The notes under the pieces: generated by a model
The model's input: the letters and a program-made list of their open reading frames with translations, nothing else
What the model was told of the DNA's origin: nothing
Database searches by the model: none
Part shown: piece after piece, positions 1-63,495 of the stretch
Layout of the letters: each line of letters begins with the position of its first letter
Numbering within the stretch: position 1 is the stretch's first letter
Origin: Prevotella sp.
GTDB lineage: Bacteria; Bacteroidota; Bacteroidia; Bacteroidales; Bacteroidaceae
Length of the DNA stretch: 63,495 bases
NCBI GenBank assembly: GCA_017478025.1
Contig: JAFVGZ010000013.1
Span: 1-63,495, forward strand
Reading direction: 5' to 3'
Position numbers and translations under genes: made by a program

Positions 1-131
1 CGGAGAACATCACCGGCTTCCGCGTGAAGTTCCTCCCTGAGGGCAAGAAGGACGGCACTACGGGCAAGATTACCCGCAACTGGCTGGAAGACCTGAAGGT
101 GCAGAAGGCTACGGGGTTCATTAAGGCGTAA
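1..131 (+). CDS. HU-like DNA-binding protein, C-terminal end (partial)
   Basis: Only the last 42 codons are inside the window; the reading frame is open from position 3 to a TAA at 129-131. The peptide contains ITGFRVKFLPEG and ends ATGFIKA, which resembles the final strand and tail of the Bacteroidota HU-like family (HU fold with variable C-terminus) that usually sits beside a smalltalk micro-gene. The neighbour at 447 fits that arrangement. The family call rests on context as much as on sequence because the HU signature region lies outside the window. Confidence 0.5.
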   Translation, partial: ENITGFRVKFLPEGKKDGTTGKITRNWLEDLKVQKATGFIKA

Positions 132-240
132 ACCATTGACCATTGAGCATTGACCATTGAGCATTGACCATTGAGGATTGACCATTGACCAATGACCATT
201 GAGCATTGACCATTGAGCATTGACCATTGAGGTTTAACCT
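132..240. repeat. CATTGAC/CATTGAG tandem heptamer array
   Basis: About 105 bp made almost only of the 7-mers CATTGAC, CATTGAG and AATGACC in alternation, filling the gap between the HU-like stop and the next start codon. It ends in GGTTTAACCT just before the ATG at 241. No promoter motif can be seen in it, so it probably lies inside one transcript. Confidence 0.85.
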
Positions 241-429
241 ATGAACATTCGTGAACTAACGGCTGTCGCCATGCTGATAGCAGGTGTGGCGATGGCTTTT
301 ACCGCGCTCCTGATGCCGCCGCCGGGCGAGATACACGACTCCGTGCTGTGGATATTCGCACAGATCCTGCTCTACGCAGGCTCAGCACTGGGCATAGACG
401 CATACGTCAGAAAGCGACTTGGGAATTAA
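241..429 (+). CDS. small two-span membrane protein (holin-like size), unknown function
   Basis: A 62-residue protein. Hydrophobic stretches at about residues 7-27 and 35-53 suggest two membrane spans, with a basic C-terminal tail (YVRKRLGN). It lies between an HU-like gene and a smalltalk gene on the same strand. Size and topology recall small holins, but no family motif is recognised and no lysis enzyme is visible in the window. The start is the first ATG after the heptamer array. Confidence 0.6.
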   Translation: MNIRELTAVAMLIAGVAMAFTALLMPPPGEIHDSVLWIFAQILLYAGSALGIDAYVRKRLGN

Positions 430-433
430 AATG

Positions 434-441
434 AAAGGAGG
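434..441 (+). promoter_or_regulatory. strong Shine-Dalgarno before the smalltalk gene
   Basis: AAAGGAGG, 5 nt before the ATG at 447. Such a complete Shine-Dalgarno is unusual in this window, where most genes have poor ribosome-binding sites, and it argues that the micro-ORF is translated. Confidence 0.75.
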
Positions 442-446
442 AAAAC

Positions 447-542
447 ATGACTGACAACACAAAGAACAAGTGGTCTGTGTGGATTAATCTCATCCTCACG
501 ACCGTCACAGCGGTACTCACTACGCTTGGATTTAATGTGTAG
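447..542 (+). CDS. smalltalk micro-protein
   Basis: A 31-residue protein: a short polar N-terminus with lysines, then one hydrophobic helix (VWINLILTTVTAVLTTLG). This matches the pattern of the Bacteroidota smalltalk family, about 30 residues with one membrane helix, of unknown function and typically next to HU-like genes and amidases. It is followed at once by a hairpin terminator. It is too short for ordinary gene callers; the strong ribosome-binding site and context support it. Confidence 0.75.
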   Translation: MTDNTKNKWSVWINLILTTVTAVLTTLGFNV

Positions 543-548
543 GCAACA

Positions 549-588
549 CCCCGAAATAGGATTAACCACCCTGTTTCGGGGATTTTTT
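549..588 (+). terminator. rho-independent terminator after the smalltalk gene
   Basis: A 12-bp stem (549-560 with 570-581, one T-G wobble) beginning CCCCGAAA, with a 9-nt loop, followed by ATTTTTT. It ends the small operon that begins with the HU-like gene. Confidence 0.9.
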
Positions 589-594
589 GTTGAG

Positions 595-650
595 GATCAA
601 GGGACTCTGATCACTCTGAGATGACCGAAGAAGTCCCCTGATCTTGTTTT
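595..650. repeat. inverted repeat with T-rich exit
   Basis: GATCAAGGGACT at 595-606 faces AGTCCCCTGATC at 632-643 with one mismatch, then TTGTTTT. It may be a second terminator or a mobile-element scar. Confidence 0.5.
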
Positions 651-737
651 CCTGAGGATTTCATGTTCCAATTAACTAAAGATGAATATGATAGTTTGAA
701 GTGCCAAAATGGCACTTCAAACAAAAGGGGCGGTGAC
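651..737 (+). pseudogene. ORF6N-domain relic
   Basis: The frame starting at 651 reads PEDFMFQLTKDEYDSL and continues to SNKRGG. This is recognisable as the middle of an ORF6N (phage KilA-N-like antirepressor) domain, where PEDFMFQLT(K/E) is a common stretch. Only about 30 residues survive. The text then degenerates into a direct repeat (CTTTGAGAATTTCGGCA at 745-761 and 778-794). No intact gene remains. Confidence 0.6.
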
Positions 738-744
738 CGACGAG

Positions 745-794
745 CTTTGAGAATTTCGGCACTTTCCACCCAAAAACCTTTGAGAATTTCGGCA
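745..794. repeat. 17-bp direct repeat, 33-bp period
   Basis: CTTTGAGAATTTCGGCA occurs at 745-761 and 778-794 immediately after the ORF6N relic. It may mark the edge of a decayed mobile segment. Confidence 0.7.
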
Positions 795-992
795 TTTTTT
801 TATTCTTTTCCTTTGTTAATTGGGATTTTATAGCTAGGTGTCACAGGGACGGGTGAATGATTTTTTTTGACTTTAGCGACAATGGTTCTATGGATGGTTC
901 TTTGATCCGTTTTTGAATCTGAAATCAATTGTCCTTAGCAAGCAAAGCTTGCAAAAGCTTGAGTAAACATGATATCGTGTATGCCAACAGAC

Positions 993-1032
993 AAAAGGCT
1001 TCACTGTCCTTGCGGGAGTAGTGAAGCCTTTT
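993..1032. terminator. perfect 13-bp stem-loop, bidirectional terminator type
   Basis: AAAAGGCTTCACT (993-1005) and its exact reverse complement (1020-1032) enclose a 14-nt loop. Flanking A4 and T4 runs let it act in both directions. No gene directly upstream on either strand needs it, so it may be a leftover. Confidence 0.6.
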
Positions 1033-1071
1033 GGCTGTTGCGGATAGTCAGAAGCAAATTAACGAATTCTT

Positions 1072-1271
1072 GCTCCACGATGTTACGCAAGCGTCACAAA
1101 GTGCCGAGCGAACAAATTAACGAATTACATTTTAACCCTGCATTACAGCCGCCCCTTATCAAGTGGCTCTAAATGCTCCACCTTGTTACGCAAGCGTCCC
1201 AAAGGGCCGAGCGAACGAATTAACAAATTCTCGCTCCGATGCTCTACGCAAGCGTCCCTTTGGGCCGAGCG
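1072..1271. repeat. three copies of a dispersed GCTCC...GAGCG repeat
   Basis: Copies at 1072-1110, 1175-1213 and 1233-1271 share the core TACGCAAGCGTC and end in GCCGAGCG. Each has complementary ends (GCTC/GAGC) and a small inner hairpin. Related copies lie at 48198-48236 and 59751-59789. They lie between genes, downstream of sufS. The stretch 795-1283 contains no supported gene. Confidence 0.8.
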
Positions 1272-1283
1272 ATGCATTAAGCA

Positions 1284-2816
1284 TTAGCTTCCTGCGATTT
1301 TTCTGACAGCCTGTACGAGCTTATCTACCTCTTCGCGTGTGTTGTAGAGTGCGAAGGTGGGGCGTACTGACATCTCGTATCCCAAGGCTCTCAATGCGGG
1401 CTGGGCGCAGTGGTGGCCTGCACGGACGGCGATGCCTTCCTTGTCGAGAAGCTGACCGGTGAGCGGCACGTCCTGACCGTCGATGACGAAGGAGACGACG
1501 CTGACGCGGCGCTGAGGGTTGCCGATGATGGTGACACCCGGGATGAGTGCCAGCTGTTCACGGGCATATTCCGTCAGGTCATGTTCATGGGCCTCGATGT
1601 TGGGCAGTCCGATACGCTTCACGTAGTCCAGTGCCGCACCCAGTCCGATGGCATCTGCCACATTGGGCGTGCCTGCCTCGAAGCGTGCAGGAGGCACGTT
1701 GAACTTTGTCTCTTCAAGCGTGACATCCTGTATCATGTTGCCGCCTCCCTGCCACGGTGGGAGGAGCTCCAGATACTCCTTCTTGCCATACACGGCACCG
1801 ATGCCGTTGGGACCGTAGATCTTGTGGCCGGAGAATACGAAGAAGTCTGCGTCAAGCTTACGGATGTCTATAGGGGTGTGGGCAATGCTCTGGGCACCGT
1901 CGATGAGAACGGGCACGTTGTAACGGTGGGCTATCTCAATGATGCGCTCCACATCGTTGATGGTGCCGAAGGTGTTGTTCACATGTCCTACGGAGACGAA
2001 CTTGGTACGCGGGCCTATGATGCGCTCGTAGTCCTCAAGGATGAGGTCACCGCGACTGTTGACGGGTATGGCCTGCAACTTGGCGCCGCGCTCCTTGCAC
2101 ACCTGCTGCCAGGGTACGATGTTGGCATGATGGTCGAGCGTAGAGACGATGACCTCGTCACCCGGGTTGAGGTACTTGCGCCCGAAGGTCTGGGCTATGA
2201 GGTTGATGCCCTCGGTGGTGCCACGCACGAAGACGATGTTCTCTGCCGAAGGGGCGTTGATGAAGTCTGCCACCTTCTGACGCGCTTCCTCATACTGGTC
2301 TGTGGCACGTGCAGCCAGAGTGTGGGCTCCTCGATGGATGTTTGAGTTGTCGTGCTCGTAGTAGTGGGAGATGGTGTCAATGACAGACTGCGGCTTCTGC
2401 GTCGTAGCACCGTTGTCAAGCCAAACGAGCTGGTGACCGTTCACCGTCTGATGGAGCACGGGGAAGTCGCGGCGTATCTGGTCGAGGCTGAGGGTGTCGC
2501 GCTCTTCGTAGTTCAGGTCGCGTAGCTTGTCCGCCTCTGGTAGTCCCACTCCGAAGGACGGTGTGGGTGCAGAGAGTGACGATGGCGCTGCGGAGTCCAC
2601 ACTGCCATGCGGTGCAGGAACCTCCGGGAACCCACTGCCGCCCTGAAGCAGGCTCAGAAAGCCTGCCTCAAGGTCTGCGAGGTTCAGAGCATCGACCTCA
2701 TCGGGCACTACCGTGCGAGCCACGGACTGCAGCTCCTCGGGGCAGAAGCGCGATGCAATCTGCCGCAGCTGACCGATGTTGTCGAAGTCGCTGATAGTAT
2801 GGTCTATATTATACAT
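1284..2816 (-). CDS. sufS: SufS-type cysteine desulfurase, probable encapsulin cargo
   Basis: A PLP enzyme that takes sulfur from L-cysteine as an enzyme persulfide. The catalytic core begins near residue 113. It carries the PLP lysine K332 in SGHKIYGP and the active-site cysteine C470 in RAGHHCAQP, both SufS (group II) signatures. The 510-residue length exceeds a standard SufS (about 405) by a roughly 110-residue N-terminus. That segment has a short helical start followed by a Pro/Ser/Ala/Gly-rich low-complexity stretch, as described for cysteine desulfurases packaged in family 2 encapsulins. The start ATG overlaps the shell gene stop by one base (TAATG), indicating coupled translation. As last gene of the operon it should be made with its shell. 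Loading into the shell is inferred. Confidence 0.93.
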   Translation of the reverse strand: MYNIDHTISDFDNIGQLRQIASRFCPEELQSVARTVVPDEVDALNLADLEAGFLSLLQGGSGFPEVPAPHGSVDSAAPSSLSAPTPSFGVGLPEADKLRDLNYEERDTLSLDQIRRDFPVLHQTVNGHQLVWLDNGATTQKPQSVIDTISHYYEHDNSNIHRGAHTLAARATDQYEEARQKVADFINAPSAENIVFVRGTTEGINLIAQTFGRKYLNPGDEVIVSTLDHHANIVPWQQVCKERGAKLQAIPVNSRGDLILEDYERIIGPRTKFVSVGHVNNTFGTINDVERIIEIAHRYNVPVLIDGAQSIAHTPIDIRKLDADFFVFSGHKIYGPNGIGAVYGKKEYLELLPPWQGGGNMIQDVTLEETKFNVPPARFEAGTPNVADAIGLGAALDYVKRIGLPNIEAHEHDLTEYAREQLALIPGVTIIGNPQRRVSVVSFVIDGQDVPLTGQLLDKEGIAVRAGHHCAQPALRALGYEMSVRPTFALYNTREEVDKLVQAVRKIAGS

Positions 2817-4255
2817 TATTTCTCAATTTGGTTCCTGTGCTGGTAATCGTGATAGTAACCTACTTCGACGTTCTCAAGCACGGCGACTGCATCGTCCGTG
2901 AGTGAGGCGAGACTGAAGTACTTGGTGAGGAGATAGCTTGCCACGCCGAACTTGTCGAGTCCCATGAGGCGTGCAGAGAGCGATGGCGCAATCTCGCCGG
3001 GGATGCCTGTCTGATGAAGTCCTACGACACCCTGGTTCTTCTCACCGGCACGGACGAGGATGATGTCTGTGGTACCCACGCCGCGGTTGGTCAGATACTG
3101 TCCCTTCACCTCCACCTTGTCTGACGGGATGAGTGGTATGCCGCGCCATGTGATAACCTTTGTGCCGAAGATATCCTGTGTCACAGGAGGCACTCCGCGC
3201 CATGTGCACTCACGCTCGAAGGCGGCGATGGCACGTGGGTTGGCGATGAAGAACGACGGCTCTTTCCATACGAGGGAGATGAGTTCGTCGAGATCATCGG
3301 GTGTAGGAGCACCGTAGCGTGCAGAGATGCGTGCTGACGGGTCGGCAGTAGCAAGGAGTCCGAACTTGCGGTTGTTGATGAGCTCCCACTCCTGACGCTC
3401 CTTGAGACTCTCGATGCTGAGACGCAGCTGCTGCTCAAGTTGGTTGAACGGGTTGTTGTAAAGGTCGCTGACGCGAGTGTGAACACGCACGATGGTCTGC
3501 AGCGTGTTGAGAGAATACTCGGTGGGCTGCTCCTCGTAGTCAATATATGTCTCGGGGATGATGTTGTCTTCCTCAGCGCCGCTGACAAGGTCTATGTGCT
3601 TCTCGCCGTGGTCGTTGACGGTAGCCTTCAGGCGCAGATGCTCATCGACGGCCTGCTGGAACTGCTGACGGAACTCTGGAATCTCCTTGGTGAGACGCTC
3701 CAGCTCCTCGCGCTGCAGTGAGAGGAATACGGCAGGCGTGATGGTGCGAACGCTGACAGAAGCGGGTGAATCGCTCAGCAGGTCGGCCTCACCGAAGTAC
3801 TCGCCGGTGTTCAGCAGCGCTATGCGCAGCTCCTCGCCGTGTATGCCTTTCTTGATGACCTCTGCCTGACCATCGGCGACGATGAAGAAGCGCTGACGGT
3901 CCTCGCCCTCCTTTATCAGGAATTGTCCCAGCTCCACTTCCTCAGTGACGAAGCGGCGTGCGAGACGTGATACGATGGTCTCATCAATGTGAGAGAACAG
4001 AGGTATGCGACGCAGGCTCTTGGCCGTGAATGATGGTACGCCATCGAGGTAGCTGATCTTGATGCGCTCGGCCTTGCGCAGCTCTACCTTTGTGCGGTTG
4101 ACACGATAGGTGCCGCTCTCAACCTGAACCCAGGGGAGGAGTTTCAGCAGCAGTCTTGGGGTGATGGAGCCCATCTGCGGGGCTGTCTTGGTGGTGTTCG
4201 CCAGCTTTCGGGCGGTCTGCGTAGTCACACTACGCTGGATGTTGTTTTCGCTCAT
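2816..4255 (-). CDS. family 2 encapsulin shell protein with cyclic-nucleotide-binding-like insert
   Basis: A 479-residue major shell protein of the HK97-fold, SrpI-related family 2 encapsulins. N-terminal residues 1-80 are followed by an inserted cNMP-binding-like domain (about 84-208) with the FGEADLL phosphate-cassette start. The shell core then resumes near residue 235 (EEQPTEYSLN) and includes KFGLLA and TDIILVR. This insert is the architecture called family 2B. The usual phosphate-binding arginine of cNMP domains (PRxA) is replaced by SPASVSV, so classical cAMP binding is doubtful. It is coupled directly to the sufS cargo gene downstream. It would self-assemble into an icosahedral cytosolic compartment; that assembly is family knowledge, not seen here. 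Confidence 0.9.
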   Translation of the reverse strand: MSENNIQRSVTTQTARKLANTTKTAPQMGSITPRLLLKLLPWVQVESGTYRVNRTKVELRKAERIKISYLDGVPSFTAKSLRRIPLFSHIDETIVSRLARRFVTEEVELGQFLIKEGEDRQRFFIVADGQAEVIKKGIHGEELRIALLNTGEYFGEADLLSDSPASVSVRTITPAVFLSLQREELERLTKEIPEFRQQFQQAVDEHLRLKATVNDHGEKHIDLVSGAEEDNIIPETYIDYEEQPTEYSLNTLQTIVRVHTRVSDLYNNPFNQLEQQLRLSIESLKERQEWELINNRKFGLLATADPSARISARYGAPTPDDLDELISLVWKEPSFFIANPRAIAAFERECTWRGVPPVTQDIFGTKVITWRGIPLIPSDKVEVKGQYLTNRGVGTTDIILVRAGEKNQGVVGLHQTGIPGEIAPSLSARLMGLDKFGVASYLLTKYFSLASLTDDAVAVLENVEVGYYHDYQHRNQIEK

Positions 4256-4295
4256 AATTGTTGTTTTTCTGTTTGTGGAATGTCTGTGTCGGATG

Positions 4296-4314
4296 TCTGC
4301 GATGGTATCGCAGA
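4296..4314. repeat. TCTGCGAT-GGT-ATCGCAGA hairpin within the operon
   Basis: A perfect 8-bp stem with a 3-nt loop between the TusA-like and shell genes. The same hairpin occurs three more times at 6023-6135, between cysK and the protease gene. It may protect or process the polycistronic mRNA. Confidence 0.8.
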
Positions 4315-4329
4315 ATCTTTAACAATAAA

Positions 4330-4554
4330 CTATTTACGGATGGTGACACGCCATGTGTCACCTTCTACCTGCTCGGTGGCGAGGACCTCAAAGCCCTGTT
4401 CTTGAGCTGATTTGGGTACGTTGTTCAGAGGCTCACCCTCCTTGAGTAATACCTCCAGGGTGTCACCTTTGGCTATCTGTGCCAATTTTATCTTTGTCTT
4501 TACAAATGTCATGGGGCAGTGTTCTGCCGTGATGTCTAATGTGTGTGTTGCCAT
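4330..4554 (-). CDS. TusA-family sulfur-transfer protein
   Basis: A 74-residue protein with the TusA/SirA fold signature near the N-terminus: C13 in HCPMTFVKTK (CPxT instead of CPxP). TusA proteins accept persulfide sulfur from cysteine desulfurases on this cysteine and pass it to DsrE-type partners or carriers. Here it lies between a DsrE-like gene and the encapsulin-desulfurase pair, exactly the partners expected. The likely role is to carry sulfur between the desulfurase and the soluble enzymes. Length is typical of the family. Confidence 0.88.
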   Translation of the reverse strand: MATHTLDITAEHCPMTFVKTKIKLAQIAKGDTLEVLLKEGEPLNNVPKSAQEQGFEVLATEQVEGDTWRVTIRK

Positions 4555-4584
4555 ATATTCCGTTGTTATTGTTCTGTTAGGGGG

Positions 4585-5064
4585 TTATATAAACAGTGTT
4601 CTGCCTCCTTCTGAGAGTTCCAGGAATGTCGCGACGCCCAGGACGTCCTTCACCTCTGGTATGAAGTCCTCCTTCTTGAGGCCGAGCACGTGCATGGCCA
4701 TCTCGCAGGCGTAGAGGTTGATGCCGAGGACCTTTGCTGCTTCCACCAGTTCCTCGAGGGTGGCGACATTGTTCTTGCGCATCAGTTTGCGGAATATCGC
4801 AGGTCCTGCACCGAGGAAGTTGAAACGGCTTGTAGGTGTGGCAGAGAGGCCGCCCATCATGAAGCCGAAGAGCTTCGTAAGCCAGTTGGAACCGAGGAAT
4901 GCCCGTCCCTGCTTCTGCTTGATGGCATCTAATCCCCAAAAGGTGAAGAAGATGTTCACCTCGTAGCCCACTGCCGCTGCTCCCGTAGCGAGTGTGAAGG
5001 TGGCTGTGAGTTTGTCGAAATCGCCGCTGAAGGCTATGATTGAGAGTTTCTTTGCGTCTGCCAT
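4585..5064 (-). CDS. DsrE/DsrF/DrsH-like family protein
   Basis: A 159-residue protein resembling the DsrE-like families often annotated next to TusA. It opens with a Rossmann-like strand (KLSIIAFSGDFDK), followed by a helix rich in Ala/Gly and FFTFWGL. A conserved cysteine lies in ACEMAMHVLGL near the C-terminus. Such proteins relay sulfane sulfur to or from TusA. The start lies 3 nt after the cysK stop and 30 nt precede the TusA-like start. A short membrane-prone helix (LFGFMMGGL) is present, as in many members. Confidence 0.85.
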   Translation of the reverse strand: MADAKKLSIIAFSGDFDKLTATFTLATGAAAVGYEVNIFFTFWGLDAIKQKQGRAFLGSNWLTKLFGFMMGGLSATPTSRFNFLGAGPAIFRKLMRKNNVATLEELVEAAKVLGINLYACEMAMHVLGLKKEDFIPEVKDVLGVATFLELSEGGRTLFI

Positions 5065-5067
5065 TTG

Positions 5068-6003
5068 TTATTCTTCCTTAAAGAGTTTTGTTGATAGGTA
5101 TCGCTCGCCTGTGTCTGGCAGCAGAACGACTACTGTCTTGCCATCATTCTCGGGGCGTCGAGCTACGGTGATGGCGGCATGTAGTGCTGCTCCGGAAGAG
5201 ATGCCGGCAAGCACACCTTCCTCTTTGGCCAACAGTCGCCCTGCATCAAAGGCTTCCTCGTCCTTTACCCGTATCAGCTCATTTATCGCGTTCAAGTCAA
5301 GCACTTTGGGAATGAAGCCTGCACCGATGCCCTGTATCTTATGAGGACCTGCCTTGCTGCCGCTGATGACAGAGGAGTTCCAGGGTTCTACGCCCACTAC
5401 TCGCACACGTGGGTTAAGCTTCTTCAGCGCACTTCCTACGCCGGTGATGGTGCCGCCGGTGCCAATGCCAGCCACAAAGTAATCTACGTTCCCGTCAGTG
5501 TCGTTCCATATCTCAGGACCTGTGGTGAGTCTGTGGGCTGTAGAGTTGGCGGGGTTGTTGAACTGCTGGGGTATGAATGAGTTGGGGTACTGCTCGGCCA
5601 GTTCCCTCGCTTTGCGTACGGCACCTGCCATGCCCTCATAGGCTGGGGTGAGAACCAGCTCGGCACCTAAGGCCTTCAGCAGCGAGCGTCGCTCTATGCT
5701 CATCGCATCGGGCATGGTGAGTATCAGTTTGTAGCCGCGCTGATTGGCAGCCAAAGCCAGACCGATTCCGGTGTTGCCACTGGTAGGCTCGATGATGACG
5801 GTCTTACTGTCGATGAGGCCCTCTGCTTCTGCGCGTTGAAGCATCATGATGCCGATACGATCCTTGACGCTGCGGCCAGGGTTGTGCATCTCTAATTTTG
5901 CTACGAGATGCGCTCTCAATCCCAGATGCTTTTCAAGCTTTGTCAGCTCGAGAAGCGGGGTGTGACCGATGAGGTCAATTATGTTTCTTGCTATTCTGCT
6001 CAT
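5068..6003 (-). CDS. cysK: cysteine synthase (O-acetylserine sulfhydrylase) or CysM-like
   Basis: A 311-residue fold-type II PLP enzyme. It has the PLP lysine K47 in PGRSVKDR, the substrate loop TSGNTG (74-79), and the phosphate-binding GIGTGGT near residue 178. The family makes cysteine from O-acetylserine and sulfide, or, in CysM of mycobacteria, from O-phosphoserine and a protein thiocarboxylate. Its place directly after a JAMM protease, an E1-like enzyme and a ThiS-like carrier suggests the thiocarboxylate-using variety. Sequence reading alone does not separate CysK from CysM. The start is the ATG at 6001-6003. Confidence 0.93.
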   Translation of the reverse strand: MSRIARNIIDLIGHTPLLELTKLEKHLGLRAHLVAKLEMHNPGRSVKDRIGIMMLQRAEAEGLIDSKTVIIEPTSGNTGIGLALAANQRGYKLILTMPDAMSIERRSLLKALGAELVLTPAYEGMAGAVRKARELAEQYPNSFIPQQFNNPANSTAHRLTTGPEIWNDTDGNVDYFVAGIGTGGTITGVGSALKKLNPRVRVVGVEPWNSSVISGSKAGPHKIQGIGAGFIPKVLDLNAINELIRVKDEEAFDAGRLLAKEEGVLAGISSGAALHAAITVARRPENDGKTVVVLLPDTGERYLSTKLFKEE

Positions 6004-6017
6004 AGGGTTTTGATTTT

Positions 6018-6150
6018 AACTGTCTGCGATGGTATCGCAGACTCTTAGACAATTTTTCTGCGGTGATTGCCTGCGATGGTATCGCGGACTCTTTGACAAT
6101 TTTTCTGCGGTGATTGCCTGCGATGGTATCGCAGACTCTTTGACGTTTTG
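6018..6150. repeat. 47-bp tandem repeat carrying TGCGAT-GGT-ATCGCA hairpins
   Basis: Three hairpins at 6023-6041, 6070-6088 and 6118-6135 recur with a 47-bp period; the linker reads GACAATTTTTCTGCGGTG. The middle copy has one changed base (ATCGCGG), converting a pair to a G-T wobble. The array fills the gap between cysK and the protease gene, inside the operon. A fourth copy is at 4296. Confidence 0.9.
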
Positions 6151-6540
6151 TTAGTAATGTTCCTGCTTGTCCTCTACTTTGCCATTCTTGATGCTGAAGG
6201 AGTTCAGACGAATGTCTCCGTTGAGGAGTGACAGGATGGCGTAGCGTATGGTGGGGTCGTTTGCAAGTCTGATGTCCTCTTCTGAGGGGCGGGATGGAGA
6301 TGCGGGGTGTGAGTGCCAGTTGGCAAGTATCTGCAGTCCCTGCTTGCGAGCGTATCTGAGTGCGGCAAACTGCTCCTTGGGGTCAAAGCTGAAATGCTCC
6401 TCAGAGTGGTCGATGTTGGTCATGGGGTAGCTCTCCGTTACTGTGTCGCCGATGCCCAGGAGATAGCCGCAACTTTCCACGGGAGCCTCCCTCTTAGCCT
6501 GGGCGATGATAGCCTGTATCACATCATCATTGATTGTCAT
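6151..6540 (-). CDS. JAMM/Mov34 metalloprotease, Mec+ or HcyD-like
   Basis: A 129-residue zinc peptidase. The complete JAMM motif is visible: catalytic E22 (VESCGYLLG), then H76-S-H78-P with S86 and D89. Bacterial homologues next to ThiS-like carriers either release cysteine from the carrier C-terminus (Mec+ in Mycobacterium) or trim extra residues to expose the Gly-Gly end (HcyD in Wolinella). The carrier at 7403 has nine residues after its glycines, so a trimming role is the natural inference. It is in the operon between the E1-like gene and cysK. Confidence 0.93.
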   Translation of the reverse strand: MTINDDVIQAIIAQAKREAPVESCGYLLGIGDTVTESYPMTNIDHSEEHFSFDPKEQFAALRYARKQGLQILANWHSHPASPSRPSEEDIRLANDPTIRYAILSLLNGDIRLNSFSIKNGKVEDKQEHY

Positions 6541-6577
6541 AATTCTTTTATTCTTGTAATATACGTTGTGAAAAAGG

Positions 6578-7390
6578 TTAATGGTTGCCCTTCAGATCGC
6601 ATGCAGCCTGCTCATAGTCTATGAGGTGGTCAATGGTAGGGTGACTGCCGCAGATAGGACACTTGCCTGATTTCTTTACGCTGACGGTGCGGAAGAGCAT
6701 CGTCTTGGCGTCAAAAGTGAGAAGTCGGTCTGTGAGCAGTTCGCCTATACCTATTATATATTTAAGCGCTTCTGCTGCCTGAATGGTGCCAAGCATTCCT
6801 GCTATGGCTCCCAAGACCCCTGCCTGGCTGCATGTGGGAACGGCTCCCGGTGGTGGCGGCTCTTTGAACATACACCTGTAACACGCCGTGCCGGGAAGAT
6901 GGGTGAACGTCTGGCCGGTGAAGCGCAGTATGCCACCGTGTGAGAACGGCTTGCCGGCCATCACGCAGGCATCATTGATGAGGAACTTCACGGGGAAGTT
7001 GTCGGTGCCGTCGATGATGAAGTCATACTCCCTGATGATGTCAAGCGCGTTTGAGGAGTCCAGCCACGTCTGGTAGGTATCGACCTTTACATCGGGATTG
7101 ATGGCAAGCATCTTGTCTTTCGCACTATCCACTTTCGGTTTGCCCACATCGGCTGTGAAGTGTATCACCTGACGCTGGAGATTGCTGAGATCCACCACGT
7201 CGGCATCCACAATGCCTATTCTGCCAACACCCGCGGCTGCAAGATAGAGACTGACAGGTGCACCGAGACCACCGGCACCGATGACAAGCACGCGGGCATC
7301 ATGGATTTTCTCCTGACCCTCAACGCCGACATCCTGCAGAAGGATGTGGCGGGAATAGCGTTCTATCTGTTGTTCTGTGAAATCTATCAT
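6578..7390 (-). CDS. ThiF/MoeB/HesA-family sulfur-carrier adenylyltransferase
   Basis: A 270-residue E1-like enzyme that adenylates the C-terminal glycine of ThiS/MoaD-like carriers. Visible features are the ATP loop GAGGLGAP (38-45), the DLSNLQRQ motif (68-74), the DGTDNF motif (127-132), a candidate catalytic C187 in PTCSQAGVLG, and a structural zinc site C170-x2-C173 with C244-x2-C247. There is no C-terminal rhodanese domain, so sulfur must come from another donor, such as TusA or the desulfurase. It lies 12 nt downstream of the carrier gene. Confidence 0.93.
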   Translation of the reverse strand: MIDFTEQQIERYSRHILLQDVGVEGQEKIHDARVLVIGAGGLGAPVSLYLAAAGVGRIGIVDADVVDLSNLQRQVIHFTADVGKPKVDSAKDKMLAINPDVKVDTYQTWLDSSNALDIIREYDFIIDGTDNFPVKFLINDACVMAGKPFSHGGILRFTGQTFTHLPGTACYRCMFKEPPPPGAVPTCSQAGVLGAIAGMLGTIQAAEALKYIIGIGELLTDRLLTFDAKTMLFRTVSVKKSGKCPICGSHPTIDHLIDYEQAACDLKGNH

Positions 7391-7402
7391 AACTGTATAA
7401 GA

Positions 7403-7639
7403 TTACTTGAATTGATAACCCGTATGAAACATTCCTCCTCCGCCCATGAAGTAGAGGAAATCCACCTCGTCGCCATCGCAGAGATAAATCTTGTTCCACT
7501 CTTCGCGATCAGCAAACTCCTCGTTCACCTGAACAGAAACCATATCGGGCTGATCCACCTTATTTATATGTATTAACTCCGTGACATTCAGAGGCAGTGT
7601 CACCGTCTGCTTTTCTCCGTTTACTTTAATCTGTGCCAT
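7403..7639 (-). CDS. ThiS/MoaD-like sulfur carrier with C-terminal tail
   Basis: A 78-residue beta-grasp carrier starting MAQIKVNGEK. Near the end it has the typical CDGDEVDFLYFMGGGG, but the glycines (66-69) are followed by MFHTGYQFK. Mature carriers must end in Gly-Gly to be adenylated and thiocarboxylated, so removal of the tail is required. The JAMM protease in the operon is the obvious candidate, as for HcyS/HcyD. The start at 7639 is preferred over an ATG at 7681 because it matches the fold start, is preceded by AAAAAAAGAG, and the upstream ATG nearly coincides with the predicted transcription start. Confidence 0.9.
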   Translation of the reverse strand: MAQIKVNGEKQTVTLPLNVTELIHINKVDQPDMVSVQVNEEFADREEWNKIYLCDGDEVDFLYFMGGGGMFHTGYQFK

Positions 7640-7691
7640 ACTCTTTTTTTCGTGTTTATAGGGTTTGTATTCTTGTTGCATTAATCTGGGT

Positions 7692-7699
7692 GCAAAGTT
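7692..7699 (-). promoter_or_regulatory. -7 box of the sulfur-relay operon
   Basis: TAACTTTG on the minus strand, about 53 nt before the chosen start of the carrier gene. No clear -33 TTG at the usual spacing, so an activator may be needed. It is the only good promoter seen for the eight genes down to 1284. Confidence 0.65.
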
Positions 7700-7803
7700 A
7701 CGGACTTTCTACGGAGTGTGAAATCCCATATCAACGGCATTTTATATAACCTATGTGCGTTATTCTACCCATCACATATTTATGGTATTTTGGGCCATAT
7801 ACC

Positions 7804-7833
7804 TTGCAGGATGAAAAAAACTCGTTACCTTTG
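7804..7833 (+). promoter_or_regulatory. promoter of the MetY/MetB-like gene
   Basis: TTGC at 7804-7807, 19 bp after its TTG, then TACCTTTG at 7826-7833: a textbook Bacteroidota promoter. The predicted leader of about 95 nt contains a small CCCTT-gaca-AAGGG hairpin at 7879-7892. No known riboswitch is recognised. It diverges from the sulfur operon, so both could share control in the 7700-7830 region. Confidence 0.8.
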
Positions 7834-7936
7834 CAGCCCAGAATGACATTGTCAGTATTCCGTCAAACCACAATTACCTCCCTTGACAAAGGGCGGCTAT
7901 AAGGTATTAGATTAATATAAACCACAACCACAGTAT

Positions 7937-9184
7937 ATGAATTACGAAACAAGTATCCTCAGCACCCCCTATGCAAAGCCCGACCCGTTCGGCGCGTTAG
8001 CCCAACCCGTATATCATTCGGCGGCATTTGAATTTCCCTCTGCCAAAGCTATGAGCGACGCGTTCTGTGGCCGCTCACCCGAACATAGCTATTCCCGTAT
8101 CAGCAATCCCACGGTACAGAACTTTGAGCGTCGCGTGCAACGATACACCGGAGCGCTGAACGTGACAGCCCTCAACACAGGAATGGCAGCCATAGCCAAT
8201 ACGCTGATAGCCATAACGAGTCAGGGTAGTAACGTCGTAACCTCACGGCATCTCTTTGGTAACACATACTCGCTCCTCAGCCAGACACTGTCGCAGTTTG
8301 GGGTGGAGATGCGTACTGCAGACCTGACAAACGTGGATGAGACGGAACGGTTGATAGATGATGACACGTGTGCCGTGTTCCTCGAGATTATCACCAATCC
8401 CCAGATGGAGGTGGCAGACATTGCTGCACTTGCTGAGGCAGCCCATGCTCATGGCGTACCGCTCATTGCCGATACGACCATAGTGCCTTTCACCGCCTTT
8501 CATGCAAAGGACTTTGGCATTGACATAGAAGTCATTTCCAGTACGAAGTATATCAGCGGCGGAGCCACCGGGCTGGGCGGACTCATCATCGATTACGGCA
8601 CTTTCGATTGGAGCCAGAGCCGTAATGAAGCGCTGCGTCAGAGAACAAAGAGGGTAGGGAAGAGGAATGCCTTTACTGCCAGGCTGAAGACAGAGATACT
8701 CACAAACTTCGGTGCCCTGATGACGCCCCACGAGGCATATATGCAGACCCTGGGTCTGGAAACCCTCAACCTGCGATTTCAGCGACAGGCCTCGTCGGCT
8801 CTGTGGATTGCTAAGCAGTTGAGAGATGTCCCCGATATAAAAAAGGTGAATTATACGGCCCTTGAAGATAACCCATATCACGACCTCAGCGAGAGGCAGT
8901 TCGGACCGTTGCCGGGAGCTATGCTTACCATTGACCTGGCATCAAAGGAGGACTGTTACCGCTTCATAGACTCGCTGAAGCTGATACGCCGCGCAACGAA
9001 TCTCTTTGACCATCGTTCGCTGGCCATTCATCCAGCGTCAACCATATTCGGCACCTTTACCCCAGAGCAGCGAGAGGCGATGGATGTGCGTGATACTACG
9101 GTGCGTCTCAGTATAGGTCTGGAGGAAAAAGAGGATATTCTGGCTGACATTAAGCAGGCATTATGCTTTGATAATAATCAATAA
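7937..9184 (+). CDS. O-acetylhomoserine sulfhydrylase / cystathionine gamma-synthase family enzyme
   Basis: A 415-residue fold-type I PLP enzyme of the Cys/Met metabolism family. Visible motifs are SYSRISNPT, the ALNTGMAAI region, and the PLP lysine K204 in SSTKYISGG. The family interconverts O-acyl-homoserine, sulfide and cysteine; MetY makes homocysteine from O-acetylhomoserine and a sulfide source. In Wolinella, MetY uses the thiocarboxylate of HcyS, whose partner genes resemble those of the neighbouring operon. Divergent pairing here suggests the same use. Sequence reading cannot fully separate MetY from MetB. Confidence 0.85.
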   Translation: MNYETSILSTPYAKPDPFGALAQPVYHSAAFEFPSAKAMSDAFCGRSPEHSYSRISNPTVQNFERRVQRYTGALNVTALNTGMAAIANTLIAITSQGSNVVTSRHLFGNTYSLLSQTLSQFGVEMRTADLTNVDETERLIDDDTCAVFLEIITNPQMEVADIAALAEAAHAHGVPLIADTTIVPFTAFHAKDFGIDIEVISSTKYISGGATGLGGLIIDYGTFDWSQSRNEALRQRTKRVGKRNAFTARLKTEILTNFGALMTPHEAYMQTLGLETLNLRFQRQASSALWIAKQLRDVPDIKKVNYTALEDNPYHDLSERQFGPLPGAMLTIDLASKEDCYRFIDSLKLIRRATNLFDHRSLAIHPASTIFGTFTPEQREAMDVRDTTVRLSIGLEEKEDILADIKQALCFDNNQ

Positions 9185-9202
9185 TGAAAGAAAAACAGTA
9201 GG

Positions 9203-9238
9203 TTTTTTTTGGAGAGTCATTTTTTTTTAATACCTTTG
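9203..9238 (+). promoter_or_regulatory. promoter with near-leaderless output
   Basis: TTTTG ending at 9211, 19 bp spacer, TACCTTTG at 9231-9238. The ATG at 9246 follows only 7 nt later, so the mRNA would be leaderless or almost so. Confidence 0.75.
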
Positions 9239-9245
9239 CACCCAA

Positions 9246-9797
9246 ATGCACGGTTTAGAACTATTGAATATTGACCTGAAGGGGCTGACGACGGATGCTT
9301 TAGAGTTTAGTCAGTCGCTGGATGATGAGTATTTCAGAAGTCTTGATGGTGCTGAGATTAAGCACGGACAAGTCGAGGCTCACGTGTCGCTTAACAAGGC
9401 TGCAGGTGGGGACTTCGCTTTGACGTTGTCAATCGATGGTACCGTTACCGTAACATGCGACCTGTGTCTTGATGACATGGATCAGCATGTGGAGGGCGAG
9501 GCTTCGTTTGTAGTGAAACTGGGCACAGAGTCAAGCGAAGATGACCAGCTGATAGTGGTGGATGAGAATCAAGGCATCCTCTCGCTGGGTTGGATAATCT
9601 ATGAGACAATAGCTCTGGCAATACCCATCAAGCACGTTCATGCACCTGGAAAATGCAATGCTGCGATGACGGAAAAACTGAAGGAGCTCTCACCTAAGGG
9701 AGCAACGGAGGAAGAAGAGTCAGCCACCCGAAGTGGTGATGGTGCCGAGGATGCTATTGACCCGCGCTGGCAGAAACTGAAAGATTTGAAGCCATAG
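9246..9797 (+). CDS. YceD/DUF177 family protein
   Basis: A 183-residue protein of the DUF177 family, almost always encoded just before rpmF as here. A CDLCLDDM pair of cysteines lies mid-protein, followed by the acidic VVKLG strand and a C-terminal WQKLKDLKP typical of the family. Homologues bind 23S rRNA and aid ribosome assembly. It is the first gene of the rpmF-fabH-era group. Confidence 0.9.
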   Translation: MHGLELLNIDLKGLTTDALEFSQSLDDEYFRSLDGAEIKHGQVEAHVSLNKAAGGDFALTLSIDGTVTVTCDLCLDDMDQHVEGEASFVVKLGTESSEDDQLIVVDENQGILSLGWIIYETIALAIPIKHVHAPGKCNAAMTEKLKELSPKGATEEEESATRSGDGAEDAIDPRWQKLKDLKP

Positions 9798-9917
9798 GCT
9801 GGATTTTACCAGAGAATCTGTAGCTGAGCCATAACTCAGTCGCGTTTCTGTTTGGTGGTCTGGTCGAATGATTAACTGTTGAAATTAAAAACTAACGATT
9901 AAAAGAATAAAAGAAAA

Positions 9918-10103
9918 ATGGCACATCCTAAAAGAAGACAATCAAAGACACGTACCCTTAAGCGTCGTACCCATGATAAGGCTGTAGCACCTACGCTGGC
10001 AGTATGTCCTAACTGTGGTGCGTACTATGTTTACCACACGGTATGTCCTACCTGCGGCCAGTATCGCGGTAAGCAGGCTATCGAAGTGGCTGAAGCAGAG
10101 TAA
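9918..10103 (+). CDS. rpmF: 50S ribosomal protein L32
   Basis: A 61-residue protein starting MAHPKRRQSKTRTLKRR, with a zinc ribbon formed by CPNC and CPTC. L32 binds near the peptide exit region of the large subunit. It is cotranscribed with DUF177 and fabH, an order conserved in many bacteria that links ribosome and fatty-acid synthesis. The 120-bp gap before it shows no clear promoter. Confidence 0.97.
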   Translation: MAHPKRRQSKTRTLKRRTHDKAVAPTLAVCPNCGAYYVYHTVCPTCGQYRGKQAIEVAEAE

Positions 10104-10114
10104 GACGTGTACGT

Positions 10115-11107
10115 ATGAAGAATGCAGTTATCACAGGTATCGGCGGCTATGTGCCTGAGTATATCCTGACTAACGAGGAGCTCTCTCGCATGGTGGATAC
10201 GAGCGACGAGTGGATACTGACACGTGTCGGTATTAAGGAGCGTCGCATCCTGAATGAGGAGGGTCTCGGCTCTGCCTACATGGGCAGAAAGGCTGTTCGT
10301 GAGTTGCTGAGGAAGACAGATGTTGATCCACAGACGGTTGACTGCGTCATCTGCGCTACCACGACTCCTGACTATCGCTTCCCTTCTAACGCATCTATCA
10401 TCATCGGTAAGCTGGGCATGAAGAATGCTCACGGCTTCGACATCTCTTGCGCATGCTGCGGTTTCCTATATACCGTGGACCTGGCGTCAGCTATGATACA
10501 GAGTGGCCGCTATAAGAGAATTATCGTCGTAGCAGCCGAGAAGATGTCATCTATGACTGACTACCAAGACCGTCAGACATGTGTACTCTTCGGCGACGGC
10601 GCTGCCTGCGTTATGGTAGAGGCTACAGAGGAAGAGGGCGTAGGCTTCCAGGACTCGTTCCTGAGAACAGACGGTCTGGGACTGCCGTTCCTTCACATGA
10701 AGGCCGGTGGCTCTGTATGCCCGGCTTCACACTATACGGTGGACCATCGTATGCACTACATCTATCAGGAGGGCCGCACAGTGTTCCGCTACGCTGTGAC
10801 CTCAATGGCAGATGATGTGCAGAAGATAATGGAACGCAATAACCTGAAGGAAGAGGACGTGAGGTGGATAGTGCCCCATGAGGCGAATATGCGCATCATT
10901 GAGGCAGTAACGAAGCGTCTGGAGTTCCCAATGGAAAAGGTAATGGTAAATATAGAACACTATGGCAACACGAGCGCCGCATCTATTGCTCTTGCCCTCT
11001 GGGACTTTGAGAAGCAGCTGAAGAAAGGCGACAACGTGATATTAACTGCCTTCGGCGCAGGATTTGTTCATGGTGCAAGCTATTACAAATGGGGATACGA
11101 TGCATAA
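10115..11107 (+). CDS. fabH: beta-ketoacyl-ACP synthase III
   Basis: A 330-residue thiolase-fold enzyme that condenses acetyl-CoA (or a branched primer) with malonyl-ACP to start fatty-acid synthesis. The catalytic triad is visible: Cys in ISCACCGF, His in PHEANMRI and Asn in EHYGNTSAAS. It starts 11 nt after rpmF and its last codons overlap the era start. Confidence 0.96.
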   Translation: MKNAVITGIGGYVPEYILTNEELSRMVDTSDEWILTRVGIKERRILNEEGLGSAYMGRKAVRELLRKTDVDPQTVDCVICATTTPDYRFPSNASIIIGKLGMKNAHGFDISCACCGFLYTVDLASAMIQSGRYKRIIVVAAEKMSSMTDYQDRQTCVLFGDGAACVMVEATEEEGVGFQDSFLRTDGLGLPFLHMKAGGSVCPASHYTVDHRMHYIYQEGRTVFRYAVTSMADDVQKIMERNNLKEEDVRWIVPHEANMRIIEAVTKRLEFPMEKVMVNIEHYGNTSAASIALALWDFEKQLKKGDNVILTAFGAGFVHGASYYKWGYDA

Positions 11108-11993
11108 AGCAGGATTTGTAAATATAGTAGGCAATCCTAATGTAGGTAAAAGTACGCTCATGAACCAGCTGGTTGGTGAGCGTATTTCTATTGCTACCTT
11201 CAAGGCCCAGACGACGCGTCACCGCATCATGGGCATCGTGAACACGGAGGACATGCAGATAGTGTTCTCTGACACGCCCGGAGTGCTGAAGCCTAACTAC
11301 AAGCTGCAGGAGTCGATGCTGAACTTCTCAGAGTCAGCTCTGGCCGATGCCGATGTGTTGCTGTATGTGACCGACGTGGTGGAAGACCCGGAGAAGAACA
11401 TGGACTTCCTTGAGAAAGTGGGGAAACTGTCAATTCCCGTCATACTGCTCATAAACAAAATCGATGCTCTTGAGGGCGATACCAACAAGGTACTGGGAGC
11501 GTTGGTGGACAGGTGGCACTCCTTGCTGCCCAATGCAGAGATACTTCCATTGTCGGCACTTAATAAGTTTGGAGTTGATATGCTCCTGAAGCGTATAAAG
11601 GAACTGCTGCCTGACTCACCCCCATACTTCGACAAAGAGCAACTGACGGACAAACCGGCACGCTTCTTTGTCTCTGAAATCATCAGAGAGAAGATTCTGC
11701 TCTATTATGACAAAGAGATACCGTACTCGGTAGAGGTGAGATGTGACAGCTTCAAGGAGACAGAGAAGGCAATACACATCACCGCAACCATCTTCGTGGA
11801 GCGTGACTCGCAGAAGGGTATCATAATAGGTCATCAGGGTATAGCAATAAAGAAAGTAGGCACAGAGGCCCGCAAGGCACTTGAGCGCTTCTTCGGTAAG
11901 TCAATATATCTTGAGACCTTCGTGAAGGTGGATAAGGACTGGCGCAGCAACGACAGGGAGCTGGATAAGTTCGGGTATAGCCCCACCCCTTAG
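11100..11993 (+). CDS. era: GTPase Era
   Basis: A 297-residue GTPase for 30S ribosome maturation. The G1 motif GNPNVGKS, G3 DTPG and G4 NKID are all present, followed by the C-terminal KH domain (GHQGIAIKKVG). The ATG at 11100 overlaps the fabH stop (ATGCATAA) and matches the usual N-terminus. The last residues (YSPTP) and the stop codon come from an adjacent GC-rich palindromic element, since Era normally ends soon after DKFGY. Confidence 0.96.
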   Translation: MHKAGFVNIVGNPNVGKSTLMNQLVGERISIATFKAQTTRHRIMGIVNTEDMQIVFSDTPGVLKPNYKLQESMLNFSESALADADVLLYVTDVVEDPEKNMDFLEKVGKLSIPVILLINKIDALEGDTNKVLGALVDRWHSLLPNAEILPLSALNKFGVDMLLKRIKELLPDSPPYFDKEQLTDKPARFFVSEIIREKILLYYDKEIPYSVEVRCDSFKETEKAIHITATIFVERDSQKGIIIGHQGIAIKKVGTEARKALERFFGKSIYLETFVKVDKDWRSNDRELDKFGYSPTP

Positions 11994-12036
11994 AGGAGGA
12001 AAGCCCCACCCCGGCCCTCCCCTAGGGGAGGGGGGG
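11979..12036. repeat. GC-rich palindromic element, left arm of the DUF559 cassette
   Basis: Contains AGCCCCACCCC twice and the palindrome CCCTCCCCTAGGGGAGGG. Positions 12002-12032 form a 31-bp inverted match, one mismatch, to 12625-12655 on the other side of the DUF559 gene. Confidence 0.85.
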
Positions 12037-12115
12037 AGATATGTGAACCTCTCATGGATGATTCCCTTGAGATATGTGGGTATAGAGCAATGTGTAATAA
12101 TTACAACAGAGCAAT

Positions 12116-12520
12116 ATGTCAGTAGAAGAACCGGAATTTAAGACGGCAAACCCGGACAGGTATTCCTTGACCAAGGCGTTTTCGCGTGAACAGAGGAAAT
12201 TCATGACTGATGCAGAGGCGCTTCTGTGGAATTACATTCGGAATGGTTCGCTTGGAGTGAAGTTCAGACGACAACATGTGATAGGTGACTATATAGCAGA
12301 TTTTGCATGCATCTCAGAGAAGTTGGTAATAGAGCTGGATGGGGGCTACCATAACACAGAACAACGGAAAGAAGCTGATATGGTAAGGGATGCCTGGTTG
12401 AAAAAGATGGGATACAAAGTGTTGCATTTTACAAACGAGGAGCTCTTTGGGAATATAAATAAGGTAATAATCGAGATAAAAAACAATATAAATATCGCCT
12501 TGCCTTTCAGTAATATCTGA
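12116..12520 (+). CDS. DUF559 domain protein (Vsr-like endonuclease fold)
   Basis: A 134-residue protein of the DUF559 family, related to the very-short-patch repair endonuclease fold. Visible features are LRNxQT-like FRRQHVIGDYIADFAC, the putative catalytic region VIELDGGYH, and VLHFTNEEL. Function of the family is unknown. It breaks the run of translation GTPase genes era and der, is AT-richer than its neighbours, and is bounded by 31-bp inverted repeats, so it looks like an acquired cassette. Its stop codon TGA lies in the first unit of a tandem repeat. Confidence 0.85.
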   Translation: MSVEEPEFKTANPDRYSLTKAFSREQRKFMTDAEALLWNYIRNGSLGVKFRRQHVIGDYIADFACISEKLVIELDGGYHNTEQRKEADMVRDAWLKKMGYKVLHFTNEELFGNINKVIIEIKNNINIALPFSNI

Positions 12521-12624
12521 AGGTAATACATCCCCTGAGGGTAATATCATCTCCTGAGGGTGATACATAACCTGAAGGTGATACATCCCCTGAGGGTAAT
12601 ACGTCCCCAAAAGGTAATATAATT
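12517..12624. repeat. 18-bp tandem repeat, six units
   Basis: Units of the type CTGAGGGTAATACATCCC at 12517, 12535, 12554, 12572, 12590 and (diverged) 12608. It lies between the DUF559 stop and the right inverted repeat and is likely to vary in copy number between strains. Confidence 0.9.
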
Positions 12625-12655
12625 CCCTCCCCTAGGGGAGGGCCAGGGTGGGGCT
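12625..12655. repeat. GC-rich palindromic element, right arm of the DUF559 cassette
   Basis: Begins CCCTCCCCTAGGGGAGGG and ends GTGGGGCT. It is the reverse complement, with one mismatch, of 12002-12032, and ends 11 nt before the der start. Confidence 0.9.
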
Positions 12656-12666
12656 ATTTTTTGATT

Positions 12667-13980
12667 ATGGGAAATTTAGTAGCAATTGTAGGACGGCCTA
12701 ATGTAGGCAAGTCAACTCTGTTCAACCGTCTGACGAAGACACGTCACGCTATTGTCAGTGATGTGGCAGGCACCACGCGTGACCGTCAGTATGGTAAGTG
12801 TGAATGGAACGGACGAGAGTTCTCAGTCGTTGATACAGGCGGCTGGGTAGTGAATAGTGACGATGTCTTTGAGGGCGCTATCCGCGACCAGGTGAAGATA
12901 GCTACGGAGGAGGCAGACCTTGTGCTCTTCCTCGTTGACGTGCAGACCGGTGTGACCGACCTGGACAGCGATGTGGCACAGATACTTAGGCGCTCTAAGC
13001 TGCCCGTCATACTGGTGTCAAACAAGACCGACAATAATGAGCAGCAATACTATGCCGCAGACTTCTATGCCCTCGGTTTGGGAGACCCTGTGTGTGTCAG
13101 CGCTCTGTCCGGTTTCGGCACGGGTGATTTGCTCGATATGGTGCTCGACAAGCTGCCCAAGGAAGGCTCAGATGACCTGGATGTCAACATCCCGCGCTTT
13201 GCCGTTGTTGGCAGACCAAATGTGGGAAAATCAAGTATCATCAACGCTTTCATAGGTGAGGAGCGCAATATCGTGACAGATATTGCCGGCACCACGCGTG
13301 ACTCTATCTATACCCGCTATGATAAGTTCGGCTTCGATTTCTATCTTGTTGATACTGCCGGAATAAGACGCAAGAACAAGGTGAGCGAGGATCTGGAGTT
13401 CTATAGCGTGATGCGTTCTATCCGTTCCATTGAGAACAGTGATGTGTGCATACTGATGATAGATGCGACCAGAGGCATAGAGGCCCAGGATATGAATATA
13501 TTCCAGCTGATTCAGAAGAACAATAAGAGCCTCGTCGTGGTGGTCAACAAATGGGACCTCGTAGAGGATAAGTCGCAGGCAGTCATCAAAACTTTTGAGA
13601 ACGCTATACGCGAGCGAATGGCTCCGTTTACAGATTTCCCAATCATCTTCGCCTCGGCCCTCACCAAGCAGAGAATCTTCAAAGTCCTTGAGACCGCAAA
13701 AGAAGTGTATCTGAACCGTAAGGTGCGCATAGGAACCAGTAAGCTCAACGAGGTGATGCTGCCAATCATCGAGGCGACACCACCACCATCCATCAAGGGT
13801 AAGTACATAAAGATAAAGTATTGCACGCAGGTTCCTGACACGCAGATTCCTACCTTTATCTTCTATGCCAATCTGCCGCAGTACGTCAAGGAGCCTTACA
13901 AGCGCTTTATAGAGAATCAGATAAGGGAGCACTGGAAGTTGACCGGCTCACCGATCAATGTGTTTGTAAGAAGTAAGTGA
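12667..13980 (+). CDS. der: GTPase Der (EngA)
   Basis: A 437-residue protein with two tandem G domains: GRPNVGKST near residue 9 with DTGG, and a second GRPNVGKSS near residue 180 with DTAG and NKWD. A KH-like domain follows at the C-terminus. Der is needed for 50S assembly. The ATG at 12667 is chosen over an upstream TTG at 12661 because [12 protein letters not shown] matches the family N-terminus. Confidence 0.96.
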
Positions 13981-14351
13981 TGAGATACGGAGTTCTATTT
14001 TTCATCCTGCCGCTGCTCTTGTGCGGCTGCAAAAAGGAGGTGTCGCGCGAGGAGATGGCTTTGCAGTCAGCTAAGGCATACTATGACCAGTTGCTGCATG
14101 GTGACTGTGAGAGTTTTCTTGCGGGTCAGCTGCATGGAGATACGGTGCCTGAGGATTACAGGGAGCAGATGCTGCTGAATGTGCAGATGTATCGTGAGCA
14201 GCAGAGCAGGGATCACGGTGGCCTGACAGAGGTGGAGGCACTGAGGGCAAAGGGCGACACGGCCTACCTCTCTCTCCACTACGCTGACAGCACTCGCGAG
14301 GAGATCGTAGTCCCCATGATGGAGAGGAATAATACCTGGTACATGAGGTAA
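13980..14351 (+). CDS. small lipoprotein, unknown function
   Basis: A 123-residue protein with a signal peptide and lipobox (LLLCGC), so probably lipid-anchored in the periplasm or outer membrane. Its start overlaps the der stop as TGATG, suggesting coupled translation. The mature part (SAKAYYDQLLHGDCESF and onward) resembles small nuclear-transport-factor-like lipoproteins in size, but no family is recognised. Confidence 0.75.
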   Translation: MRYGVLFFILPLLLCGCKKEVSREEMALQSAKAYYDQLLHGDCESFLAGQLHGDTVPEDYREQMLLNVQMYREQQSRDHGGLTEVEALRAKGDTAYLSLHYADSTREEIVVPMMERNNTWYMR

Positions 14352-14357
14352 ATGAAA

Positions 14358-14450
14358 AATTAAGAATTCAGAATGCATAATTAAGAATTCAGAATTCAGA
14401 ATGCAAAATTAAGAATTCAGAATGCATAATTTATGCAAAATTCATAAATT
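14358..14450. repeat. AATTCAGAATGCATAATTAAG tandem repeat, degenerate
   Basis: About five degenerate units built from AATTAAG, AATTCAG and AATGCATAA fill the gap before the glyS promoter. Similar wording recurs at 23719-23765, 34966-34990 and 44398-44420. Confidence 0.8.
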
Positions 14451-14462
14451 ACCGTTACGGTG

Positions 14463-14494
14463 TTTTGCTGTTTCAATTAATTTTTGTAATTTTG
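14463..14494 (+). promoter_or_regulatory. glyS promoter
   Basis: TTTTG at 14463-14467, 19 bp spacer, TAATTTTG at 14487-14494; leader of about 35 nt before the ATG at 14535. Confidence 0.75.
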
Positions 14495-14534
14495 CCGAAC
14501 TGAATAAATAACGAAAGAAAACAAATATAAACCA

Positions 14535-16079
14535 ATGGCACAACAAGAAGACGTATTTAAGAAGATAGTAAGTCACTGTAAGGAGTATGGCTTCGTATTC
14601 CCTTCAAGTGAGATTTATGACGGACTGGGCGCCGTGTATGACTATGCGCAGAACGGTGTTGAGATGAAAAACAACATCAAGCAGTACTGGTGGCAGTCAA
14701 TGGTGTTGCTTCACGACAATATCGTCGGCATCGACTCCAGCATTTTCATGCACCCCACGATATGGAAGGCCTCTGGCCACGTTGATGCTTTCAACGACCC
14801 TCTGATTGACAACCGTGACTCTAAGAAGCGCTATCGTGCAGATGTGCTGATTGAGGAGCAGATGGCAAAGTACGAGGACAAGATTGCCAAAGAGATTGCC
14901 AAGGCTCAGAAGAAGTTCGGCGATGCATTCGACGAGGCACAGTTCCGCGCAACAAACCCACGCGTGAAGGAGAATCAGGAGAAGTTTGACAATCTTCATG
15001 CACGCTATTCTGAGGCCATGAACAAGATGGACCTCGAGATGCTGAAGCAGATCATCCTCGACGAGGAAATCGTCTGCCCTATCAGCGGCACACGCAACTG
15101 GACCGATGTACGTCAGTTCAACCTGATGTTCTCTACTGAGATGGGTGCCAGTGCTGACAGCTCAATGAAGATCTACCTCAGACCTGAGACAGCACAGGGC
15201 ATTTTCGTCAACTATCTCAACGTGCAGAAGACAGGTCGCATGAAGATACCATTCGGTATTGCGCAGATAGGTAAGGCGTTCCGCAATGAGATAGTAGCAC
15301 GTCAGTTCATCTTCCGCATGCGTGAGTTTGAGCAGATGGAGATGCAGTTCTTCATCAAGCCCGGCACGGAGCTGGATTGGTTTGCCAAGTGGAAGGAAAT
15401 ACGTATGAAGTGGCACCAGAACCTGGGCTTCGGAGCCGAGAACTACCGCTTCCATGACCACGATAAGCTGGCACACTACGCTAATGCCGCAACAGACATC
15501 GAGTTCCACATGCCGTTTGGCTTCAAGGAGGTTGAGGGCATTCACTCCCGTACCAACTTCGACCTGTCGCAGCACGAGAAGTTCTCTGGCAAGCAGATAA
15601 AGTACTTTGACCCAGAGCTCAACGAGTCCTACACTCCTTATGTCATTGAGACATCAATCGGTGTCGATCGTATGTTCCTCTCTATCATGTGCCACTCTTT
15701 CGAAGAGGAGAAACTGGAGAACGGCGAGACCCGCACAGTCCTGCACCTGCCTGCAGCATTGGCTCCGGTCAAACTGGCTGTGTTCCCATTGACCAAGAAG
15801 GATGGTCTGCCTGAGAAGGCACGCGAGATTATCGACGACCTCAAGTTCCACTTCAACTGCAAGTATGAGGAGAAGGACCAGATAGGCAAGCGTTATCGCC
15901 GTCAGGATGCCATTGGTACACCGTTCTGCGTCACCGTTGACCACCAGACATTGGAAGATAACACCGTGACACTCAGACACCGTGACTCAATGGAGCAGGA
16001 GCGCGTAAACATCGCCGACCTGCGCGGCATCATCGAGGATCAGGTCACCATCACCTCTCTGCTTAAGAAATTGCAATGA
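14535..16079 (+). CDS. glyS: glycyl-tRNA synthetase (single-chain, class II)
   Basis: A 514-residue class II synthetase of the alpha2 type. Class II motifs are visible: GIAQIGKAFRNEI (motif 2 region, with FRMREFEQMEMQFF) and IGVDR (motif 3), with a C-terminal anticodon-binding domain. It charges tRNA-Gly. The FKBP gene begins inside its stop codon (ATGA). Confidence 0.96.
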   Translation: MAQQEDVFKKIVSHCKEYGFVFPSSEIYDGLGAVYDYAQNGVEMKNNIKQYWWQSMVLLHDNIVGIDSSIFMHPTIWKASGHVDAFNDPLIDNRDSKKRYRADVLIEEQMAKYEDKIAKEIAKAQKKFGDAFDEAQFRATNPRVKENQEKFDNLHARYSEAMNKMDLEMLKQIILDEEIVCPISGTRNWTDVRQFNLMFSTEMGASADSSMKIYLRPETAQGIFVNYLNVQKTGRMKIPFGIAQIGKAFRNEIVARQFIFRMREFEQMEMQFFIKPGTELDWFAKWKEIRMKWHQNLGFGAENYRFHDHDKLAHYANAATDIEFHMPFGFKEVEGIHSRTNFDLSQHEKFSGKQIKYFDPELNESYTPYVIETSIGVDRMFLSIMCHSFEEEKLENGETRTVLHLPAALAPVKLAVFPLTKKDGLPEKAREIIDDLKFHFNCKYEEKDQIGKRYRRQDAIGTPFCVTVDHQTLEDNTVTLRHRDSMEQERVNIADLRGIIEDQVTITSLLKKLQ

Positions 16080-16753
16080 ACATTAAGAATTATAAGACCA
16101 TAATAAAAAGTTCCTATGCCGTCCTGATGGCATGGGGACTTTTGTGCTTATGCCCTTGTATGCTGACATCGTGCTCAGAAGCTGATGATACTGTCAACGA
16201 GTATGAGAACTGGCAGCAGCGCAACGAGACATTCTTTGCTGCGCGTTATCAGGAAGCGAAGGACAGCATCGCAGCCGGAAAGAGCAACTGGCAGCTGGTG
16301 CGCGTGTACTCCAAACTGAGCGATGATATCTGTTCACCCACGGATTATGTCATCGTTCACAAGGCGACCCCCGCTGCCGACAGTGGCGCAGCGCAGTATA
16401 TCACCACAGGCGAAACACCAGAATACACCGACTCCGTACAGCTGCATTACCGTGGACGCCTGATGCCGTCGGTCTCTTATCCTGACGGATTCCAGTTTGA
16501 CGCTACCTGGTATGGCGACTATGACCTCAATTCCATGATACCCCAGAATATGAAAGTAGCGGGACTGGTAGTAGGACTGTCATCTGCAATAATGCAAATG
16601 CACGTAGGAGAGCGTTGGGAAGTATGCATCCCATATCGTTTAGGGTACAACACAGCGGATATAGCTGATATCCCTCCCTACAGCACCCTTATTTTTGATG
16701 TCACACTTCATGCCATAGGAAAGCCCGGCTCGGTATTGCCAGCCGTAAGATAA
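16076..16753 (+). CDS. FKBP-type peptidyl-prolyl isomerase lipoprotein
   Basis: A 225-residue protein with a signal peptide and lipobox LTSC (C33), then a helical linker and a C-terminal FKBP domain (VQLHYRGRLM, GLSSAIMQMHVGERWEVCIPY). It probably assists folding in the cell envelope. Some FKBP active-site aromatics are not evident, as in many Bacteroidota envelope FKBPs. It overlaps the glyS stop by 4 nt and is followed 8 nt later by parC. Confidence 0.9.
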   Translation: MNIKNYKTIIKSSYAVLMAWGLLCLCPCMLTSCSEADDTVNEYENWQQRNETFFAARYQEAKDSIAAGKSNWQLVRVYSKLSDDICSPTDYVIVHKATPAADSGAAQYITTGETPEYTDSVQLHYRGRLMPSVSYPDGFQFDATWYGDYDLNSMIPQNMKVAGLVVGLSSAIMQMHVGERWEVCIPYRLGYNTADIADIPPYSTLIFDVTLHAIGKPGSVLPAVR

Positions 16754-16761
16754 AACAATAG

Positions 16762-19437
16762 ATGGACACGATAGATAACGAAACCCCTCTCTCCGTACCT
16801 CATACCGTGAATCGTTTTGATGCCTCTGCTGTACATCATCTCAGCGGAATGTATCAGAACTGGTTTCTGGATTACGCCTCATACGTAATCCTGGAGCGCG
16901 CCGTGCCTCACATCGAGGACGGTCTGAAGCCCGTGCAGCGACGCATCCTGCATTCCATGAAGCGCATGGATGACGGGCGTTACAACAAGGTGGCAAACAT
17001 TGTGGGCCACACCATGCAGTTCCACCCTCATGGCGACGCCTCAATCGGCGATGCACTGGTACAGCTCGGACAGAAGGATTTGCTCATCGACACGCAGGGA
17101 AACTGGGGTAATATCTTGACCGGTTCAAGTGCCGCTGCGCCGCGATACATCGAGGCGCGGTTGAGCAAATTCGCCTTGGAGACGGTGTTCAATCCCAAGA
17201 CGACGGAGTGGCAGATGTCCTATGACGGCAGAAACAAGGAGCCGATTACCCTTCCGGTAAAGTACCCACTGTTGCTGGCACAGGGCGTTGAGGGCATTGC
17301 CGTAGGCCTCAATTCCAAGATCATGCCTCACAACTTCTGTGAGATATGCGATGCTGCCGTAAGCTATCTTCGTGGAGAGGAATTTCATCTCTATCCTGAC
17401 TTCCCTACGGGCGGCTCCATCGATGTGTCAAAGTACAACGACGGACAGCGCGGCGGTACTATCAAAGTAAGAGCAAAGATAGAAAAACTTGACAATAAGA
17501 CACTCGTAATCAGGGATATACCATACTCAAAGACATCCGAAACTTTAATTGACTCCATCACCCGGGCAGTAGAGAAAGGAAAGATAAAAGTAAGGAAGGT
17601 AGAAGACCTTACTGCCGCCAACGTTGAGATACTTGTACACCTGGCTCCGGGTGTCTCGTCAGACAAGACCCTCGATGCGCTGTATGCCTTCACCGACTGT
17701 GAGATAAGCATCTCGCCCAACTGCTGCGTCATCAAGGACCGCAAGCCACAGTTCCTCTCTGTCAGCGATGTTTTGCGCAGCAGCGCAGACCAGACCCTGC
17801 AACTCTTGAAGCGCGAACTGGAGATAAGGCGCGATGAACTTCTGGAGCAGCTGTTCTTCTGTTCATTGGAGAAAATATTCATCGAGGAGCGCATCTACAA
17901 GGACAAGAAATACGAGAATGCCGCCTCCATAGATGCTGCCTGCGAGCACATTGACGAGAGGCTCACGCCATATTATCCTCAGTTGGTGCGTGAAGTGAGA
18001 AAAGATGACATCCTCAGGCTCATGGAGATAAGGATGAAGCGCATACTGAAATTCTCCAAGGACCAGGCCGACGAGCTGATAGCCAAGATTGAGGCTGAGA
18101 TAGCAGAGATAGAGCGCGACCTCGGCAGAATGGTTGATATAACCTGCGAATGGTTTGAGCACCTGAAGAAGAAATACGGAGCGGAGCACCCGCGTCTGAC
18201 AGAGATACTGAAATTTGATACCATCGAGGCAACGAAGGTCGTTGAGGCCAATCAGAAACTTTACATTGACCGACAGGAGGGCTTCATCGGCACAGGTCTG
18301 AAGAAGGCAGAGTTCGTATGTAACTGCTCCGATATTGACGATGTCATCATATTCTATCGTGACGGTCGTTTCAGGATTATCCGCGTAGCCGACAAGATTG
18401 ATGTGGGCAAGAATGTCCTCCACGTGCAGGTGTGGAAGCGCGGTGACAAGCGTACCGTATATAACTACGTCTATCGCGATGGTAAGGCGGGCCGCTACTA
18501 TGTGAACCGCATGTGCGTAGATGCTGTGACGCGCGATAGGGAGTATAACCTGACACGCAACAACCCCGGCAGCCGTGTGATATACTTTACGGCCAATCCT
18601 AACGGTGAGGCGGAGGTGATAAAGGTGACGCATGAACCCGGCCCTAAGGTGAAGAGGATATTCTTTGACTTTGACTTCTCACAGCTTGAGGTTAAACGCC
18701 GTGACTCTAAGGGTGTGACACTCACAAAATTACCTGTCCACAAGATAGGTCTCAAGAGTCATGGCCACTCCACGCTTGGTGGTCGCGAGATATGGTGGGA
18801 CAGCGATGTCAACCGCCTCAATGGTGACGGTCACGGACAGAGTCTGGGCAAGTTCACAGAGGAGGACAGCATCCTCGTAGTGCTCTCCAATGGAGAGTTC
18901 TACATCACCACCGCAGACCCCAACAACCACTTCGAGCAGAATATCCTACGCATAGAGAAATGGGATATCAACAAGGTGTGGACAGCTGTTGTGCTCGATG
19001 CCGACAACAACGGTTTCGCATACCTGAAGCGCTTCCAGATGGACGCAATAAGGAACCATCGCAGCTTCGTTGGCGACAACGACAAGAGCCAGCTCGTCAT
19101 GCTGACTGATATCACCTATCCCCGCATCAAAGTGACCTACGGTGGCAGTGATGCTTACAGAGAGCCAGAGGAAATAGATTGCGAACAGTTCATTGGCGTA
19201 AAGGGATATAAGGCCAAAGGCAAGCGCATCAGCACCTTTGCGATTGACAAGATAGAAGAAATGGAGCCGATACGCTTCCCTGAAGAGGATGAGAATAGCG
19301 ACGGTACAGACGGAGAAGGTGCAGACGGAACATCCAATGAGCCGGAGAACCTGGATCCCGATGCAGGCCTCTCACAGCAGCAGGTGGCGGACAAACTCAC
19401 CGGCCAGCTCAACTTCCTTAATGACCTGATGGACTGA
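16762..19437 (+). CDS. parC: DNA topoisomerase IV subunit A
   Basis: An 891-residue type IIA topoisomerase A subunit. The N-terminal LKPVQRRILHSM and QFHPHGDASI region is followed by the catalytic tyrosine in APRYIEARLSK near residue 130, then the coiled-coil and C-terminal beta-pinwheel. No GyrA box (QRRGGKG) is seen, which favours ParC over GyrA. The C-terminus ends with an acidic linker and a helix. It decatenates daughter chromosomes together with ParE, encoded elsewhere. Confidence 0.93.
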   Translation: MDTIDNETPLSVPHTVNRFDASAVHHLSGMYQNWFLDYASYVILERAVPHIEDGLKPVQRRILHSMKRMDDGRYNKVANIVGHTMQFHPHGDASIGDALVQLGQKDLLIDTQGNWGNILTGSSAAAPRYIEARLSKFALETVFNPKTTEWQMSYDGRNKEPITLPVKYPLLLAQGVEGIAVGLNSKIMPHNFCEICDAAVSYLRGEEFHLYPDFPTGGSIDVSKYNDGQRGGTIKVRAKIEKLDNKTLVIRDIPYSKTSETLIDSITRAVEKGKIKVRKVEDLTAANVEILVHLAPGVSSDKTLDALYAFTDCEISISPNCCVIKDRKPQFLSVSDVLRSSADQTLQLLKRELEIRRDELLEQLFFCSLEKIFIEERIYKDKKYENAASIDAACEHIDERLTPYYPQLVREVRKDDILRLMEIRMKRILKFSKDQADELIAKIEAEIAEIERDLGRMVDITCEWFEHLKKKYGAEHPRLTEILKFDTIEATKVVEANQKLYIDRQEGFIGTGLKKAEFVCNCSDIDDVIIFYRDGRFRIIRVADKIDVGKNVLHVQVWKRGDKRTVYNYVYRDGKAGRYYVNRMCVDAVTRDREYNLTRNNPGSRVIYFTANPNGEAEVIKVTHEPGPKVKRIFFDFDFSQLEVKRRDSKGVTLTKLPVHKIGLKSHGHSTLGGREIWWDSDVNRLNGDGHGQSLGKFTEEDSILVVLSNGEFYITTADPNNHFEQNILRIEKWDINKVWTAVVLDADNNGFAYLKRFQMDAIRNHRSFVGDNDKSQLVMLTDITYPRIKVTYGGSDAYREPEEIDCEQFIGVKGYKAKGKRISTFAIDKIEEMEPIRFPEEDENSDGTDGEGADGTSNEPENLDPDAGLSQQQVADKLTGQLNFLNDLMD

Positions 19438-19483
19438 AACTCCTAGAAAAGAATCGTTATACGCATTCCTTGCAACAGCAACA

Positions 19484-19543
19484 TGAGACTCTTCACCTCC
19501 TATTGGATACAGTAGCGAGCAGAAGAGTCTCACGTTTTTTTTT
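19484..19543 (+). terminator. parC terminator
   Basis: TGAGACTCTTC (19484-19494) pairs perfectly with GAAGAGTCTCA (19522-19532), followed by CG and nine T residues. Confidence 0.92.
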
Positions 19544-19737
19544 ATATTGGTGTTCGGCACTTTTACCAGACACCAACAATTCTCAATGGTTAGTGGTACA
19601 CTTTTCGATTATTAGGAGCGGTAAACTACTCTGTTACAATCTGCATCAATGTATCAAAAATCACAAAAATTGTATCAATTTTATCAAAAACAAGGGTTGC
19701 GAGACGTTTACGGCTAAGATATTATCAGAAATTTGTG

Positions 19738-19745
19738 TACCTTTG
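19738..19745 (+). promoter_or_regulatory. promoter box of the 6S RNA candidate
   Basis: TACCTTTG, placing transcription start near 19751. No open reading frame with a credible start follows, but a rod-like RNA does. Confidence 0.7.
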
Positions 19746-19750
19746 CAGCC

Positions 19751-19979
19751 GTTTTAGAATACAAAACATGCGAAGGTTCTGTGAGCAATATGCTCTGGAC
19801 GTTTGCTGTTAACCTTGAATATATATATATATCCGCAATTATCCGAAAGGACACACGCTTGTGGGGTATGTCACAGAATCTGCCACTGCCATGACAAAAT
19901 CTGTAGATGGGCGTGTGTCGTAGGATGATTGCGGGATATTCATTTACAAACGGCAATCAGCCTTCGATGCGCGTTTTTA
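19751..19979 (+). ncRNA. ssrS: probable 6S RNA (rod-shaped regulatory RNA)
   Basis: The transcript can fold into one long nested rod: CGAAGG 19771-19776 with CCTTCG 19961-19966; CGTTTG 19800-19805 with CAAACG 19947-19952; GAATAT 19817-19822 with ATATTC 19936-19941; a 12-bp stem 19833-19844 with 19923-19934; GACACACGC 19850-19858 with GCGTGTGTC 19911-19919. A small hairpin GAGCA-ATA-TGCTC sits in the 5' side of the central bubble. Length near 200 nt, own promoter and a T-run at 19974-19978 fit 6S RNA, which binds and sequesters RNA polymerase. The call rests on shape, not on sequence identity; another Bacteroidales structured RNA is possible. Confidence 0.6.
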
Positions 19980-20077
19980 TGTGCTACAAAATGTCCCCAC
20001 GCGTGTACTATATGTTTTTGATGTGGCAGGAATGCATAAAATTATGCGATAATCTTTTTTCTATGACTTATAATTAT

Positions 20078-20085
20078 TACCTTTG
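20078..20085 (+). promoter_or_regulatory. promoter of the AraC regulator gene
   Basis: TACCTTTG, about 55 nt before the ATG at 20140, in an AT-rich stretch. The segment 19980-20077 shows no other feature. Confidence 0.7.
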
Positions 20086-20139
20086 CACAGTGTTGCAAAT
20101 ACAATTTTCAGTTGACATTCTTTTTACGCTTTCACAAAC

Positions 20140-21252
20140 ATGTTTGACCAAATCAAGGAAGATACTCTCTTCATCATACTTTATTCCATTGTGACAGCTA
20201 TGGCAATGATTGCAGGCTGCTACCTGTATTTTCGCAAGGGCAACGCCTTTGCTCCCGACATTACGCCTCCTGCACCCTTGCGCAAGTGGACCGCTGCGTT
20301 CTTTGCTTTCTTAGCTCTGAATCACATGTGGTATATGCCGATACTGTTCCTTGAGTCAGAGGAAGATATTATCCTCAACGACCTGATAGGCGGGGTTCTT
20401 GACAGCATGACGGTGATCCCCCTGTTGATAGTTGTAATGCTGTCTATGCTTCAGGACCGTGTCCGCCCGTTGTGGCCCATAGCTGTGGCAGTAGCACCCA
20501 TCGTGCTGGGTGGGGTGGTGTGTGCCATCACCCGTAACGTAGCCCTTTTCCCGGCAATGTATTTCTATGCGCTGTTGTTGGGTGTCGGACTGGTAGTGTT
20601 TTTTATACGCGAGGTAAGGCGATACGGGCGTTGGCTGCGCAATAACTATGCAGACCTGGAGCACAAGGAAGTGTGGCAGAGCTTCCTGTTGATGGCTATC
20701 ATTATGTTAACATTAGTTGTCTATGTGTTCAGCAACGACGGTCCTGTTTACCAATACGCCATAGAGGTGGTGGGCGGCATACTGATATGCTATCTCCTGT
20801 GGCGTGTAGAGACGCTGAGTGACCTCAGTATCTCCGTCGTCAGCGAGGAGGAGATGGAAGCGGAGGATGAGGCGTCTGACTCTCCCCAGGATTTGCCTCA
20901 GACCATCCGCGATGACATAGGGCCGATGTTGAAGATGTATTGCGAGGAGCGGCAGCTCTACCTGCAGCATGATATGTCCATTTCACAACTCGCCAAGCAG
21001 ATAGGCACCAATCGCTCCTATCTCAGCAGGTACTTTGCCATGCAGGGCATCACCTATAACGCCTACATCAACGGTTTGCGTATCCAGCATTTCATCAATC
21101 TGTACCATGATGCAACAGAGAACCACCAGTCCGTCACAGCCCAGCAGTTGGCCCACCTGAGCGGTTTCCGTAATTACAACACGTTTAGCACAGCCTTTAA
21201 AAAGATAACGGGAAAGACCACATCGGAGTGGATGAGATGCGCAAAAACGTAA
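20140..21252 (+). CDS. membrane-anchored AraC-family transcriptional regulator
   Basis: A 370-residue protein. About seven hydrophobic segments lie in residues 10-225, followed by an acidic linker (EEEMEAEDEAS) and a C-terminal AraC/XylS helix-turn-helix pair (MSISQLAKQIGTNRSYLSRYF, then LAHLSGFRNYNTFSTAFKKITGKT). This is a sensor-regulator type common in Bacteroidota, with a membrane sensor and cytosolic DNA-binding tail. It lies directly upstream of the esterase cluster on the same strand with a separate promoter between, so it may control those genes; that is inference. Confidence 0.88.
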   Translation: MFDQIKEDTLFIILYSIVTAMAMIAGCYLYFRKGNAFAPDITPPAPLRKWTAAFFAFLALNHMWYMPILFLESEEDIILNDLIGGVLDSMTVIPLLIVVMLSMLQDRVRPLWPIAVAVAPIVLGGVVCAITRNVALFPAMYFYALLLGVGLVVFFIREVRRYGRWLRNNYADLEHKEVWQSFLLMAIIMLTLVVYVFSNDGPVYQYAIEVVGGILICYLLWRVETLSDLSISVVSEEEMEAEDEASDSPQDLPQTIRDDIGPMLKMYCEERQLYLQHDMSISQLAKQIGTNRSYLSRYFAMQGITYNAYINGLRIQHFINLYHDATENHQSVTAQQLAHLSGFRNYNTFSTAFKKITGKTTSEWMRCAKT

Positions 21253-21300
21253 AATTCGTACCAAAATATGCAAAACTTGCAGTCTGCAGCCCCTTGTTTG

Positions 21301-21331
21301 TTGTGATTTCCAGAGTGGGTGCTTACCTTTG
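21301..21331 (+). promoter_or_regulatory. promoter of the esterase cluster
   Basis: TTG at 21301-21303, 20 bp spacer, TACCTTTG at 21324-21331; a leader of about 140 nt follows before the ATG at 21475. No riboswitch is recognised in it. Confidence 0.75.
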
Positions 21332-21474
21332 CAAGATGAACCGTTGTCAAATGCTAGAGCAAGCGTAAGCATGCCTTGTCTCAATCGATTTGGCCGCCCA
21401 TAATGGCTTGAAGCAGATAATTTAAGCACAATAACTACTAACCAAACAACCAAACTAACCAACAAGAAAAAACT

Positions 21475-23055
21475 ATGGAATTAAGTGAAATCAGAGATGC
21501 TATGTACGCCATGTATGGTGGTGAGAACAAAGAGATCACAGATGGCAACTATGATAAGGAGCTGGCTGTAAAATGCATCAACGGAACCTTTGTGGGCAAG
21601 AAGCATGAGAATGTGATTGTCTATAGGGGCATCCCCTATGTAGGCAAGCAACCCGTGGGAGAACTGCGTTGGAAGACTCCGGTTGATGCTGTTCCCGGCG
21701 ATGGCGTGTATGAGGCATACTATAATGCCAAGAGCGCCTATGGCAATCCGTCCTTTGAGGTCGGTTCTATGTACTATCTTGATGAGGACTGCCTCTATCT
21801 GAATGTCTTTAAGTCTGATGATGCAGCTGCCCAGAAGAAACCCGTGATGGTGTGGATTCACGGCGGCGCTTTTGAGTCTGGCGGTACTGTTGACCCGATG
21901 TTCGACTGCATCAATTTCATAAAGGAGAATCCCGATGTGATAGTCGTAACGATAGCCTACAGACTCGGAGTGATGGGCTTCCTGCATCTCTCCCACCTGG
22001 AGGACGGCAAGGATTATCAGGACTCACAGAATCTTGGTCTGCTGGATCAGCAGAAGGCACTGAAGTGGGTGCATGAGAACATTGCCGGCTTTGGCGGCGA
22101 CCCGGAGAATGTGACCATCTTCGGCGAGTCAGCAGGTGCTGCCAGCTGTACCATGCAGCCGCTCGTTCCCGGTTCACAGCAGTATTTCAAGCGCCTCATT
22201 GCCGAGAGCGGTGCCGTAAACCAGACGAGATCAACGGAGGAGAGCATAGAGTGCACCAATAAGCTGATGGAGATACTGGGTTGTAAGACCGTTGCAGACC
22301 TGCTGAAGGTGGATGGCGAGAAGCTCTTGGAGGCTTCTGCCGTGAACTTTGTGCACCAGATACCCGAGAGGGACGGGCGTACCCTGCCTTCTGACCCCTT
22401 TGAGGCATACGCTGACGGTGCGGCGAAGAATTTGGAGATCCTGGTAGGATGCAACAAGGACGAGATGAATTTCTTCGTCTCCAGTTTCGGAAAGGAAGGC
22501 TGGGACAACTGGATTGCCCAGCGTAAATCAGAGAAGATACCATACCTGCCAGAGGAGGACAAGGCACGCATTGAGAGCTTCCAGAAGGATGTGGAGGGTG
22601 ACTACTACCAGCCTGACAGCAGCCTCTTGAGCCAGAACTGGTTCAATACGCCCATCATCAAGGTGTCAGAGGGGCAGGCAAAGGCCGGTGGTAAGTGTTA
22701 CACCTACTACTTCACACCAGAGTCTCCCGATCCCGTCATGAAGTGCGGACATGCCATAGAGCTTTCAGTGGTGTTCAATCATCCCGAGATGACTGCCGAC
22801 ACGGGACGTGCATTCGATGAGACCTTCTGCAAGACCATGCGCAGGATGTGGGTACAGTATGCCAAGACGGGCAATCCATCGCTCACCGCTGCCCAGTCGC
22901 CTGACGGCAAGGCAAAAGAGTGGCCGCTCTACGACCAGAAAGACAGACAGGTGATGGTGCTTGACGAGTTTGACATACATCCGGCAAAGGAGGCGGATGT
23001 GAAGATAGTGGATTGGGAGAGAACCTATCCTCTGACTAAGTATTATATGCTCTGA
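21475..23055 (+). CDS. type-B carboxylesterase, copy 1
   Basis: A 526-residue alpha/beta hydrolase of the carboxylesterase/cholinesterase family. The oxyanion-hole HGGAF, nucleophile serine in FGESAGAAS, and a probable catalytic histidine in KCGHAIELSVVF are visible. No signal peptide, so probably cytosolic. The substrate is unknown. It is paralogous to the gene at 23853 throughout. The two genes enclose a small membrane protein. Confidence 0.92.
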   Translation: MELSEIRDAMYAMYGGENKEITDGNYDKELAVKCINGTFVGKKHENVIVYRGIPYVGKQPVGELRWKTPVDAVPGDGVYEAYYNAKSAYGNPSFEVGSMYYLDEDCLYLNVFKSDDAAAQKKPVMVWIHGGAFESGGTVDPMFDCINFIKENPDVIVVTIAYRLGVMGFLHLSHLEDGKDYQDSQNLGLLDQQKALKWVHENIAGFGGDPENVTIFGESAGAASCTMQPLVPGSQQYFKRLIAESGAVNQTRSTEESIECTNKLMEILGCKTVADLLKVDGEKLLEASAVNFVHQIPERDGRTLPSDPFEAYADGAAKNLEILVGCNKDEMNFFVSSFGKEGWDNWIAQRKSEKIPYLPEEDKARIESFQKDVEGDYYQPDSSLLSQNWFNTPIIKVSEGQAKAGGKCYTYYFTPESPDPVMKCGHAIELSVVFNHPEMTADTGRAFDETFCKTMRRMWVQYAKTGNPSLTAAQSPDGKAKEWPLYDQKDRQVMVLDEFDIHPAKEADVKIVDWERTYPLTKYYML

Positions 23056-23160
23056 TATGTATATAAAGGTGCGGGGGCGTGCTCATTGCGACACTCCCTC
23101 GCGCCGATTCTTTTATAGACAGACTCCTGTCTTGGTGAAATCAATAACCCTAAATTCCTA

Positions 23161-23718
23161 ATGGAAACCAGATTCAAAAAGAAGACAAACATATTTAATG
23201 TTGTCTTGACTGCCGTGTCGGCTATGCTCTCAGTAGGTGTCATGTTCTATGGAGTATATCTCTATGGCATGTATGAGGCAGGTGAGGAGATTATCCTCAA
23301 CATGTTCTACATCGCCTGCATAGTCATGATGTGGATGTACTTCTTCAATCGTCTCAGCACCCAGCGGTTCAACTACTGGAGCTCTGTATGCGTAGGTATT
23401 ACGGTGTTGCTGCGCGACATTCTCTTTCCGCCACCGCTGGCTACGTACAATCTTCATATAGCATGTCTCGCGTTATCGGTGTATCTCGTACTCATGCTCA
23501 CGTGGTTCTATTCACGCAAAGAGTGGAAGACCTATTCCAAGGCCAACCTGTGGTTCATCTTTATCGTGGATGTGATTATTGCCGCGCTCTATAACTATGA
23601 CCTGCTGATAGAGGAAACGGTAAAAGGGAGAGAATTCCTGATGACAGAGATATGGATACGCCCCACCATCACCTACGGCCTCGTGGCCTGCTTTGTGAAT
23701 GAAGAGGAAACTGATTAA
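23161..23718 (+). CDS. integral membrane protein, unknown function
   Basis: A 185-residue protein with about five hydrophobic helices (around residues 11-34, 42-62, 70-88, 97-115, 126-145). No motif is recognised. It lies between two esterase paralogues on the same strand, so a linked role such as substrate uptake is possible but unsupported. Confidence 0.7.
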   Translation: METRFKKKTNIFNVVLTAVSAMLSVGVMFYGVYLYGMYEAGEEIILNMFYIACIVMMWMYFFNRLSTQRFNYWSSVCVGITVLLRDILFPPPLATYNLHIACLALSVYLVLMLTWFYSRKEWKTYSKANLWFIFIVDVIIAALYNYDLLIEETVKGREFLMTEIWIRPTITYGLVACFVNEEETD

Positions 23719-23845
23719 ATTAAGAATTAATAATTCAAAATTCATAATTCATAATTCAAAATTAGCCGCTCACGTCTCCCTCTCCTTGGGAGAGGGCTGG
23801 GGAGAGGTTTTTTCTCTTTGGGGGAGCCGGAGGGGCCTAAACAAA
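23719..23845. repeat. AT-rich short repeat plus two GC-rich palindromic elements
   Basis: Positions 23719-23766 are AATTCATAATTC-type words. From 23770 follows CTCACGTCTCCC, a CTCTCCTTGGGAGAG palindrome, then a second related part ending GGAGCCGGAGGGGCC. The same entry words (TTAG-CGCTCACGTC) open the element at 44420. Confidence 0.8.
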
Positions 23846-23852
23846 AAAAACA

Positions 23853-25439
23853 ATGAGTGAAATTGAAGAAAAATTGATGCCAAAATACGGTGAGAACCAG
23901 CGTATTATGGATGGCAATTACGATGAGTCCCTGGCAGTAAAGTGTGTAAACGGAACCTTTGTCGGCAAAAAGGCGGAAGAAGTTATATCCTACAAAGGCA
24001 TACCTTTCGTGGGCGAGCAGCCCATAGGTCTGTATCGCTGGAAAGCTCCTGTGGATGTAGTGCCTAATGACGGGGTCTATGAGGCCTATCACTATGGAAA
24101 GAGCCCCGTTCAGGCCCCCGGTGATCCCGCTGCTCTCTATCCCATGGGTGAGGACTGCCTTTACCTTAACGTATGGAAGAGCGGCGATGCGGCCCAGAAG
24201 AAGCCTGTCATTGTGTGGATCTACGGTGGCGCTTTCGAAGTAGGCGGAACCACCGACCCGCAGTACGATTGCAGCAACCTCATAAAGGAAAACCCAGATG
24301 TCATCTTTGTTACCATCACATACAGAGTCAGCTTCTTCGGCTTCCTGCATCTCTCGCACCTGGAGGACGGTAAGGACTATCAGGATGCGTCGAACCTGGG
24401 ACTTATGGACCAGATAATGGCATTGAAGTGGGTGCATGAGAACATTGCCGCCTTCGGTGGCGACCCCGACAACGTGACCATCTGGGGCGAGTCAGCAGGT
24501 GCTGCCAGCTGCACCCTGCTTGCGCTGGTCAAAGGCTCACACCAGTATTTCAAGCGCGTCATTGCTCAAAGCGGCGCTCCAGCCCAGACGAGAACACCCG
24601 AGCAGGGCATCGTGTGCACCGACAAACTGATGGAGACACTTGGCTGCAAGACCGTTGCCGACCTGCTTAGTGTCAGCGCTGAGAAGATTGCTGACGTGTG
24701 GGCACAGCTCTATGGCTTCTATCAGGTTCTGGGCATACGCACCATGCCCGAGAGAGACGGCAACTACCTGCCCCTGAACACATGGGAGGCATACGCCAAC
24801 GGAGCGGCAAAGGACATAGAGTTCCTTCAGGGCTGCAACAAGGACGAGATGAATACCTTCCTGAGTGTTGTGGGACCAGACGTATGGAATGCGTGGTCCA
24901 ATGGACGCAAGGCAGAGAAACTCTGTCAGCTGACAGACAAGGAGAAGGAACTGGTGGAGAGCTACTGCAACGGAATAGAAGGCGAAGACTACGAAGCTAC
25001 CGTGCGTCTCTTCAGTCAGATTATGTTCATAGCCCCTCAGATCAGACTCTCCGAAGAACAGGTCAAAGCTGGCGGCAAGTCCTACACCTACTACTACACC
25101 GTAGAATCCTCTGTCCCAATGCTGAAAAGCGGACACGCGTCAGAACTGTCCGTAGTGTTCAACCATCCTGAGATCAGCGACTTCACAGGACGTGCATACG
25201 ACGAGACCTTCTGCAAGACCATGCGCAAGATGTGGATACAGTTTGCCAAGACGGGCAATCCATCGCTCACCGCAGCCCAGTCGCCTGACGGCAAGGCAAA
25301 GGAGTGGCCGCTGTATGACCAGAAGGACAGACTGGTCATGGTGCTCAGCGAACAAGACATCCACCTTGCAAAAGAGTCAGAACTGAAGATAGTAGATTGG
25401 GAGAAGAGCTATTTCCTCACCAATTACTACATGCCATAA
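23853..25439 (+). CDS. type-B carboxylesterase, copy 2
   Basis: A 528-residue paralogue of the enzyme at 21475, with the oxyanion motif changed to IYGGAF, nucleophile in WGESAGAAS and histidine in KSGHASELSVVF. The HGG histidine of copy 1 is a tyrosine here, which may alter activity or specificity. The final 100 codons, especially around GNPSLTAAQSPDGKAKEWP, are nearly identical at the DNA level to copy 1, suggesting recent duplication or gene conversion. Confidence 0.92.
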   Translation: MSEIEEKLMPKYGENQRIMDGNYDESLAVKCVNGTFVGKKAEEVISYKGIPFVGEQPIGLYRWKAPVDVVPNDGVYEAYHYGKSPVQAPGDPAALYPMGEDCLYLNVWKSGDAAQKKPVIVWIYGGAFEVGGTTDPQYDCSNLIKENPDVIFVTITYRVSFFGFLHLSHLEDGKDYQDASNLGLMDQIMALKWVHENIAAFGGDPDNVTIWGESAGAASCTLLALVKGSHQYFKRVIAQSGAPAQTRTPEQGIVCTDKLMETLGCKTVADLLSVSAEKIADVWAQLYGFYQVLGIRTMPERDGNYLPLNTWEAYANGAAKDIEFLQGCNKDEMNTFLSVVGPDVWNAWSNGRKAEKLCQLTDKEKELVESYCNGIEGEDYEATVRLFSQIMFIAPQIRLSEEQVKAGGKSYTYYYTVESSVPMLKSGHASELSVVFNHPEISDFTGRAYDETFCKTMRKMWIQFAKTGNPSLTAAQSPDGKAKEWPLYDQKDRLVMVLSEQDIHLAKESELKIVDWEKSYFLTNYYMP

Positions 25440-25503
25440 CCTCTCCCCTGCCTTCCCCCAAAGGGAGAGTCCCCCACTGGCTTCCCCCTAAGGTGGGGGG
25501 CGT
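25440..25503. repeat. GC-rich palindromic elements after esterase 2
   Basis: Two related units: CTCTCCCCTGCCTTCCCCC with AAAGGGAGAG, then CCCCCACTGGCTTCCCCC with TAAGGTGGGGGG. They begin right after the esterase stop codon. Confidence 0.8.
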
Positions 25504-25603
25504 AAACGGGACTATGCTCTGAGCAGGGAGTTTTCTACTTGCAAAAGTAGAAGATTATATGTGATGATTTTGTCCCGCATACTTCTCATATTGAGGATAA
25601 GAA

Positions 25604-25636
25604 AAAGAGGATATGCCACTACGGCATATCCTCTTT
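25604..25636 (-). terminator. EF-G paralogue terminator
   Basis: A perfect 14-bp stem (25604-25617 with 25623-25636, loop ACTAC), followed on the minus strand by a T-rich run. It may also stop transcription coming from the esterases. Confidence 0.88.
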
Positions 25637-25663
25637 GTTGGTGTATTGAGATGTTTAGAGTTA

Positions 25664-27817
25664 TTACTCCTCGTCCTTCTGCTCGTTTTCTGCTATGAGC
25701 TGCTGCTGCAGGTCTGTTGGCATGAGCTCGTAGGATGAGAACTTGGTGTTGAATGATGCACGTCCGCCTGTGAGTGATGAGAGTGCGATGCTGTAGTTTG
25801 CCAGTTCCTTGAGAGGTATCTTGGCCTGCAGCTTCTGGTAGCCGTTCTCCATGTCCATACCCATGATGAGGGCGCGGCGTCCCTGCAGGTCGCTCATCAC
25901 GTCGCCGGTAAGGTCGGCAGGCACATAGACCTCGAGGTCATATATAGGCTCAAGTATCTTTGGTGCGGCCTTCTTGAATGCCTCGGAGAAGGCATTGCGT
26001 GCTGCAAGCATGAATGAAAGCTCGTTGGAGTCAACAGGGTGCATCTTTCCGTCATAGACGATGACACGCACATCGCGGGCGTATGAGCCGGTCAGCGGTC
26101 CACGCTCCATCTTCTCCATTACACCCTTGAGGATGGCTGGCATGAAGCGCATGTCGATGGCGCCGCCCACAACGGTATTGATGAATACGAGTTTGCCGCC
26201 CCATTCCAGGTCTATCTCCTCGCGTGACTTTACGTTCATCTTCACATCCTGACCGCCGAGCTTGTAGGTTGTTGGGTCAGGCATACCGTCTGCGTATGGC
26301 TCCACAATGAGGTGAACCTCGCCGAACTGTCCTGCACCGCCTGACTGCTTCTTGTGGCGATAGTCTGCCTGTGCGCTCTTGGTGATGGTCTCACGATAAG
26401 GTATGCGTGGCTCGGAGTACTCTATCTGAATTTTGTCCAGGTTCTCCAGTCTCCACTTCAGAGTGCGCAGGTGGAACTCACCCTGTCCGTGTACGATGGT
26501 CTGACGAAGCTCCTTTGACTGTTCCACAACCCATGTCGGGTCTTCCTGACGCATGCGGGTCAGCGCAGCCATCATCTTCTCTGTGTCACCCTCCTTGACG
26601 GCCTTGATTGCACGGGAATACTTGGAGTTAGGATACTTGATGAAGTCGAATCTGTTCTCGCAATCCCTACCATTGAGGGTGTTGCCTGTCTTGACATCCT
26701 TCAGCTTGACGGTGCAGCCAATGTCGCCTGCTACCATCTCCTCTACAGGAATACGCGTAGCTCCGGCAGGTGCGAAGATCTGTCCGATGCGCTCCTTGCT
26801 GCCTCTGTCGGCGTTTGCCAGATCGTCACCGCCGCGTATTTTTCCGCTCATCACCTTGAAGTACTGCACCTCACCGATGTGTGGCTCTACGCCGGTCTTG
26901 AAGAAATAGACGGACTCTGGGCCGTTAGCATCAACTACCACTTCCTCGCCGCGTGTGTTGTGTACCTTTGGCATCTCGTCAACGAACGGTACGACATTGC
27001 CGAGGAACTCCATGAGGCGGCGCACACCCATGTCCTTGCCTGCGCAGACGCAGAAGACGGGGAAGATAGAGCGCGTAACGAGACCCTTGCGGATGCCTTC
27101 GCGCAGCTCGTCCTCGGAGAGTGTCTCTGTCTCGAAGAATTTCTCCATCAGGCCTTCATCGTTCTCTGCTGCAGCCTCTACGAGGGCTTTGTGCATCTCC
27201 ATAGCCTTGTCCATCTCCTCTGCAGGGATGTCCTCGATGGTTGGTTTGCCTCCTTCGGGGCCCCAAGAGTATTTCTTCATCAAGAGGACATCAATGAGGC
27301 TGTTGAAGTCAGGACCCTCATTGAGCGGATACTGTATAGGCACAACCTTCTGGCCATAGATCTCTTGCAGACGCTCGAGAGTGTTGTGGAAGTCACACTT
27401 CTCGGCATCGAGCTGGTTTACGAGGAAGATAACGGGCTTCTTGAGTTTATCGGTATAGCGGAAATGGTTCTGTGTTCCGACTTCGGGGCCGTACTGGCCG
27501 TTGATGAGCAGTACGCATGTGTCGGTCACCTCAAGTGCCGTCAATGCTGCGCCAACGAAGTCATCAGAGCCCGGGCAGTCGATGATGTTCAGTTTCTTGT
27601 TGTTGAACTCTACATGGAAAACCGTGGAGAACACGCTGTAGCCGTATTCCTGCTCTACGGGGAAGTAGTCAGAAACGGTGTTCTTCTGTGTAATCCTACC
27701 ACGTCTTGAAATGATGCCTGCTTCGTAGAGCAGAGACTCGGTCAGGGTTGTCTTGCCTGAGCCGTCATTACCCAGCAGGGCAATGTTCTTGATTTCGTTT
27801 GTTTGGTAAACTCTCAT
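25664..27817 (-). CDS. EF-G paralogue with altered GTPase motifs (EF-G2 type)
   Basis: A 717-residue translocase-family protein with all five EF-G domains. The P-loop is GNDGSGKTT (16-24). The switch II motif is DCPGSDDF (80-87), where canonical EF-G has DTPGHVDF, so the catalytic histidine is a serine. The G4 motif is NQLD instead of NKMD. Bacteroides thetaiotaomicron has an EF-G2 described as translating without GTPase activity during carbon starvation; this protein fits that type. A conventional fusA is presumably elsewhere. Confidence 0.88.
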   Translation of the reverse strand: MRVYQTNEIKNIALLGNDGSGKTTLTESLLYEAGIISRRGRITQKNTVSDYFPVEQEYGYSVFSTVFHVEFNNKKLNIIDCPGSDDFVGAALTALEVTDTCVLLINGQYGPEVGTQNHFRYTDKLKKPVIFLVNQLDAEKCDFHNTLERLQEIYGQKVVPIQYPLNEGPDFNSLIDVLLMKKYSWGPEGGKPTIEDIPAEEMDKAMEMHKALVEAAAENDEGLMEKFFETETLSEDELREGIRKGLVTRSIFPVFCVCAGKDMGVRRLMEFLGNVVPFVDEMPKVHNTRGEEVVVDANGPESVYFFKTGVEPHIGEVQYFKVMSGKIRGGDDLANADRGSKERIGQIFAPAGATRIPVEEMVAGDIGCTVKLKDVKTGNTLNGRDCENRFDFIKYPNSKYSRAIKAVKEGDTEKMMAALTRMRQEDPTWVVEQSKELRQTIVHGQGEFHLRTLKWRLENLDKIQIEYSEPRIPYRETITKSAQADYRHKKQSGGAGQFGEVHLIVEPYADGMPDPTTYKLGGQDVKMNVKSREEIDLEWGGKLVFINTVVGGAIDMRFMPAILKGVMEKMERGPLTGSYARDVRVIVYDGKMHPVDSNELSFMLAARNAFSEAFKKAAPKILEPIYDLEVYVPADLTGDVMSDLQGRRALIMGMDMENGYQKLQAKIPLKELANYSIALSSLTGGRASFNTKFSSYELMPTDLQQQLIAENEQKDEE

Positions 27818-27886
27818 AGTTGTTTAGGTTTTTGTAAAGTTATGAATATAATAGAGTTTGTTTGAGTTTTTATCGGTTTTGTGATT

Positions 27887-27906
27887 CCCTGCGGGGAAAC
27901 CGCAGG
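27887..27906 (-). terminator. CCCTGCGG hairpin after the TPR gene
   Basis: CCCTGCGG (27887-27894) pairs with CCGCAGGG (27899-27906). It lies between the TPR gene stop and the EF-G start and is followed on the minus strand by AATCACAAAA, without a good T-run, so it is a weak terminator or attenuator. Confidence 0.45.
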
Positions 27907-27922
27907 GCACATGAAGTTATTT

Positions 27923-30064
27923 TTATTCTTCTGATGCGAGGATGGCTATCTCTGCGGGGCCTATGCCATACATGCTGAGCAGTTCTGCATCCTCGGTAAT
28001 GCTGTCGAGGCGCGTCTCTTTCGGTATGCTGTGCAGCAGTTTCGCGCCTTCAGCTATATTATTATTTATAAGGTACGCGTACGCGAGGTTCAGCACCCGA
28101 GATGTCTGTCCCGCTTTGTCTGATATGGCTTTCTGTAGGGTGGTGAGCGCCTGTTCGGGTTTGTGAACGTACATCAGGGTCCAGCCCAGCGTGTTGTTTA
28201 CGGTCACGTTGTCAGGGTTCTCATACTCCAGCTTATAGAGCAGGTTGACCACATCTTCTCCCTTGCCTGCCTTTGTCATCGCCATAGCATAGTTCAACTG
28301 ATGGCTGAGACTCTGTGGCTGCAACGTATGCAGGGCATCAAATGCGGATGCTGCCTTGTCATAGTCACCGGTGATGTAATACGCTCTGGCTAGCGAGCGA
28401 AGGGTAGGAATGTTGTCGGGCTTCAAGGTCATGCATTTGTTGTAGCGCTCTATCGCAGCATTGTAGTGCTTGGTAAACATTGCATACTCTGCGTAGCTGA
28501 ACAAGTAGTCGTATGACTCCTTGTCCTCAAAGCGGTTCAGGATGGTTGTTATGACTTGTCGCCCTGCTGCCTCCGGTGTTCTCTTCAGCAGGAAGAGACA
28601 CATCTCCTTCTTGTCTGGGTCGCTGATGTGGTCTAAAGAACAGAGCCAGGCGTTACACCTGTCGAGTTCAGAGAACGGGTTGTACAGACCTCTGCTCATG
28701 GAGCTGAGACTGTAGAATCGGTAGAGATCCTGCAGGTATTGCAACCTGAGGAACGATGGTGAAGGGCCAGCCTCGCTGTCAGGAAACATTCCGATGGGTC
28801 CGACCTCACCGTCTTCCATCATCTTGCGTATATTCTCAGGAACTCGCTTTATGACGTCTCCCATTGCGATGACGAACGAGTATTTGTCTGACTCGCAGAA
28901 GGGTCCGCGTCCTGTTACGCGGTCAATGAACTGACTGTTCTTTACCGAACCGATGGAGCTCTGTATGTCTGGATGCTCCTTATAGAATGGCAGGAACCAG
29001 TTGACGGCCTTATAGAAGAATGGATACCTCTTCATCTGTGAGAAGCCTTCGAAGAACACATCGGCGCCTTTTTGCTGCATGCTAACCATTTTCTGCACGC
29101 TAAGCTCCATTTCTTCCATTCCCCTCTCTTCGCGCTCGTCGGCATTGGGGTCATAGGCAGCATCTTTGCCATCTGCGCCTTTACCGGTGGGGCGTTCCTT
29201 TATACCCTCTGGGGTGATGATGAATGGCTGGTTCTTGATGATGTTGGGCATGATGCTCTCCCTCACCTTCTTGCTGTCGTTGACGGCATTTGCGCATGAG
29301 AGCATCTGCACATGAATCTCCTTCACGGCCTGTGTGAAATCAGGGCTGCATGCCATCAGCGCCACCTCGCTCATCTTCTTGCGGTGTGGATTGCCGCTGT
29401 TATACCTGCCTTCAGCCAGGATACACCCTACGAAGGCTCTCTGTCTCACCAGTTCCGATGTGCTGCGCACATACACTTCAGCCAGACACTGGGTCTTCAC
29501 GGCAGAATGGTTCTCTAAGACTGACAGTGTGAGCGCACTTACCAGCGTAGCGCTATCTGTCTCCCTGACATGTGGAGAGGTAAGGAACTCAACCCAGTCC
29601 TTCACGTCATTCTTTTTCCAATGATATGAAGCAATCAACGCAAAGAAAGCACGTGTCAGGGCCTCATAGTGGCTCTGCTCATCGGCAGCGTTCAGGAGCT
29701 GTACCCTCAGAGCTTCAACGGAGAGGTCGCGGTTTATAAGCGTGCGCTTATAAGGCTGGAGCAAGGGAGTGTCCAGAATGTTCTTTCGAACGGAGAGGTC
29801 GTACTCTATGTCCAACAGTGTGCGCTGTATGCCGTGAAAGAGTTCCTCGCGATGAGGGTCTTTCATGCCATGCAGCATGTATTCTCTCATCATCGCAAAG
29901 TCCTGCTCCACGCTGTTCAGACGCTCGGTGAAACCCTCGTAGGGGTATTCCGACGCTATGTTGCGCAGGTCACGGATGGATTCCGTTATCAGTCCTTTAT
30001 GTATCTTCTCTTTAATCAATATCCCAATAGGTCTTTTGTCAGTACCCCGAAAGGTCTTTATCAA
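27923..30064 (-). CDS. tetratricopeptide-repeat protein, unknown function
   Basis: A 713-residue protein. TPR-like helix pairs are clear in the C-terminal third (SYAEYAMFTKHYNAAIERYNK, LARAYYITGDYDKAASAF, LGWTLMYVHKPEQALTTL). No signal peptide, so probably cytosolic. The start is uncertain: the frame opens at a TTG (30064) overlapping the stop codon of the upstream gene, and the first 25 codons are made of a 22-23 bp tandem repeat that spans that stop. Translation by coupling to the upstream gene is likely. Confidence 0.8.
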   Translation of the reverse strand: MIKTFRGTDKRPIGILIKEKIHKGLITESIRDLRNIASEYPYEGFTERLNSVEQDFAMMREYMLHGMKDPHREELFHGIQRTLLDIEYDLSVRKNILDTPLLQPYKRTLINRDLSVEALRVQLLNAADEQSHYEALTRAFFALIASYHWKKNDVKDWVEFLTSPHVRETDSATLVSALTLSVLENHSAVKTQCLAEVYVRSTSELVRQRAFVGCILAEGRYNSGNPHRKKMSEVALMACSPDFTQAVKEIHVQMLSCANAVNDSKKVRESIMPNIIKNQPFIITPEGIKERPTGKGADGKDAAYDPNADEREERGMEEMELSVQKMVSMQQKGADVFFEGFSQMKRYPFFYKAVNWFLPFYKEHPDIQSSIGSVKNSQFIDRVTGRGPFCESDKYSFVIAMGDVIKRVPENIRKMMEDGEVGPIGMFPDSEAGPSPSFLRLQYLQDLYRFYSLSSMSRGLYNPFSELDRCNAWLCSLDHISDPDKKEMCLFLLKRTPEAAGRQVITTILNRFEDKESYDYLFSYAEYAMFTKHYNAAIERYNKCMTLKPDNIPTLRSLARAYYITGDYDKAASAFDALHTLQPQSLSHQLNYAMAMTKAGKGEDVVNLLYKLEYENPDNVTVNNTLGWTLMYVHKPEQALTTLQKAISDKAGQTSRVLNLAYAYLINNNIAEGAKLLHSIPKETRLDSITEDAELLSMYGIGPAEIAILASEE

Positions 30065-30080
30065 TACCCCAACAGGTTGG
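30016..30080. repeat. 22-23 bp tandem repeat across a stop/start junction
   Basis: Three units of the type TCAATACCCCAAAAGGTCTTT at 30016, 30039 and 30061. The array covers the end of the substrate-binding-like lipoprotein gene and the beginning of the TPR gene. Confidence 0.8.
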
Positions 30081-30873
30081 AGTATGTCTTTTGTCCGTAT
30101 TTTTTTATAGAGTCCTCAGCTATGGCTATTGCCTTCTTGAACAGCTTCAGCTGTTGCTGTCGGGTCTTGTCCTTCATCGCAGCGGTCCTTACTGCCAGGA
30201 CTCCACGCGACGGTGACTTCACTTCCTTTATCCAGTGTGCCCCGCGCTTCATCGCTGTTGTGGCGTATGGCTCGGGCATCAGGGCCGCATCCACGTTGCC
30301 TGTAGTCAGCATGTTAAGCCTCACGGCAGGGTCTTCCACCTGCACGATGAATGTGCTTGGCTTCTTTCTGTTGAGCGAGTCTGTGGCATTCTGCGCCAGA
30401 ACGAGCGACTCACCATGACTGTCAGCTGCCACGAATTTATCCCTCAGCTGTCCCAAACGGGTAATTCGGGCTTTCTTGGCGGTGAGGAATTTCCACGTCA
30501 GGTTTGTACTCATCGCCCCTTCAATCTTCACGCCCTTGTCTTGCATCACCTTCATCAGCGTGCTGTCTATGGCCGCTCCCTCCACGAGATTGTCCGTCAG
30601 AGCCTTGCGACATTCTGACAATGCGTGGTATCTGCGAAGACGGACGTCAACGCCGAGTGTGTCAAACAACTTCAGATGCTTAGCCACCAGTATGGGCAGA
30701 CAGTCAGCTGTGGGCATAACCCCGATTTTCAGGGCTGCCGAGTCAGCCTTGCGTAATGCCTCGCGCTCCGCTTTTGTCAGGCGTGCTTTCTGCTCGGCGT
30801 CATCACACCCACTGACAGATAATGCTAGCGCGGCTATGAGCAATGTAAGGAAAATATGAAATGTGTGTCGCAT
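30061..30873 (-). CDS. substrate-binding-protein-like lipoprotein (NMT1/SsuA-like)
   Basis: A 270-residue protein with a signal peptide and lipobox SVSGC, then a type II periplasmic-binding fold (KIGVMPTADCLPILVAKHL, GNVDAALMPEPYATTAMKRG). It resembles the NMT1/THI5/SsuA group that binds pyrimidine or sulfonate ligands. No ABC permease or ATPase gene is nearby, so its partner is unknown. It is followed directly by the TPR gene with overlapping stop and start. Confidence 0.85.
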   Translation of the reverse strand: MRHTFHIFLTLLIAALALSVSGCDDAEQKARLTKAEREALRKADSAALKIGVMPTADCLPILVAKHLKLFDTLGVDVRLRRYHALSECRKALTDNLVEGAAIDSTLMKVMQDKGVKIEGAMSTNLTWKFLTAKKARITRLGQLRDKFVAADSHGESLVLAQNATDSLNRKKPSTFIVQVEDPAVRLNMLTTGNVDAALMPEPYATTAMKRGAHWIKEVKSPSRGVLAVRTAAMKDKTRQQQLKLFKKAIAIAEDSIKKYGQKTYSNLLGY

Positions 30874-30883
30874 TTATTCCGTG

Positions 30884-30891
30884 CAAAGTTA
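30884..30891 (-). promoter_or_regulatory. promoter box of the lipoprotein-TPR operon
   Basis: TAACTTTG on the minus strand, ending 11 nt before the ATG at 30873, so the leader is very short. Confidence 0.7.
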
Positions 30892-30986
30892 GCAATAAAT
30901 GCGGAATATCAAGCATCATTAAAGACTTTTTAGCAAAAAAACTCCGATTTTGCTATGCAGAATGCATGATTATAACTTTTTTTACC

Positions 30987-30994
30987 TACCTTTG
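30987..30994 (+). promoter_or_regulatory. glnS promoter box
   Basis: TACCTTTG, 24 nt before the ATG at 31019. It diverges from the promoter at 30884. Confidence 0.75.
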
Positions 30995-31018
30995 CATTCC
31001 AATAATAACATCATACCA

Positions 31019-32800
31019 ATGTCAGATAATACACTTCTTAACACGGCTCCTGCTGCAGACGAGAGCAGCAAGGCATCACTTAACTTCATTGAACAAAAGA
31101 TAGAGTCAGACCTCGCAGAGGGTAAGAACGGCGGAAGAGTGCAGACACGTTTCCCGCCTGAGCCTAACGGCTACCTGCACATAGGTCATGCAAAAGCCAT
31201 AGCACTTGATTTCGGCGTAGCCCAGAAATACGGCGGTGTCTGCAATCTGCGTATGGACGATACCAACCCGCAGAAGGAAGATACGGAATACGTTGAGGCC
31301 ATCAAGCGCGACATAGAGTGGCTGGGTTTCAAGTGGGGTAACATTCTATATGCCTCAGACTATTTCCAGCAGCTGTGGGACCTGGCCGTAGAGCTCATCA
31401 AGCGCGGCAAGGCATATGTGGATGAGCAGAGTGCCGAGGAGATAGCGGCTCAGAAGGGCACGCCCACAGTTCCGGGTACTAACTCTCCCTATCGTGACCG
31501 GCCTGTGGAGGAGTCACTGCGACTGTTCAATGAGATGAACAGCGGCAACGTAGAGCCAGGCAAAATGGTGCTCAGGGCTAAGATAGACATGGCGAGTGAC
31601 AATATGCACTTCCGTGACCCAATCATGTATCGAGTGCTCAATATGCCTCACTGGCGTACAGGCAACAAGTGGAATGCCTATCCTATGTATGACTACACAC
31701 ACGGACAGTGCGACTACTGGGAGGGTGTCACACATTCGCTCTGTACCCTGGAGTTTGTAAGTCACCGCCCTCTCTATGACCTCTTTGTTGATTGGGCAAA
31801 GGAAGTGGCAGGCGATGACAAACCCCTTGACGATAACAGACCCCGCCAGACGGAGTTCAATAAGCTGAACCTCACTCACATCCTTCTCTCTAAGCGCAAC
31901 CTTCTGATGCTTGTGCAGAACGGAGAGGTGAACGGCTGGGATGACCCGCGTATGCCTACCATCAGCGCTTTCCGTCGTCGCGGATACAGCCCCGAGGGTA
32001 TCGTGGCATTTATTAATAAGATAGGTTACACCAAGTTTGATGCTCTCAACCAGATGTCGCTCTTTGAGAGTGCAGTGCGCGATGACCTCAACAAGCGTGC
32101 CCAGCGTGTCAGCGCGGTCATAAATCCGGTGAAGCTCATCATTACGAACTTCCCTGAAGGCGAGACGGAGACCTACACCGCCATCAATAATCCGGAGAAT
32201 GAGGCAGACGGCACGCATGAGATAGAGTTCTCACGCGAGCTGTGGATAGAGCGTGATGACTTCATGGAGGATGCTCCGAAGAAGTTCTTCCGCCTTGGTC
32301 CGGGTAAGGAGGTGCGCCTCAAGAATTCATACATCATCCGTTGCCCCGAAGAGAACTGCTGCAAGAAGGATGCTGACGGTAATATCACGGAGATATATGC
32401 CGAGCTGATTCCTGAGACAAAGACCGGTGAGGCTAACTGCAATATGAAGATAAAGGGCAAGACAATCCATTGGGTCAGCTGCCGTCACTGCCTTGAGGCA
32501 GAGGTGCGCAACTATGACCGCCTGTGGATGGTGGAGAATCCTCGCGATGAGGTGGCTGCCTATTCTAAGGCGCAGGGTAAGGATCGCATTGACATTGAGG
32601 ACATGCGCCACTTCATCAATCCTGCCAGCCTGGAGGTAAAGCACGCATACGTAGAGAAATGGTGTGCTACGCGTAAGCCGCTTGACTACCTGCAGTTCCA
32701 GCGCATAGGCTACTACACACCGGATTATGAATCCACTCCCGACCATCTTGTGTTCAACAAGACCGTAGGCCTCAAGGATACATGGCAAAAGACAAAATAG
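31019..32800 (+). CDS. glnS: glutaminyl-tRNA synthetase
   Basis: A 593-residue class I synthetase. The HIGH motif (PPEPNGYLHIGHAKA), the FSRLNL-like region and KMSKS-type VLSKRNL are visible, and the C-terminal anticodon-binding barrels are present. It charges tRNA-Gln. A start further upstream (30950) would lie inside the promoter; the ATG at 31019 follows the predicted transcription start. The end overlaps radA by 19 nt. Confidence 0.95.
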   Translation: MSDNTLLNTAPAADESSKASLNFIEQKIESDLAEGKNGGRVQTRFPPEPNGYLHIGHAKAIALDFGVAQKYGGVCNLRMDDTNPQKEDTEYVEAIKRDIEWLGFKWGNILYASDYFQQLWDLAVELIKRGKAYVDEQSAEEIAAQKGTPTVPGTNSPYRDRPVEESLRLFNEMNSGNVEPGKMVLRAKIDMASDNMHFRDPIMYRVLNMPHWRTGNKWNAYPMYDYTHGQCDYWEGVTHSLCTLEFVSHRPLYDLFVDWAKEVAGDDKPLDDNRPRQTEFNKLNLTHILLSKRNLLMLVQNGEVNGWDDPRMPTISAFRRRGYSPEGIVAFINKIGYTKFDALNQMSLFESAVRDDLNKRAQRVSAVINPVKLIITNFPEGETETYTAINNPENEADGTHEIEFSRELWIERDDFMEDAPKKFFRLGPGKEVRLKNSYIIRCPEENCCKKDADGNITEIYAELIPETKTGEANCNMKIKGKTIHWVSCRHCLEAEVRNYDRLWMVENPRDEVAAYSKAQGKDRIDIEDMRHFINPASLEVKHAYVEKWCATRKPLDYLQFQRIGYYTPDYESTPDHLVFNKTVGLKDTWQKTK

Positions 32801-34182
32801 CATACGTCTGTGACAACTGCGGACAGGAGGCGTCCAAGTGGATGGGCAAGTGCCCGTCATGTCATCAGTGGAACACGTTCCGTGAGATACGTATCTCCGG
32901 TGACAGCGGACAGCAGAGTGCCCGCACGGCTGCGCGTTCTGTAGCATCTGCTACACAGGGCAATTTCGGTGCCGTGTCTCATGCTTTGCATCTGCGGGAC
33001 ATCCCCTTGCGTGATGTCCCGCGTATGGATATGCACGACGCCGAACTCAATCGCGTGCTTGGTGGGGGACTGGTTCCGGGCAGTATCATACTGCTTGGAG
33101 GCGACCCGGGCATAGGCAAGAGTACGCTGACATTGCAGACCATTATGCGTATGCCCGACACTAATGTGCTCTATGTCAGCGGCGAGGAGTCGGCGCATCA
33201 ACTCAAGATGCGTGCTGAGCGCATAGAGGGCGGTGTCAATGACGAAGTGAAGATACTCTGCGAAACGTCCGTGGAGAAAATATTCAACGAGATACGCACC
33301 AGCAATCCGGACCTGCTCATCATAGACTCCATACAGACGATGGAGACAGAGACGGTAGATACAGCGCCAGGTTCCATCACTCAGATTCGCGAGTGTGCCT
33401 CGGCCCTCTTGCGTTTTGCAAAGGCTTCCGGGGTGCCCGTCATACTCATAGGCCACATTACCAAGGAGGGTTCCATTGCCGGACCAAAGATACTGGAGCA
33501 CATCGTGGATGCCGTGATACAGTTTGAGGGGGACCGTCAGGGGCTCTATCGCATTCTGCGCAGCATCAAGAACCGTTTCGGTTCTACGTCAGAGATTGGC
33601 ATATACGAGATGCAGCAGAACGGTCTGCGTCCTGTTGCCAATCCTTCGGAACTTCTGCTCGGTGATGATCGCGAGGGCATGAGCGGCATCGCCATCTGTG
33701 CTGCGGTAGAGGGTATGCGCCCCTTCCTCATCGAAACTCAGGCGCTGGTATCCTCAGCTGCCTATGGCACACCGCAGCGTTCTGCTACTGGATTTGACCA
33801 GCGCAGGCTCGGAATGCTCCTCGCGGTGCTTGAGAAGAAGGTGGGTTTCAAACTCATTCAGAAGGATGTGTTTATCAATATCGCAGGCGGTATCAAGGTC
33901 AGCGATATGGCGATGGACCTCAGTATCATCGCTGCCGTGTTCTCGTCTAATGTCGATATAGCCATCAACAGCAGTTACTGCCTCTGCGGTGAGGTGGGAC
34001 TGAGCGGTGAGATACGCCCTGTGGCACGCATAGAGCAGCGTATCTCAGAGGCTGAGAAACTGGGCTTCACCGACATAATAATCCCTAAGCGCAACCTAAG
34101 CGCGCTGAAGGGAAAGCAATACTCCATCAATATCCACCCCATGAGTAGGGTAGAGGAGGCGTTGCGACACCTTTTCGGGTAA
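32782..34182 (+). CDS. radA: DNA repair protein RadA
   Basis: A 466-residue RecA-like ATPase for recombination intermediate processing. It has an N-terminal zinc finger (CDNCG, CPSC), Walker A GDPGIGKST, the RadA signature KNRFGS, and a C-terminal Lon-like domain. Its start lies within glnS. The stop TAA is the first part of a GC-rich palindromic element (TAAAGCCCCC), so insertion may have reset the 3' end. Confidence 0.95.
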   Translation: MAKDKIAYVCDNCGQEASKWMGKCPSCHQWNTFREIRISGDSGQQSARTAARSVASATQGNFGAVSHALHLRDIPLRDVPRMDMHDAELNRVLGGGLVPGSIILLGGDPGIGKSTLTLQTIMRMPDTNVLYVSGEESAHQLKMRAERIEGGVNDEVKILCETSVEKIFNEIRTSNPDLLIIDSIQTMETETVDTAPGSITQIRECASALLRFAKASGVPVILIGHITKEGSIAGPKILEHIVDAVIQFEGDRQGLYRILRSIKNRFGSTSEIGIYEMQQNGLRPVANPSELLLGDDREGMSGIAICAAVEGMRPFLIETQALVSSAAYGTPQRSATGFDQRRLGMLLAVLEKKVGFKLIQKDVFINIAGGIKVSDMAMDLSIIAAVFSSNVDIAINSSYCLCGEVGLSGEIRPVARIEQRISEAEKLGFTDIIIPKRNLSALKGKQYSINIHPMSRVEEALRHLFG

Positions 34183-34338
34183 AGCCCCCTCCGGCTCCCC
34201 TAGGGGGGGGGAGGAACCAAACCAACAAGTTCACTCCTACTCTCAACCTTCATTACAAACAACCCCTCATCCCTCATCTCTATTCCCTCATCTCTCATCT
34301 CTCATATCTATTCCCTCATCCCTATTCCCTCTTCCAAA
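34181..34338. repeat. GC-rich palindromic element followed by CTCATCTCTATTCC tandem array
   Basis: AAGCCCCCTCCGGCTCCCCT and a G-run at 34181-34216, then from 34257 repeated CCCTCATCTCTATT words up to the maf start. No promoter box is visible, so maf may be read from upstream. Confidence 0.8.
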
Positions 34339-34977
34339 ATGAAACTCCTTCTTGCTTCCAAATCTCCTCGTCGCAGGGAACTGCTCCAGGGCCTCGGTTT
34401 TCCCTTTGAGGTTATGACTCTTCCTGATGTTGATGAGAGTTACCCCTCTTCATTGCCTGCGTCACAGGTGGCAGAATATATTGCTCGGAAGAAGGCTGCG
34501 GCATACTGCGATTACTGTAAGCAGCACCCTGACTTCCCACTTTTGAAGCAAGGAGCAGGCAGCGCCGACAACGAGAAACCCCTTGTGCTTCTCACCGCAG
34601 ACACCGTTGTGGTCTGCGATGGTGATGTACTCGGTAAGCCTCACGACGAGCAGGATGCTTTTGATATGCTGCGCAAACTCAGCGGCAAGACACATCAGGT
34701 ATATACGGGCTACTGTCTCACACCTCTGGGCGTATCGGAGCCAAAGGTGTTTGGTGGCAACGTCTGTACCGATGTGACGTTCAAAAAACTTTCAGATGAT
34801 GAGATAAGCCATTACATCAAGACCTACAAACCCTTCGACAAAGCCGGGGCTTACGGCATACAGGAATGGATTGGCTATATCGGCATCACAGGCATTCACG
34901 GCTCCTATTACAATGTGATGGGCCTTCCTGTGCAACGCATCTATGAGGACATAGTCAAGATAATGCATAATTCATAA
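34339..34977 (+). CDS. maf: Maf-family nucleoside-triphosphate pyrophosphatase
   Basis: A 212-residue protein beginning MKLLLASKSPRRRELL, the family hallmark, with ADTVV and the KPHDEQDA region. Maf enzymes hydrolyse modified or non-canonical NTPs. A 30-residue insert with two cysteines (YCDYCKQHPDF) precedes the catalytic ADTVV strand and is longer than in most members. Confidence 0.93.
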   Translation: MKLLLASKSPRRRELLQGLGFPFEVMTLPDVDESYPSSLPASQVAEYIARKKAAAYCDYCKQHPDFPLLKQGAGSADNEKPLVLLTADTVVVCDGDVLGKPHDEQDAFDMLRKLSGKTHQVYTGYCLTPLGVSEPKVFGGNVCTDVTFKKLSDDEISHYIKTYKPFDKAGAYGIQEWIGYIGITGIHGSYYNVMGLPVQRIYEDIVKIMHNS

Positions 34978-35016
34978 TGCATAAGTCAAAATTTCTCGCG
35001 CGGTACGAGAATAAAA

Positions 35017-35062
35017 AATGCAGAGTTCATAATTCTCAATTGTTGATTATGAACTCTGCATT
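35017..35062 (-). terminator. terminator of the SRP RNA-tRNA-Thr transcript
   Basis: A perfect 17-bp stem (35017-35033 with 35046-35062, 12-nt loop), followed on the minus strand by TTTTTAT. It can also act for maf on the plus strand. Confidence 0.88.
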
Positions 35063-35082
35063 CTTAATTCTACATTATTTCG

Positions 35083-35156
35083 AGCCTCTTGTCGGATTCG
35101 AACCAACGACCCCGAGATTACAAATCACGTGCTCTGGCCAACTGAGCTAAAGAGGC
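35083..35156 (-). tRNA. tRNA-Thr (anticodon TGT)
   Basis: 74 nt. Acceptor strands GCCTCTT (35156-35150) and AAGAGGC (35090-35084), discriminator U, D-arm TAGCTCAGTTGG, anticodon loop TTTGTAA with TGT at 35120-35122, T-arm GGTTCGAATCC. CCA is not encoded. It lies 3 nt after the SRP RNA and is read from the same promoter. Confidence 0.96.
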
Positions 35157-35159
35157 GGG

Positions 35160-35256
35160 TGGGCAGCTTACTATATCGCACCGCTACAACCAAGTACCTT
35201 TGCTACGTTCCCGTCCTGGAGGATTCCGAGGGAGCTGGTCGTATAGGACTGCCCAT
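35160..35256 (-). ncRNA. ffs: signal recognition particle RNA (4.5S type)
   Basis: About 97 nt on the minus strand. The ends pair (TGGGCAG with CTGCCCA) and the apical domain contains CAGGACGGGAACGTAGCA, the Bacteroidota form of the conserved GGAA...AGCA loop bound by Ffh. The start is set by the promoter at 35274-35305. The 3' end is 3 nt from the tRNA-Thr 5' end, so RNase P cleavage may create it. Confidence 0.85.
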
Positions 35257-35273
35257 TTTTCTTTAAGCGGGTG

Positions 35274-35305
35274 CAAAGGTACGAAGTTTTTTTTATTCCT
35301 GCAAA
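35274..35305 (-). promoter_or_regulatory. promoter of the SRP RNA-tRNA-Thr unit
   Basis: TTTGC (35305-35301), 19 bp spacer, TACCTTTG (35281-35274) on the minus strand; the best consensus promoter of the window. Confidence 0.88.
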
Positions 35306-35344
35306 TTATTTCTTTTCTTTTTTTATCCAAGGCTCTGCAAGAGA

Positions 35345-35893
35345 TTAACTTCTGACCTGCGAAAGAAAGAACTCGTGCATACGGGTGTCATTGTCCAGTT
35401 CGGGATGGAATGCCGTCACTATTTGCCGTTGCTGCCTTGCTGCCACGATGCGGTCATCAATCTCAGCCAGCACCTCCACATCCGGTCCCACCTCTTTTAT
35501 ATATGGCGCGCGTATGAAGGTCATCGGCACGCTCTCTGCAACGTGAGCCACAGCACCCTCCGTGTGGAAGCTCCCTAACTGTCGCCCATAGGCATTGCGC
35601 TCTGCCACGATGTCCATAGTGCCCAGATGCTTGCGGTCCAACAGTATCAGTCCCGCACATGTTCCCATAACGGGCAGCCCTTCCCTGATAGCGTCGCGGA
35701 TGGGCTCCAGCAGCTGCAGGTCTTCCAATAGCCGCATCATAGTGGTGCTCTCACCACCTGGCAGTATGAGACCGTCCTTTGGCTGTTGCCAGTCGCTGAG
35801 CTGTCGTATCTCAAACGTCTCCACTCCAAGCGATGAGAGCATCTCCTCATGTTCTATGAAGGCCCCTTGCAGGGCCAGTACTGCTATTCTCAT
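35345..35893 (-). CDS. pdxT: pyridoxal 5'-phosphate synthase glutaminase subunit
   Basis: A 182-residue class I glutamine amidotransferase that feeds ammonia to PdxS. The nucleophile cysteine is in GTCAGL and the His-Glu pair in [12 protein letters not shown] marks the family. It overlaps pdxS by 4 nt (ATGA type). Confidence 0.96.
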
Positions 35894-36765
35894 TTTCCTC
35901 GCTCTGCCATCAGGAGCTCTATCTCCTGCTCATTGATACCTACCATTGCCTCGCCCAGGTCTTCTGACAGTTCAGCCAGCATACGAGCGTCTTGATAGTT
36001 CGTGGTGGCCTGCACTATGGCGCGGGCACGCTTCTCTGGGTCGCCGCTCTTGAAGATGCCGCTGCCCACGAACACACCCTCAGCTCCGAGCTGCATCATC
36101 AGCGCAGCGTCGGCAGGTGTGGCGATGCCTCCTGCAGCAAAGTTCACCACGGGCAGGTGTCCGTTCTCATGGACGTAGCGCACCAGCTCATACGGGGCTC
36201 TCAGCTGTTTGGCGGCCTCATAAAGCTCATCCTCGCTCATGGACTGCAGCCGCCTCATCTCGCTCTGCATCATACGCATGTGGCGCACAGCCTGTATGAC
36301 ATCGCCAGTACCCGGCTCGCCCTTCGTGCGTATCATCGTGGCTCCCTCGCTGATGCGTCGCAACGCCTCGCCCAAATCCTTCGCTCCGCAGACGAAAGGC
36401 ACGCGGAACTGCCGCTTGTCTATGTGGTAAACATCATCTGCAGGAGACAATACCTCGCTCTCGTCGATATAGTCTATCTCTATAGCCTCCAGTATCTGCG
36501 CCTCTGCAAAATGTCCTATGCGGCACTTCGCCATCACGGGAATGCTGACGGCCTCCTGTATGCCTCTTATCATCTTAGGGTCACTCATGCGCGACACACC
36601 GCCTGCTGCGCGTATGTCTGCAGGGATGCGCTCCAGTGCCATTACTGCGCACGCACCTGCTGCTTCAGCTATGCGTGCCTGTTCGGGGGTTGTTACGTCC
36701 ATGATAACTCCGCCCTTTAGCATCTGGGCTAATTGGCGGTTCAGTGTTTGTCTGTCCTGGTCCAT
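35890..36765 (-). CDS. pdxS: pyridoxal 5'-phosphate synthase subunit
   Basis: A 291-residue TIM-barrel enzyme that makes PLP from ribose 5-phosphate, glyceraldehyde 3-phosphate and ammonia. Hallmarks are [35 protein letters not shown] and [20 protein letters not shown]. It is cotranscribed with pdxT, and the ThiD-AraC fusion gene lies immediately upstream on the same strand. Confidence 0.97.
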
Positions 36766-36781
36766 TTTCTTTCTACCTTTT

Positions 36782-36828
36782 TTTATGTTTGTATTGTGTT
36801 GTTGTTTCGCCTGTCAGTTTCTAAAACG
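36782..36828 (-). pseudogene. duplicated 3' fragment of the AraC-type tail
   Basis: About 40 bp in the gap before pdxS repeat, with few changes, the final codons of the adjacent regulator gene (36858-36904), encoding the KLTGETPTQYK stretch, 76 bp away. The copy lacks a frame of its own and shows a small tandem duplication. Confidence 0.75.
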
Positions 36829-36848
36829 ATCCTGACGAGAGCGGCTTT

Positions 36849-37766
36849 CTATCTTTTATTCTTCTTGTATTGTGTTGGTGTCTCGCCTGTCAGTTTCTTA
36901 AAGAATCTGGTGAAGTGCGATTGTGAGTTAAATCCGAATTCGTATGCTACCTGCTGTATGGTAAGGTCGCTGCTTTCCATTGCCACCTTCAGGCGGGATA
37001 TCAGTTGCTGTTCAATGAGATATTTTGGTGATACCTGCGCCATGCGCCTCGTAATCTGTGCCAGGTATCTCGGGCTGACATTCATCTGTTCCGCATAGAA
37101 CTGCACATCGTTGTGCTTCTTGCAATGTTGTGCTATCAAGTCCAGCAGTTCGTTATATCTCTCTGCCCCGCGTCCCTCAAGCCGTTGCGACAGAGCAGCC
37201 TGTCGGTTCGCGTATGTCATAGCCTCGTGTATGGCTTCCTCTCGTGTGCGGCCTAAGCACAACAACGTGGCTATGGCGGCGGCAAAGATGCCGCGCAGAC
37301 CGTGGACGGACCAGTATGCAAGGTTGTGCACCTCAATCCTGTTTGTCACTATATGACACAGAGGCAGCAGCCTGTGGGTTATGTCATTCTTCATGTCTTC
37401 GCTGACCAGCCGCTCCCCTCGTGTTGTCGTCTCGATGGGGTCATAGACCACCCACTCGGGCTTGTATCGCTCCAACAGTTGGCAGAGCACGTTGAGCTGA
37501 GCATGGTCGCGCAACAGGCCAATCTTCACCACTCGTGGCGGCACATCGTCCATCACCGCCTCTATCTGACGCGCCAACAACGGGGCAGGCAGGTCATAGA
37601 ACTCCTGTATGCCCAGCGTGTTCTGCATCGTGATGGTGGTGATGGCTGTCAGCGCGGTGCCCCCGAGCGATTGGATAGTGCGTATATCCGCCTGAATGCC
37701 AGAGGCTCCGGAGCCATCACTACCGTTTATGGTCAGAATAGCTTTTTGCTCTTTGTCTCTGTTCAT
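36849..37766 (-). CDS. ThiD/PdxK-like domain fused to AraC helix-turn-helix, probable PLP regulator
   Basis: A 305-residue fusion. Residues 8-195 resemble hydroxymethylpyrimidine/pyridoxine kinase (NGSDGSGASGIQADI). The KGGH segment is missing between the VTNRIEVHNL strand and the next helix, and the catalytic GTGC motif is replaced by HGLRGIFAAA, so kinase activity is improbable. Residues 220-305 form an AraC domain (QQVAYEFGFNSQSHFTRFFKKLTGETPTQY). Position next to pdxS and pdxT suggests a vitamin-B6 (or pyrimidine) sensing activator. The start at 37766 has a good AAAGGAG and a promoter box just upstream. Confidence 0.82.
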   Translation of the reverse strand: MNRDKEQKAILTINGSDGSGASGIQADIRTIQSLGGTALTAITTITMQNTLGIQEFYDLPAPLLARQIEAVMDDVPPRVVKIGLLRDHAQLNVLCQLLERYKPEWVVYDPIETTTRGERLVSEDMKNDITHRLLPLCHIVTNRIEVHNLAYWSVHGLRGIFAAAIATLLCLGRTREEAIHEAMTYANRQAALSQRLEGRGAERYNELLDLIAQHCKKHNDVQFYAEQMNVSPRYLAQITRRMAQVSPKYLIEQQLISRLKVAMESSDLTIQQVAYEFGFNSQSHFTRFFKKLTGETPTQYKKNKR

Positions 37767-37788
37767 GTTATACTCTCCTTTCTGTTTG

Positions 37789-37796
37789 CAAAGGTA
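37789..37796 (-). promoter_or_regulatory. promoter box of the regulator-pdxST unit
   Basis: TACCTTTG on the minus strand, 22 nt before the regulator ATG, followed by a good AAAGGAG ribosome site. Confidence 0.75.
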
Positions 37797-37888
37797 AAGT
37801 AAAAATCGGAAACCCGCAAACAAAGTTCTCTTTTTTGCAAGTATTTTGTACGTTTGTGGTAATGTTATAAATGAAAGTTTGCAAACGA

Positions 37889-38223
37889 GGGTGTTCAATA
37901 AGATATACCTAATTTTACGCATGATACGAGCATCCATAGGGGACGTGGGCGTCCTCGCCCGCGATGACGCGTAAGCGGCAATAACACAGTAAAGGATGAG
38001 AGATGAGAGATGAAGGACAGTGGCGCCCCTTACGGGGCAGAGAGGAAGGAACATTGTTTTACGCGGGCGAGGTCGCCTTCAACCCCCTTCGGTTCTTCGC
38101 ACATTGTATATGTTTTAGCGGAGCTCAGGCGAACAAAGTTCGGTACCCCCGTTTCCCGGGGGACAGAAACCCCTGTGGATGCTCGTAGTATGAATAAAGT
38201 CGAGTACAACATATTGAACACCC
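37889..38223. mobile_element. MITE-like element with about 54-bp terminal inverted repeats, copy 1
   Basis: Starts GGGTGTTCAATA and ends TATTGAACACCC. The imperfect inverted ends run from 37889-37942 and 38169-38223 (shared words ACGAGCATCCA-AGGGG). Inside, CCTCGCCCGCG (37953-37963) faces CGCGGGCGAGG (38062-38072). No transposase gene is present. A shorter relative lies at 48281-48436, on the other side of the defence island. No target-site duplication is obvious. Confidence 0.78.
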
Positions 38224-38244
38224 TACTTCAGAAACTTGAGTAAT

Positions 38245-41200
38245 TTATCTCATCGCATTAATTTCATTTAGCATGGAATCATAATTGGTTACTTCGTGAT
38301 ATCTCACTTTGCTTGATGATATATCATTGAATAGCTTCTTGACACATTCTATTTTCGCTTTCTCCACACCCCTCAGTTCCATTGAGTTCATCGAACCCTT
38401 TGTTTCTGCTATAAAGAACAGGTGCTTCACCCCCATGTTGTCGTTAAAGGCAATAGCCCAGTCGGGAGCATAGCTGCCTACGGGAGTGGGTATTTGGAAG
38501 GTGCGGGGCAGTCTTGCATATACACACACTTCATCGGCTCCATCCATTGTAGTAACGAAATCAAGCTCGTTCTTGCTGTCCGTGAAGACATAATCAAGGA
38601 TATGCCTTTTAGCCGCAAAAGCTTTGTCTATAGTTCCTCTGGTCTTTGCTTGGGTAAAGATGCTTGTGTCATACCTTTCCTCTGTTTTGTTATATGTAAT
38701 GTGCTCTACGATCATCGTGGCCTTTTCTTCCTTGATGATGCGAATAGTATTACGTATAAACTCCTCGGGGTTAGTCTTAAACAGCATCAGTTGCGCAGTA
38801 GTGATCCCTTTCAGTATTCTCACGGCCGTCCTCCTTGTGAGTGTTGCGCCCCTGCTTATCTCGCCCACCAAATCGTATGGCACATCAGATGTGCTGACAT
38901 CCCTCATCTCTTGTCTGCGAGAGGTTACCTTGCCGTCAAAGTCTAAGCCTTCACCCTGTTCTCCTGCTACTACAACATATTTCAGAGGCGTAACAGTCAG
39001 TTTGCTGTTTATTGCAGTGGCAGCCTTCTTTATCAGTTCCTCGCTGTCATAGTGAACAGTATAGACATACTGATGGCTTATCTCTTTCCACAGGCGCTTA
39101 AACTCATCCTTGTTGGCATTAGCATTCAGTTTGTCGTTCACCACCTCAGCCTTTTCGTTACCATCCTCTACCATACCTTCAAGAACAGACGGGTCGAAGA
39201 TACCCTGTATGAGCAGATGAACCTGCGCGCTGATTGGTTGCAGCTTCTTGCCCAAAGGAGCTAAGGCTCCATTCTCCTTATCCTTATTATATAATGGCAG
39301 TATGTTGCCCTTCTTGTCAGTATAGTCATTATCATAGAGATAGCTGACTATGCTTGCAGCCTCCTGATTGCTGATGGTATATTTCTCTCCGTTCAGATCG
39401 AATGTCTTACCCTCAAAGTATGCCACCGTTGCCAATCTTGGACGCTCGCGCAGGGCATCACGGGTATCCTTCTGCAGGTCGTCAACAAAGCTGCTATAAC
39501 TCTCGTTGGCTATCACGGTCAGCTTGTTGATGTCGTGCACAGCCTCGCCCAATCGCTCCGCGTCCATTCTGTTTCCCTGATTGTCAACGCATATACGTAA
39601 GCCTCGTCCCGCTTCCTGACGTTTTGCCGTAGCGCTGTTAGCATGTCTCAGAGTGCATATTTGGAATACATTAGGGTTATCCCATCCTTCTCTCAGGGCA
39701 GAGTGTGAGAATATGAAGCGTGTCGGCTCGTCAAACGAGAGCAGCCTTTCCTTGTCTTTTAATATAAGGTCGTATGCGCTTACATCTGCCGAGAATGTAT
39801 CGCCACGCTTCACGGTGCTGTCTATGGCATGTCCTTTCTTGTCTATGGAGAAATACCCGTTATGCACCTGGTCTGCCGTAAACCTGCGAAGATACCTCTG
39901 ATAGTCATCGTCAAACAGAGAGAGGTTCTCATTGAGGTAGTGCATATACTCCTTCTCAAATTCCTTCCACAATCTGCCTTTCACCACCTCCCCATTTTCG
40001 TCGTAGCTCTTATAGTTCGCCACCTCGTCTATGAAGAATAGCGACAACGTCTTTATGCCTTGCTTAAACAGAGTAGATTCTTTCTCAAAATGGCTCGCAA
40101 TGGTCTCGCGTATCTGTATCTTTTGCAGAGTTTCCTCTGTCACATCGCCAATCACCTCTCCCTTTCTTATCTTGTCACCATTACGGAAATATACGGTATT
40201 GGTGTTCACGTCGATATCCGTAATGACAAACTCCTTGTATGCAGGCAACCTCGACGCATCATAGAGCGAGTCGCCGTATGCAAACTTCATCGTCTTTCTG
40301 CTGGTGCTTTGTGCGCCCTTTATCTCTATCTCCAGCTTCACCTCCGGTGCCTTTTTGGGGGAAAGCAGTATGCTGTCAAAGTATATGTAGGCCTGCGCGC
40401 CAAGCAGGTTCTGTGCCGTTATGCCCTTCACCTGTATCTTCTTCACCAGTTTCTGCCTGTAGGCATCGTATGCATCCAGGGCATAGATGCAGTTGTGCGA
40501 AGTCTTGTGGGTAGCGGAATAATTGAGCACAAAGAGCGGCTTGAAGTTCTTCAGGGCCCTTTGTGTCGCGGCGCCTTCCATCTTCTGCGGCTCATCCATG
40601 ATGATGATGGGCCTGTTGGCTGCTATCACGTCAATAGGTCTGCGACTCTGGAAATCGTCACGCTTGGAGTATATGATGCGGGCCTCCTTGTTTTTCGCAT
40701 CCTCTTTGAAAGATGTGTTGAACGCCTGAGTGTTGATTATCATCACATTGATGCTTGCATCGCTGCTGAATGAATCCAAGGCAGTCAGGTTGCTGCTGTT
40801 ATATATGAAGTATCGTGCCTTCTTCTGATACTGCTCCATGAAGTGTTCTTCCAGCATCTTAAAGCTCTTATACACACCCTCACGAATGGCGATGCTGGGC
40901 ACAACGACAATGAACTTTGACCAGCCAAAGCGCTTGTTCATCTCAAACATAGTCTTGATATAGACGTATGTCTTACCAGTACCGGTCTCCATCTCAATGT
41001 CGAGCGAGCAGGCACCCAGTCCGTCAGGCTTACTTAGGGTCTTGCTTTGTGGTATGTTGCCTTCGGCTTGCTGCTTATGTATGTTTGCCAACAACTGACC
41101 GTCATTCAGTTCCACAGCATTGTTTCGCCAACCCACATAGTCCTCCTCAAAGATTATCTTTCCTGCCCCTATCTTGCCCAAGTCCCTGCGATACTGGGCA

Positions 41201-41289
41201 TTGGTCTTTGATGGCTGCCCAGCAAACACATTCACAGTCTGCTCTACAGCCTCTGTCTGGTATTGTTGTATCTTAAATTTGAATTTCAT
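38245..41289 (-). CDS. type III-like restriction subunit Res (helicase-nuclease)
   Basis: A 1014-residue protein. A superfamily 2 helicase core has Walker A ETGTGKT near residue 105, motif II DEPQ, motif III YSAT and motif VI QEAGRGLRI. The C-terminus has a PD-(D/E)xK-type nuclease (APDWAIAF then AETKGS). It is the standard architecture of type III Res, which moves on DNA with Mod and cuts unmodified phage DNA. It is encoded last in the operon, 37 nt after mod. Confidence 0.92.
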   Translation of the reverse strand: MKFKFKIQQYQTEAVEQTVNVFAGQPSKTNAQYRRDLGKIGAGKIIFEEDYVGWRNNAVELNDGQLLANIHKQQAEGNIPQSKTLSKPDGLGACSLDIEMETGTGKTYVYIKTMFEMNKRFGWSKFIVVVPSIAIREGVYKSFKMLEEHFMEQYQKKARYFIYNSSNLTALDSFSSDASINVMIINTQAFNTSFKEDAKNKEARIIYSKRDDFQSRRPIDVIAANRPIIIMDEPQKMEGAATQRALKNFKPLFVLNYSATHKTSHNCIYALDAYDAYRQKLVKKIQVKGITAQNLLGAQAYIYFDSILLSPKKAPEVKLEIEIKGAQSTSRKTMKFAYGDSLYDASRLPAYKEFVITDIDVNTNTVYFRNGDKIRKGEVIGDVTEETLQKIQIRETIASHFEKESTLFKQGIKTLSLFFIDEVANYKSYDENGEVVKGRLWKEFEKEYMHYLNENLSLFDDDYQRYLRRFTADQVHNGYFSIDKKGHAIDSTVKRGDTFSADVSAYDLILKDKERLLSFDEPTRFIFSHSALREGWDNPNVFQICTLRHANSATAKRQEAGRGLRICVDNQGNRMDAERLGEAVHDINKLTVIANESYSSFVDDLQKDTRDALRERPRLATVAYFEGKTFDLNGEKYTISNQEAASIVSYLYDNDYTDKKGNILPLYNKDKENGALAPLGKKLQPISAQVHLLIQGIFDPSVLEGMVEDGNEKAEVVNDKLNANANKDEFKRLWKEISHQYVYTVHYDSEELIKKAATAINSKLTVTPLKYVVVAGEQGEGLDFDGKVTSRRQEMRDVSTSDVPYDLVGEISRGATLTRRTAVRILKGITTAQLMLFKTNPEEFIRNTIRIIKEEKATMIVEHITYNKTEERYDTSIFTQAKTRGTIDKAFAAKRHILDYVFTDSKNELDFVTTMDGADEVCVYARLPRTFQIPTPVGSYAPDWAIAFNDNMGVKHLFFIAETKGSMNSMELRGVEKAKIECVKKLFNDISSSKVRYHEVTNYDSMLNEINAMR

Positions 41290-41326
41290 CTCTTAATTGT
41301 CAATTATCAATTGTCAATTATCAATT
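41290..41326. repeat. TCAATTATCAATTG short tandem repeat
   Basis: Overlapping TCAATTG and TCAATTATC words fill the gap between mod and res. Confidence 0.8.
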
Positions 41327-43192
41327 CTATAAAATCCTGCGGATAGTGTCCTTGCTATAATGCTGGAATATCTGCTCAAAGTTGTCTGCCACGTTGTCGT
41401 TGGCAAGGCTTGAGTCACGCATGATGAAATAGTATGGCTGCGCCTTCGCTATCTCCGTGATGGTGGTCTCGTTCACATCTTCATCAAAGCAAGCCAGGAG
41501 GAAGTTGTCTTCTACACTCCAAACTGTCTTGCCTGCTATCTCAGTCTTCTCTATATTTGCCGAAAGAGATATGCCCAGGTCTATCATACTCTGGAATAGC
41601 AAATCCTCATCTGTTCTGTCCTCTTTGATGTTGTTAGCAAAGAGTGTTTGCTGAGAGAACTCTGCTGGGGTGTAATAGATATCCTCCATATTTGAAGAGT
41701 CGAGTTTCAGGACTCTGAAACCTATATCAAGGTCTTTCGCCTCTGGATGCTCTTCTTTGATTTTCTTGCCTGCTCTGAGAATACGTTCCTTGCCTATTTC
41801 GCAGATATTCTTATATCCTGCCTTGTATGCTTCGCTCTTCTCGTCTGTTGCTTCAGGCAATTGCACCATGATGAACTTTCGCTTGCCGCCATCCTCAGCA
41901 TTGAGTTGCATGACTGCATGAGCGGTTGTGGCGGAGCCGGAGAAGAAGTCGATAATGATAGATTCTTTAGAAGAATATAATGCTATACAACGCTTTATCA
42001 ACTCAACAGGCTTCGGATAATCAAAGTAATCATGATTTTCAAAGAGTTTTTTGAGATTTAGAGCAGCCTCTTGTGAGTGACCAACCTCAGTATATTTCCA
42101 AATTGTCATTGGTGTCATTGTTTGTCTCACTTCTGAAGCAAACTTTTTTATAGCTGGAACACTATTTCCGTCACTTCCAAACCAGACGCGATTGTCTGCC
42201 ACCATTTCTTGAAATCTACTTTTTGTATATAACCAACATCGACCTGATGATGGATAGACAACACGACCGCTTGGCAAAGTCACAGGGTAAAGTTTATCAT
42301 TCACAACTGGACCGACTGTTGCATCTGCAGATTTCCACGGACCACGAGGGTCGTTATCGGGGTTTTTGTATCGGTCTAATGCTTCCGCTGTCTTAGGTAG
42401 TCCATTACATATTGCATTGTCGATTTGTCTTGCGTAACAGAGAATATAATCATGAGATTCGGAAAAATGCTTTTTAAGGTTTACAGGTGAATAGGCTCTT
42501 TCCCATACAACTTGAGCTATAAAATTACTCTCACCATAAATCTCATCACATATATTCTTAAGATTCTTAATTTCGTTATCATCCATACTGATAAAAATCA
42601 CCCCATCCTCGCTCAACAAATCTTTTGCGACCTTCAGTCGAGGATAAATCATATTAAGCCAATCCGTATGAAAGCGTCCATTGCTTTCTGTATTGGTTAC
42701 AAGGCGATTCCCTTCTTCATCAGTCTGTCCACTATTGTGAACATACTCACCAGATGACTGTGAGAAGTCGTCGTTATACACAAAATCATTACCCGTATTG
42801 TATGGCGGGTCAATATAAATCATCTTCACCTTGCCAAGATAGTTCTCACGAAGAAGCTTCAGCACTTGCAGGTTATCACCTTCTATATATAGGTTCTGCG
42901 TATTGTCGAAGTTAACACTCTCTTCCCTGCATGGGCGAAGGGTGTCTGTGGTTGGAGCATTGGCAAGACGGATAGCATTACGCTTGTCTGGCCACGTAAA
43001 CTGATACCGTTCCTCAGGGCCTTCTACTATATTCTTTGACAGTTCCTGACGAAGCTGGTCAAAGTCTATTGCCACTTCCGGCTTTCCCTCATCGTTGAGC
43101 CGTTCCGTCAAGCAATTAGGGAACAGCTCCCCAATTCGCTTTATGTTCTCATCCACCATGTTAGTGGTCTGCATATTAAGTTTGTCCATCAT
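41327..43192 (-). CDS. type III-like DNA methyltransferase Mod
   Basis: A 621-residue site-specific adenine methyltransferase of the beta class: motif IV DPPYNTG near residue 130, and motif I DFFSGSATTAHA further on. The middle target-recognition region (residues about 230-330) is unique. It should methylate host DNA and guide Res. The helicase and DUF4391 genes lie upstream on the same strand, with a toxin-antitoxin pair in between. Confidence 0.93.
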   Translation of the reverse strand: MMDKLNMQTTNMVDENIKRIGELFPNCLTERLNDEGKPEVAIDFDQLRQELSKNIVEGPEERYQFTWPDKRNAIRLANAPTTDTLRPCREESVNFDNTQNLYIEGDNLQVLKLLRENYLGKVKMIYIDPPYNTGNDFVYNDDFSQSSGEYVHNSGQTDEEGNRLVTNTESNGRFHTDWLNMIYPRLKVAKDLLSEDGVIFISMDDNEIKNLKNICDEIYGESNFIAQVVWERAYSPVNLKKHFSESHDYILCYARQIDNAICNGLPKTAEALDRYKNPDNDPRGPWKSADATVGPVVNDKLYPVTLPSGRVVYPSSGRCWLYTKSRFQEMVADNRVWFGSDGNSVPAIKKFASEVRQTMTPMTIWKYTEVGHSQEAALNLKKLFENHDYFDYPKPVELIKRCIALYSSKESIIIDFFSGSATTAHAVMQLNAEDGGKRKFIMVQLPEATDEKSEAYKAGYKNICEIGKERILRAGKKIKEEHPEAKDLDIGFRVLKLDSSNMEDIYYTPAEFSQQTLFANNIKEDRTDEDLLFQSMIDLGISLSANIEKTEIAGKTVWSVEDNFLLACFDEDVNETTITEIAKAQPYYFIMRDSSLANDNVADNFEQIFQHYSKDTIRRIL

Positions 43193-43196
43193 TTAT

Positions 43197-43227
43197 TTTG
43201 TTATTTCAATTATTTGTCGTAATTTTG
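43197..43227 (+). promoter_or_regulatory. toxin-antitoxin promoter
   Basis: TTTTG ending at 43200, 19 bp spacer, TAATTTTG at 43220-43227, 29 nt before the antitoxin ATG. It starts within the 5' side of mod. Confidence 0.72.
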
Positions 43228-43256
43228 CCCTCGAGAAATTAAAAGAATTAGAAGTC

Positions 43257-43490
43257 ATGACACAGCTGGTTTTGAATATCGAAGACACAAGTCTGATTCC
43301 AAGTCTTAAGCAAATACTGGGGGCTATCAAGGGTGTTACTATTGCTAAACCTTTGAAGATAAAGAAGGATGATCCAACCTCCTTCTCCAAAGAGGAATTC
43401 TTTGCTCGGATTGATGAGGCGAAGAAGGGACCTTCGTATGAGCTCAAAGAAGGTGAAACTATCGAAGATCTTATTGAAAGGATTGGATAA
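43257..43490 (+). CDS. antitoxin of a YoeB-type toxin-antitoxin pair
   Basis: A 77-residue protein. The N-terminal MTQLVLNIEDTSLIPSLKQIL looks like a short beta strand plus helix, and the acidic tail (ELKEGETIEDLIERIG) is likely the toxin-binding segment. The ATG at 43257 lies just after the promoter. Its TAATG stop overlaps the toxin start. Confidence 0.82.
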   Translation: MTQLVLNIEDTSLIPSLKQILGAIKGVTIAKPLKIKKDDPTSFSKEEFFARIDEAKKGPSYELKEGETIEDLIERIG

Positions 43491-43765
43491 TGGCATACAA
43501 GATCAAATATCAGAGACAAGCAATTGAAGATGCTAAGAGACTGAAGCAAGAAGAGCCCAAAGCCTTTGAAAAGCTTCTGAAGTTGGAAGCAGAACTTAAA
43601 GAACATCCTCGTACAGGAACAGGTAAGCCTGAACCGCTCTCTGGCAATCGAGCAGGAGAATGGAGCAGACGTATTACCAGGAAGCATAGACTTGTCTATG
43701 AGATTCATGACACCGAAGTTGTGGTGCTCGTACTTACTGCCTATGGTCATTACGATGACAAATGA
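43490..43765 (+). CDS. Txe/YoeB family ribosome-dependent mRNA interferase toxin
   Basis: A 91-residue RelE-fold toxin. It carries the YoeB hallmark GTGKPEPLSGNRAGEWSRRI and the KHRLVYEI stretch, and ends in AYGHYDDK with the catalytic His/Tyr region. YoeB toxins cut mRNA at the ribosomal A site. The gene ends 9 nt before the convergent DUF4391 gene; it is read against the restriction operon. Confidence 0.92.
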   Translation: MAYKIKYQRQAIEDAKRLKQEEPKAFEKLLKLEAELKEHPRTGTGKPEPLSGNRAGEWSRRITRKHRLVYEIHDTEVVVLVLTAYGHYDDK

Positions 43766-43773
43766 GTCCTTTT

Positions 43774-44403
43774 TCATCCTTCCAAACGCTTTTTTAATTT
43801 CACTATCTGCTGATGCAGTTCAAACTTCTTTCGAGTTTGCTTTTCTGCCCTGCATCGCTTTTCAAGCATCTCTATCTGGCGAAGTAACTTCTCATGTTCT
43901 TCTCTCTTGATAATCTGCTCTTCTATTGTTTCTTCCGCTTCTGTGTCAAGGTTGCCTATTGTAGCAACTATATTCTTCCATACATCATCAAGGGTCAAAC
44001 CATTCAGGGGTAATGTGACCTCTTCATTAGGCATCCATTCAGACTGCTGCAGACGAGTGTGGAACACACATAAAGCCCCCTCTTTACCTCCCCCTGTGGG
44101 GGAAGAATCATATTCCAACGCAAAGATGATCTTTTGTGGTATGAGTTTTTGTAACAGCAAGACGTTTTGTGGGTTAAAGTCTTTACGCTTCAGCACCACC
44201 TGTAGTACATAGAACCCCTTTACCTCTTTTCCCTCAGCAAGTGCCGGAACCCTATTAGGAGAGACAAAAGCCAACAGTACCATCTTGCTTATATCAGCAT
44301 CAAAACGCTCTCGCTCAGCCGTTTTCAGGTTGAACTTCTCAAAGACCGTTTTCTTGTAAAGCGGTTTGTTGAGGATTGTCGAAGATGGAAGACTGTAATT
44401 CAT
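43774..44403 (-). CDS. DUF4391 domain protein
   Basis: A 209-residue protein of the DUF4391 family, which recurs with PLD-type SNF2 helicases and type III-like Mod/Res genes; its function is unknown. Residues about 150-209 form a coiled coil (EEQIIKREEHEKLLRQIEML). Near residue 99 it contains a 13-residue insert, SSPTGGGKEGAL, encoded exactly by a GC-rich palindromic element (44073-44113) in frame. Confidence 0.85.
   Translation of the reverse strand: MNYSLPSSTILNKPLYKKTVFEKFNLKTAERERFDADISKMVLLAFVSPNRVPALAEGKEVKGFYVLQVVLKRKDFNPQNVLLLQKLIPQKIIFALEYDSSPTGGGKEGALCVFHTRLQQSEWMPNEEVTLPLNGLTLDDVWKNIVATIGNLDTEAEETIEEQIIKREEHEKLLRQIEMLEKRCRAEKQTRKKFELHQQIVKLKKRLEG
44073..44113. repeat. GC-rich palindromic element inside the DUF4391 gene
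   Basis: TAAAGCCCCCTCT...CCTCCCCC-TGTG-GGGGAAG; same family as the elements at 34181, 44433 and 45344, here read through in frame without a stop. Confidence 0.85.
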
Positions 44404-44419
44404 AATGCATAATTCACAA

Positions 44420-47400
44420 TTAGTCGCTCACGTCCCTCCCCCTTGGGGGAGCTGGAGGGGGCTTTACTACCAAGAAACAGATGAGTTCAAAGTCGTCAAG
44501 TCCTGTTACATTCTCCGCAAACAGCTCGCCTACGAAGCCTTCAAGGAAACTGTCCATGTCTGATTCTTCCTTCTTGCTGACTATTGACTCAATGGCGCTA
44601 CTGAGCAGGTCAGAATATTTACCCATTCGTAAGCCATCGCGGGTCTCTTTGTTAAAGTCCTTGCAGAGTTGAAGGTCTGGCTTGGAGACAGGTTTGCAGA
44701 TGAGGCGCATCTTGTCGAGCAAGTCCTTGGGATGAAGGTGGTCAACGACTACTTCACCATCATCCTTTATATAGACCATATAGAATGGATGTAACTGGTT
44801 CTTGTGATCTATGTTGACTCCTGCTGTGCGATTCTTCAATACGAAGATAGTGCCGGGAGGGGTTTGCTCATTACCCTTCACAACAGCATGAAGTCCTAAT
44901 GGGGTGTGCTCCACGTCGTGGTTGCTATTAATGTATTCCAGCAAGTCAAGACGGAACTCATTCAGTCCTAAGTCCATGATGCTGACACCTGTATTCATCT
45001 CTTCAAGGTCAACGACATCTTCTTTCAGTCGCTCCAATTGCTGCTTGCGATATTCAAGGTCGTCCTTCTCCTCAGGCGAAAGGATGTTGTCATCACCTGT
45101 TGCGGTAAGCACAGAAACCTTCATTCGCGCTTCTACTCGCCCTTTGAGGTTGATGTATTCGTCGAGGGTCATGTCAGGCCAATAGTTCACCAACTGTATC
45201 TTTGCGTTCTTTGAGCCGATGCGGTCTATTCTGCCAAAGCGCTGGATGATGCGAACGGGGTTCCAATGGATATCATAATTAATAAGGTAGTCGCAATCCT
45301 GCAGGTTCTGACCCTCGCTGATACAGTCAGTCGCTATAAGCAAGGAAAGCCCCCTTCCAGCCTCCCCTTTAGGGGAGGAGTTCCAACCAGGCAGCAGCGT
45401 GTCGGCTTCTTTTGAAACAGGAGAGAAAAGCGTAAGAATGGTGTTGAAGTCTGATCTGTAGTTCCTGAGCGTCGTTTTTGTTCCTTCGCCTGTCACAAGC
45501 CCCGTGTGAAGCCCTGCTTTCTCCAAGACAATAGGAGCAAGGTTGCTATAAAGATATTCCGCAGTATCGGAGAAGGCTGTAAAGATCAGCACCTTCTTGT
45601 TGTCGCCATTGATAGGATTTGCAAACTTATTGCGCAGGTCGCTGATGAGCTGTTGCAGTTTGCTGTCATGTTCAGGCGTGATGCTCTGGAGCATGGTGAG
45701 GAGCAGACGAATGATCTCAAGGTCACTTGCAATCTCTCCGCTCCAAGAGATGTAATCCATATCCTCAAGGAGAATGCGGTTCTTCTTCTTGCCTATGGTG
45801 AAGTCCTGCTCGTCCTCATCGCCATCGATGTCCTCATAGTCATCAACGGAAACTCGCTTGTCACCATTCTGGAAAGACTTGATTGCGTCAAGAGTGTCCT
45901 GCATATATGAGCTAATGCGAGTGAGGGTGAGCCGGAAAGAGTTGACAGAGGACTCCAAACGCTTCAGCAGCTGCATGTTCATCAGTCGCTGTATGCCCTT
46001 CTCGCGTTCCTCTATGCTGAGTCTGTGGCCTGTGGTGCTTTCCTCATCATCTCTATACTTGCTCAGTTTGCTTGGCAGGATGAAAGCCGAAGGGGCATAG
46101 ATGGCAAGATGCAGAAGTTGCAGCTGTTCGAAGATCTCGTTGTAGTTGATAGCTGTGTCAAGGTCTGTGAGATGAGGCTGACGGGATATGGGCTTCAAAC
46201 GCTCAGGGAATGTGCCGATATCCGTTGTGTCATAATACTGCTGTATGTGCTTTCGGCTACGGGCAATGGTGACTGCATCGAGCAGACGGAAGAAGTCGAA
46301 GTCAAGCATTCGAAGCAGACGTTCTGTAGTTCGCTCCTCAGGTAAGAAGTTTGCCCAAAGGTTGTATGACGCCTGCGCTTGACGGAATATGTCATCAATG
46401 CCCTTGTTGGTAGGAAGAAGCTTGTCAAACGCCTCTGACTCACCTTCGTAAGCTAACTGCAACTGGTTCTTCAGGTCATTAAAGCGATTATTGACCGGTG
46501 TGGCAGAGAGCATCAATACCTTGGTCTTTACTCCTGCCCGGATAACCTTGTTCATCAGGCGCAGATAGCGGTTCTCACGCGGATTGTCACCATTCTCGTC
46601 TGTTGACACCTTGCCTCCGTTACGGAAGTTATGGCTCTCGTCAATAACCACAAGGTCGTAGTTGCCCCAGTTCACTCGCTCAAGGTCGAGGTCATTGCTG
46701 CGCCCATGCTCACGGCTGAGGTCGGTATGATAGAGCACATCATAGTTCAGACGGTCTTTGGCAAGTGGGTTGTTGACATAGTTCTGGCGATAGGTGTTCC
46801 AGTTCTCGTAAAGCTTCTTGGGACAGAGTACCAGAACGGTGCGGTTGCGGCTCTCAAAATACTTGATGACACTCAGAGCGGTGAATGTCTTGCCTAAGCC
46901 TACAGAGTCTGCAAGGATGCAGCCATTGAACTTCTCCAACTTGTTGATGACTGCAAGGGCAGCATCACGCTGGAAGTTATATAGCTTGTTCCATACAACA
47001 GAGTCCTTGAAGCCTGTAGATTCCTTTGGCAGCTCATCTTCGCTGATGTCCTCCAAGAACTCATTGAAGATGTTGTATAGGGCAACAAAATAAAGGAACT
47101 CCGGAGCATTCTCCTTATAGGCATTGCTGATGCTGTCAATAACCTCTTCCGTTACCACCTGAAGGCGGCTACTGTCGTTCCAAAGTTGATTGAAAAGGTC
47201 AATGTAGTTTTTGGAGAAAGGTGTCTCTGACTTCTGTATCATGGTATAGGCGTTATTGCCTTTCTCACATCCGAGGTCAACAGTCGTAAAGCCGTTGATG
47301 GGTGCATAGCTGGTATCGTCTATATTCATGAAGCCCATCATCAGCTCATTGGTGCGATTGGACTTGAAGCAAGCCTTCTGCCTGATCCACTCTGCACACT

Positions 47401-47707
47401 CACGGGCTATAGCCTTTTGGGTCAGCTGGTTGCGAAGCCTGACCTCAAACTCTGAGCCATACAAGGTGCGCTCACGGTCTAATCGGGGAATATAGAACTC
47501 TCGCTGCTGCTTGGGAGCCTTTTCTGTCGTAAACGTAGGAGAGGTGAAGATAAAACGCAATTCCTTTATGTCTTTCAGGGCAGCCTTGAGTTCCTGAAAG
47601 GCATAGATGGAGAAGCAGGACGCTGCTATGGAAAGGCGACTTCCTGACTGTATCTGCCCTGCAATATCATCACGCAGAGTCTTATTGACGTTGTTAATCA
47701 GCTCCAA
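44420..47707 (-). CDS. SNF2-type helicase with PLD-like N-terminus, defence operon
   Basis: A 1095-residue protein. The N-terminus (residues 1-170) looks like a phospholipase D-like fold (SGSRLSIAASCFSIYAF). The helicase core has Walker A DSVGLGKT, motif II DESHNF, motif III LSATP and motif VI QRFGRIDRIGS. Two parts derive from GC-rich palindromic elements: an internal insert SSPKGEAGRGLS before motif V (LLIATDCISEGQ), and the C-terminal tail VKPPPAPPRGRDVSD. The operon continues with DUF4391, mod and res. Family context suggests anti-phage defence; mechanism is unknown. Confidence 0.9.
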   Translation of the reverse strand: MELINNVNKTLRDDIAGQIQSGSRLSIAASCFSIYAFQELKAALKDIKELRFIFTSPTFTTEKAPKQQREFYIPRLDRERTLYGSEFEVRLRNQLTQKAIARECAEWIRQKACFKSNRTNELMMGFMNIDDTSYAPINGFTTVDLGCEKGNNAYTMIQKSETPFSKNYIDLFNQLWNDSSRLQVVTEEVIDSISNAYKENAPEFLYFVALYNIFNEFLEDISEDELPKESTGFKDSVVWNKLYNFQRDAALAVINKLEKFNGCILADSVGLGKTFTALSVIKYFESRNRTVLVLCPKKLYENWNTYRQNYVNNPLAKDRLNYDVLYHTDLSREHGRSNDLDLERVNWGNYDLVVIDESHNFRNGGKVSTDENGDNPRENRYLRLMNKVIRAGVKTKVLMLSATPVNNRFNDLKNQLQLAYEGESEAFDKLLPTNKGIDDIFRQAQASYNLWANFLPEERTTERLLRMLDFDFFRLLDAVTIARSRKHIQQYYDTTDIGTFPERLKPISRQPHLTDLDTAINYNEIFEQLQLLHLAIYAPSAFILPSKLSKYRDDEESTTGHRLSIEEREKGIQRLMNMQLLKRLESSVNSFRLTLTRISSYMQDTLDAIKSFQNGDKRVSVDDYEDIDGDEDEQDFTIGKKKNRILLEDMDYISWSGEIASDLEIIRLLLTMLQSITPEHDSKLQQLISDLRNKFANPINGDNKKVLIFTAFSDTAEYLYSNLAPIVLEKAGLHTGLVTGEGTKTTLRNYRSDFNTILTLFSPVSKEADTLLPGWNSSPKGEAGRGLSLLIATDCISEGQNLQDCDYLINYDIHWNPVRIIQRFGRIDRIGSKNAKIQLVNYWPDMTLDEYINLKGRVEARMKVSVLTATGDDNILSPEEKDDLEYRKQQLERLKEDVVDLEEMNTGVSIMDLGLNEFRLDLLEYINSNHDVEHTPLGLHAVVKGNEQTPPGTIFVLKNRTAGVNIDHKNQLHPFYMVYIKDDGEVVVDHLHPKDLLDKMRLICKPVSKPDLQLCKDFNKETRDGLRMGKYSDLLSSAIESIVSKKEESDMDSFLEGFVGELFAENVTGLDDFELICFLVVKPPPAPPRGRDVSD
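44422..44467. repeat. GC-rich palindromic element forming the helicase C-terminus
   Basis: Contains CGTCCCTCCCCC-TTGG-GGGAGCTGGAGGGGGC. It encodes the last 15 codons and lies before the stop, so the native end of the helicase was replaced. Confidence 0.85.
45344..45383. repeat. GC-rich palindromic element inside the helicase gene
   Basis: GAAAGCCCCCTTCCAGCCTCCCC-TTTA-GGGGAGG, in frame, encoding SSPKGEAGRGLS. Confidence 0.85.
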
Positions 47708-47739
47708 TTGTAAAGGTCAATATAAGTTTTAGCAAAGCA

Positions 47740-48075
47740 CCAAAACTATACCTTCAGGTTTGTTTACAGGTAACACCAAGAGACCCCAGGACACAAAAGA
47801 AGCGCAGACTTGACTCTTCTCTCGTATCATGAGGTCGTAGGATTACCTGTATCACATAGATATAAGTCATGCCCGCGCCATAAAGCACGGGCATCGGCTG
47901 ACTTACTCAAAGTGATACTTCAATGAAATTTCCTACGTTCCATGATACTCTGAATAAATAGCTGATGCTATTATTTACCAACGAAAATCATACAGCCACC
48001 CTGCGCTCAGGGTATTTACCGGGCCGGCACGAGGCCTGCCTCAGTAGGGAGTCGTTTACGACTATTGGCCGTACT
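47740..48075 (-). ncRNA. long structured leader RNA of the defence operon
   Basis: On the minus strand behind a strong promoter. Five nested stems: TATCATG 47825-47831 with CATGATA 47941-47947; CGTAGG 47836-47841 with CCTACG 47932-47937; GTATCAC 47849-47855 with GTGATAC 47912-47918; TAAGTCA 47863-47869 with TGACTTA 47899-47905; TGCCCGCGC 47870-47878 with GCACGGGCA 47885-47893. Hairpins at 47953-47975, 47999-48012, 48031-48042 and 48050-48063 precede them. No RNase P, tmRNA or known riboswitch core is recognised. It may be a free ncRNA or a 5' leader read into the helicase gene, whose ATG is 33 nt away. Confidence 0.7.
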
Positions 48076-48081
48076 TGCTTG

Positions 48082-48111
48082 CAAAGGTAAGCAATTTTTC
48101 TTAAATGACAA
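48082..48111 (-). promoter_or_regulatory. promoter of the structured leader and defence operon
   Basis: TTG (48111-48109), 19 bp spacer, TACCTTTG (48089-48082) on the minus strand. Confidence 0.82.
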
Positions 48112-48164
48112 TAATTATGTAAAGGAAATTTGATGAAAAAGTGCATTCTATGTAATTAAATGTC

Positions 48165-48252
48165 TCGACTTTCGCAAGTAGGAAAACGCCCTTTCTTGCT
48201 CCACATTGTTACGCAAGCGTCCCTTTGGGCCGAGCGCAGGGCGCACTTACGA
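48165..48252. repeat. long dispersed palindromic repeat, copy 4
   Basis: An imperfect hairpin: TCGCAAGT 48172-48179 with ACTTACGA 48245-48252, CGCCCT 48187-48192 with AGGGCG 48238-48243, and GCTC...GAGC around the core TACGCAAGCGTC. Nearly the same element lies at 59722-59805; short versions are at 1072-1271. Confidence 0.82.
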
Positions 48253-48280
48253 AATTTGAATTGAAAGTTACTAAGGTACT

Positions 48281-48436
48281 GTGTTCGATATTATGTACTC
48301 AATTTTACGCATAATACGAGCACCGAGGCCGAGGACGCCCACGTTCCAGGCTTCGGCGCTCGCTAATGAAATAAGTTGACATAATAAATGGGGGGTGGTT
48401 GACTAAAAATCTTTTGGTACATCATATTGAACACCC
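48281..48436. mobile_element. MITE-like element, copy 2 (short form)
   Basis: Begins GTGTTCGATATTATGTAC, continues ATTTTACGCATAATACGAGCA as in copy 1, and ends ATCATATTGAACACCC. The interior is shorter than in copy 1 and carries CGAGGACGCCCACGT, the inverse of a copy 1 stretch. No protein is encoded. Confidence 0.75.
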
Positions 48437-48954
48437 GAATTTACAAATTGACACTTTTTTAACTAAAAAATGAACAAATTGATATTTTGACTTTTCCCAC
48501 TAAAAAATGAAATCTAGAGTGAAAAATCGGGGTTCAGGAGACCGAAAATGTACTTTCCGGCTCTGATTTTACTGATTTTGGAGGTGCCGGTAGGTCTTTT
48601 AGGGTGTTCCGCATTATGCCTCGAGCAGTTGCGGATAGGTCCTCAATCTCTAATAGCAGGTCTTTTACCTCGAATTTTGTGTCCGAAATATCCACTCCGC
48701 TGTTCTGTTTTTGGCGCAAAAATAGATAATGAATTTATAGTCAGAGGTTTAAGCATTCGTCCTCTCTCGTGCGTTATACGAGAGCGCGGGAACTTTTGCT
48801 CGGAAATTTGCCCGAATTTTGAGGGTTGAAAAAACGCGATTGTTACAAAAACGGGCCAAAAAATAACAAATTGTAGATTCGGTTTTTCCGGCATTTCAGT
48901 CTCTGGCGTAATGTGAAAAAATGTATAATGCTTTGGCTATTCGACATTTTTGTT
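48437..48954. other. AT-rich gap with an unresolved minus-strand frame
   Basis: No gene is supported. A 61-codon minus-strand frame (48534-48719; GVDISDTKFEVKDLLLEIEDLSA region) looks protein-like but has only a TTG start and no promoter, so it may be a relic. A CTCTCGT/ACGAGAG hairpin lies at 48764-48784. Confidence 0.4.
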
Positions 48955-48962
48955 TAACTTTG
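48955..48962 (+). promoter_or_regulatory. promoter box of the isomerase gene
   Basis: TAACTTTG, giving a leader of about 85 nt before the ATG at 49054. Confidence 0.7.
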
Positions 48963-49053
48963 CAGCCAAATGCTATTCGTGCGGCGAGCAGAGTTGTGCC
49001 ACCGATGGAACTTTAGTATATACCTAAACAAAATAAGAACAAACCAAAACATT

Positions 49054-50532
49054 ATGATCAACCAACCAAAAGTGAAGCTCGGCATCGTTGGAGTGAGCCG
49101 TGACTGTTTCCCCATTGAGCTGACAAGAACGCGTCTTGCAGCCCTGATGACAGAGGTGCGCGCAAGTAAAGTAGAGGACGTATATGAGTGTCCTGTAATC
49201 ATTGAAAATGAGAAAGATACGCTGCAGGCGTTAGAGTGGTCGAAGAAGGAAGGCATCAACGCCGTTTGCATGTTCCTCGGCAACTTCGGACCAGAGGGTC
49301 CCACGACTCTTTTCATTAAGCGTTTTGGCGGTCCGGCAATGGTGCTGGCAGCCAAGGAGGAGGGTAAGAAGAACCTGGCCTCTGACCGTGGTGATGCCCT
49401 CTGCGGCGTGCTGAACTTCAGTTATAACGTAGGTCTGCGTCGCCTGCGCGTGTATATTCCTGAGTATCCCAACGTGACTCCGCAGGAGGCCGTGAAGGAG
49501 CTGGAGGACTTCAAGAACATCGCTCGCGTGGTGATAGGCATTCGCAATCTGAAGGTGATTGGCTTCGGTCCACGTCCGTTTGACTTCCTGGCATGCAACG
49601 CGCCCATACAGCCCCTGTATGACCTGGGATGTGAGGTGCAGGAGAACTCAGAGCTCGACTTGAAGTGCCAGTTTGAGAAGGTGGCAGACCGCAAGGCGGA
49701 GATTGAGGCCATTGCCAAGGATATGGCCGAAGAGCTGGGCGCAAGCCGCAATACATACCCAGAGATTGTGCCCCAGATGGCACAGCTGGAGCTGGCTCTG
49801 CTGGACTGGTATGAGAACAACAAGGGTGCCTGCGACTATGTGGTATTCGCCAACAAGTGCTGGCCAGCTTGGCAGCCTGTCTTCGGCTTTGAGCCATGCT
49901 ATGTGAACTCTCGCTTGACGGGCCGCGGTATTCCTGTGGCATGTGAGGTGGACCTCTATGGTGCTGTCTCTGAGTTCATGTGCGAATGTGCTACGGAGAT
50001 GCCTGCTACGTTGCTGGATATCAACAACTCCGTGCCCGATGACGTGATACCAGCCGGAGCTGACCTGAAGGGCGCTTCGCAGAAGGACCTCTACATGGGC
50101 TTCCACTGTGGAAACACCTGTTCACAGTGCATGAAGGAGTGCAAGATAAAGTATCAGCTCATCCAGGCCCGCCTGATGGGTGAGGACATCACGAAGGGAA
50201 CGCTGGAGGGTCAGATACAGCCCAGCGCCACCACGATGTTCCGTCTGCAGAGCAACAGCGACGCGAAGCTTGTCAGCTATATCGCAGAGGGTAACTTCCT
50301 CGACATCAACCCATGCTCCTTTGGCGGCATAGGCATAGCAGCCATCCCTGGCTTCGCACGCTTCTATCGCCACGTCCTGATACAGAAGCGCTTCCCACAT
50401 CACGGAGCGTATGCATTCAAGGCTGTGGGCAAGATACTCTTTGAGGCGCTCCACCTGCTCGGCGTTGACGACATCAACACACCTCTGCCAGCAGGACAGC
50501 TCTACCCAGGAGAGAACCCATTTGCAGTATAA
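49054..50532 (+). CDS. L-fucose/L-arabinose isomerase family protein
   Basis: A 492-residue protein of the FucI/AraA-like fold. Recognisable stretches are LGIVGVSRDCFPIELTR, MFLGNFGPEGP and FHCGNTCSQCMKECK. Such enzymes interconvert aldoses and ketoses with a divalent metal. No kinase, aldolase or transporter lies beside it, so the substrate is open. An upstream ATG (48970) would start only 8 nt after the promoter box; the ATG at 49054 matches the family N-terminus. Confidence 0.82.
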   Translation: MINQPKVKLGIVGVSRDCFPIELTRTRLAALMTEVRASKVEDVYECPVIIENEKDTLQALEWSKKEGINAVCMFLGNFGPEGPTTLFIKRFGGPAMVLAAKEEGKKNLASDRGDALCGVLNFSYNVGLRRLRVYIPEYPNVTPQEAVKELEDFKNIARVVIGIRNLKVIGFGPRPFDFLACNAPIQPLYDLGCEVQENSELDLKCQFEKVADRKAEIEAIAKDMAEELGASRNTYPEIVPQMAQLELALLDWYENNKGACDYVVFANKCWPAWQPVFGFEPCYVNSRLTGRGIPVACEVDLYGAVSEFMCECATEMPATLLDINNSVPDDVIPAGADLKGASQKDLYMGFHCGNTCSQCMKECKIKYQLIQARLMGEDITKGTLEGQIQPSATTMFRLQSNSDAKLVSYIAEGNFLDINPCSFGGIGIAAIPGFARFYRHVLIQKRFPHHGAYAFKAVGKILFEALHLLGVDDINTPLPAGQLYPGENPFAV

Positions 50533-50555
50533 GGCAAGGAAGATAGAAGGAGTAA

Positions 50556-50620
50556 GAAGGAGATAGAGGACAAATACATTAGACCTCGGGCTGGTAAATG
50601 TAATGTCTTCTATCTCCTTC
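50556..50620 (+). terminator. isomerase terminator-like inverted repeat
   Basis: GAAGGAGATAGA (50556-50567) pairs with TCTATCTCCTTC (50609-50620) and encloses a second ACATTA/TAATGT stem. The arms belong to purine-rich and pyrimidine-rich tandem repeats spanning 50538-50660. Confidence 0.6.
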
Positions 50621-50661
50621 TATCTTCTTCTAACTCCTTCTATCTCCTTCTAACTCCTTAT

Positions 50662-50698
50662 AAAAAAACTCCCTGTCCACGACATTACGCGGACAGGG
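50662..50698 (-). terminator. terminator of the WG-repeat gene
   Basis: CCCTGTCC (50671-50678) pairs with GGACAGGG (50691-50698), followed on the minus strand by GAGTTTTTTTA. Confidence 0.9.
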
Positions 50699-50746
50699 CT
50701 CTTCGTTTTCTATTGCTTTAAGATACCCTTCATGGGGTAGGGATGT

Positions 50747-52603
50747 TTACAGATCGTCAGCTGGTGGCGACCCAAGTTCGCCGTACTCTTCGTCTTGCTC
50801 TGTGGATGCCGGCTGTTGCGGTGTAGCATTTTTATCTGATGACAGAGAAGGGAACACGCGATCGGAATAATCTTCCTCGGTGGCATCGTCAAAGGCATTT
50901 GTGTCGCAACTGTTCAGGTCGTAATAGCCATAGAAGAGATCTACGCGCTTGCCGCCCCATGAGATGTAGTAGTACAAGCCCGGGCTTGTCTCGATGACAG
51001 CGGAATTCTTGCCCTCCTTAACGGTCTTGCCGGTCTTCTTCACCGCCTCAAGCATCTTGGCATACATCTCGCGCATCTTGCCCTGGAGCTGTTCGTTGCC
51101 AGTGATATAAAACGTCAGGATCATGCTCTTGACAGGCTTGTCGGTCCATACGCTCTTGTAGTAAGAGAACCACCCGCTGCCAGTACGCTCCTGGCTTACC
51201 AAACCGTAGTTCTGCACCTCCACGGTAATCTCACCCTTGTTTGTCAGTTGACAGATAGCATAGATGCTGGTACTGTTGCTATACTCTCTGGCTTCGCCGC
51301 TGAGAGACTTTGTGAGGGTATTCGTAGAGTTCAGCTTCTCGATAACCATAGGTCCGGTGCACTTAGTGTCTAAGCCCATGAATCCGGTAGGACTGATCTT
51401 CATGGCACTGACAACCTCGTCCATGTCATAATAGTCACTCTCCAAAGTGTTGTCGTCAAACGTGAAATCTATTGCACAGATATTGGTCTTGAGTTTCTGC
51501 TCCTCGCCATTCTTGTTGATGAGCACGACGTCATTCTTGCCCACACGGGCAAAACAGTGCTTGCCGTCGTAGAAGTGACTTATCTGCAAGTACTCGTCCT
51601 TGCCTATCTTCTCTCCCTCAAGATTGTAGAGAGAGAATGTCTCATCCGACTTGCTTTTAGCAGCGAACACATCCTCATCGAGCAAGAACATGAATTCATA
51701 CTTAGGACGTATCTTCTCCTCACCGCTGATGTCCATGAGACCATAGCCCTCGCCGTCATAGAACACCATATTCTGGCCTGTTTTCTGGGAGAAGCTCTTG
51801 ACCCTGGACGAGGGTTTTAGCAGCCATTCCCCATTGAAACCTAAAAGACCTGCCTGCCTGTCGCCGTTGATATCAGCACTGACGTAGAGAGCCTCGTCGA
51901 TGATGTAATCTTCGAAACGGTAGGAAGTGCGCATAGATTGTGTTTCCTTGAACTTGGAACCTTTGATGTCGGCAACGACCTTGCCGTTTGAATTCAGAAT
52001 GGTATAAGTAATCTTCTCATAGTCACTCTCATTCTCATACTTCTGGTCCACAGCAAGGAAGTATCCTTCAGTGCTGGAGAGCATAAGGGTGTATTTCGGC
52101 TCTATGACAACTTTTCCGTCAGTATCTACCGCGCCCCATTTGCCATCAACGAGCACCATAGCCCGCCCCGCAACGAAGGATTTACACTTGCTCACGGCCT
52201 TGCCGCCAATCTTATCAAGAGTGGTCTTCACATTACCATCACGGTCAATGAACTGTATGCGCTGACCTTTGGCAACGACAGGAGCCACATCCTCATAGAA
52301 AAGACTGGCATACAGGTATTCGCCGCCAATCTTTTTAGGCTTCTTGTCTGTAGTATAGATTTCCCACAGGCCATCGGCATTCTTAACCATGAAGCGTCCG
52401 TTAATAGCCACAGTGGGTTCGTTCTGGAACTCTTCAGAGAAGAGCACCTCGCCCGAGGGACTTATCATGCCCCAGTTGCCATCTTTGGACTCCTGGAATG
52501 GGATATACTCGATTTCCCTCTCAGGGATAACTGTATCTACACAGGAAACCAGTAGCAGCAATAATGCTGCTGCCGGCATGAATAGAGATTGATGTATCTT
52601 CAT
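50747..52603 (-). CDS. WG-repeat surface lipoprotein
   Basis: A 618-residue protein with a signal peptide and lipobox LLVSC. The mature part has about eight WG-type beta units (DGNWGMISPSGEVLF, DGKWGAVDTDGKVVIEPKY, GYGLMDISGEEKIRPKYEF), followed by a separate C-terminal domain and an acidic tail. WG-repeat proteins are common on Bacteroidota surfaces; function is usually unknown. The gene lies 20 nt downstream of another lipoprotein gene on the same strand. Confidence 0.85.
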   Translation of the reverse strand: MKIHQSLFMPAAALLLLLVSCVDTVIPEREIEYIPFQESKDGNWGMISPSGEVLFSEEFQNEPTVAINGRFMVKNADGLWEIYTTDKKPKKIGGEYLYASLFYEDVAPVVAKGQRIQFIDRDGNVKTTLDKIGGKAVSKCKSFVAGRAMVLVDGKWGAVDTDGKVVIEPKYTLMLSSTEGYFLAVDQKYENESDYEKITYTILNSNGKVVADIKGSKFKETQSMRTSYRFEDYIIDEALYVSADINGDRQAGLLGFNGEWLLKPSSRVKSFSQKTGQNMVFYDGEGYGLMDISGEEKIRPKYEFMFLLDEDVFAAKSKSDETFSLYNLEGEKIGKDEYLQISHFYDGKHCFARVGKNDVVLINKNGEEQKLKTNICAIDFTFDDNTLESDYYDMDEVVSAMKISPTGFMGLDTKCTGPMVIEKLNSTNTLTKSLSGEAREYSNSTSIYAICQLTNKGEITVEVQNYGLVSQERTGSGWFSYYKSVWTDKPVKSMILTFYITGNEQLQGKMREMYAKMLEAVKKTGKTVKEGKNSAVIETSPGLYYYISWGGKRVDLFYGYYDLNSCDTNAFDDATEEDYSDRVFPSLSSDKNATPQQPASTEQDEEYGELGSPPADDL

Positions 52604-52623
52604 AACGTGTAATTTCGTGTGTG

Positions 52624-53550
52624 CTATTCTTTCTCGATAGGTATGCTGAGGAAGCGCAGGGTGTTGTCCTCGAAGACGTAGTATTCAGAGCCAATAAGGA
52701 ACGACAGAGAAATCTCGTTGGCGTTGCTCCTTACGTCGGTCACGCGTGCTGTAACGCTGATGCTGCCTCCCGCAGGGATGTTGGTCTCGATCACTGATAC
52801 CCACTCTTCGCCGTTAAGACTGAGGAAACGTGTGCCGCGTTGAGCTGTGTAGTTGTTGCCCAGGTCGTCATAAGCCTTGTAGCCGGCACGGTCAGACTCT
52901 TCGTTGAAGTACAGGTCTCTCAGCGTGGCACCGGTGTTGTTGGTCAGGGTGAATGTCACGTCAACATTACCCTCGTCATAGGTACAAGACGTTACCTGAT
53001 ATGCCAGCTTTGAGTCGTTGGTCTGCACGCCATGCTCCTTCACGCGGTTGTCTGTAAGCTTGATGTTGCTCATACCGTAGGTGCTGTTTCCAAGCGTCAC
53101 ATTTTCTATACCTACATCCATCCTCACAGAAACACTGCTGGCACTGTTGGTTGGGTTGAAGTCATAGACCTTTAGATGTCCCTTTGCGCTGCCCTTGCCA
53201 ACAAGGGTGAAGGACGTATTGCCGAAGAATTTATCATTGTTCATCGCAATGGCAGTAGTCTCATAATCTGAGCTGCCCCATACCAGAGTACGGTAAGTCT
53301 TGCCGACGTTGTCAGTGACGGTCTGTTCGTCAAGGTCTACCTGCAAGGTGTTGTCTTTCTTGTTTGTAATGGTGAAGTCAACCATCAGCACTCCACCCAC
53401 ACGCTCGCAGCGGGTGATGTTGAATTCAACAAAGTCGGCCCATGAAGGGAGTTTGTCATCATCGTTCTTGTTGCAAGAGGTGAAACTCATGCAGAGAGCC
53501 ACTGCCGCTAAGCAAATGCCCCAGTAATTCTTCAGATTAATCTTTCTCAT
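52624..53550 (-). CDS. lipoprotein with two Ig-like beta domains
   Basis: A 308-residue protein with signal peptide and lipobox SFTSC. Two similar beta-sandwich-like halves (VDFTITNKKDNTLQVDL and VDVTFTLTNNTGATLRDLYF) suggest DUF4352-like or Ig-like domains. It precedes the WG-repeat gene in the same operon and diverges from the histidine kinase gene. No known partner. Confidence 0.78.
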   Translation of the reverse strand: MRKINLKNYWGICLAAVALCMSFTSCNKNDDDKLPSWADFVEFNITRCERVGGVLMVDFTITNKKDNTLQVDLDEQTVTDNVGKTYRTLVWGSSDYETTAIAMNNDKFFGNTSFTLVGKGSAKGHLKVYDFNPTNSASSVSVRMDVGIENVTLGNSTYGMSNIKLTDNRVKEHGVQTNDSKLAYQVTSCTYDEGNVDVTFTLTNNTGATLRDLYFNEESDRAGYKAYDDLGNNYTAQRGTRFLSLNGEEWVSVIETNIPAGGSISVTARVTDVRSNANEISLSFLIGSEYYVFEDNTLRFLSIPIEKE

Positions 53551-53708
53551 TTTTGTTTTCTTTATTGGTTAATAATAATATATAAGGTACGCGATATATG
53601 TGCGTGTTTATACACCGTAGATTTTACTTCTCACTACGCTGCGACAAAGTTATTCATATCTCTGCAAATGTGCAATAACGGAAATCCGCTATTTTTGCGT
53701 TCTTTTTC

Positions 53709-53738
53709 TTGCATATCTCACGACTTAGCCGTACCTTT
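53709..53738 (+). promoter_or_regulatory. histidine kinase promoter
   Basis: TTG at 53709-53711, 20 bp spacer, TACCTTTG at 53732-53739. It places the start of transcription near 53745, so the gene must start downstream of that. Confidence 0.75.
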
Positions 53739-53759
53739 GCAAAAAGCAAACATAGAACC

Positions 53760-55280
53760 TTGAAAACCTCTCTTCATCACTTGCTGCATACAGAGTCTGG
53801 CGCTCTGACTCAGGTCTCTGCACTTACCCGCCACATATTTCTTATTGTGTTGCTGTGGCTGTGCACCGTGCCAGTTGTAGCCGATGAGACTGCTGCGTTG
53901 TGGCAGAGACTGCAACATGCCAGAGAGTGCTATAATCGCGGATTGCCTGACTCGGCCATGATACAGGCTCGCGAGTTGCTACCGAAGCTGCTCAACCACG
54001 GCAACATGGTAATGCTGGCTATGGACTATGTCGTGATAGGTACGGTATATAGCGACCGTGATGACAAGCAGGCTGCGCTGAAAGAGTATGACAAGGTGGC
54101 GAGGATTGCAGAGAAGTATGATTTTCTGGAGCAAGCGAAAAAGCCTAAACTCAAATTCCTCTATCAGACTATGATTCCGGTCTATGCTCTGCTGACGACG
54201 CTCAGCGAAGACCTGGGGCACTATGAGCAAAGCCGTGACTATGCCAGCAAGGGTGCCGAGTGGGTACAGCAACATGGAGACCCTGGGCAGTTTGCCGTAG
54301 CCGTAACAGTCTTTACTGAGGCGCAGAACAGCAAGCCTGACGAAAAACATAGCAAAGATGAGTCTCCTGAACTTATAGCCATGAAACAGAAGGCAACTGC
54401 GGACACGAGTGCAGCCCACAATGCAGCTCTGGAGAAAGAGAGGGACGGAACAAATGTCAAAAGTGATAGCAGCGAAAAGCCCACGGGTGTGCGTACGATT
54501 GTGAGATATGTGAGTCTGAACGGCCACCGCTTTGCCTGGGCTGTCACGGGGCTTGTAATAGTTGTGCTACTTTTCCTCGGATATGTGGTGTGGCAGCGGC
54601 ACGTTGGAAAGAAAAGAAAAAGGGAGACGGAGCAGCAGATGGACGAGCGATACATGGAAGGGCAGGAAGAGGAACGCAACCGCCTGGCACGAGAGTTACA
54701 CGATGGTATCAGCAATCAGCTGCTGGCTGTGGAGATGAAACTGAATGCAGACGGCAATTCGCCGCAGACGCTGCAGCTGCTAGGTGAGAGTAGGGAAATG
54801 GTGAGGCGGATATCTCATGGGCTGATAGCTCCAGAGTTTGAGCGTACCACGATAGACCAGGCCCTCTCCAGCTATGCCGCACAGATGTGTGAGATGGGAC
54901 AGATGGAGGTGTGCTTTGTGGCAAAACCCGCTGATGCAGAATGGGATACCATAGACCCCCGCACCGCACATGAGGTGTATCGCATTGTGCAAGAGGCTGT
55001 GGGTAACGCTATGAAACATGCAAACGCCACATTAGTCAGCATAGGTCTGCACCGCACAGCCAACGGACTTGTCGTGGATGTGAGTGATGATGGAGGGCTG
55101 AACAATAATGGTAACCTTAACGATGACAATAAACTTAATGAAAATTCTACTGGCATCGGTCACCGCACAATGAGCCAGCGAGCTGCTCTCATATCGGGCA
55201 AGATAGAGGTGTTCAGACACCCATACGGGACAACGCTGAGGCTCACAGTGACTAATAAAAGTGCTCCAGATGAGTCATAA
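53760..55280 (+). CDS. sensor histidine kinase (NarX/HisKA_3 type)
   Basis: A 506-residue kinase. A signal peptide (HIFLIVLLWLCTVPVVA) and a helical, TPR-like sensor part are followed by one membrane helix (FAWAVTGLVIVVLLFLGYVVW), then HisKA_3 with the phospho-His in ARELHDGISNQLL, and an HATPase domain with VQEAVGNAMKHA and DDGG. The frame has no ATG near the 5' end; the TTG at 53760 follows the predicted transcription start. It is the partner of the regulator at 55347. Confidence 0.85.
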   Translation: MKTSLHHLLHTESGALTQVSALTRHIFLIVLLWLCTVPVVADETAALWQRLQHARECYNRGLPDSAMIQARELLPKLLNHGNMVMLAMDYVVIGTVYSDRDDKQAALKEYDKVARIAEKYDFLEQAKKPKLKFLYQTMIPVYALLTTLSEDLGHYEQSRDYASKGAEWVQQHGDPGQFAVAVTVFTEAQNSKPDEKHSKDESPELIAMKQKATADTSAAHNAALEKERDGTNVKSDSSEKPTGVRTIVRYVSLNGHRFAWAVTGLVIVVLLFLGYVVWQRHVGKKRKRETEQQMDERYMEGQEEERNRLARELHDGISNQLLAVEMKLNADGNSPQTLQLLGESREMVRRISHGLIAPEFERTTIDQALSSYAAQMCEMGQMEVCFVAKPADAEWDTIDPRTAHEVYRIVQEAVGNAMKHANATLVSIGLHRTANGLVVDVSDDGGLNNNGNLNDDNKLNENSTGIGHRTMSQRAALISGKIEVFRHPYGTTLRLTVTNKSAPDES

Positions 55281-55288
55281 CTATTAAA

Positions 55289-55308
55289 AATCACGGATTT
55301 CCGTGATT
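55289..55308 (+). terminator. hairpin between kinase and regulator genes
   Basis: AATCACGG (55289-55296) pairs with CCGTGATT (55301-55308), loop ATTT. The T-run follows only after 10 nt, so it may be a partial terminator. Confidence 0.6.
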
Positions 55309-55329
55309 GGCATTTCGGTTTTTTTATGC

Positions 55330-55337
55330 TAACTTTG
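55330..55337 (+). promoter_or_regulatory. response regulator promoter box
   Basis: TAACTTTG, 9 nt before the ATG at 55347, giving an almost leaderless mRNA. An ATG at 55326 lies inside this box and is rejected as start. Confidence 0.7.
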
Positions 55338-55346
55338 CAACCAATT

Positions 55347-56006
55347 ATGACTAACATATCAAGACATAGGCTGGAGAACCTCTCAATAGCTGTTATCGAT
55401 GACCACGAGGTGGTGCTTGAGGGTATCAGGAGTTTCCTGGAGCGAAAAGGCATTAGGCATGTGGAAGCCTTTGACAAGGCACGTGATTTGCTCGACCGCG
55501 CCAAGAATGAGCATTTTGACCAGTTCGTCGTTGACGTGGAGCTGCCCGACATGGATGCTGCTGAGCTCATAGACAATATACACGTGTTGCAACCACATGC
55601 ACACATTATTGTCAACACGATGCACGAAGAAATGTGGGTGGTGGAAAGAATTGCAGAGAAGAAGGTGGATGGCGTAATATACAAATCAGGCCAACTGGAA
55701 CAGCTCATAGAGGCCATTTCGTCTGTGGCTGACGGTAGGCAGTATTTCTGTGCGAAGTTCAAAAAGTTGCAGAAACGCATGGAACAGACTGACGAGGTGC
55801 TCACAAACAGAGAGAAGGAGGTGCTCAGATGTATAGCCCAGGGATATTCCACCAAACAGATAACACAGATCCTCTTCATATCAGAAAACACCGTGGAGAG
55901 CCATCGGCAGAATATGTTCCGCAAGTTGCACGCACGCAATATGGCAGAACTGGTCATCAAAGCTATTGCGGAAGGATATATTACCCCCGAAAGTGTAAAA
56001 AACTGA
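55347..56006 (+). CDS. NarL/LuxR-type response regulator
   Basis: A 219-residue regulator. The receiver domain has DDHE near residue 18 and phospho-acceptor D63 (FVVDVELPD). The C-terminal LuxR helix-turn-helix reads LTNREKEVLRCIAQGYSTKQI and SENTVESHRQNMFRKL. It should be phosphorylated by the kinase encoded upstream. Targets are unknown; the divergent lipoprotein operon is a candidate. Confidence 0.92.
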   Translation: MTNISRHRLENLSIAVIDDHEVVLEGIRSFLERKGIRHVEAFDKARDLLDRAKNEHFDQFVVDVELPDMDAAELIDNIHVLQPHAHIIVNTMHEEMWVVERIAEKKVDGVIYKSGQLEQLIEAISSVADGRQYFCAKFKKLQKRMEQTDEVLTNREKEVLRCIAQGYSTKQITQILFISENTVESHRQNMFRKLHARNMAELVIKAIAEGYITPESVKN

Positions 56007-56025
56007 TGGTTGTGTCAGATTTATT

Positions 56026-56055
56026 TTGACCTTTCGCTTATTTTTACTATCTTTG
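56026..56055 (+). promoter_or_regulatory. promoter of the adenosyltransferase leader
   Basis: TTG at 56026-56028, 19 bp spacer, TATCTTTG at 56048-56055. Transcription should start near 56060, 336 nt before the coding sequence. Confidence 0.75.
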
Positions 56056-56059
56056 CCCC

Positions 56060-56395
56060 TTGAAAACAGATATAACGAAAAACTTTTAGGTGGGTTCTAT
56101 TAATTTGCTTTGTCAGATTTTTGGTTCTATCTCGAGTGTAGATTGACAGTTTCTTGAGCGCCTGCGGCCAGCTGAAAAAGAAAGCTTTAGCTTTTCTTTG
56201 AACAGAAAGAAATGCTGGCTTGTACTATGCCGAGCGTGAGCATCTTATCTAATGAACTGGCAGTATGCGCCGAAAGAAAACAAAATGATGACAAAACATC
56301 AAAGGCCCATGAATAAAAAATAAAACGGTGGTAATTAGTAGTTCCGCTCGCGCCTGAGCACCTATGGAGCGCAAGAACCCACCTATATCTAAACA
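56060..56395 (+). ncRNA. long leader or RNA closed by a perfect 12-bp stem
   Basis: TAGGTGGGTTCT (56087-56098) pairs with AGAACCCACCTA (56374-56385), which ends 10 nt before the ATG. Inside are CCAGC/GCTGG around an A/T-rich hairpin (about 56167-56215), ATGC/GCAT, and CGCTC/GAGCG. The cobalamin riboswitch core is not seen, although the next gene acts on cobalamin. It may be a regulatory leader, an independent RNA, or an inverted-repeat insertion. No coding frame is credible. Confidence 0.55.
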
Positions 56396-56968
56396 ATGGG
56401 TAAGATCTATACAAAGACCGGCGATGATGGACTGACATCGCTGGTGGGTGGGGAGCGCGTTTCTAAATGCTCCCCGCGTTTGGAAAGTTACGGCACCGTT
56501 GATGAGTTGAACTCGAACATTGGCGTGCTGATTGCTTCTATGGTAGAGACTGGTAGTTGCAAAGGTGATGATGAGGTTGTTATTCGCTCGTTCCTTTGCA
56601 ACGTGCAGAGGGGACTCTTCGTAGTGGGAGGCTATCTGGCTACTGACACCTCTAAGCGCGAGACGACAAAGGGAACTACGGTGACGCAGGAGATGGTGGA
56701 CGAAGTGGAGAAGGAGATAGATCGCCTGACAACCCTACTGAAGCCGCAGAGAGCATTCATACTGCCCGGAGGATGCCTCGCCGCAGCCCATGCACACGTT
56801 TGCCGCACCGTCTGCCGAAGGGCTGAGCGCGACGTGCTGAGGCTGCAGGAGAGTGGGGTAGAGGTGGATACTAACGTAAAGAAGTATCTGAACCGACTGA
56901 GCGACTATTTCTTTGTCCTGTCACGCAAGCTCAACGCTGATGCCGGCGTAGAGGATGTGGAGTGGTAA
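56396..56968 (+). CDS. ATP:cob(I)alamin adenosyltransferase (PduO type)
   Basis: A 190-residue enzyme that makes adenosylcobalamin. The ATP-binding N-terminal motif TKTGDDGLTSL, the RLESYGTVDELNS helix and the CRTVCRRAER helix are all present. Length is standard for the family. It is a single gene behind a long leader. Confidence 0.94.
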   Translation: MGKIYTKTGDDGLTSLVGGERVSKCSPRLESYGTVDELNSNIGVLIASMVETGSCKGDDEVVIRSFLCNVQRGLFVVGGYLATDTSKRETTKGTTVTQEMVDEVEKEIDRLTTLLKPQRAFILPGGCLAAAHAHVCRTVCRRAERDVLRLQESGVEVDTNVKKYLNRLSDYFFVLSRKLNADAGVEDVEW

Positions 56969-57012
56969 GGGAAGCGCATGATGCTTTATGGAAAAGTAAT
57001 GCGCATGATACC

Positions 57013-57540
57013 TTAATATAGTGGCATATACTCGTAGCTGTTACCCACTAAATCAAGGTAGCGCTCAAAGTCCTCACGGCGTATCACCACCGTGCCGCGA
57101 CAGTCGTTGGGATGAAACGAGAGCGTCTCAGCGTTGCGCAGAGTCTCATCGATGAAGAAAAGCACGTGGTTCTCCGTATCGTTGATAAGACCGAAGGGAG
57201 ATACGCTGCCAGGCTCCAGACCCAGATATTTCTCCATTCGTTCGGCAGAAGCAAAGGACAGTTTGCCGCATGATGCCTTGCCCTGAGATTGCAGACGGGC
57301 CTTCAGACGGGCCTCAAGGTCGTGGATGTCAAGGTCGTGATCGCAATGGAACGATATGAGATAGTGCTGGTTGCCCTTGTGGTTGCGCATGAATATGTTC
57401 TTGCAATGCACCGAACCGTCGTCGCGCCACCAGCGCTTGGCCTCTTCGATGGTCTTCCCCTCAGGGTGATTGTAAACGGTAAACGGGATATTGTGGCTGC
57501 TCAGATAGGTCAGCACAGTTTCTTCTCTGGTCATAGGCAA
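57013..57540 (-). CDS. YbaK/ProX-type aminoacyl-tRNA deacylase
   Basis: A 175-residue protein of the YbaK/EbsC fold that hydrolyses mischarged tRNA, most like the free-standing ProXp type acting on Ala-tRNA-Pro. Visible stretches are HPEGKTIEEAK, CKNIFMRN and the SVSPFGLINDTENHVLFFID region, which matches the GxxSPFGL motif. Confidence 0.88.
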   Translation of the reverse strand: MPMTREETVLTYLSSHNIPFTVYNHPEGKTIEEAKRWWRDDGSVHCKNIFMRNHKGNQHYLISFHCDHDLDIHDLEARLKARLQSQGKASCGKLSFASAERMEKYLGLEPGSVSPFGLINDTENHVLFFIDETLRNAETLSFHPNDCRGTVVIRREDFERYLDLVGNSYEYMPLY

Positions 57541-57588
57541 ATAGTCTTTAGGAGCAAAGTCCAGGGTTGTCTTTGCAGAATTGCGGGG

Positions 57589-57754
57589 TCAAAGGTACGA
57601 TTAAGTTTTGAGATATACAAGAAAAAGTGCTCGCATTTTTTATCGCATATCCAAGACGGAGTACCTTCTTTCAGTCGCAGCGCTTGGTGAAAGCGTCGCA
57701 AGCGCCGAGCGAGACGCAGTCAGAGGTACGATTAAGTTTTGAGATGTGCAAGAA
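57589..57754. repeat. 34-bp direct repeat, 131-bp spacing
   Basis: GAGGTACGATTAAGTTTTGAG-type text occurs at 57589-57623 and 57720-57754, each followed by CAAGAA. Between them lies a degenerate GCGCTTG...CAAGCGC repeat. The rest of 57541-58111 holds only the tRNA-Ser promoter. Confidence 0.75.
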
Positions 57755-58014
57755 TCGAGATTATTAACACTATACACCGGGGATAACCGCGGCACCAAAT
57801 CGGCAATGCACAATATCTTCTACCTCTCGCAGTACGGAATGTCACTTGCTGTGCAACATCCCGAAATCCCATTGGAATAATGCGTAGGCAAGGTGGCGCG
57901 TGATGGTAAACAGAACGGCATAATAACTGCAAACGGGACGGCAAAAATAACAGTAAATAAGACGGCATATAGAGCGGCATATAAAAATATCTTTGAAAAA
58001 AAATGCCAAAACAT

Positions 58015-58045
58015 TTGGCAGTTTGAAAAAAACTCCGTACCTTTG
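58015..58045 (+). promoter_or_regulatory. tRNA-Ser promoter
   Basis: TTG at 58015-58017, 20 bp spacer, TACCTTTG at 58038-58045. Confidence 0.75.
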
Positions 58046-58111
58046 CACCCGCAATTCAGAGATCACTTATTCTGTATGCCGTTCAACGCCCCTCAAGGGC
58101 AGCGAATCGAA

Positions 58112-58196
58112 GGAGAGATGGTAGAGTGGTCGATTACAGCGGTCTTGAAAACCGCCGTGCTGAGAGGCACCGGGGGTTCGAATCCCTCTCTCTCCG
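58112..58196 (+). tRNA. tRNA-Ser (anticodon TGA)
   Basis: 85 nt, class II. Acceptor GGAGAGA with TCTCTCC, discriminator G, D-arm GTAGAGTGGTCGAT, anticodon loop CTTGAAA, long variable arm, T-arm GGTTCGAATCC. CCA is not encoded. Confidence 0.96.
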
Positions 58197-58197
58197 C

Positions 58198-58236
58198 AAA
58201 GAGTTCAGCCAATTGGTTGAACTCTTTTTGTTTTTC
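58198..58236 (+). terminator. tRNA-Ser terminator
   Basis: AAAGAGTTCA (58198-58207) pairs with TGAACTCTTT (58218-58227), followed by TTGTTTTT. Confidence 0.9.
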
Positions 58237-58418
58237 TAATGTGTGCTAACTTGTCATCATAAGCCAGAAATCTGACTACCATTCCCAAAGATGTAACTGT
58301 CGATATGGGCAAATGTCTGCACATCAGCTTCCTCCAAGCAGAAAAAGGTCTAAATCCATTCCGTGTTCAGACGAATGAAAGCAGCCTTTTACTGTTCGCT
58401 ATAGGTTATTATCTTTTA

Positions 58419-58784
58419 TCATTTCAGGATGGTTACTACAATCAGAACTAAACATAGAAAGGACAAAGCCATCATGAGCCCATAAGAAAACTTGTTGTGA
58501 CACACTTCCGATTTCTTCATTCGGTGCATAGGGATATGATAGCCTGCTGCGCCTAATCCTCCGATGCCAACAAGGATGCTTAGTATATCCCCTGACTGAC
58601 TGCCAATCCACACGGGAACTATGCCCGCCAAAGCCAAAGCAATCAGCAGAAGTGAAGATATTAGCCACCCCTTATAGCTGCCCCGATATAGAAAATCAGT
58701 CCATTCCTGCTCTTTTGCGCTGTCGAGAAAATGGGCTATAACCATCAAGAATGTAAGGTTATATACAATGAACTGTAAGTGCAT
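58419..58784 (-). CDS. four-helix membrane protein, unknown function
   Basis: A 121-residue protein with hydrophobic segments near residues 5-20, 40-62, 66-84 and 103-120. The N-terminal NLTFLMVIAHFLDSAKEQEW, with acidic residues after helix 1, recalls small DUF6713-like proteins, but this is uncertain. It starts 12 nt after the flavin-domain lipoprotein gene and is probably cotranscribed. Confidence 0.65.
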   Translation of the reverse strand: MHLQFIVYNLTFLMVIAHFLDSAKEQEWTDFLYRGSYKGWLISSLLLIALALAGIVPVWIGSQSGDILSILVGIGGLGAAGYHIPMHRMKKSEVCHNKFSYGLMMALSFLCLVLIVVTILK

Positions 58785-58795
58785 GTGGATGCCTA

Positions 58796-59344
58796 TTAGA
58801 AATTTACTTTCCTTTCTGCTCCCGAGAATGAACAGAAACGAGCTGTGCCGTTGGTGATGTATAGGACAGCCATGTTGTCATCGTCAGCTTTATACATCGA
58901 CTTCAGACTCTCATTACGATTCAGAAACTCTTCTTTAACTGCAAGGTCATCGTCGTTGACTAATGTTCCCGTTACACGCATCCACTCGCTTCCAGACTGT
59001 TTCAATGCACAGATTTCAAACTTTCCGTTTGCTGCCATCTGCTTATAAACGTCTTTTACTTTGCCTGTCATAATGTAGAGACGGTTGTTGATAATCTCAG
59101 ATACTCCAAAGGCACGAACATGAGGCTGATCGCCATCGGTGGTTGCAATGAAGAATGCTCCGCACTCTTTCAAATACGCTTGTACTTCTTTCATGTTTTC
59201 TTGTTTTGTTTGTGGATTAATACTGTCAGCAGCTTCTGTTTGGGCTGCTGTTTCTTTCTCATTCTCTGTTGTCTGTGAAGGCTTGTTCTGTGTGCAAGCT
59301 GCTATTGAAAGCAATACTGCTAAGGCGAAATTAATCTTTTTCAT
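58796..59344 (-). CDS. pyridoxamine-oxidase-like split-barrel lipoprotein
   Basis: A 182-residue protein: signal peptide with lipobox SIAAC, a Thr/Glu-rich linker, then a flavin-binding split-barrel domain (CGAFFIATTDGDQPHVRAFG). Such domains bind FMN or haem; an envelope-anchored version is unusual. The promoter TAACTTTG (59452-59459, minus) is 107 nt upstream. Confidence 0.82.
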   Translation of the reverse strand: MKKINFALAVLLSIAACTQNKPSQTTENEKETAAQTEAADSINPQTKQENMKEVQAYLKECGAFFIATTDGDQPHVRAFGVSEIINNRLYIMTGKVKDVYKQMAANGKFEICALKQSGSEWMRVTGTLVNDDDLAVKEEFLNRNESLKSMYKADDDNMAVLYITNGTARFCSFSGAERKVNF

Positions 59345-59559
59345 CAGTCTAATATGTTTTGTCTGTCAAGAGTGTTATTTGAATTATCAGAATAAGTGGA
59401 ATGCCGTACTTAAGCCTCTTCAGCTGGGTCTTGTGGTGCCATATCTGGCTACAAAGTTACGAAAAGTCGAGCGAAGAACAAAACAAAATCCATTTCTTTT
59501 TTATCCTGAGACGTTGTAACTTCGCATCATCCTCGCAAAGTAACTAAAAAAAACACCAA

Positions 59560-59700
59560 ATCACCTACTAAACCGCCCGTAATAAAGCTGCGGAAATTTT
59601 TTCCGCACGCTGCGGACTCCCATTCCGAAGCCTACGGATAAGAATTCCGCTTACTGCGGAAAAAGTTTCCGAAGCGCTACGGAAAATCCTCTCAAGTCCA
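59560..59700. repeat. GCGGAAA-rich palindromic gap
   Basis: Several TTCCG/CGGAA words, including GCGGAAATTTTTTCCGC. No gene is supported in 59520-60100. Confidence 0.65.
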
Positions 59701-59721
59701 TTCTGCAATTCAATAATTTAT

Positions 59722-59805
59722 TCGACTTTCTCAAGTAGTCAGTAGTTCTTGCTCCACAATGTTACCCAAGCGTCCCATAGGGCCGAGCGCAGGGCGCACT
59801 TGCGA
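59722..59805. repeat. long dispersed palindromic repeat, copy 5
   Basis: Same layout as 48165-48252, with core TACCCAAGCGTCCCATAGGG. The inner hairpin keeps CCC/GGG pairing although the loop differs. Confidence 0.82.
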
Positions 59806-60078
59806 TACTAGAATCAATTTATTATTCTATGGCTGCAGATTTACAAAAATATTCCGAAAGTAGCACGACTTTGAAATAAAAGTGACGAAATGATGTGCTT
59901 TAATATTCACTAAGCCTCAATGTTCTGTGCCACCACGCCCTGCTCTTATCTTGGTTCTTTTCTCTTCGCGCTGGCTTTTACCCTAAAGTCGGGTACAAAA
60001 ATTCACAATTCTCAGCACAAAAATGACAAAATAACAATCATTCACTTTTATTATGGCAGAATAATGCCCGTTTTTTAT

Positions 60079-60086
60079 TAACTTTG
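60079..60086 (+). promoter_or_regulatory. promoter box of the DUF296 cluster
   Basis: TAACTTTG; leader of about 70 nt to the ATG at 60162. Six genes follow on the same strand with short gaps, so they may form one operon. Confidence 0.7.
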
Positions 60087-60161
60087 CAACCTGGATTGTG
60101 ATGATTGTCGAAGAGCGCAATGTTCTCTATTACGACAGTAGCGCGAAAACTTATTAGCGAT

Positions 60162-60599
60162 ATGGACTACAGAAAGATAGGCGAGACATATTATATCAGG
60201 CTGGATCGGGATGATGAGGTGATAGGAAATATCCTTGAGGTGTGCCGTAGGGAATCTATCCCATCAGCCGTGTTCTCTGGCATCGGTGGCTGCAAGAGTG
60301 CTGAGTTGCAGGTGTTTATCCCCGAGACAGGTGAGTTTGAGACGGAACAGCTGGAGGGGATGCTTGAACTGGTCACACTCAACGGCAATGTGGTGAGAGA
60401 TGATGCAGGGCAGTTGTTCCATCACACTCATGCTCTGTTCACGTTTAAGAAAGATGGTCAGCATGGGATGGCAGGAGGTCATCTGAAATCTACTACGGTT
60501 CTATACACGGCAGAGATAGAATTGCGCCCTACTGTAGGCGGAGCTATTGGCAGGAAGTATGACCCTGAGACCGGCACGGGATTTTGGAATTTCAAATAA
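60162..60599 (+). CDS. DUF296/PPC-domain protein
   Basis: A 145-residue single-domain PPC protein, the fold also found in plant AT-hook proteins. It contains IPSAVFSGIGGC and HTHALFTFKKDGQHGMAGGHL with the conserved His pair. The function in bacteria is unknown. The ATG at 60162 fits the domain start; an ATG at 60120 and a TTG at 60105 are possible but less likely. Confidence 0.85.
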   Translation: MDYRKIGETYYIRLDRDDEVIGNILEVCRRESIPSAVFSGIGGCKSAELQVFIPETGEFETEQLEGMLELVTLNGNVVRDDAGQLFHHTHALFTFKKDGQHGMAGGHLKSTTVLYTAEIELRPTVGGAIGRKYDPETGTGFWNFK

Positions 60600-60607
60600 T
60601 ATGAAAT

Positions 60608-61336
60608 ATGAAAGTAAAGATACAGACAATGCTTGGCGACATTGTGGTTCGCCTATATGACGAGACTCCCATTCACCGCGACAACTTCGTGAAACTGGTG
60701 AAGGAGGGCTATTATGATGGTACGCTGTTCCATCGAGTGATTAAGGATTTTATGATTCAGGGCGGTGATCCTGATTCAAAGGGTGCGCCGGCTGGCATGA
60801 TGCTTGGCGTTGGTGGGCCTGATTATACCCTCGAAGCAGAAATCAAGGACGGCATCTTCCATAAACGAGGTGCTTTGGCTGCTGCAAGACAGGGTGATGA
60901 GGTAAATCCAGAACGCCGCAGTAGTGGTTCTCAGTTCTATATCGTTTGGGGACAAGTGTATAATGAGGGGCAACTTCGCCAGTTCTCCAAACAGTTGAGG
61001 ATGCAACAGGTTCAGCAGGCCTTTAATGCCCTTGCTGCCAGTCATAAGGACGAAATCATGCAGATGCGTCGTGAAAGGAACCGTGCCGGACTGCAGGAAT
61101 TGCAGGACAAACTGGTTGCGGAAGCTGAGAGCAAGGTAGGAAAGACTGGTTTGACCGATGAACAGTTGAAGATATATTCTACTGTTGGTGGCACTCCCCA
61201 TCTTGACGGCCAATATACTGTGTTCGGAGAGGTCGAGGAAGGTCTTGATGTGGTTGAAATGATACAAGGCACTGCTACAGGACGGGCGGACAGACCTGTT
61301 GATGACATTGAAATGAGAATAACTGTCATTGAGTGA
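60608..61336 (+). CDS. cyclophilin-type peptidyl-prolyl isomerase
   Basis: A 242-residue cytosolic cyclophilin. It contains TLFHRVIKDFMIQGGDP, SGSQFYIVWG and TVFGEVEEGLDVVE. A charged helical insert (about residues 118-180) interrupts the barrel between SQFYIVWG and TVFGEV, longer than in short cyclophilins. No signal peptide. Confidence 0.93.
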   Translation: MKVKIQTMLGDIVVRLYDETPIHRDNFVKLVKEGYYDGTLFHRVIKDFMIQGGDPDSKGAPAGMMLGVGGPDYTLEAEIKDGIFHKRGALAAARQGDEVNPERRSSGSQFYIVWGQVYNEGQLRQFSKQLRMQQVQQAFNALAASHKDEIMQMRRERNRAGLQELQDKLVAEAESKVGKTGLTDEQLKIYSTVGGTPHLDGQYTVFGEVEEGLDVVEMIQGTATGRADRPVDDIEMRITVIE

Positions 61337-61337
61337 T

Positions 61338-61718
61338 ATGCTGGAAACTGGATTAAAACATACAAGCGAGCTGACAGTTAGCGAAGGCTTGACCGCTATT
61401 CAGATGGGGTCTGGTGATATGCCTGTCCTTGCTACACCCGCTATGATGGCATTGATGGAGAACGCCGCCATGCTTGCCGTTGCTGATGAATTGCCTGAAG
61501 GCTGCACAACAGTCGGTGGCCATATTGAAGCCTCACACCTCAGACCTTCGAAGATTGGGGATACGGTATCTGCTACAGCCGAAGTGACCAAGGTTGACGG
61601 TAAGAAGATTGAGTTTAAGGTATCTGCTTATTCAGGTGAAACGCTGCTTGGTGAGGGTACACACCTGAGATTCATTGTTGATAGAGAACGGTTCGTGTCA
61701 AAACTCACTAACTCGTGA
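61338..61718 (+). CDS. hotdog-fold thioesterase, FlK-like
   Basis: A 126-residue thioesterase of the fluoroacetyl-CoA thioesterase-like type. ATPAMMALMENAAMLAV and TVGGHIEASHLRPSKIGD are family-typical, with the active-site Glu in MEN and the His in GHIEASH. It starts one base after the cyclophilin stop. Substrate is unknown. Confidence 0.88.
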   Translation: MLETGLKHTSELTVSEGLTAIQMGSGDMPVLATPAMMALMENAAMLAVADELPEGCTTVGGHIEASHLRPSKIGDTVSATAEVTKVDGKKIEFKVSAYSGETLLGEGTHLRFIVDRERFVSKLTNS

Positions 61719-61719
61719 T

Positions 61720-61884
61720 ATGAAGAAACTGTTATTATCCATAGTCCTGCTGTTGTCTGCAGCCTACATTCAGTCACAGAACATCAGCCATCTAGAGACA
61801 ACGAAGAGCTGGTACTATATCTATGACCAGGACGGCAAAAAGTTAAAGACCCTCAGTAGCGCCATCGGAGAGCTGCAGGGGTAA
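61720..61884 (+). pseudogene. short secreted protein, probably truncated
   Basis: A 54-residue product with a signal peptide (MKKLLLSIVLLLSAA) followed by NISHLETTKSWYYIYDQDGKKLKTLS. That repeat-like unit normally occurs several times in longer Bacteroidales secreted proteins, so a premature stop after GELQG is likely. The start ATG at 61720 lies one base after the thioesterase stop. Confidence 0.55.
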
Positions 61885-61896
61885 TGAACAAATGAC

Positions 61897-62313
61897 ATGA
61901 CACAAGAACAACACAAAGCGCTCGACCCAATGGTCGCTTCGCATCGCGAAGAATTATTGAGCAGTCAGCAGGGCGAACTGGATGCCGTGCTGATGTATCA
62001 GAGACTGGCTAAAGTAGTCAAGACAGACAAAGAACGAGAGACGTTCCTTCAGTTGGCAAAGGAAGAAGGCAGACATGCAAGTGTTTTCCATGCCTATACG
62101 AAAGAGGTATTGAGGCCGAAGAAAACAATGGCTCGTATCATGCCGATACTCTATTATCTCTTAGGAAAGAAGCGGCTATACAAACTCATAGCTGCCGGGG
62201 AGTATAAGGCTGCTGTTGGCTATGAACATCTGATAGCAGACTTTCCAGAGGTGGAGAGTGTGAAGAACGACGAAAAACGGCATGGTGACATGGTGTCAGG
62301 ACTTCTCGAATGA
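61897..62313 (+). CDS. rubrerythrin-like di-iron protein
   Basis: A 138-residue helical protein. EXXH-type ligand segments are visible (QQGELDAVLMYQ and KEEGRHASVF, then EYKAAVGYEHL and DEKRHGDM). Such proteins reduce peroxide or store iron in anaerobes. No rubredoxin domain is present. The stop overlaps the start of the exporter gene. Confidence 0.85.
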   Translation: MTQEQHKALDPMVASHREELLSSQQGELDAVLMYQRLAKVVKTDKERETFLQLAKEEGRHASVFHAYTKEVLRPKKTMARIMPILYYLLGKKRLYKLIAAGEYKAAVGYEHLIADFPEVESVKNDEKRHGDMVSGLLE

Positions 62314-63143
62314 TAGATTTATCTGCCTACATACATAGTGATTGGGCGTGGGTTGTCCTTTTTGTTATGGCCATATTCGTCGGAATGTCCAAGACGGGCG
62401 TTCAGGGACTGGCTATTCTAACGGTCCCCATGCTGGCAATGGCATTCGGAGCCAAGCCGTCCACGGGCTTAATGCTACCAGTCCTCTGCTTTGCTGATGT
62501 CATCGGAGTGAGTTATTATCGCAGACAGGCAGAATGGAAGTATATCATTCGCTTACTTCCTATGGCTATAGCCGGTTTCTTCCTTGCTCTTTGGGTAGAT
62601 AACATGATTCCGGCAAAAGAATTCAAACACCTGATGGGAGCTTGTCTTGCTCTGGTGCTAGCCGTGATGCTTTGGAGTCAGTGGAAGGGAAAGGCTGCGA
62701 ATAAGCGAGAACAGAACGATGATTCCATCGATTCGGTCGAGCGTGAGCAGGCTCAACTGAAAGTCAAGGAGAATCTGATTATCGACAAATGGTGGTACAG
62801 TCCACTGTTCGGTTTGCTTGGAGGATTTACGACTATGATTGGTAATGCAGCAGGCCCTGTAATGGCAATCTATCTGCTATCCACTCGTATGCCGAAATTG
62901 GCTTTTGTCGGGACTAATGCATGGTTCTTCCTATGCGTGAACTTCTTGAAACTTCCCTTTCAGGTGTTTGCGTGGCATAATATCAACCTAACGACACTGG
63001 CTATTGATGCTTGTGCCATCCCGTTTGTACTGATTGGGGCATTTCTTGGTATTCGGATCGTTAAATTCTTACCCGAAAAGGGCTTCCGTATCTTCACAAC
63101 AATAGTAACCATTATCAGTGTCCTTGTGATGCTGCTTGCATAG
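62310..63143 (+). CDS. TauE/SafE family anion exporter
   Basis: A 277-residue membrane protein with about eight helices, and an internal TauE/SafE repeat pair (FVGMSKTGVQGLAIL near the N-terminus and GGFTTMIGNAAGPVMAIYLL in the second half). The family exports sulfite, sulfoacetate or related organic anions. Linkage with thiol and peroxide genes fits sulfur stress, but the substrate is unknown. Confidence 0.9.
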   Translation: MIDLSAYIHSDWAWVVLFVMAIFVGMSKTGVQGLAILTVPMLAMAFGAKPSTGLMLPVLCFADVIGVSYYRRQAEWKYIIRLLPMAIAGFFLALWVDNMIPAKEFKHLMGACLALVLAVMLWSQWKGKAANKREQNDDSIDSVEREQAQLKVKENLIIDKWWYSPLFGLLGGFTTMIGNAAGPVMAIYLLSTRMPKLAFVGTNAWFFLCVNFLKLPFQVFAWHNINLTTLAIDACAIPFVLIGAFLGIRIVKFLPEKGFRIFTTIVTIISVLVMLLA

Positions 63144-63153
63144 AATCTTTGAT

Positions 63154-63339
63154 ATGACACACTTGACTTCCATACAGGACATAGAGCTGACCATTTCAGA
63201 CAATCGTCTTTGCCTTTTCTATATCAAAGCTCCTGATTGCGGAGTCTGTAATGTAATGCTTGACAAGGCGAGACAGGTTTCAGATGTATTCCCTTCGCCA
63301 TGCTCATTCTATTCTGATGTTGAGTTCTGCTTACGCTGA
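63154..63339 (+). pseudogene. thioredoxin-family protein, truncated
   Basis: A 61-residue product with the beta-strand LCLFYIKAPDCGVC, where CGVC is the redox motif. The fold then stops after two helices; the region around SFYSDVEFCLR reads as a frameshift or breakpoint, and the rest of the window does not continue the domain. A full thioredoxin needs about 105 residues. It follows the TauE gene by 10 nt. Confidence 0.72.
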
Positions 63340-63495
63340 TAGCAAAACGAAGTTAGAGCTACTAATTCTAATAAACCTAAAATCCGCAACTATCATCCAA
63401 TACACGATTAAGGGTAGATTTATGAGTCGTTAGTAGCAGCTTTCAGTAAAAAGCAACAGCACAACATCAATATGTAGCCACCATCCCCTTACCCC
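63340..63495. other. window end with no visible gene
   Basis: No coding frame, promoter or hairpin is supported after the truncated thioredoxin. Confidence 0.5.

Follow-up and report, generated by a model that had tools for sequence, protein, structure and literature searches.

In a Prevotella genome and in related Bacteroidota, the genes for a family 2B encapsulin shell and a SufS-like cysteine desulfurase share one conserved locus with a sulfur carrier module, and the shell and desulfurase appear, from gene neighbourhoods, to hold the place that is taken in related Bacteroidales by a sulfite reductase–TusA fusion beside the same module. The window, i.e. the whole 63,495-nucleotide stretch analysed here, is one whole contig, and the nine-gene locus lies in its first 9.2 kb. 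ORF positions combined with Pfam and NCBIfam profile matches give eight minus-strand genes and one divergent plus-strand gene; the nine ORFs of the preliminary description stand at the positions given there, and all match named families. Since the desulfurase and shell ORFs overlap by one base and the minus-strand intergenic gaps are 147 bases or less, it is plausible that the eight minus-strand genes form a single transcript. Weak -7-like elements of the Bacteroidota type were seen by eye upstream of the carrier gene (TAACTTTG, 7693..7700, minus strand) and of the MetY gene (TACCTTTG, 7826..7833, plus strand), using what we take to be the Bacteroidota -7 consensus; a strict two-part -33/-7 pattern gave 9 matches, with neither of these two elements among them. 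The palindrome CTGCGATACCATCGCAG lies in the shell/TusA gap (4297-4313) and, inside a 47-base repeat, in the CysK/JAMM gap (6024-6144). It occurs at 24 genomic places with at most one mismatch, versus none for the reversed control, and is therefore ruled out as a locus-specific element, being a genome-wide REP-like repeat. Elsewhere on the contig are an array of 7- and 14-base units (ACCATTG) close to the contig end (132-231), a Bacteroidales small SRP RNA adjoining a tRNA-Thr (35156-35262), a type III restriction-modification-like pair consisting of a RE_endonuc/ResIII protein and an N6/N4 methylase (38245-43192), and a TauE/SafE-type exporter distant from the locus (62310-63143).

The shell protein (2816..4255, minus strand; NF041163, PF19307, PF00027) had been described as a family 2 encapsulin, which is correct and can be refined by sequence to family 2B, because a cNMP-type domain is inserted in it (PF00027 at residues 106-190 inside the SrpI-like shell protein) and because it scores 562.7 bits against the 2B model NF041163 (cut-off 400). 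It is also above the cut-off of the 2A model (421.2 bits vs 380), and its best solved relative is 9bje, with known family 2 shells next; assembly and cargo packing are putative. At the column that we align with the phosphate-binding Arg of cNMP domains, 78 of 82 rows have Ser and the other 4 have Ala. For this reason, and because excerpts of PMC12407261 report Streptomyces 2B domains that do not bind cyclic nucleotides, cNMP control of the shell is not favoured.

The desulfurase (1284..2816, minus strand; Aminotran_5/SufS-like, E 3e-147) has features of an encapsulin cargo, namely a SufS-like domain behind a disordered N-terminal extension with conserved motifs. Its best-scoring NCBIfam model is that of the family 2 cargo, NF041166, although the score of 721.7 bits falls short of the cut-off of 800 and the match spans residues 103-507 only. 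What had been noticed as a low-complexity N-terminus is a poorly ordered extension of ~107 residues, for which the structure model (from a 16-row alignment) gives pLDDT below 50 at residues 1-11 and 64-107. This putative cargo-loading region contains the motifs LRQIASRFCPEE and FGVGLPE, found in 72 and 76, respectively, of 79 distinct rows as against maxima of 3 and 1 in shuffled extensions, both patterns having been drawn up post hoc from the rows themselves; with a fixed 130-residue cut the second motif is found in 72. From these features, the desulfurase would be packed in the shell. It is, to judge from sequence comparison, a dedicated paralog, since another SufS, 48-52% identical and with a match that starts at residue 105-110, past the extension, was found in 12 of the 13 shell-positive genomes. 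One of these second copies (in G007) has an in-frame stop; in the remaining genome (G146, 86% complete) the cluster desulfurase is the only SufS seen.

Three further genes would prepare a sulfur carrier. The carrier itself is ThiS-like and resembles HcyS (7403..7639, minus strand; 55.3 bits against TIGR01683, cut-off 37.45), and its start is probably at 7639, which is the start common to its relatives, rather than at 7681, where the longest ORF begins. It ends in FMGGGG plus a 9-residue tail, and FMGGG followed by 1-19 residues ends all 74 carrier ORFs of shell loci, the window's included (65 distinct sequences, some contigs having been fetched twice). In HcyS-type carriers the C-terminal Gly-Gly is masked by such a tail. 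A protease would thus be needed, and the cluster has one in the HcyD-like JAMM protein (6151..6540, minus strand; PF14464, Prok-JAB), whose metal motif (E22, H76, H78, S86 and D89) is intact and invariant in 14 rows. One shell-less locus (L184) has a carrier with nothing after the GGG, even though JAMM is present. The HcyF-like, E1-like carrier-activating enzyme (6578..7390, minus strand; PF00899, E 1.1e-81) has the conserved motifs VPTCSQAG and CYRC and no rhodanese domain, a Pfam scan giving no domain besides PF00899. As to the order of events, shell and shell-less rows are intermixed near the root of the E1 tree. The best solved relatives of the carrier and of JAMM are 2k5p/3cwi and 2kks, respectively, and their source organisms presumably carry the operons of row 4e of PMC1779556. 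A role of the carrier in thiamine synthesis is not favoured, since contig C34 of the genome has another gene of the ThiS family and the cluster contains JAMM and MetY.

The divergent gene encodes a MetY-like sulfhydrylase (7937..9184, plus strand; PF01053, Cys_Met_Meta_PP). Among solved chains it is nearest to 3ri6 (370 bits; next 256), which we take to be a Wolinella protein, making it a MetY of the Wolinella type, and the canonical paralog on contig C20 of the same genome has the reverse pattern (8wko 515, 3ri6 252). The comparison concerns the C20 copy; another full-length paralog sits on C26. Each of the 61 other cluster MetY rows, preselected by length and a 50% identity filter, scores higher with the window's MetY than with the C20 paralog, by a factor of at least 1.9. 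Other PF01053 enzymes are found in every genome tested, and the window's genome has a MetA-family gene. The carrier tail, JAMM and MetY thus point, as far as sequence can tell, to the HcyS/HcyF/HcyD/MetY pathway, in which the carrier thiocarboxylate is the sulfur donor for homocysteine. Of the two thiocarboxylate pathways invoked in the preliminary description, it is this one that is retained; the CysO/Mec+/CysM branch is not favoured, as the cluster enzyme (5068..6003, minus strand; PALP) passes the CysK model TIGR01139 (439.5 bits, cut-off 350.95) and fails the CysM model TIGR01138 (292.1 bits vs 394.2). Its best solved relatives are named cysteine synthase A and O-acetylserine sulfhydrylase, and by these matches it is an ordinary CysK-type O-acetylserine sulfhydrylase. 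The remaining two genes encode candidate sulfur-relay proteins: a stand-alone TusA-like protein with a CPMTF motif (4330..4554, minus strand; PF01206, E 4.6e-22), whose relatives match the TusA end of the sulfite reductase–TusA fusion, and a DsrE-like protein (4585..5064, minus strand; PF13686, E 1.1e-40) with one invariant Cys (C120, in all of 14 rows). The latter does not pass the DsrE2 model NF047629 (71.1 bits vs cut-off 210), and its structure model has a mean pLDDT of 59.

The association is conserved well beyond one strain, the result that would have been contradicted by adjacency in this strain only. A scan of species-representative genomes for the shell gave 347 stretches with relatives, the best 80 of which were analysed for gene presence by tblastn with identity thresholds of 48-60% and minimum lengths set per gene. 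Their hosts are Bacteroidota, mostly Bacteroidales groups, many from ruminant sites by name. All eight genes occur together in 69 of these best 80 of 347 loci, and in 41 of the 42 flank-complete ones, defined as having 8 kb or more of examined DNA on either side of the shell; the exception (L104) lacks CysK, and the remaining ten incomplete loci are all outside the flank-complete set. In 36 of the 42 a MetY with 50% identity or more to that of the window lies near the shell; in the other 6 none does. Within the same best 80 of 347, four gene orders were seen 32, 27, 7 and 3 times, CysK is in the cluster in 75 loci, and 18 have a hexapeptide-transferase gene that by eye is serine acetyltransferase-like, Pfam giving the hexapeptide repeat alone. 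As the 80 were chosen by shell similarity, and hence are close relatives, some with identical shells, and as many contigs end nearby, these figures describe the clade of the window's shell rather than all 2B shells.

The shell is patchy in its distribution, being found at full length in 4 of 60 relatives (35 of the genus and 25 of the order), all four of the window's genus. Among 393 evenly sampled Bacteroidales genomes, 10 have a shell above the cut-off, 16 match the JAMM profile and 9 have both, a co-occurrence with a Fisher p of 2e-13 when kinship is ignored. Shell without JAMM is limited to one genome (G274, 65% complete), and JAMM without shell to seven. In a sample of the phylum, family 2 shells were found in 61 of 395 genomes, 54 of them from one family, where the neighbours by eye are thiS-thiG-thiH-thiF. 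No strong JAMM match was obtained in 41 of the 60 shell-positive genomes outside Bacteroidales (35 of those 54 plus all six of another class), and weak ones near 50 bits were seen in 8. The family 2 shell loci that were opened outside the order lie near CysK-like and hexapeptide-transferase-like genes, with no JAMM or DsrE. Because strong JAMM matches are missing from these 41 outside shell genomes, the joint locus looks like a Bacteroidales invention.

In five of the seven JAMM-only genomes (G065, G158, G247, G254 and G427) a sulfite reductase adjoins JAMM or the carrier, with a C-terminal TusA part wherever the contig reaches that end; in the other two (G179 and G278) no member of the sulfite reductase family was matched anywhere in the genome. 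Conversely, no sulfite reductase body was found in the DNA examined around the best 80 of 347 shell loci, in which the fusion query matches from residue 651 of 792 on, i.e. at its TusA end. Two of the shell-less loci, L182 and L184, have CysK as well. Both arrangements coexist in G099, where the shell cluster contains carrier, CysK, TusA and DsrE, and the genome's one JAMM adjoins the sulfite reductase–TusA fusion, ~20 kb away, along with an E1 and a MetY; G335 (8% contaminated) has both arrangements too. The fusion is present in G099, G335, G422 and the window's own genome (contig C31), so that the shell need not be the sole sulfur input, and both inputs may serve one carrier in the window's genome. 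The same contig has, in the stretch C31:6001-26000 (L314) at ~180-10839, what by eye are ABC transport, PAPS reductase, CysN and heme/siroheme genes, only the sulfite reductase in this run being model-checked. Genome-wide, sulfite reductase occurs in 4 of 13 shell-positive, 5 of 7 JAMM-only and none of 8 other shell-negative genomes (five of these eight having tested JAMM-negative), and the difference between the first two groups is not significant (p 0.16).

We consider the chances about even that carrier-dependent homocysteine synthesis has in the encapsulated desulfurase an alternative source, or a store, of sulfur. From the parts, the motifs, the conserved linkage and the alternative context established at the level of sequence, we infer each transfer step and the direction of flux as follows. 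JAMM would trim the carrier tail to expose the glycines, and E1 would adenylate the carrier. The desulfurase within the 2B shell would take sulfur from cysteine, and this sulfur would leave the shell, or a store inside it, in the form of a small species, reduced or persulfidic, that TusA and DsrE would collect and hand on to the carrier. As a thiocarboxylate, the carrier would then give its sulfur to activated homoserine on MetY, yielding homocysteine, and CysK, joined in some loci by the serine acetyltransferase-like gene, would refill the cysteine pool from sulfide. The presumed exit of sulfur from the shell is the weakest step of this mechanism. In one solved family 2A shell the five-fold pore measures 3.7 A (excerpts of PMC8049743), and in a 2B shell from Streptomyces the two-fold pores measure 14 x 60 A and are in part covered by the CBDs of that shell (excerpts of PMC12407261); by analogy with these pore sizes, transfer by a small diffusible sulfur species would be no less likely than direct docking at the shell. 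As to direction, a route that returned cysteine sulfur to cysteine would be futile; the sensible one is from cysteine to homocysteine.

It is also possible, if on balance unlikely, that the locus is a sulfur island without direct coupling, in which elemental sulfur is stored by the shell with its desulfurase and the carrier module uses sulfide for homocysteine, the two being co-located because both act when sulfur is limiting. Excerpts of PMC12407261 cite sulfur storage as the role of encapsulated desulfurases, and both the neighbours of the shells opened outside the order and the carrier module without shell in 7 of 393 genomes agree with such an arrangement. However, the eight genes keep together across four gene orders in the best 80 of 347 loci, which is more than passive neighbourhood would suggest, and a pure store would give the stand-alone TusA and DsrE no clear use. 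Thiocarboxylate-dependent cysteine synthesis of the CysO/Mec+/CysM kind, with the carrier feeding the cluster CysK, would account for the presence of CysK in 75 of those 80 loci and in the two shell-less ones, and ThiS-JAB-E1-cysteine synthase operons are described in the available part of PMC1779556. We nevertheless hold it to be improbable, as the enzyme is of the CysK and not the CysM type, as the desulfurase would close a futile loop, and as the E1 is without the rhodanese domain of row 4c of that paper. Although JAMM/E1/beta-grasp sets are likewise part of predicted conjugation systems (excerpts of PMC1779556), it is very improbable that the module merely resembles HcyS and serves ubiquitin-like protein modification or sulfane-sulfur detoxification, since no E2 match was found in the ten recurring neighbour families scanned (two of which matched nothing) and since MetY and CysK recur beside it.

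The preferred reading, sulfur delivery from the shell to homocysteine, joins parts that are already known, and their combination is without description among the literature matches listed. The HcyS-type homocysteine pathway goes back to work of 2011 cited in parts of PMC5764234 and PMC6225789. The present locus shares with that pathway and with the row 4e operons of PMC1779556, as far as the available parts of these sources go, a ThiS-like carrier, a rhodanese-less E1, JAMM, TusA/SirA and a 3ri6-type MetY, whereas sulfate/sulfite reduction genes are found there and the shell with desulfurase, DsrE and CysK are found here. With the 2A SrpI shell and desulfurase of Synechococcus elongatus (excerpts of PMC8049743), it shares an HK97-type family 2 shell and a SufS-like cargo with a disordered N-terminus. 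By eye, the first extension motif is similar to LARLANEFFS, a 2A cargo motif given in those excerpts; the second 2A cargo motif, a YYFL-like pattern, is found in none of 79 extension rows. The extension is also shorter (~107 residues vs 225 in the 2A cargo), and, unlike the S. elongatus system, the shell here is of type 2B with a cNMP-type domain and has carrier pathway genes alongside. The 199 family 2B operons with cysteine desulfurase reported in excerpts of PMC8346489 have a 2B shell and a desulfurase with a disordered N-terminus, and probably represent the same operon core. The accessory genes named there are different, namely serine acetyltransferase and rhodanese, and the terms TusA, ThiF, 'sulfur carrier' and cystathionine gave no matches in the main text of that paper, as distinct from its supplements. 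Likewise, at the level of title and beginning of abstract, again as distinct from supplements, no description of a shell and desulfurase combined with the carrier module was found among the literature matches listed.

Knockouts in S. elongatus had no growth defect (excerpts of PMC8049743), and the locus suggests candidates for the acceptors and the end product that the sulfur of an encapsulated desulfurase may reach. It also offers a natural comparison between carrier modules that adjoin a shell and those that adjoin a sulfite reductase. Tentatively, and at somewhat less than even chances, the nanocompartment could take, hold and release cysteine sulfur via TusA and DsrE to the thiocarboxylate carrier, so that ruminant-gut Bacteroidales would have a way of turning cysteine into methionine without cystathionine, able to substitute for assimilatory sulfite reduction. 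Since the genes for the cage and its desulfurase adjoin those of a homocysteine-type carrier system in these gut and rumen bacteria, the cage may feed that pathway. Many of the hosts bear the names of ruminant sites, where the flow of sulfur into methionine matters for nutrition.
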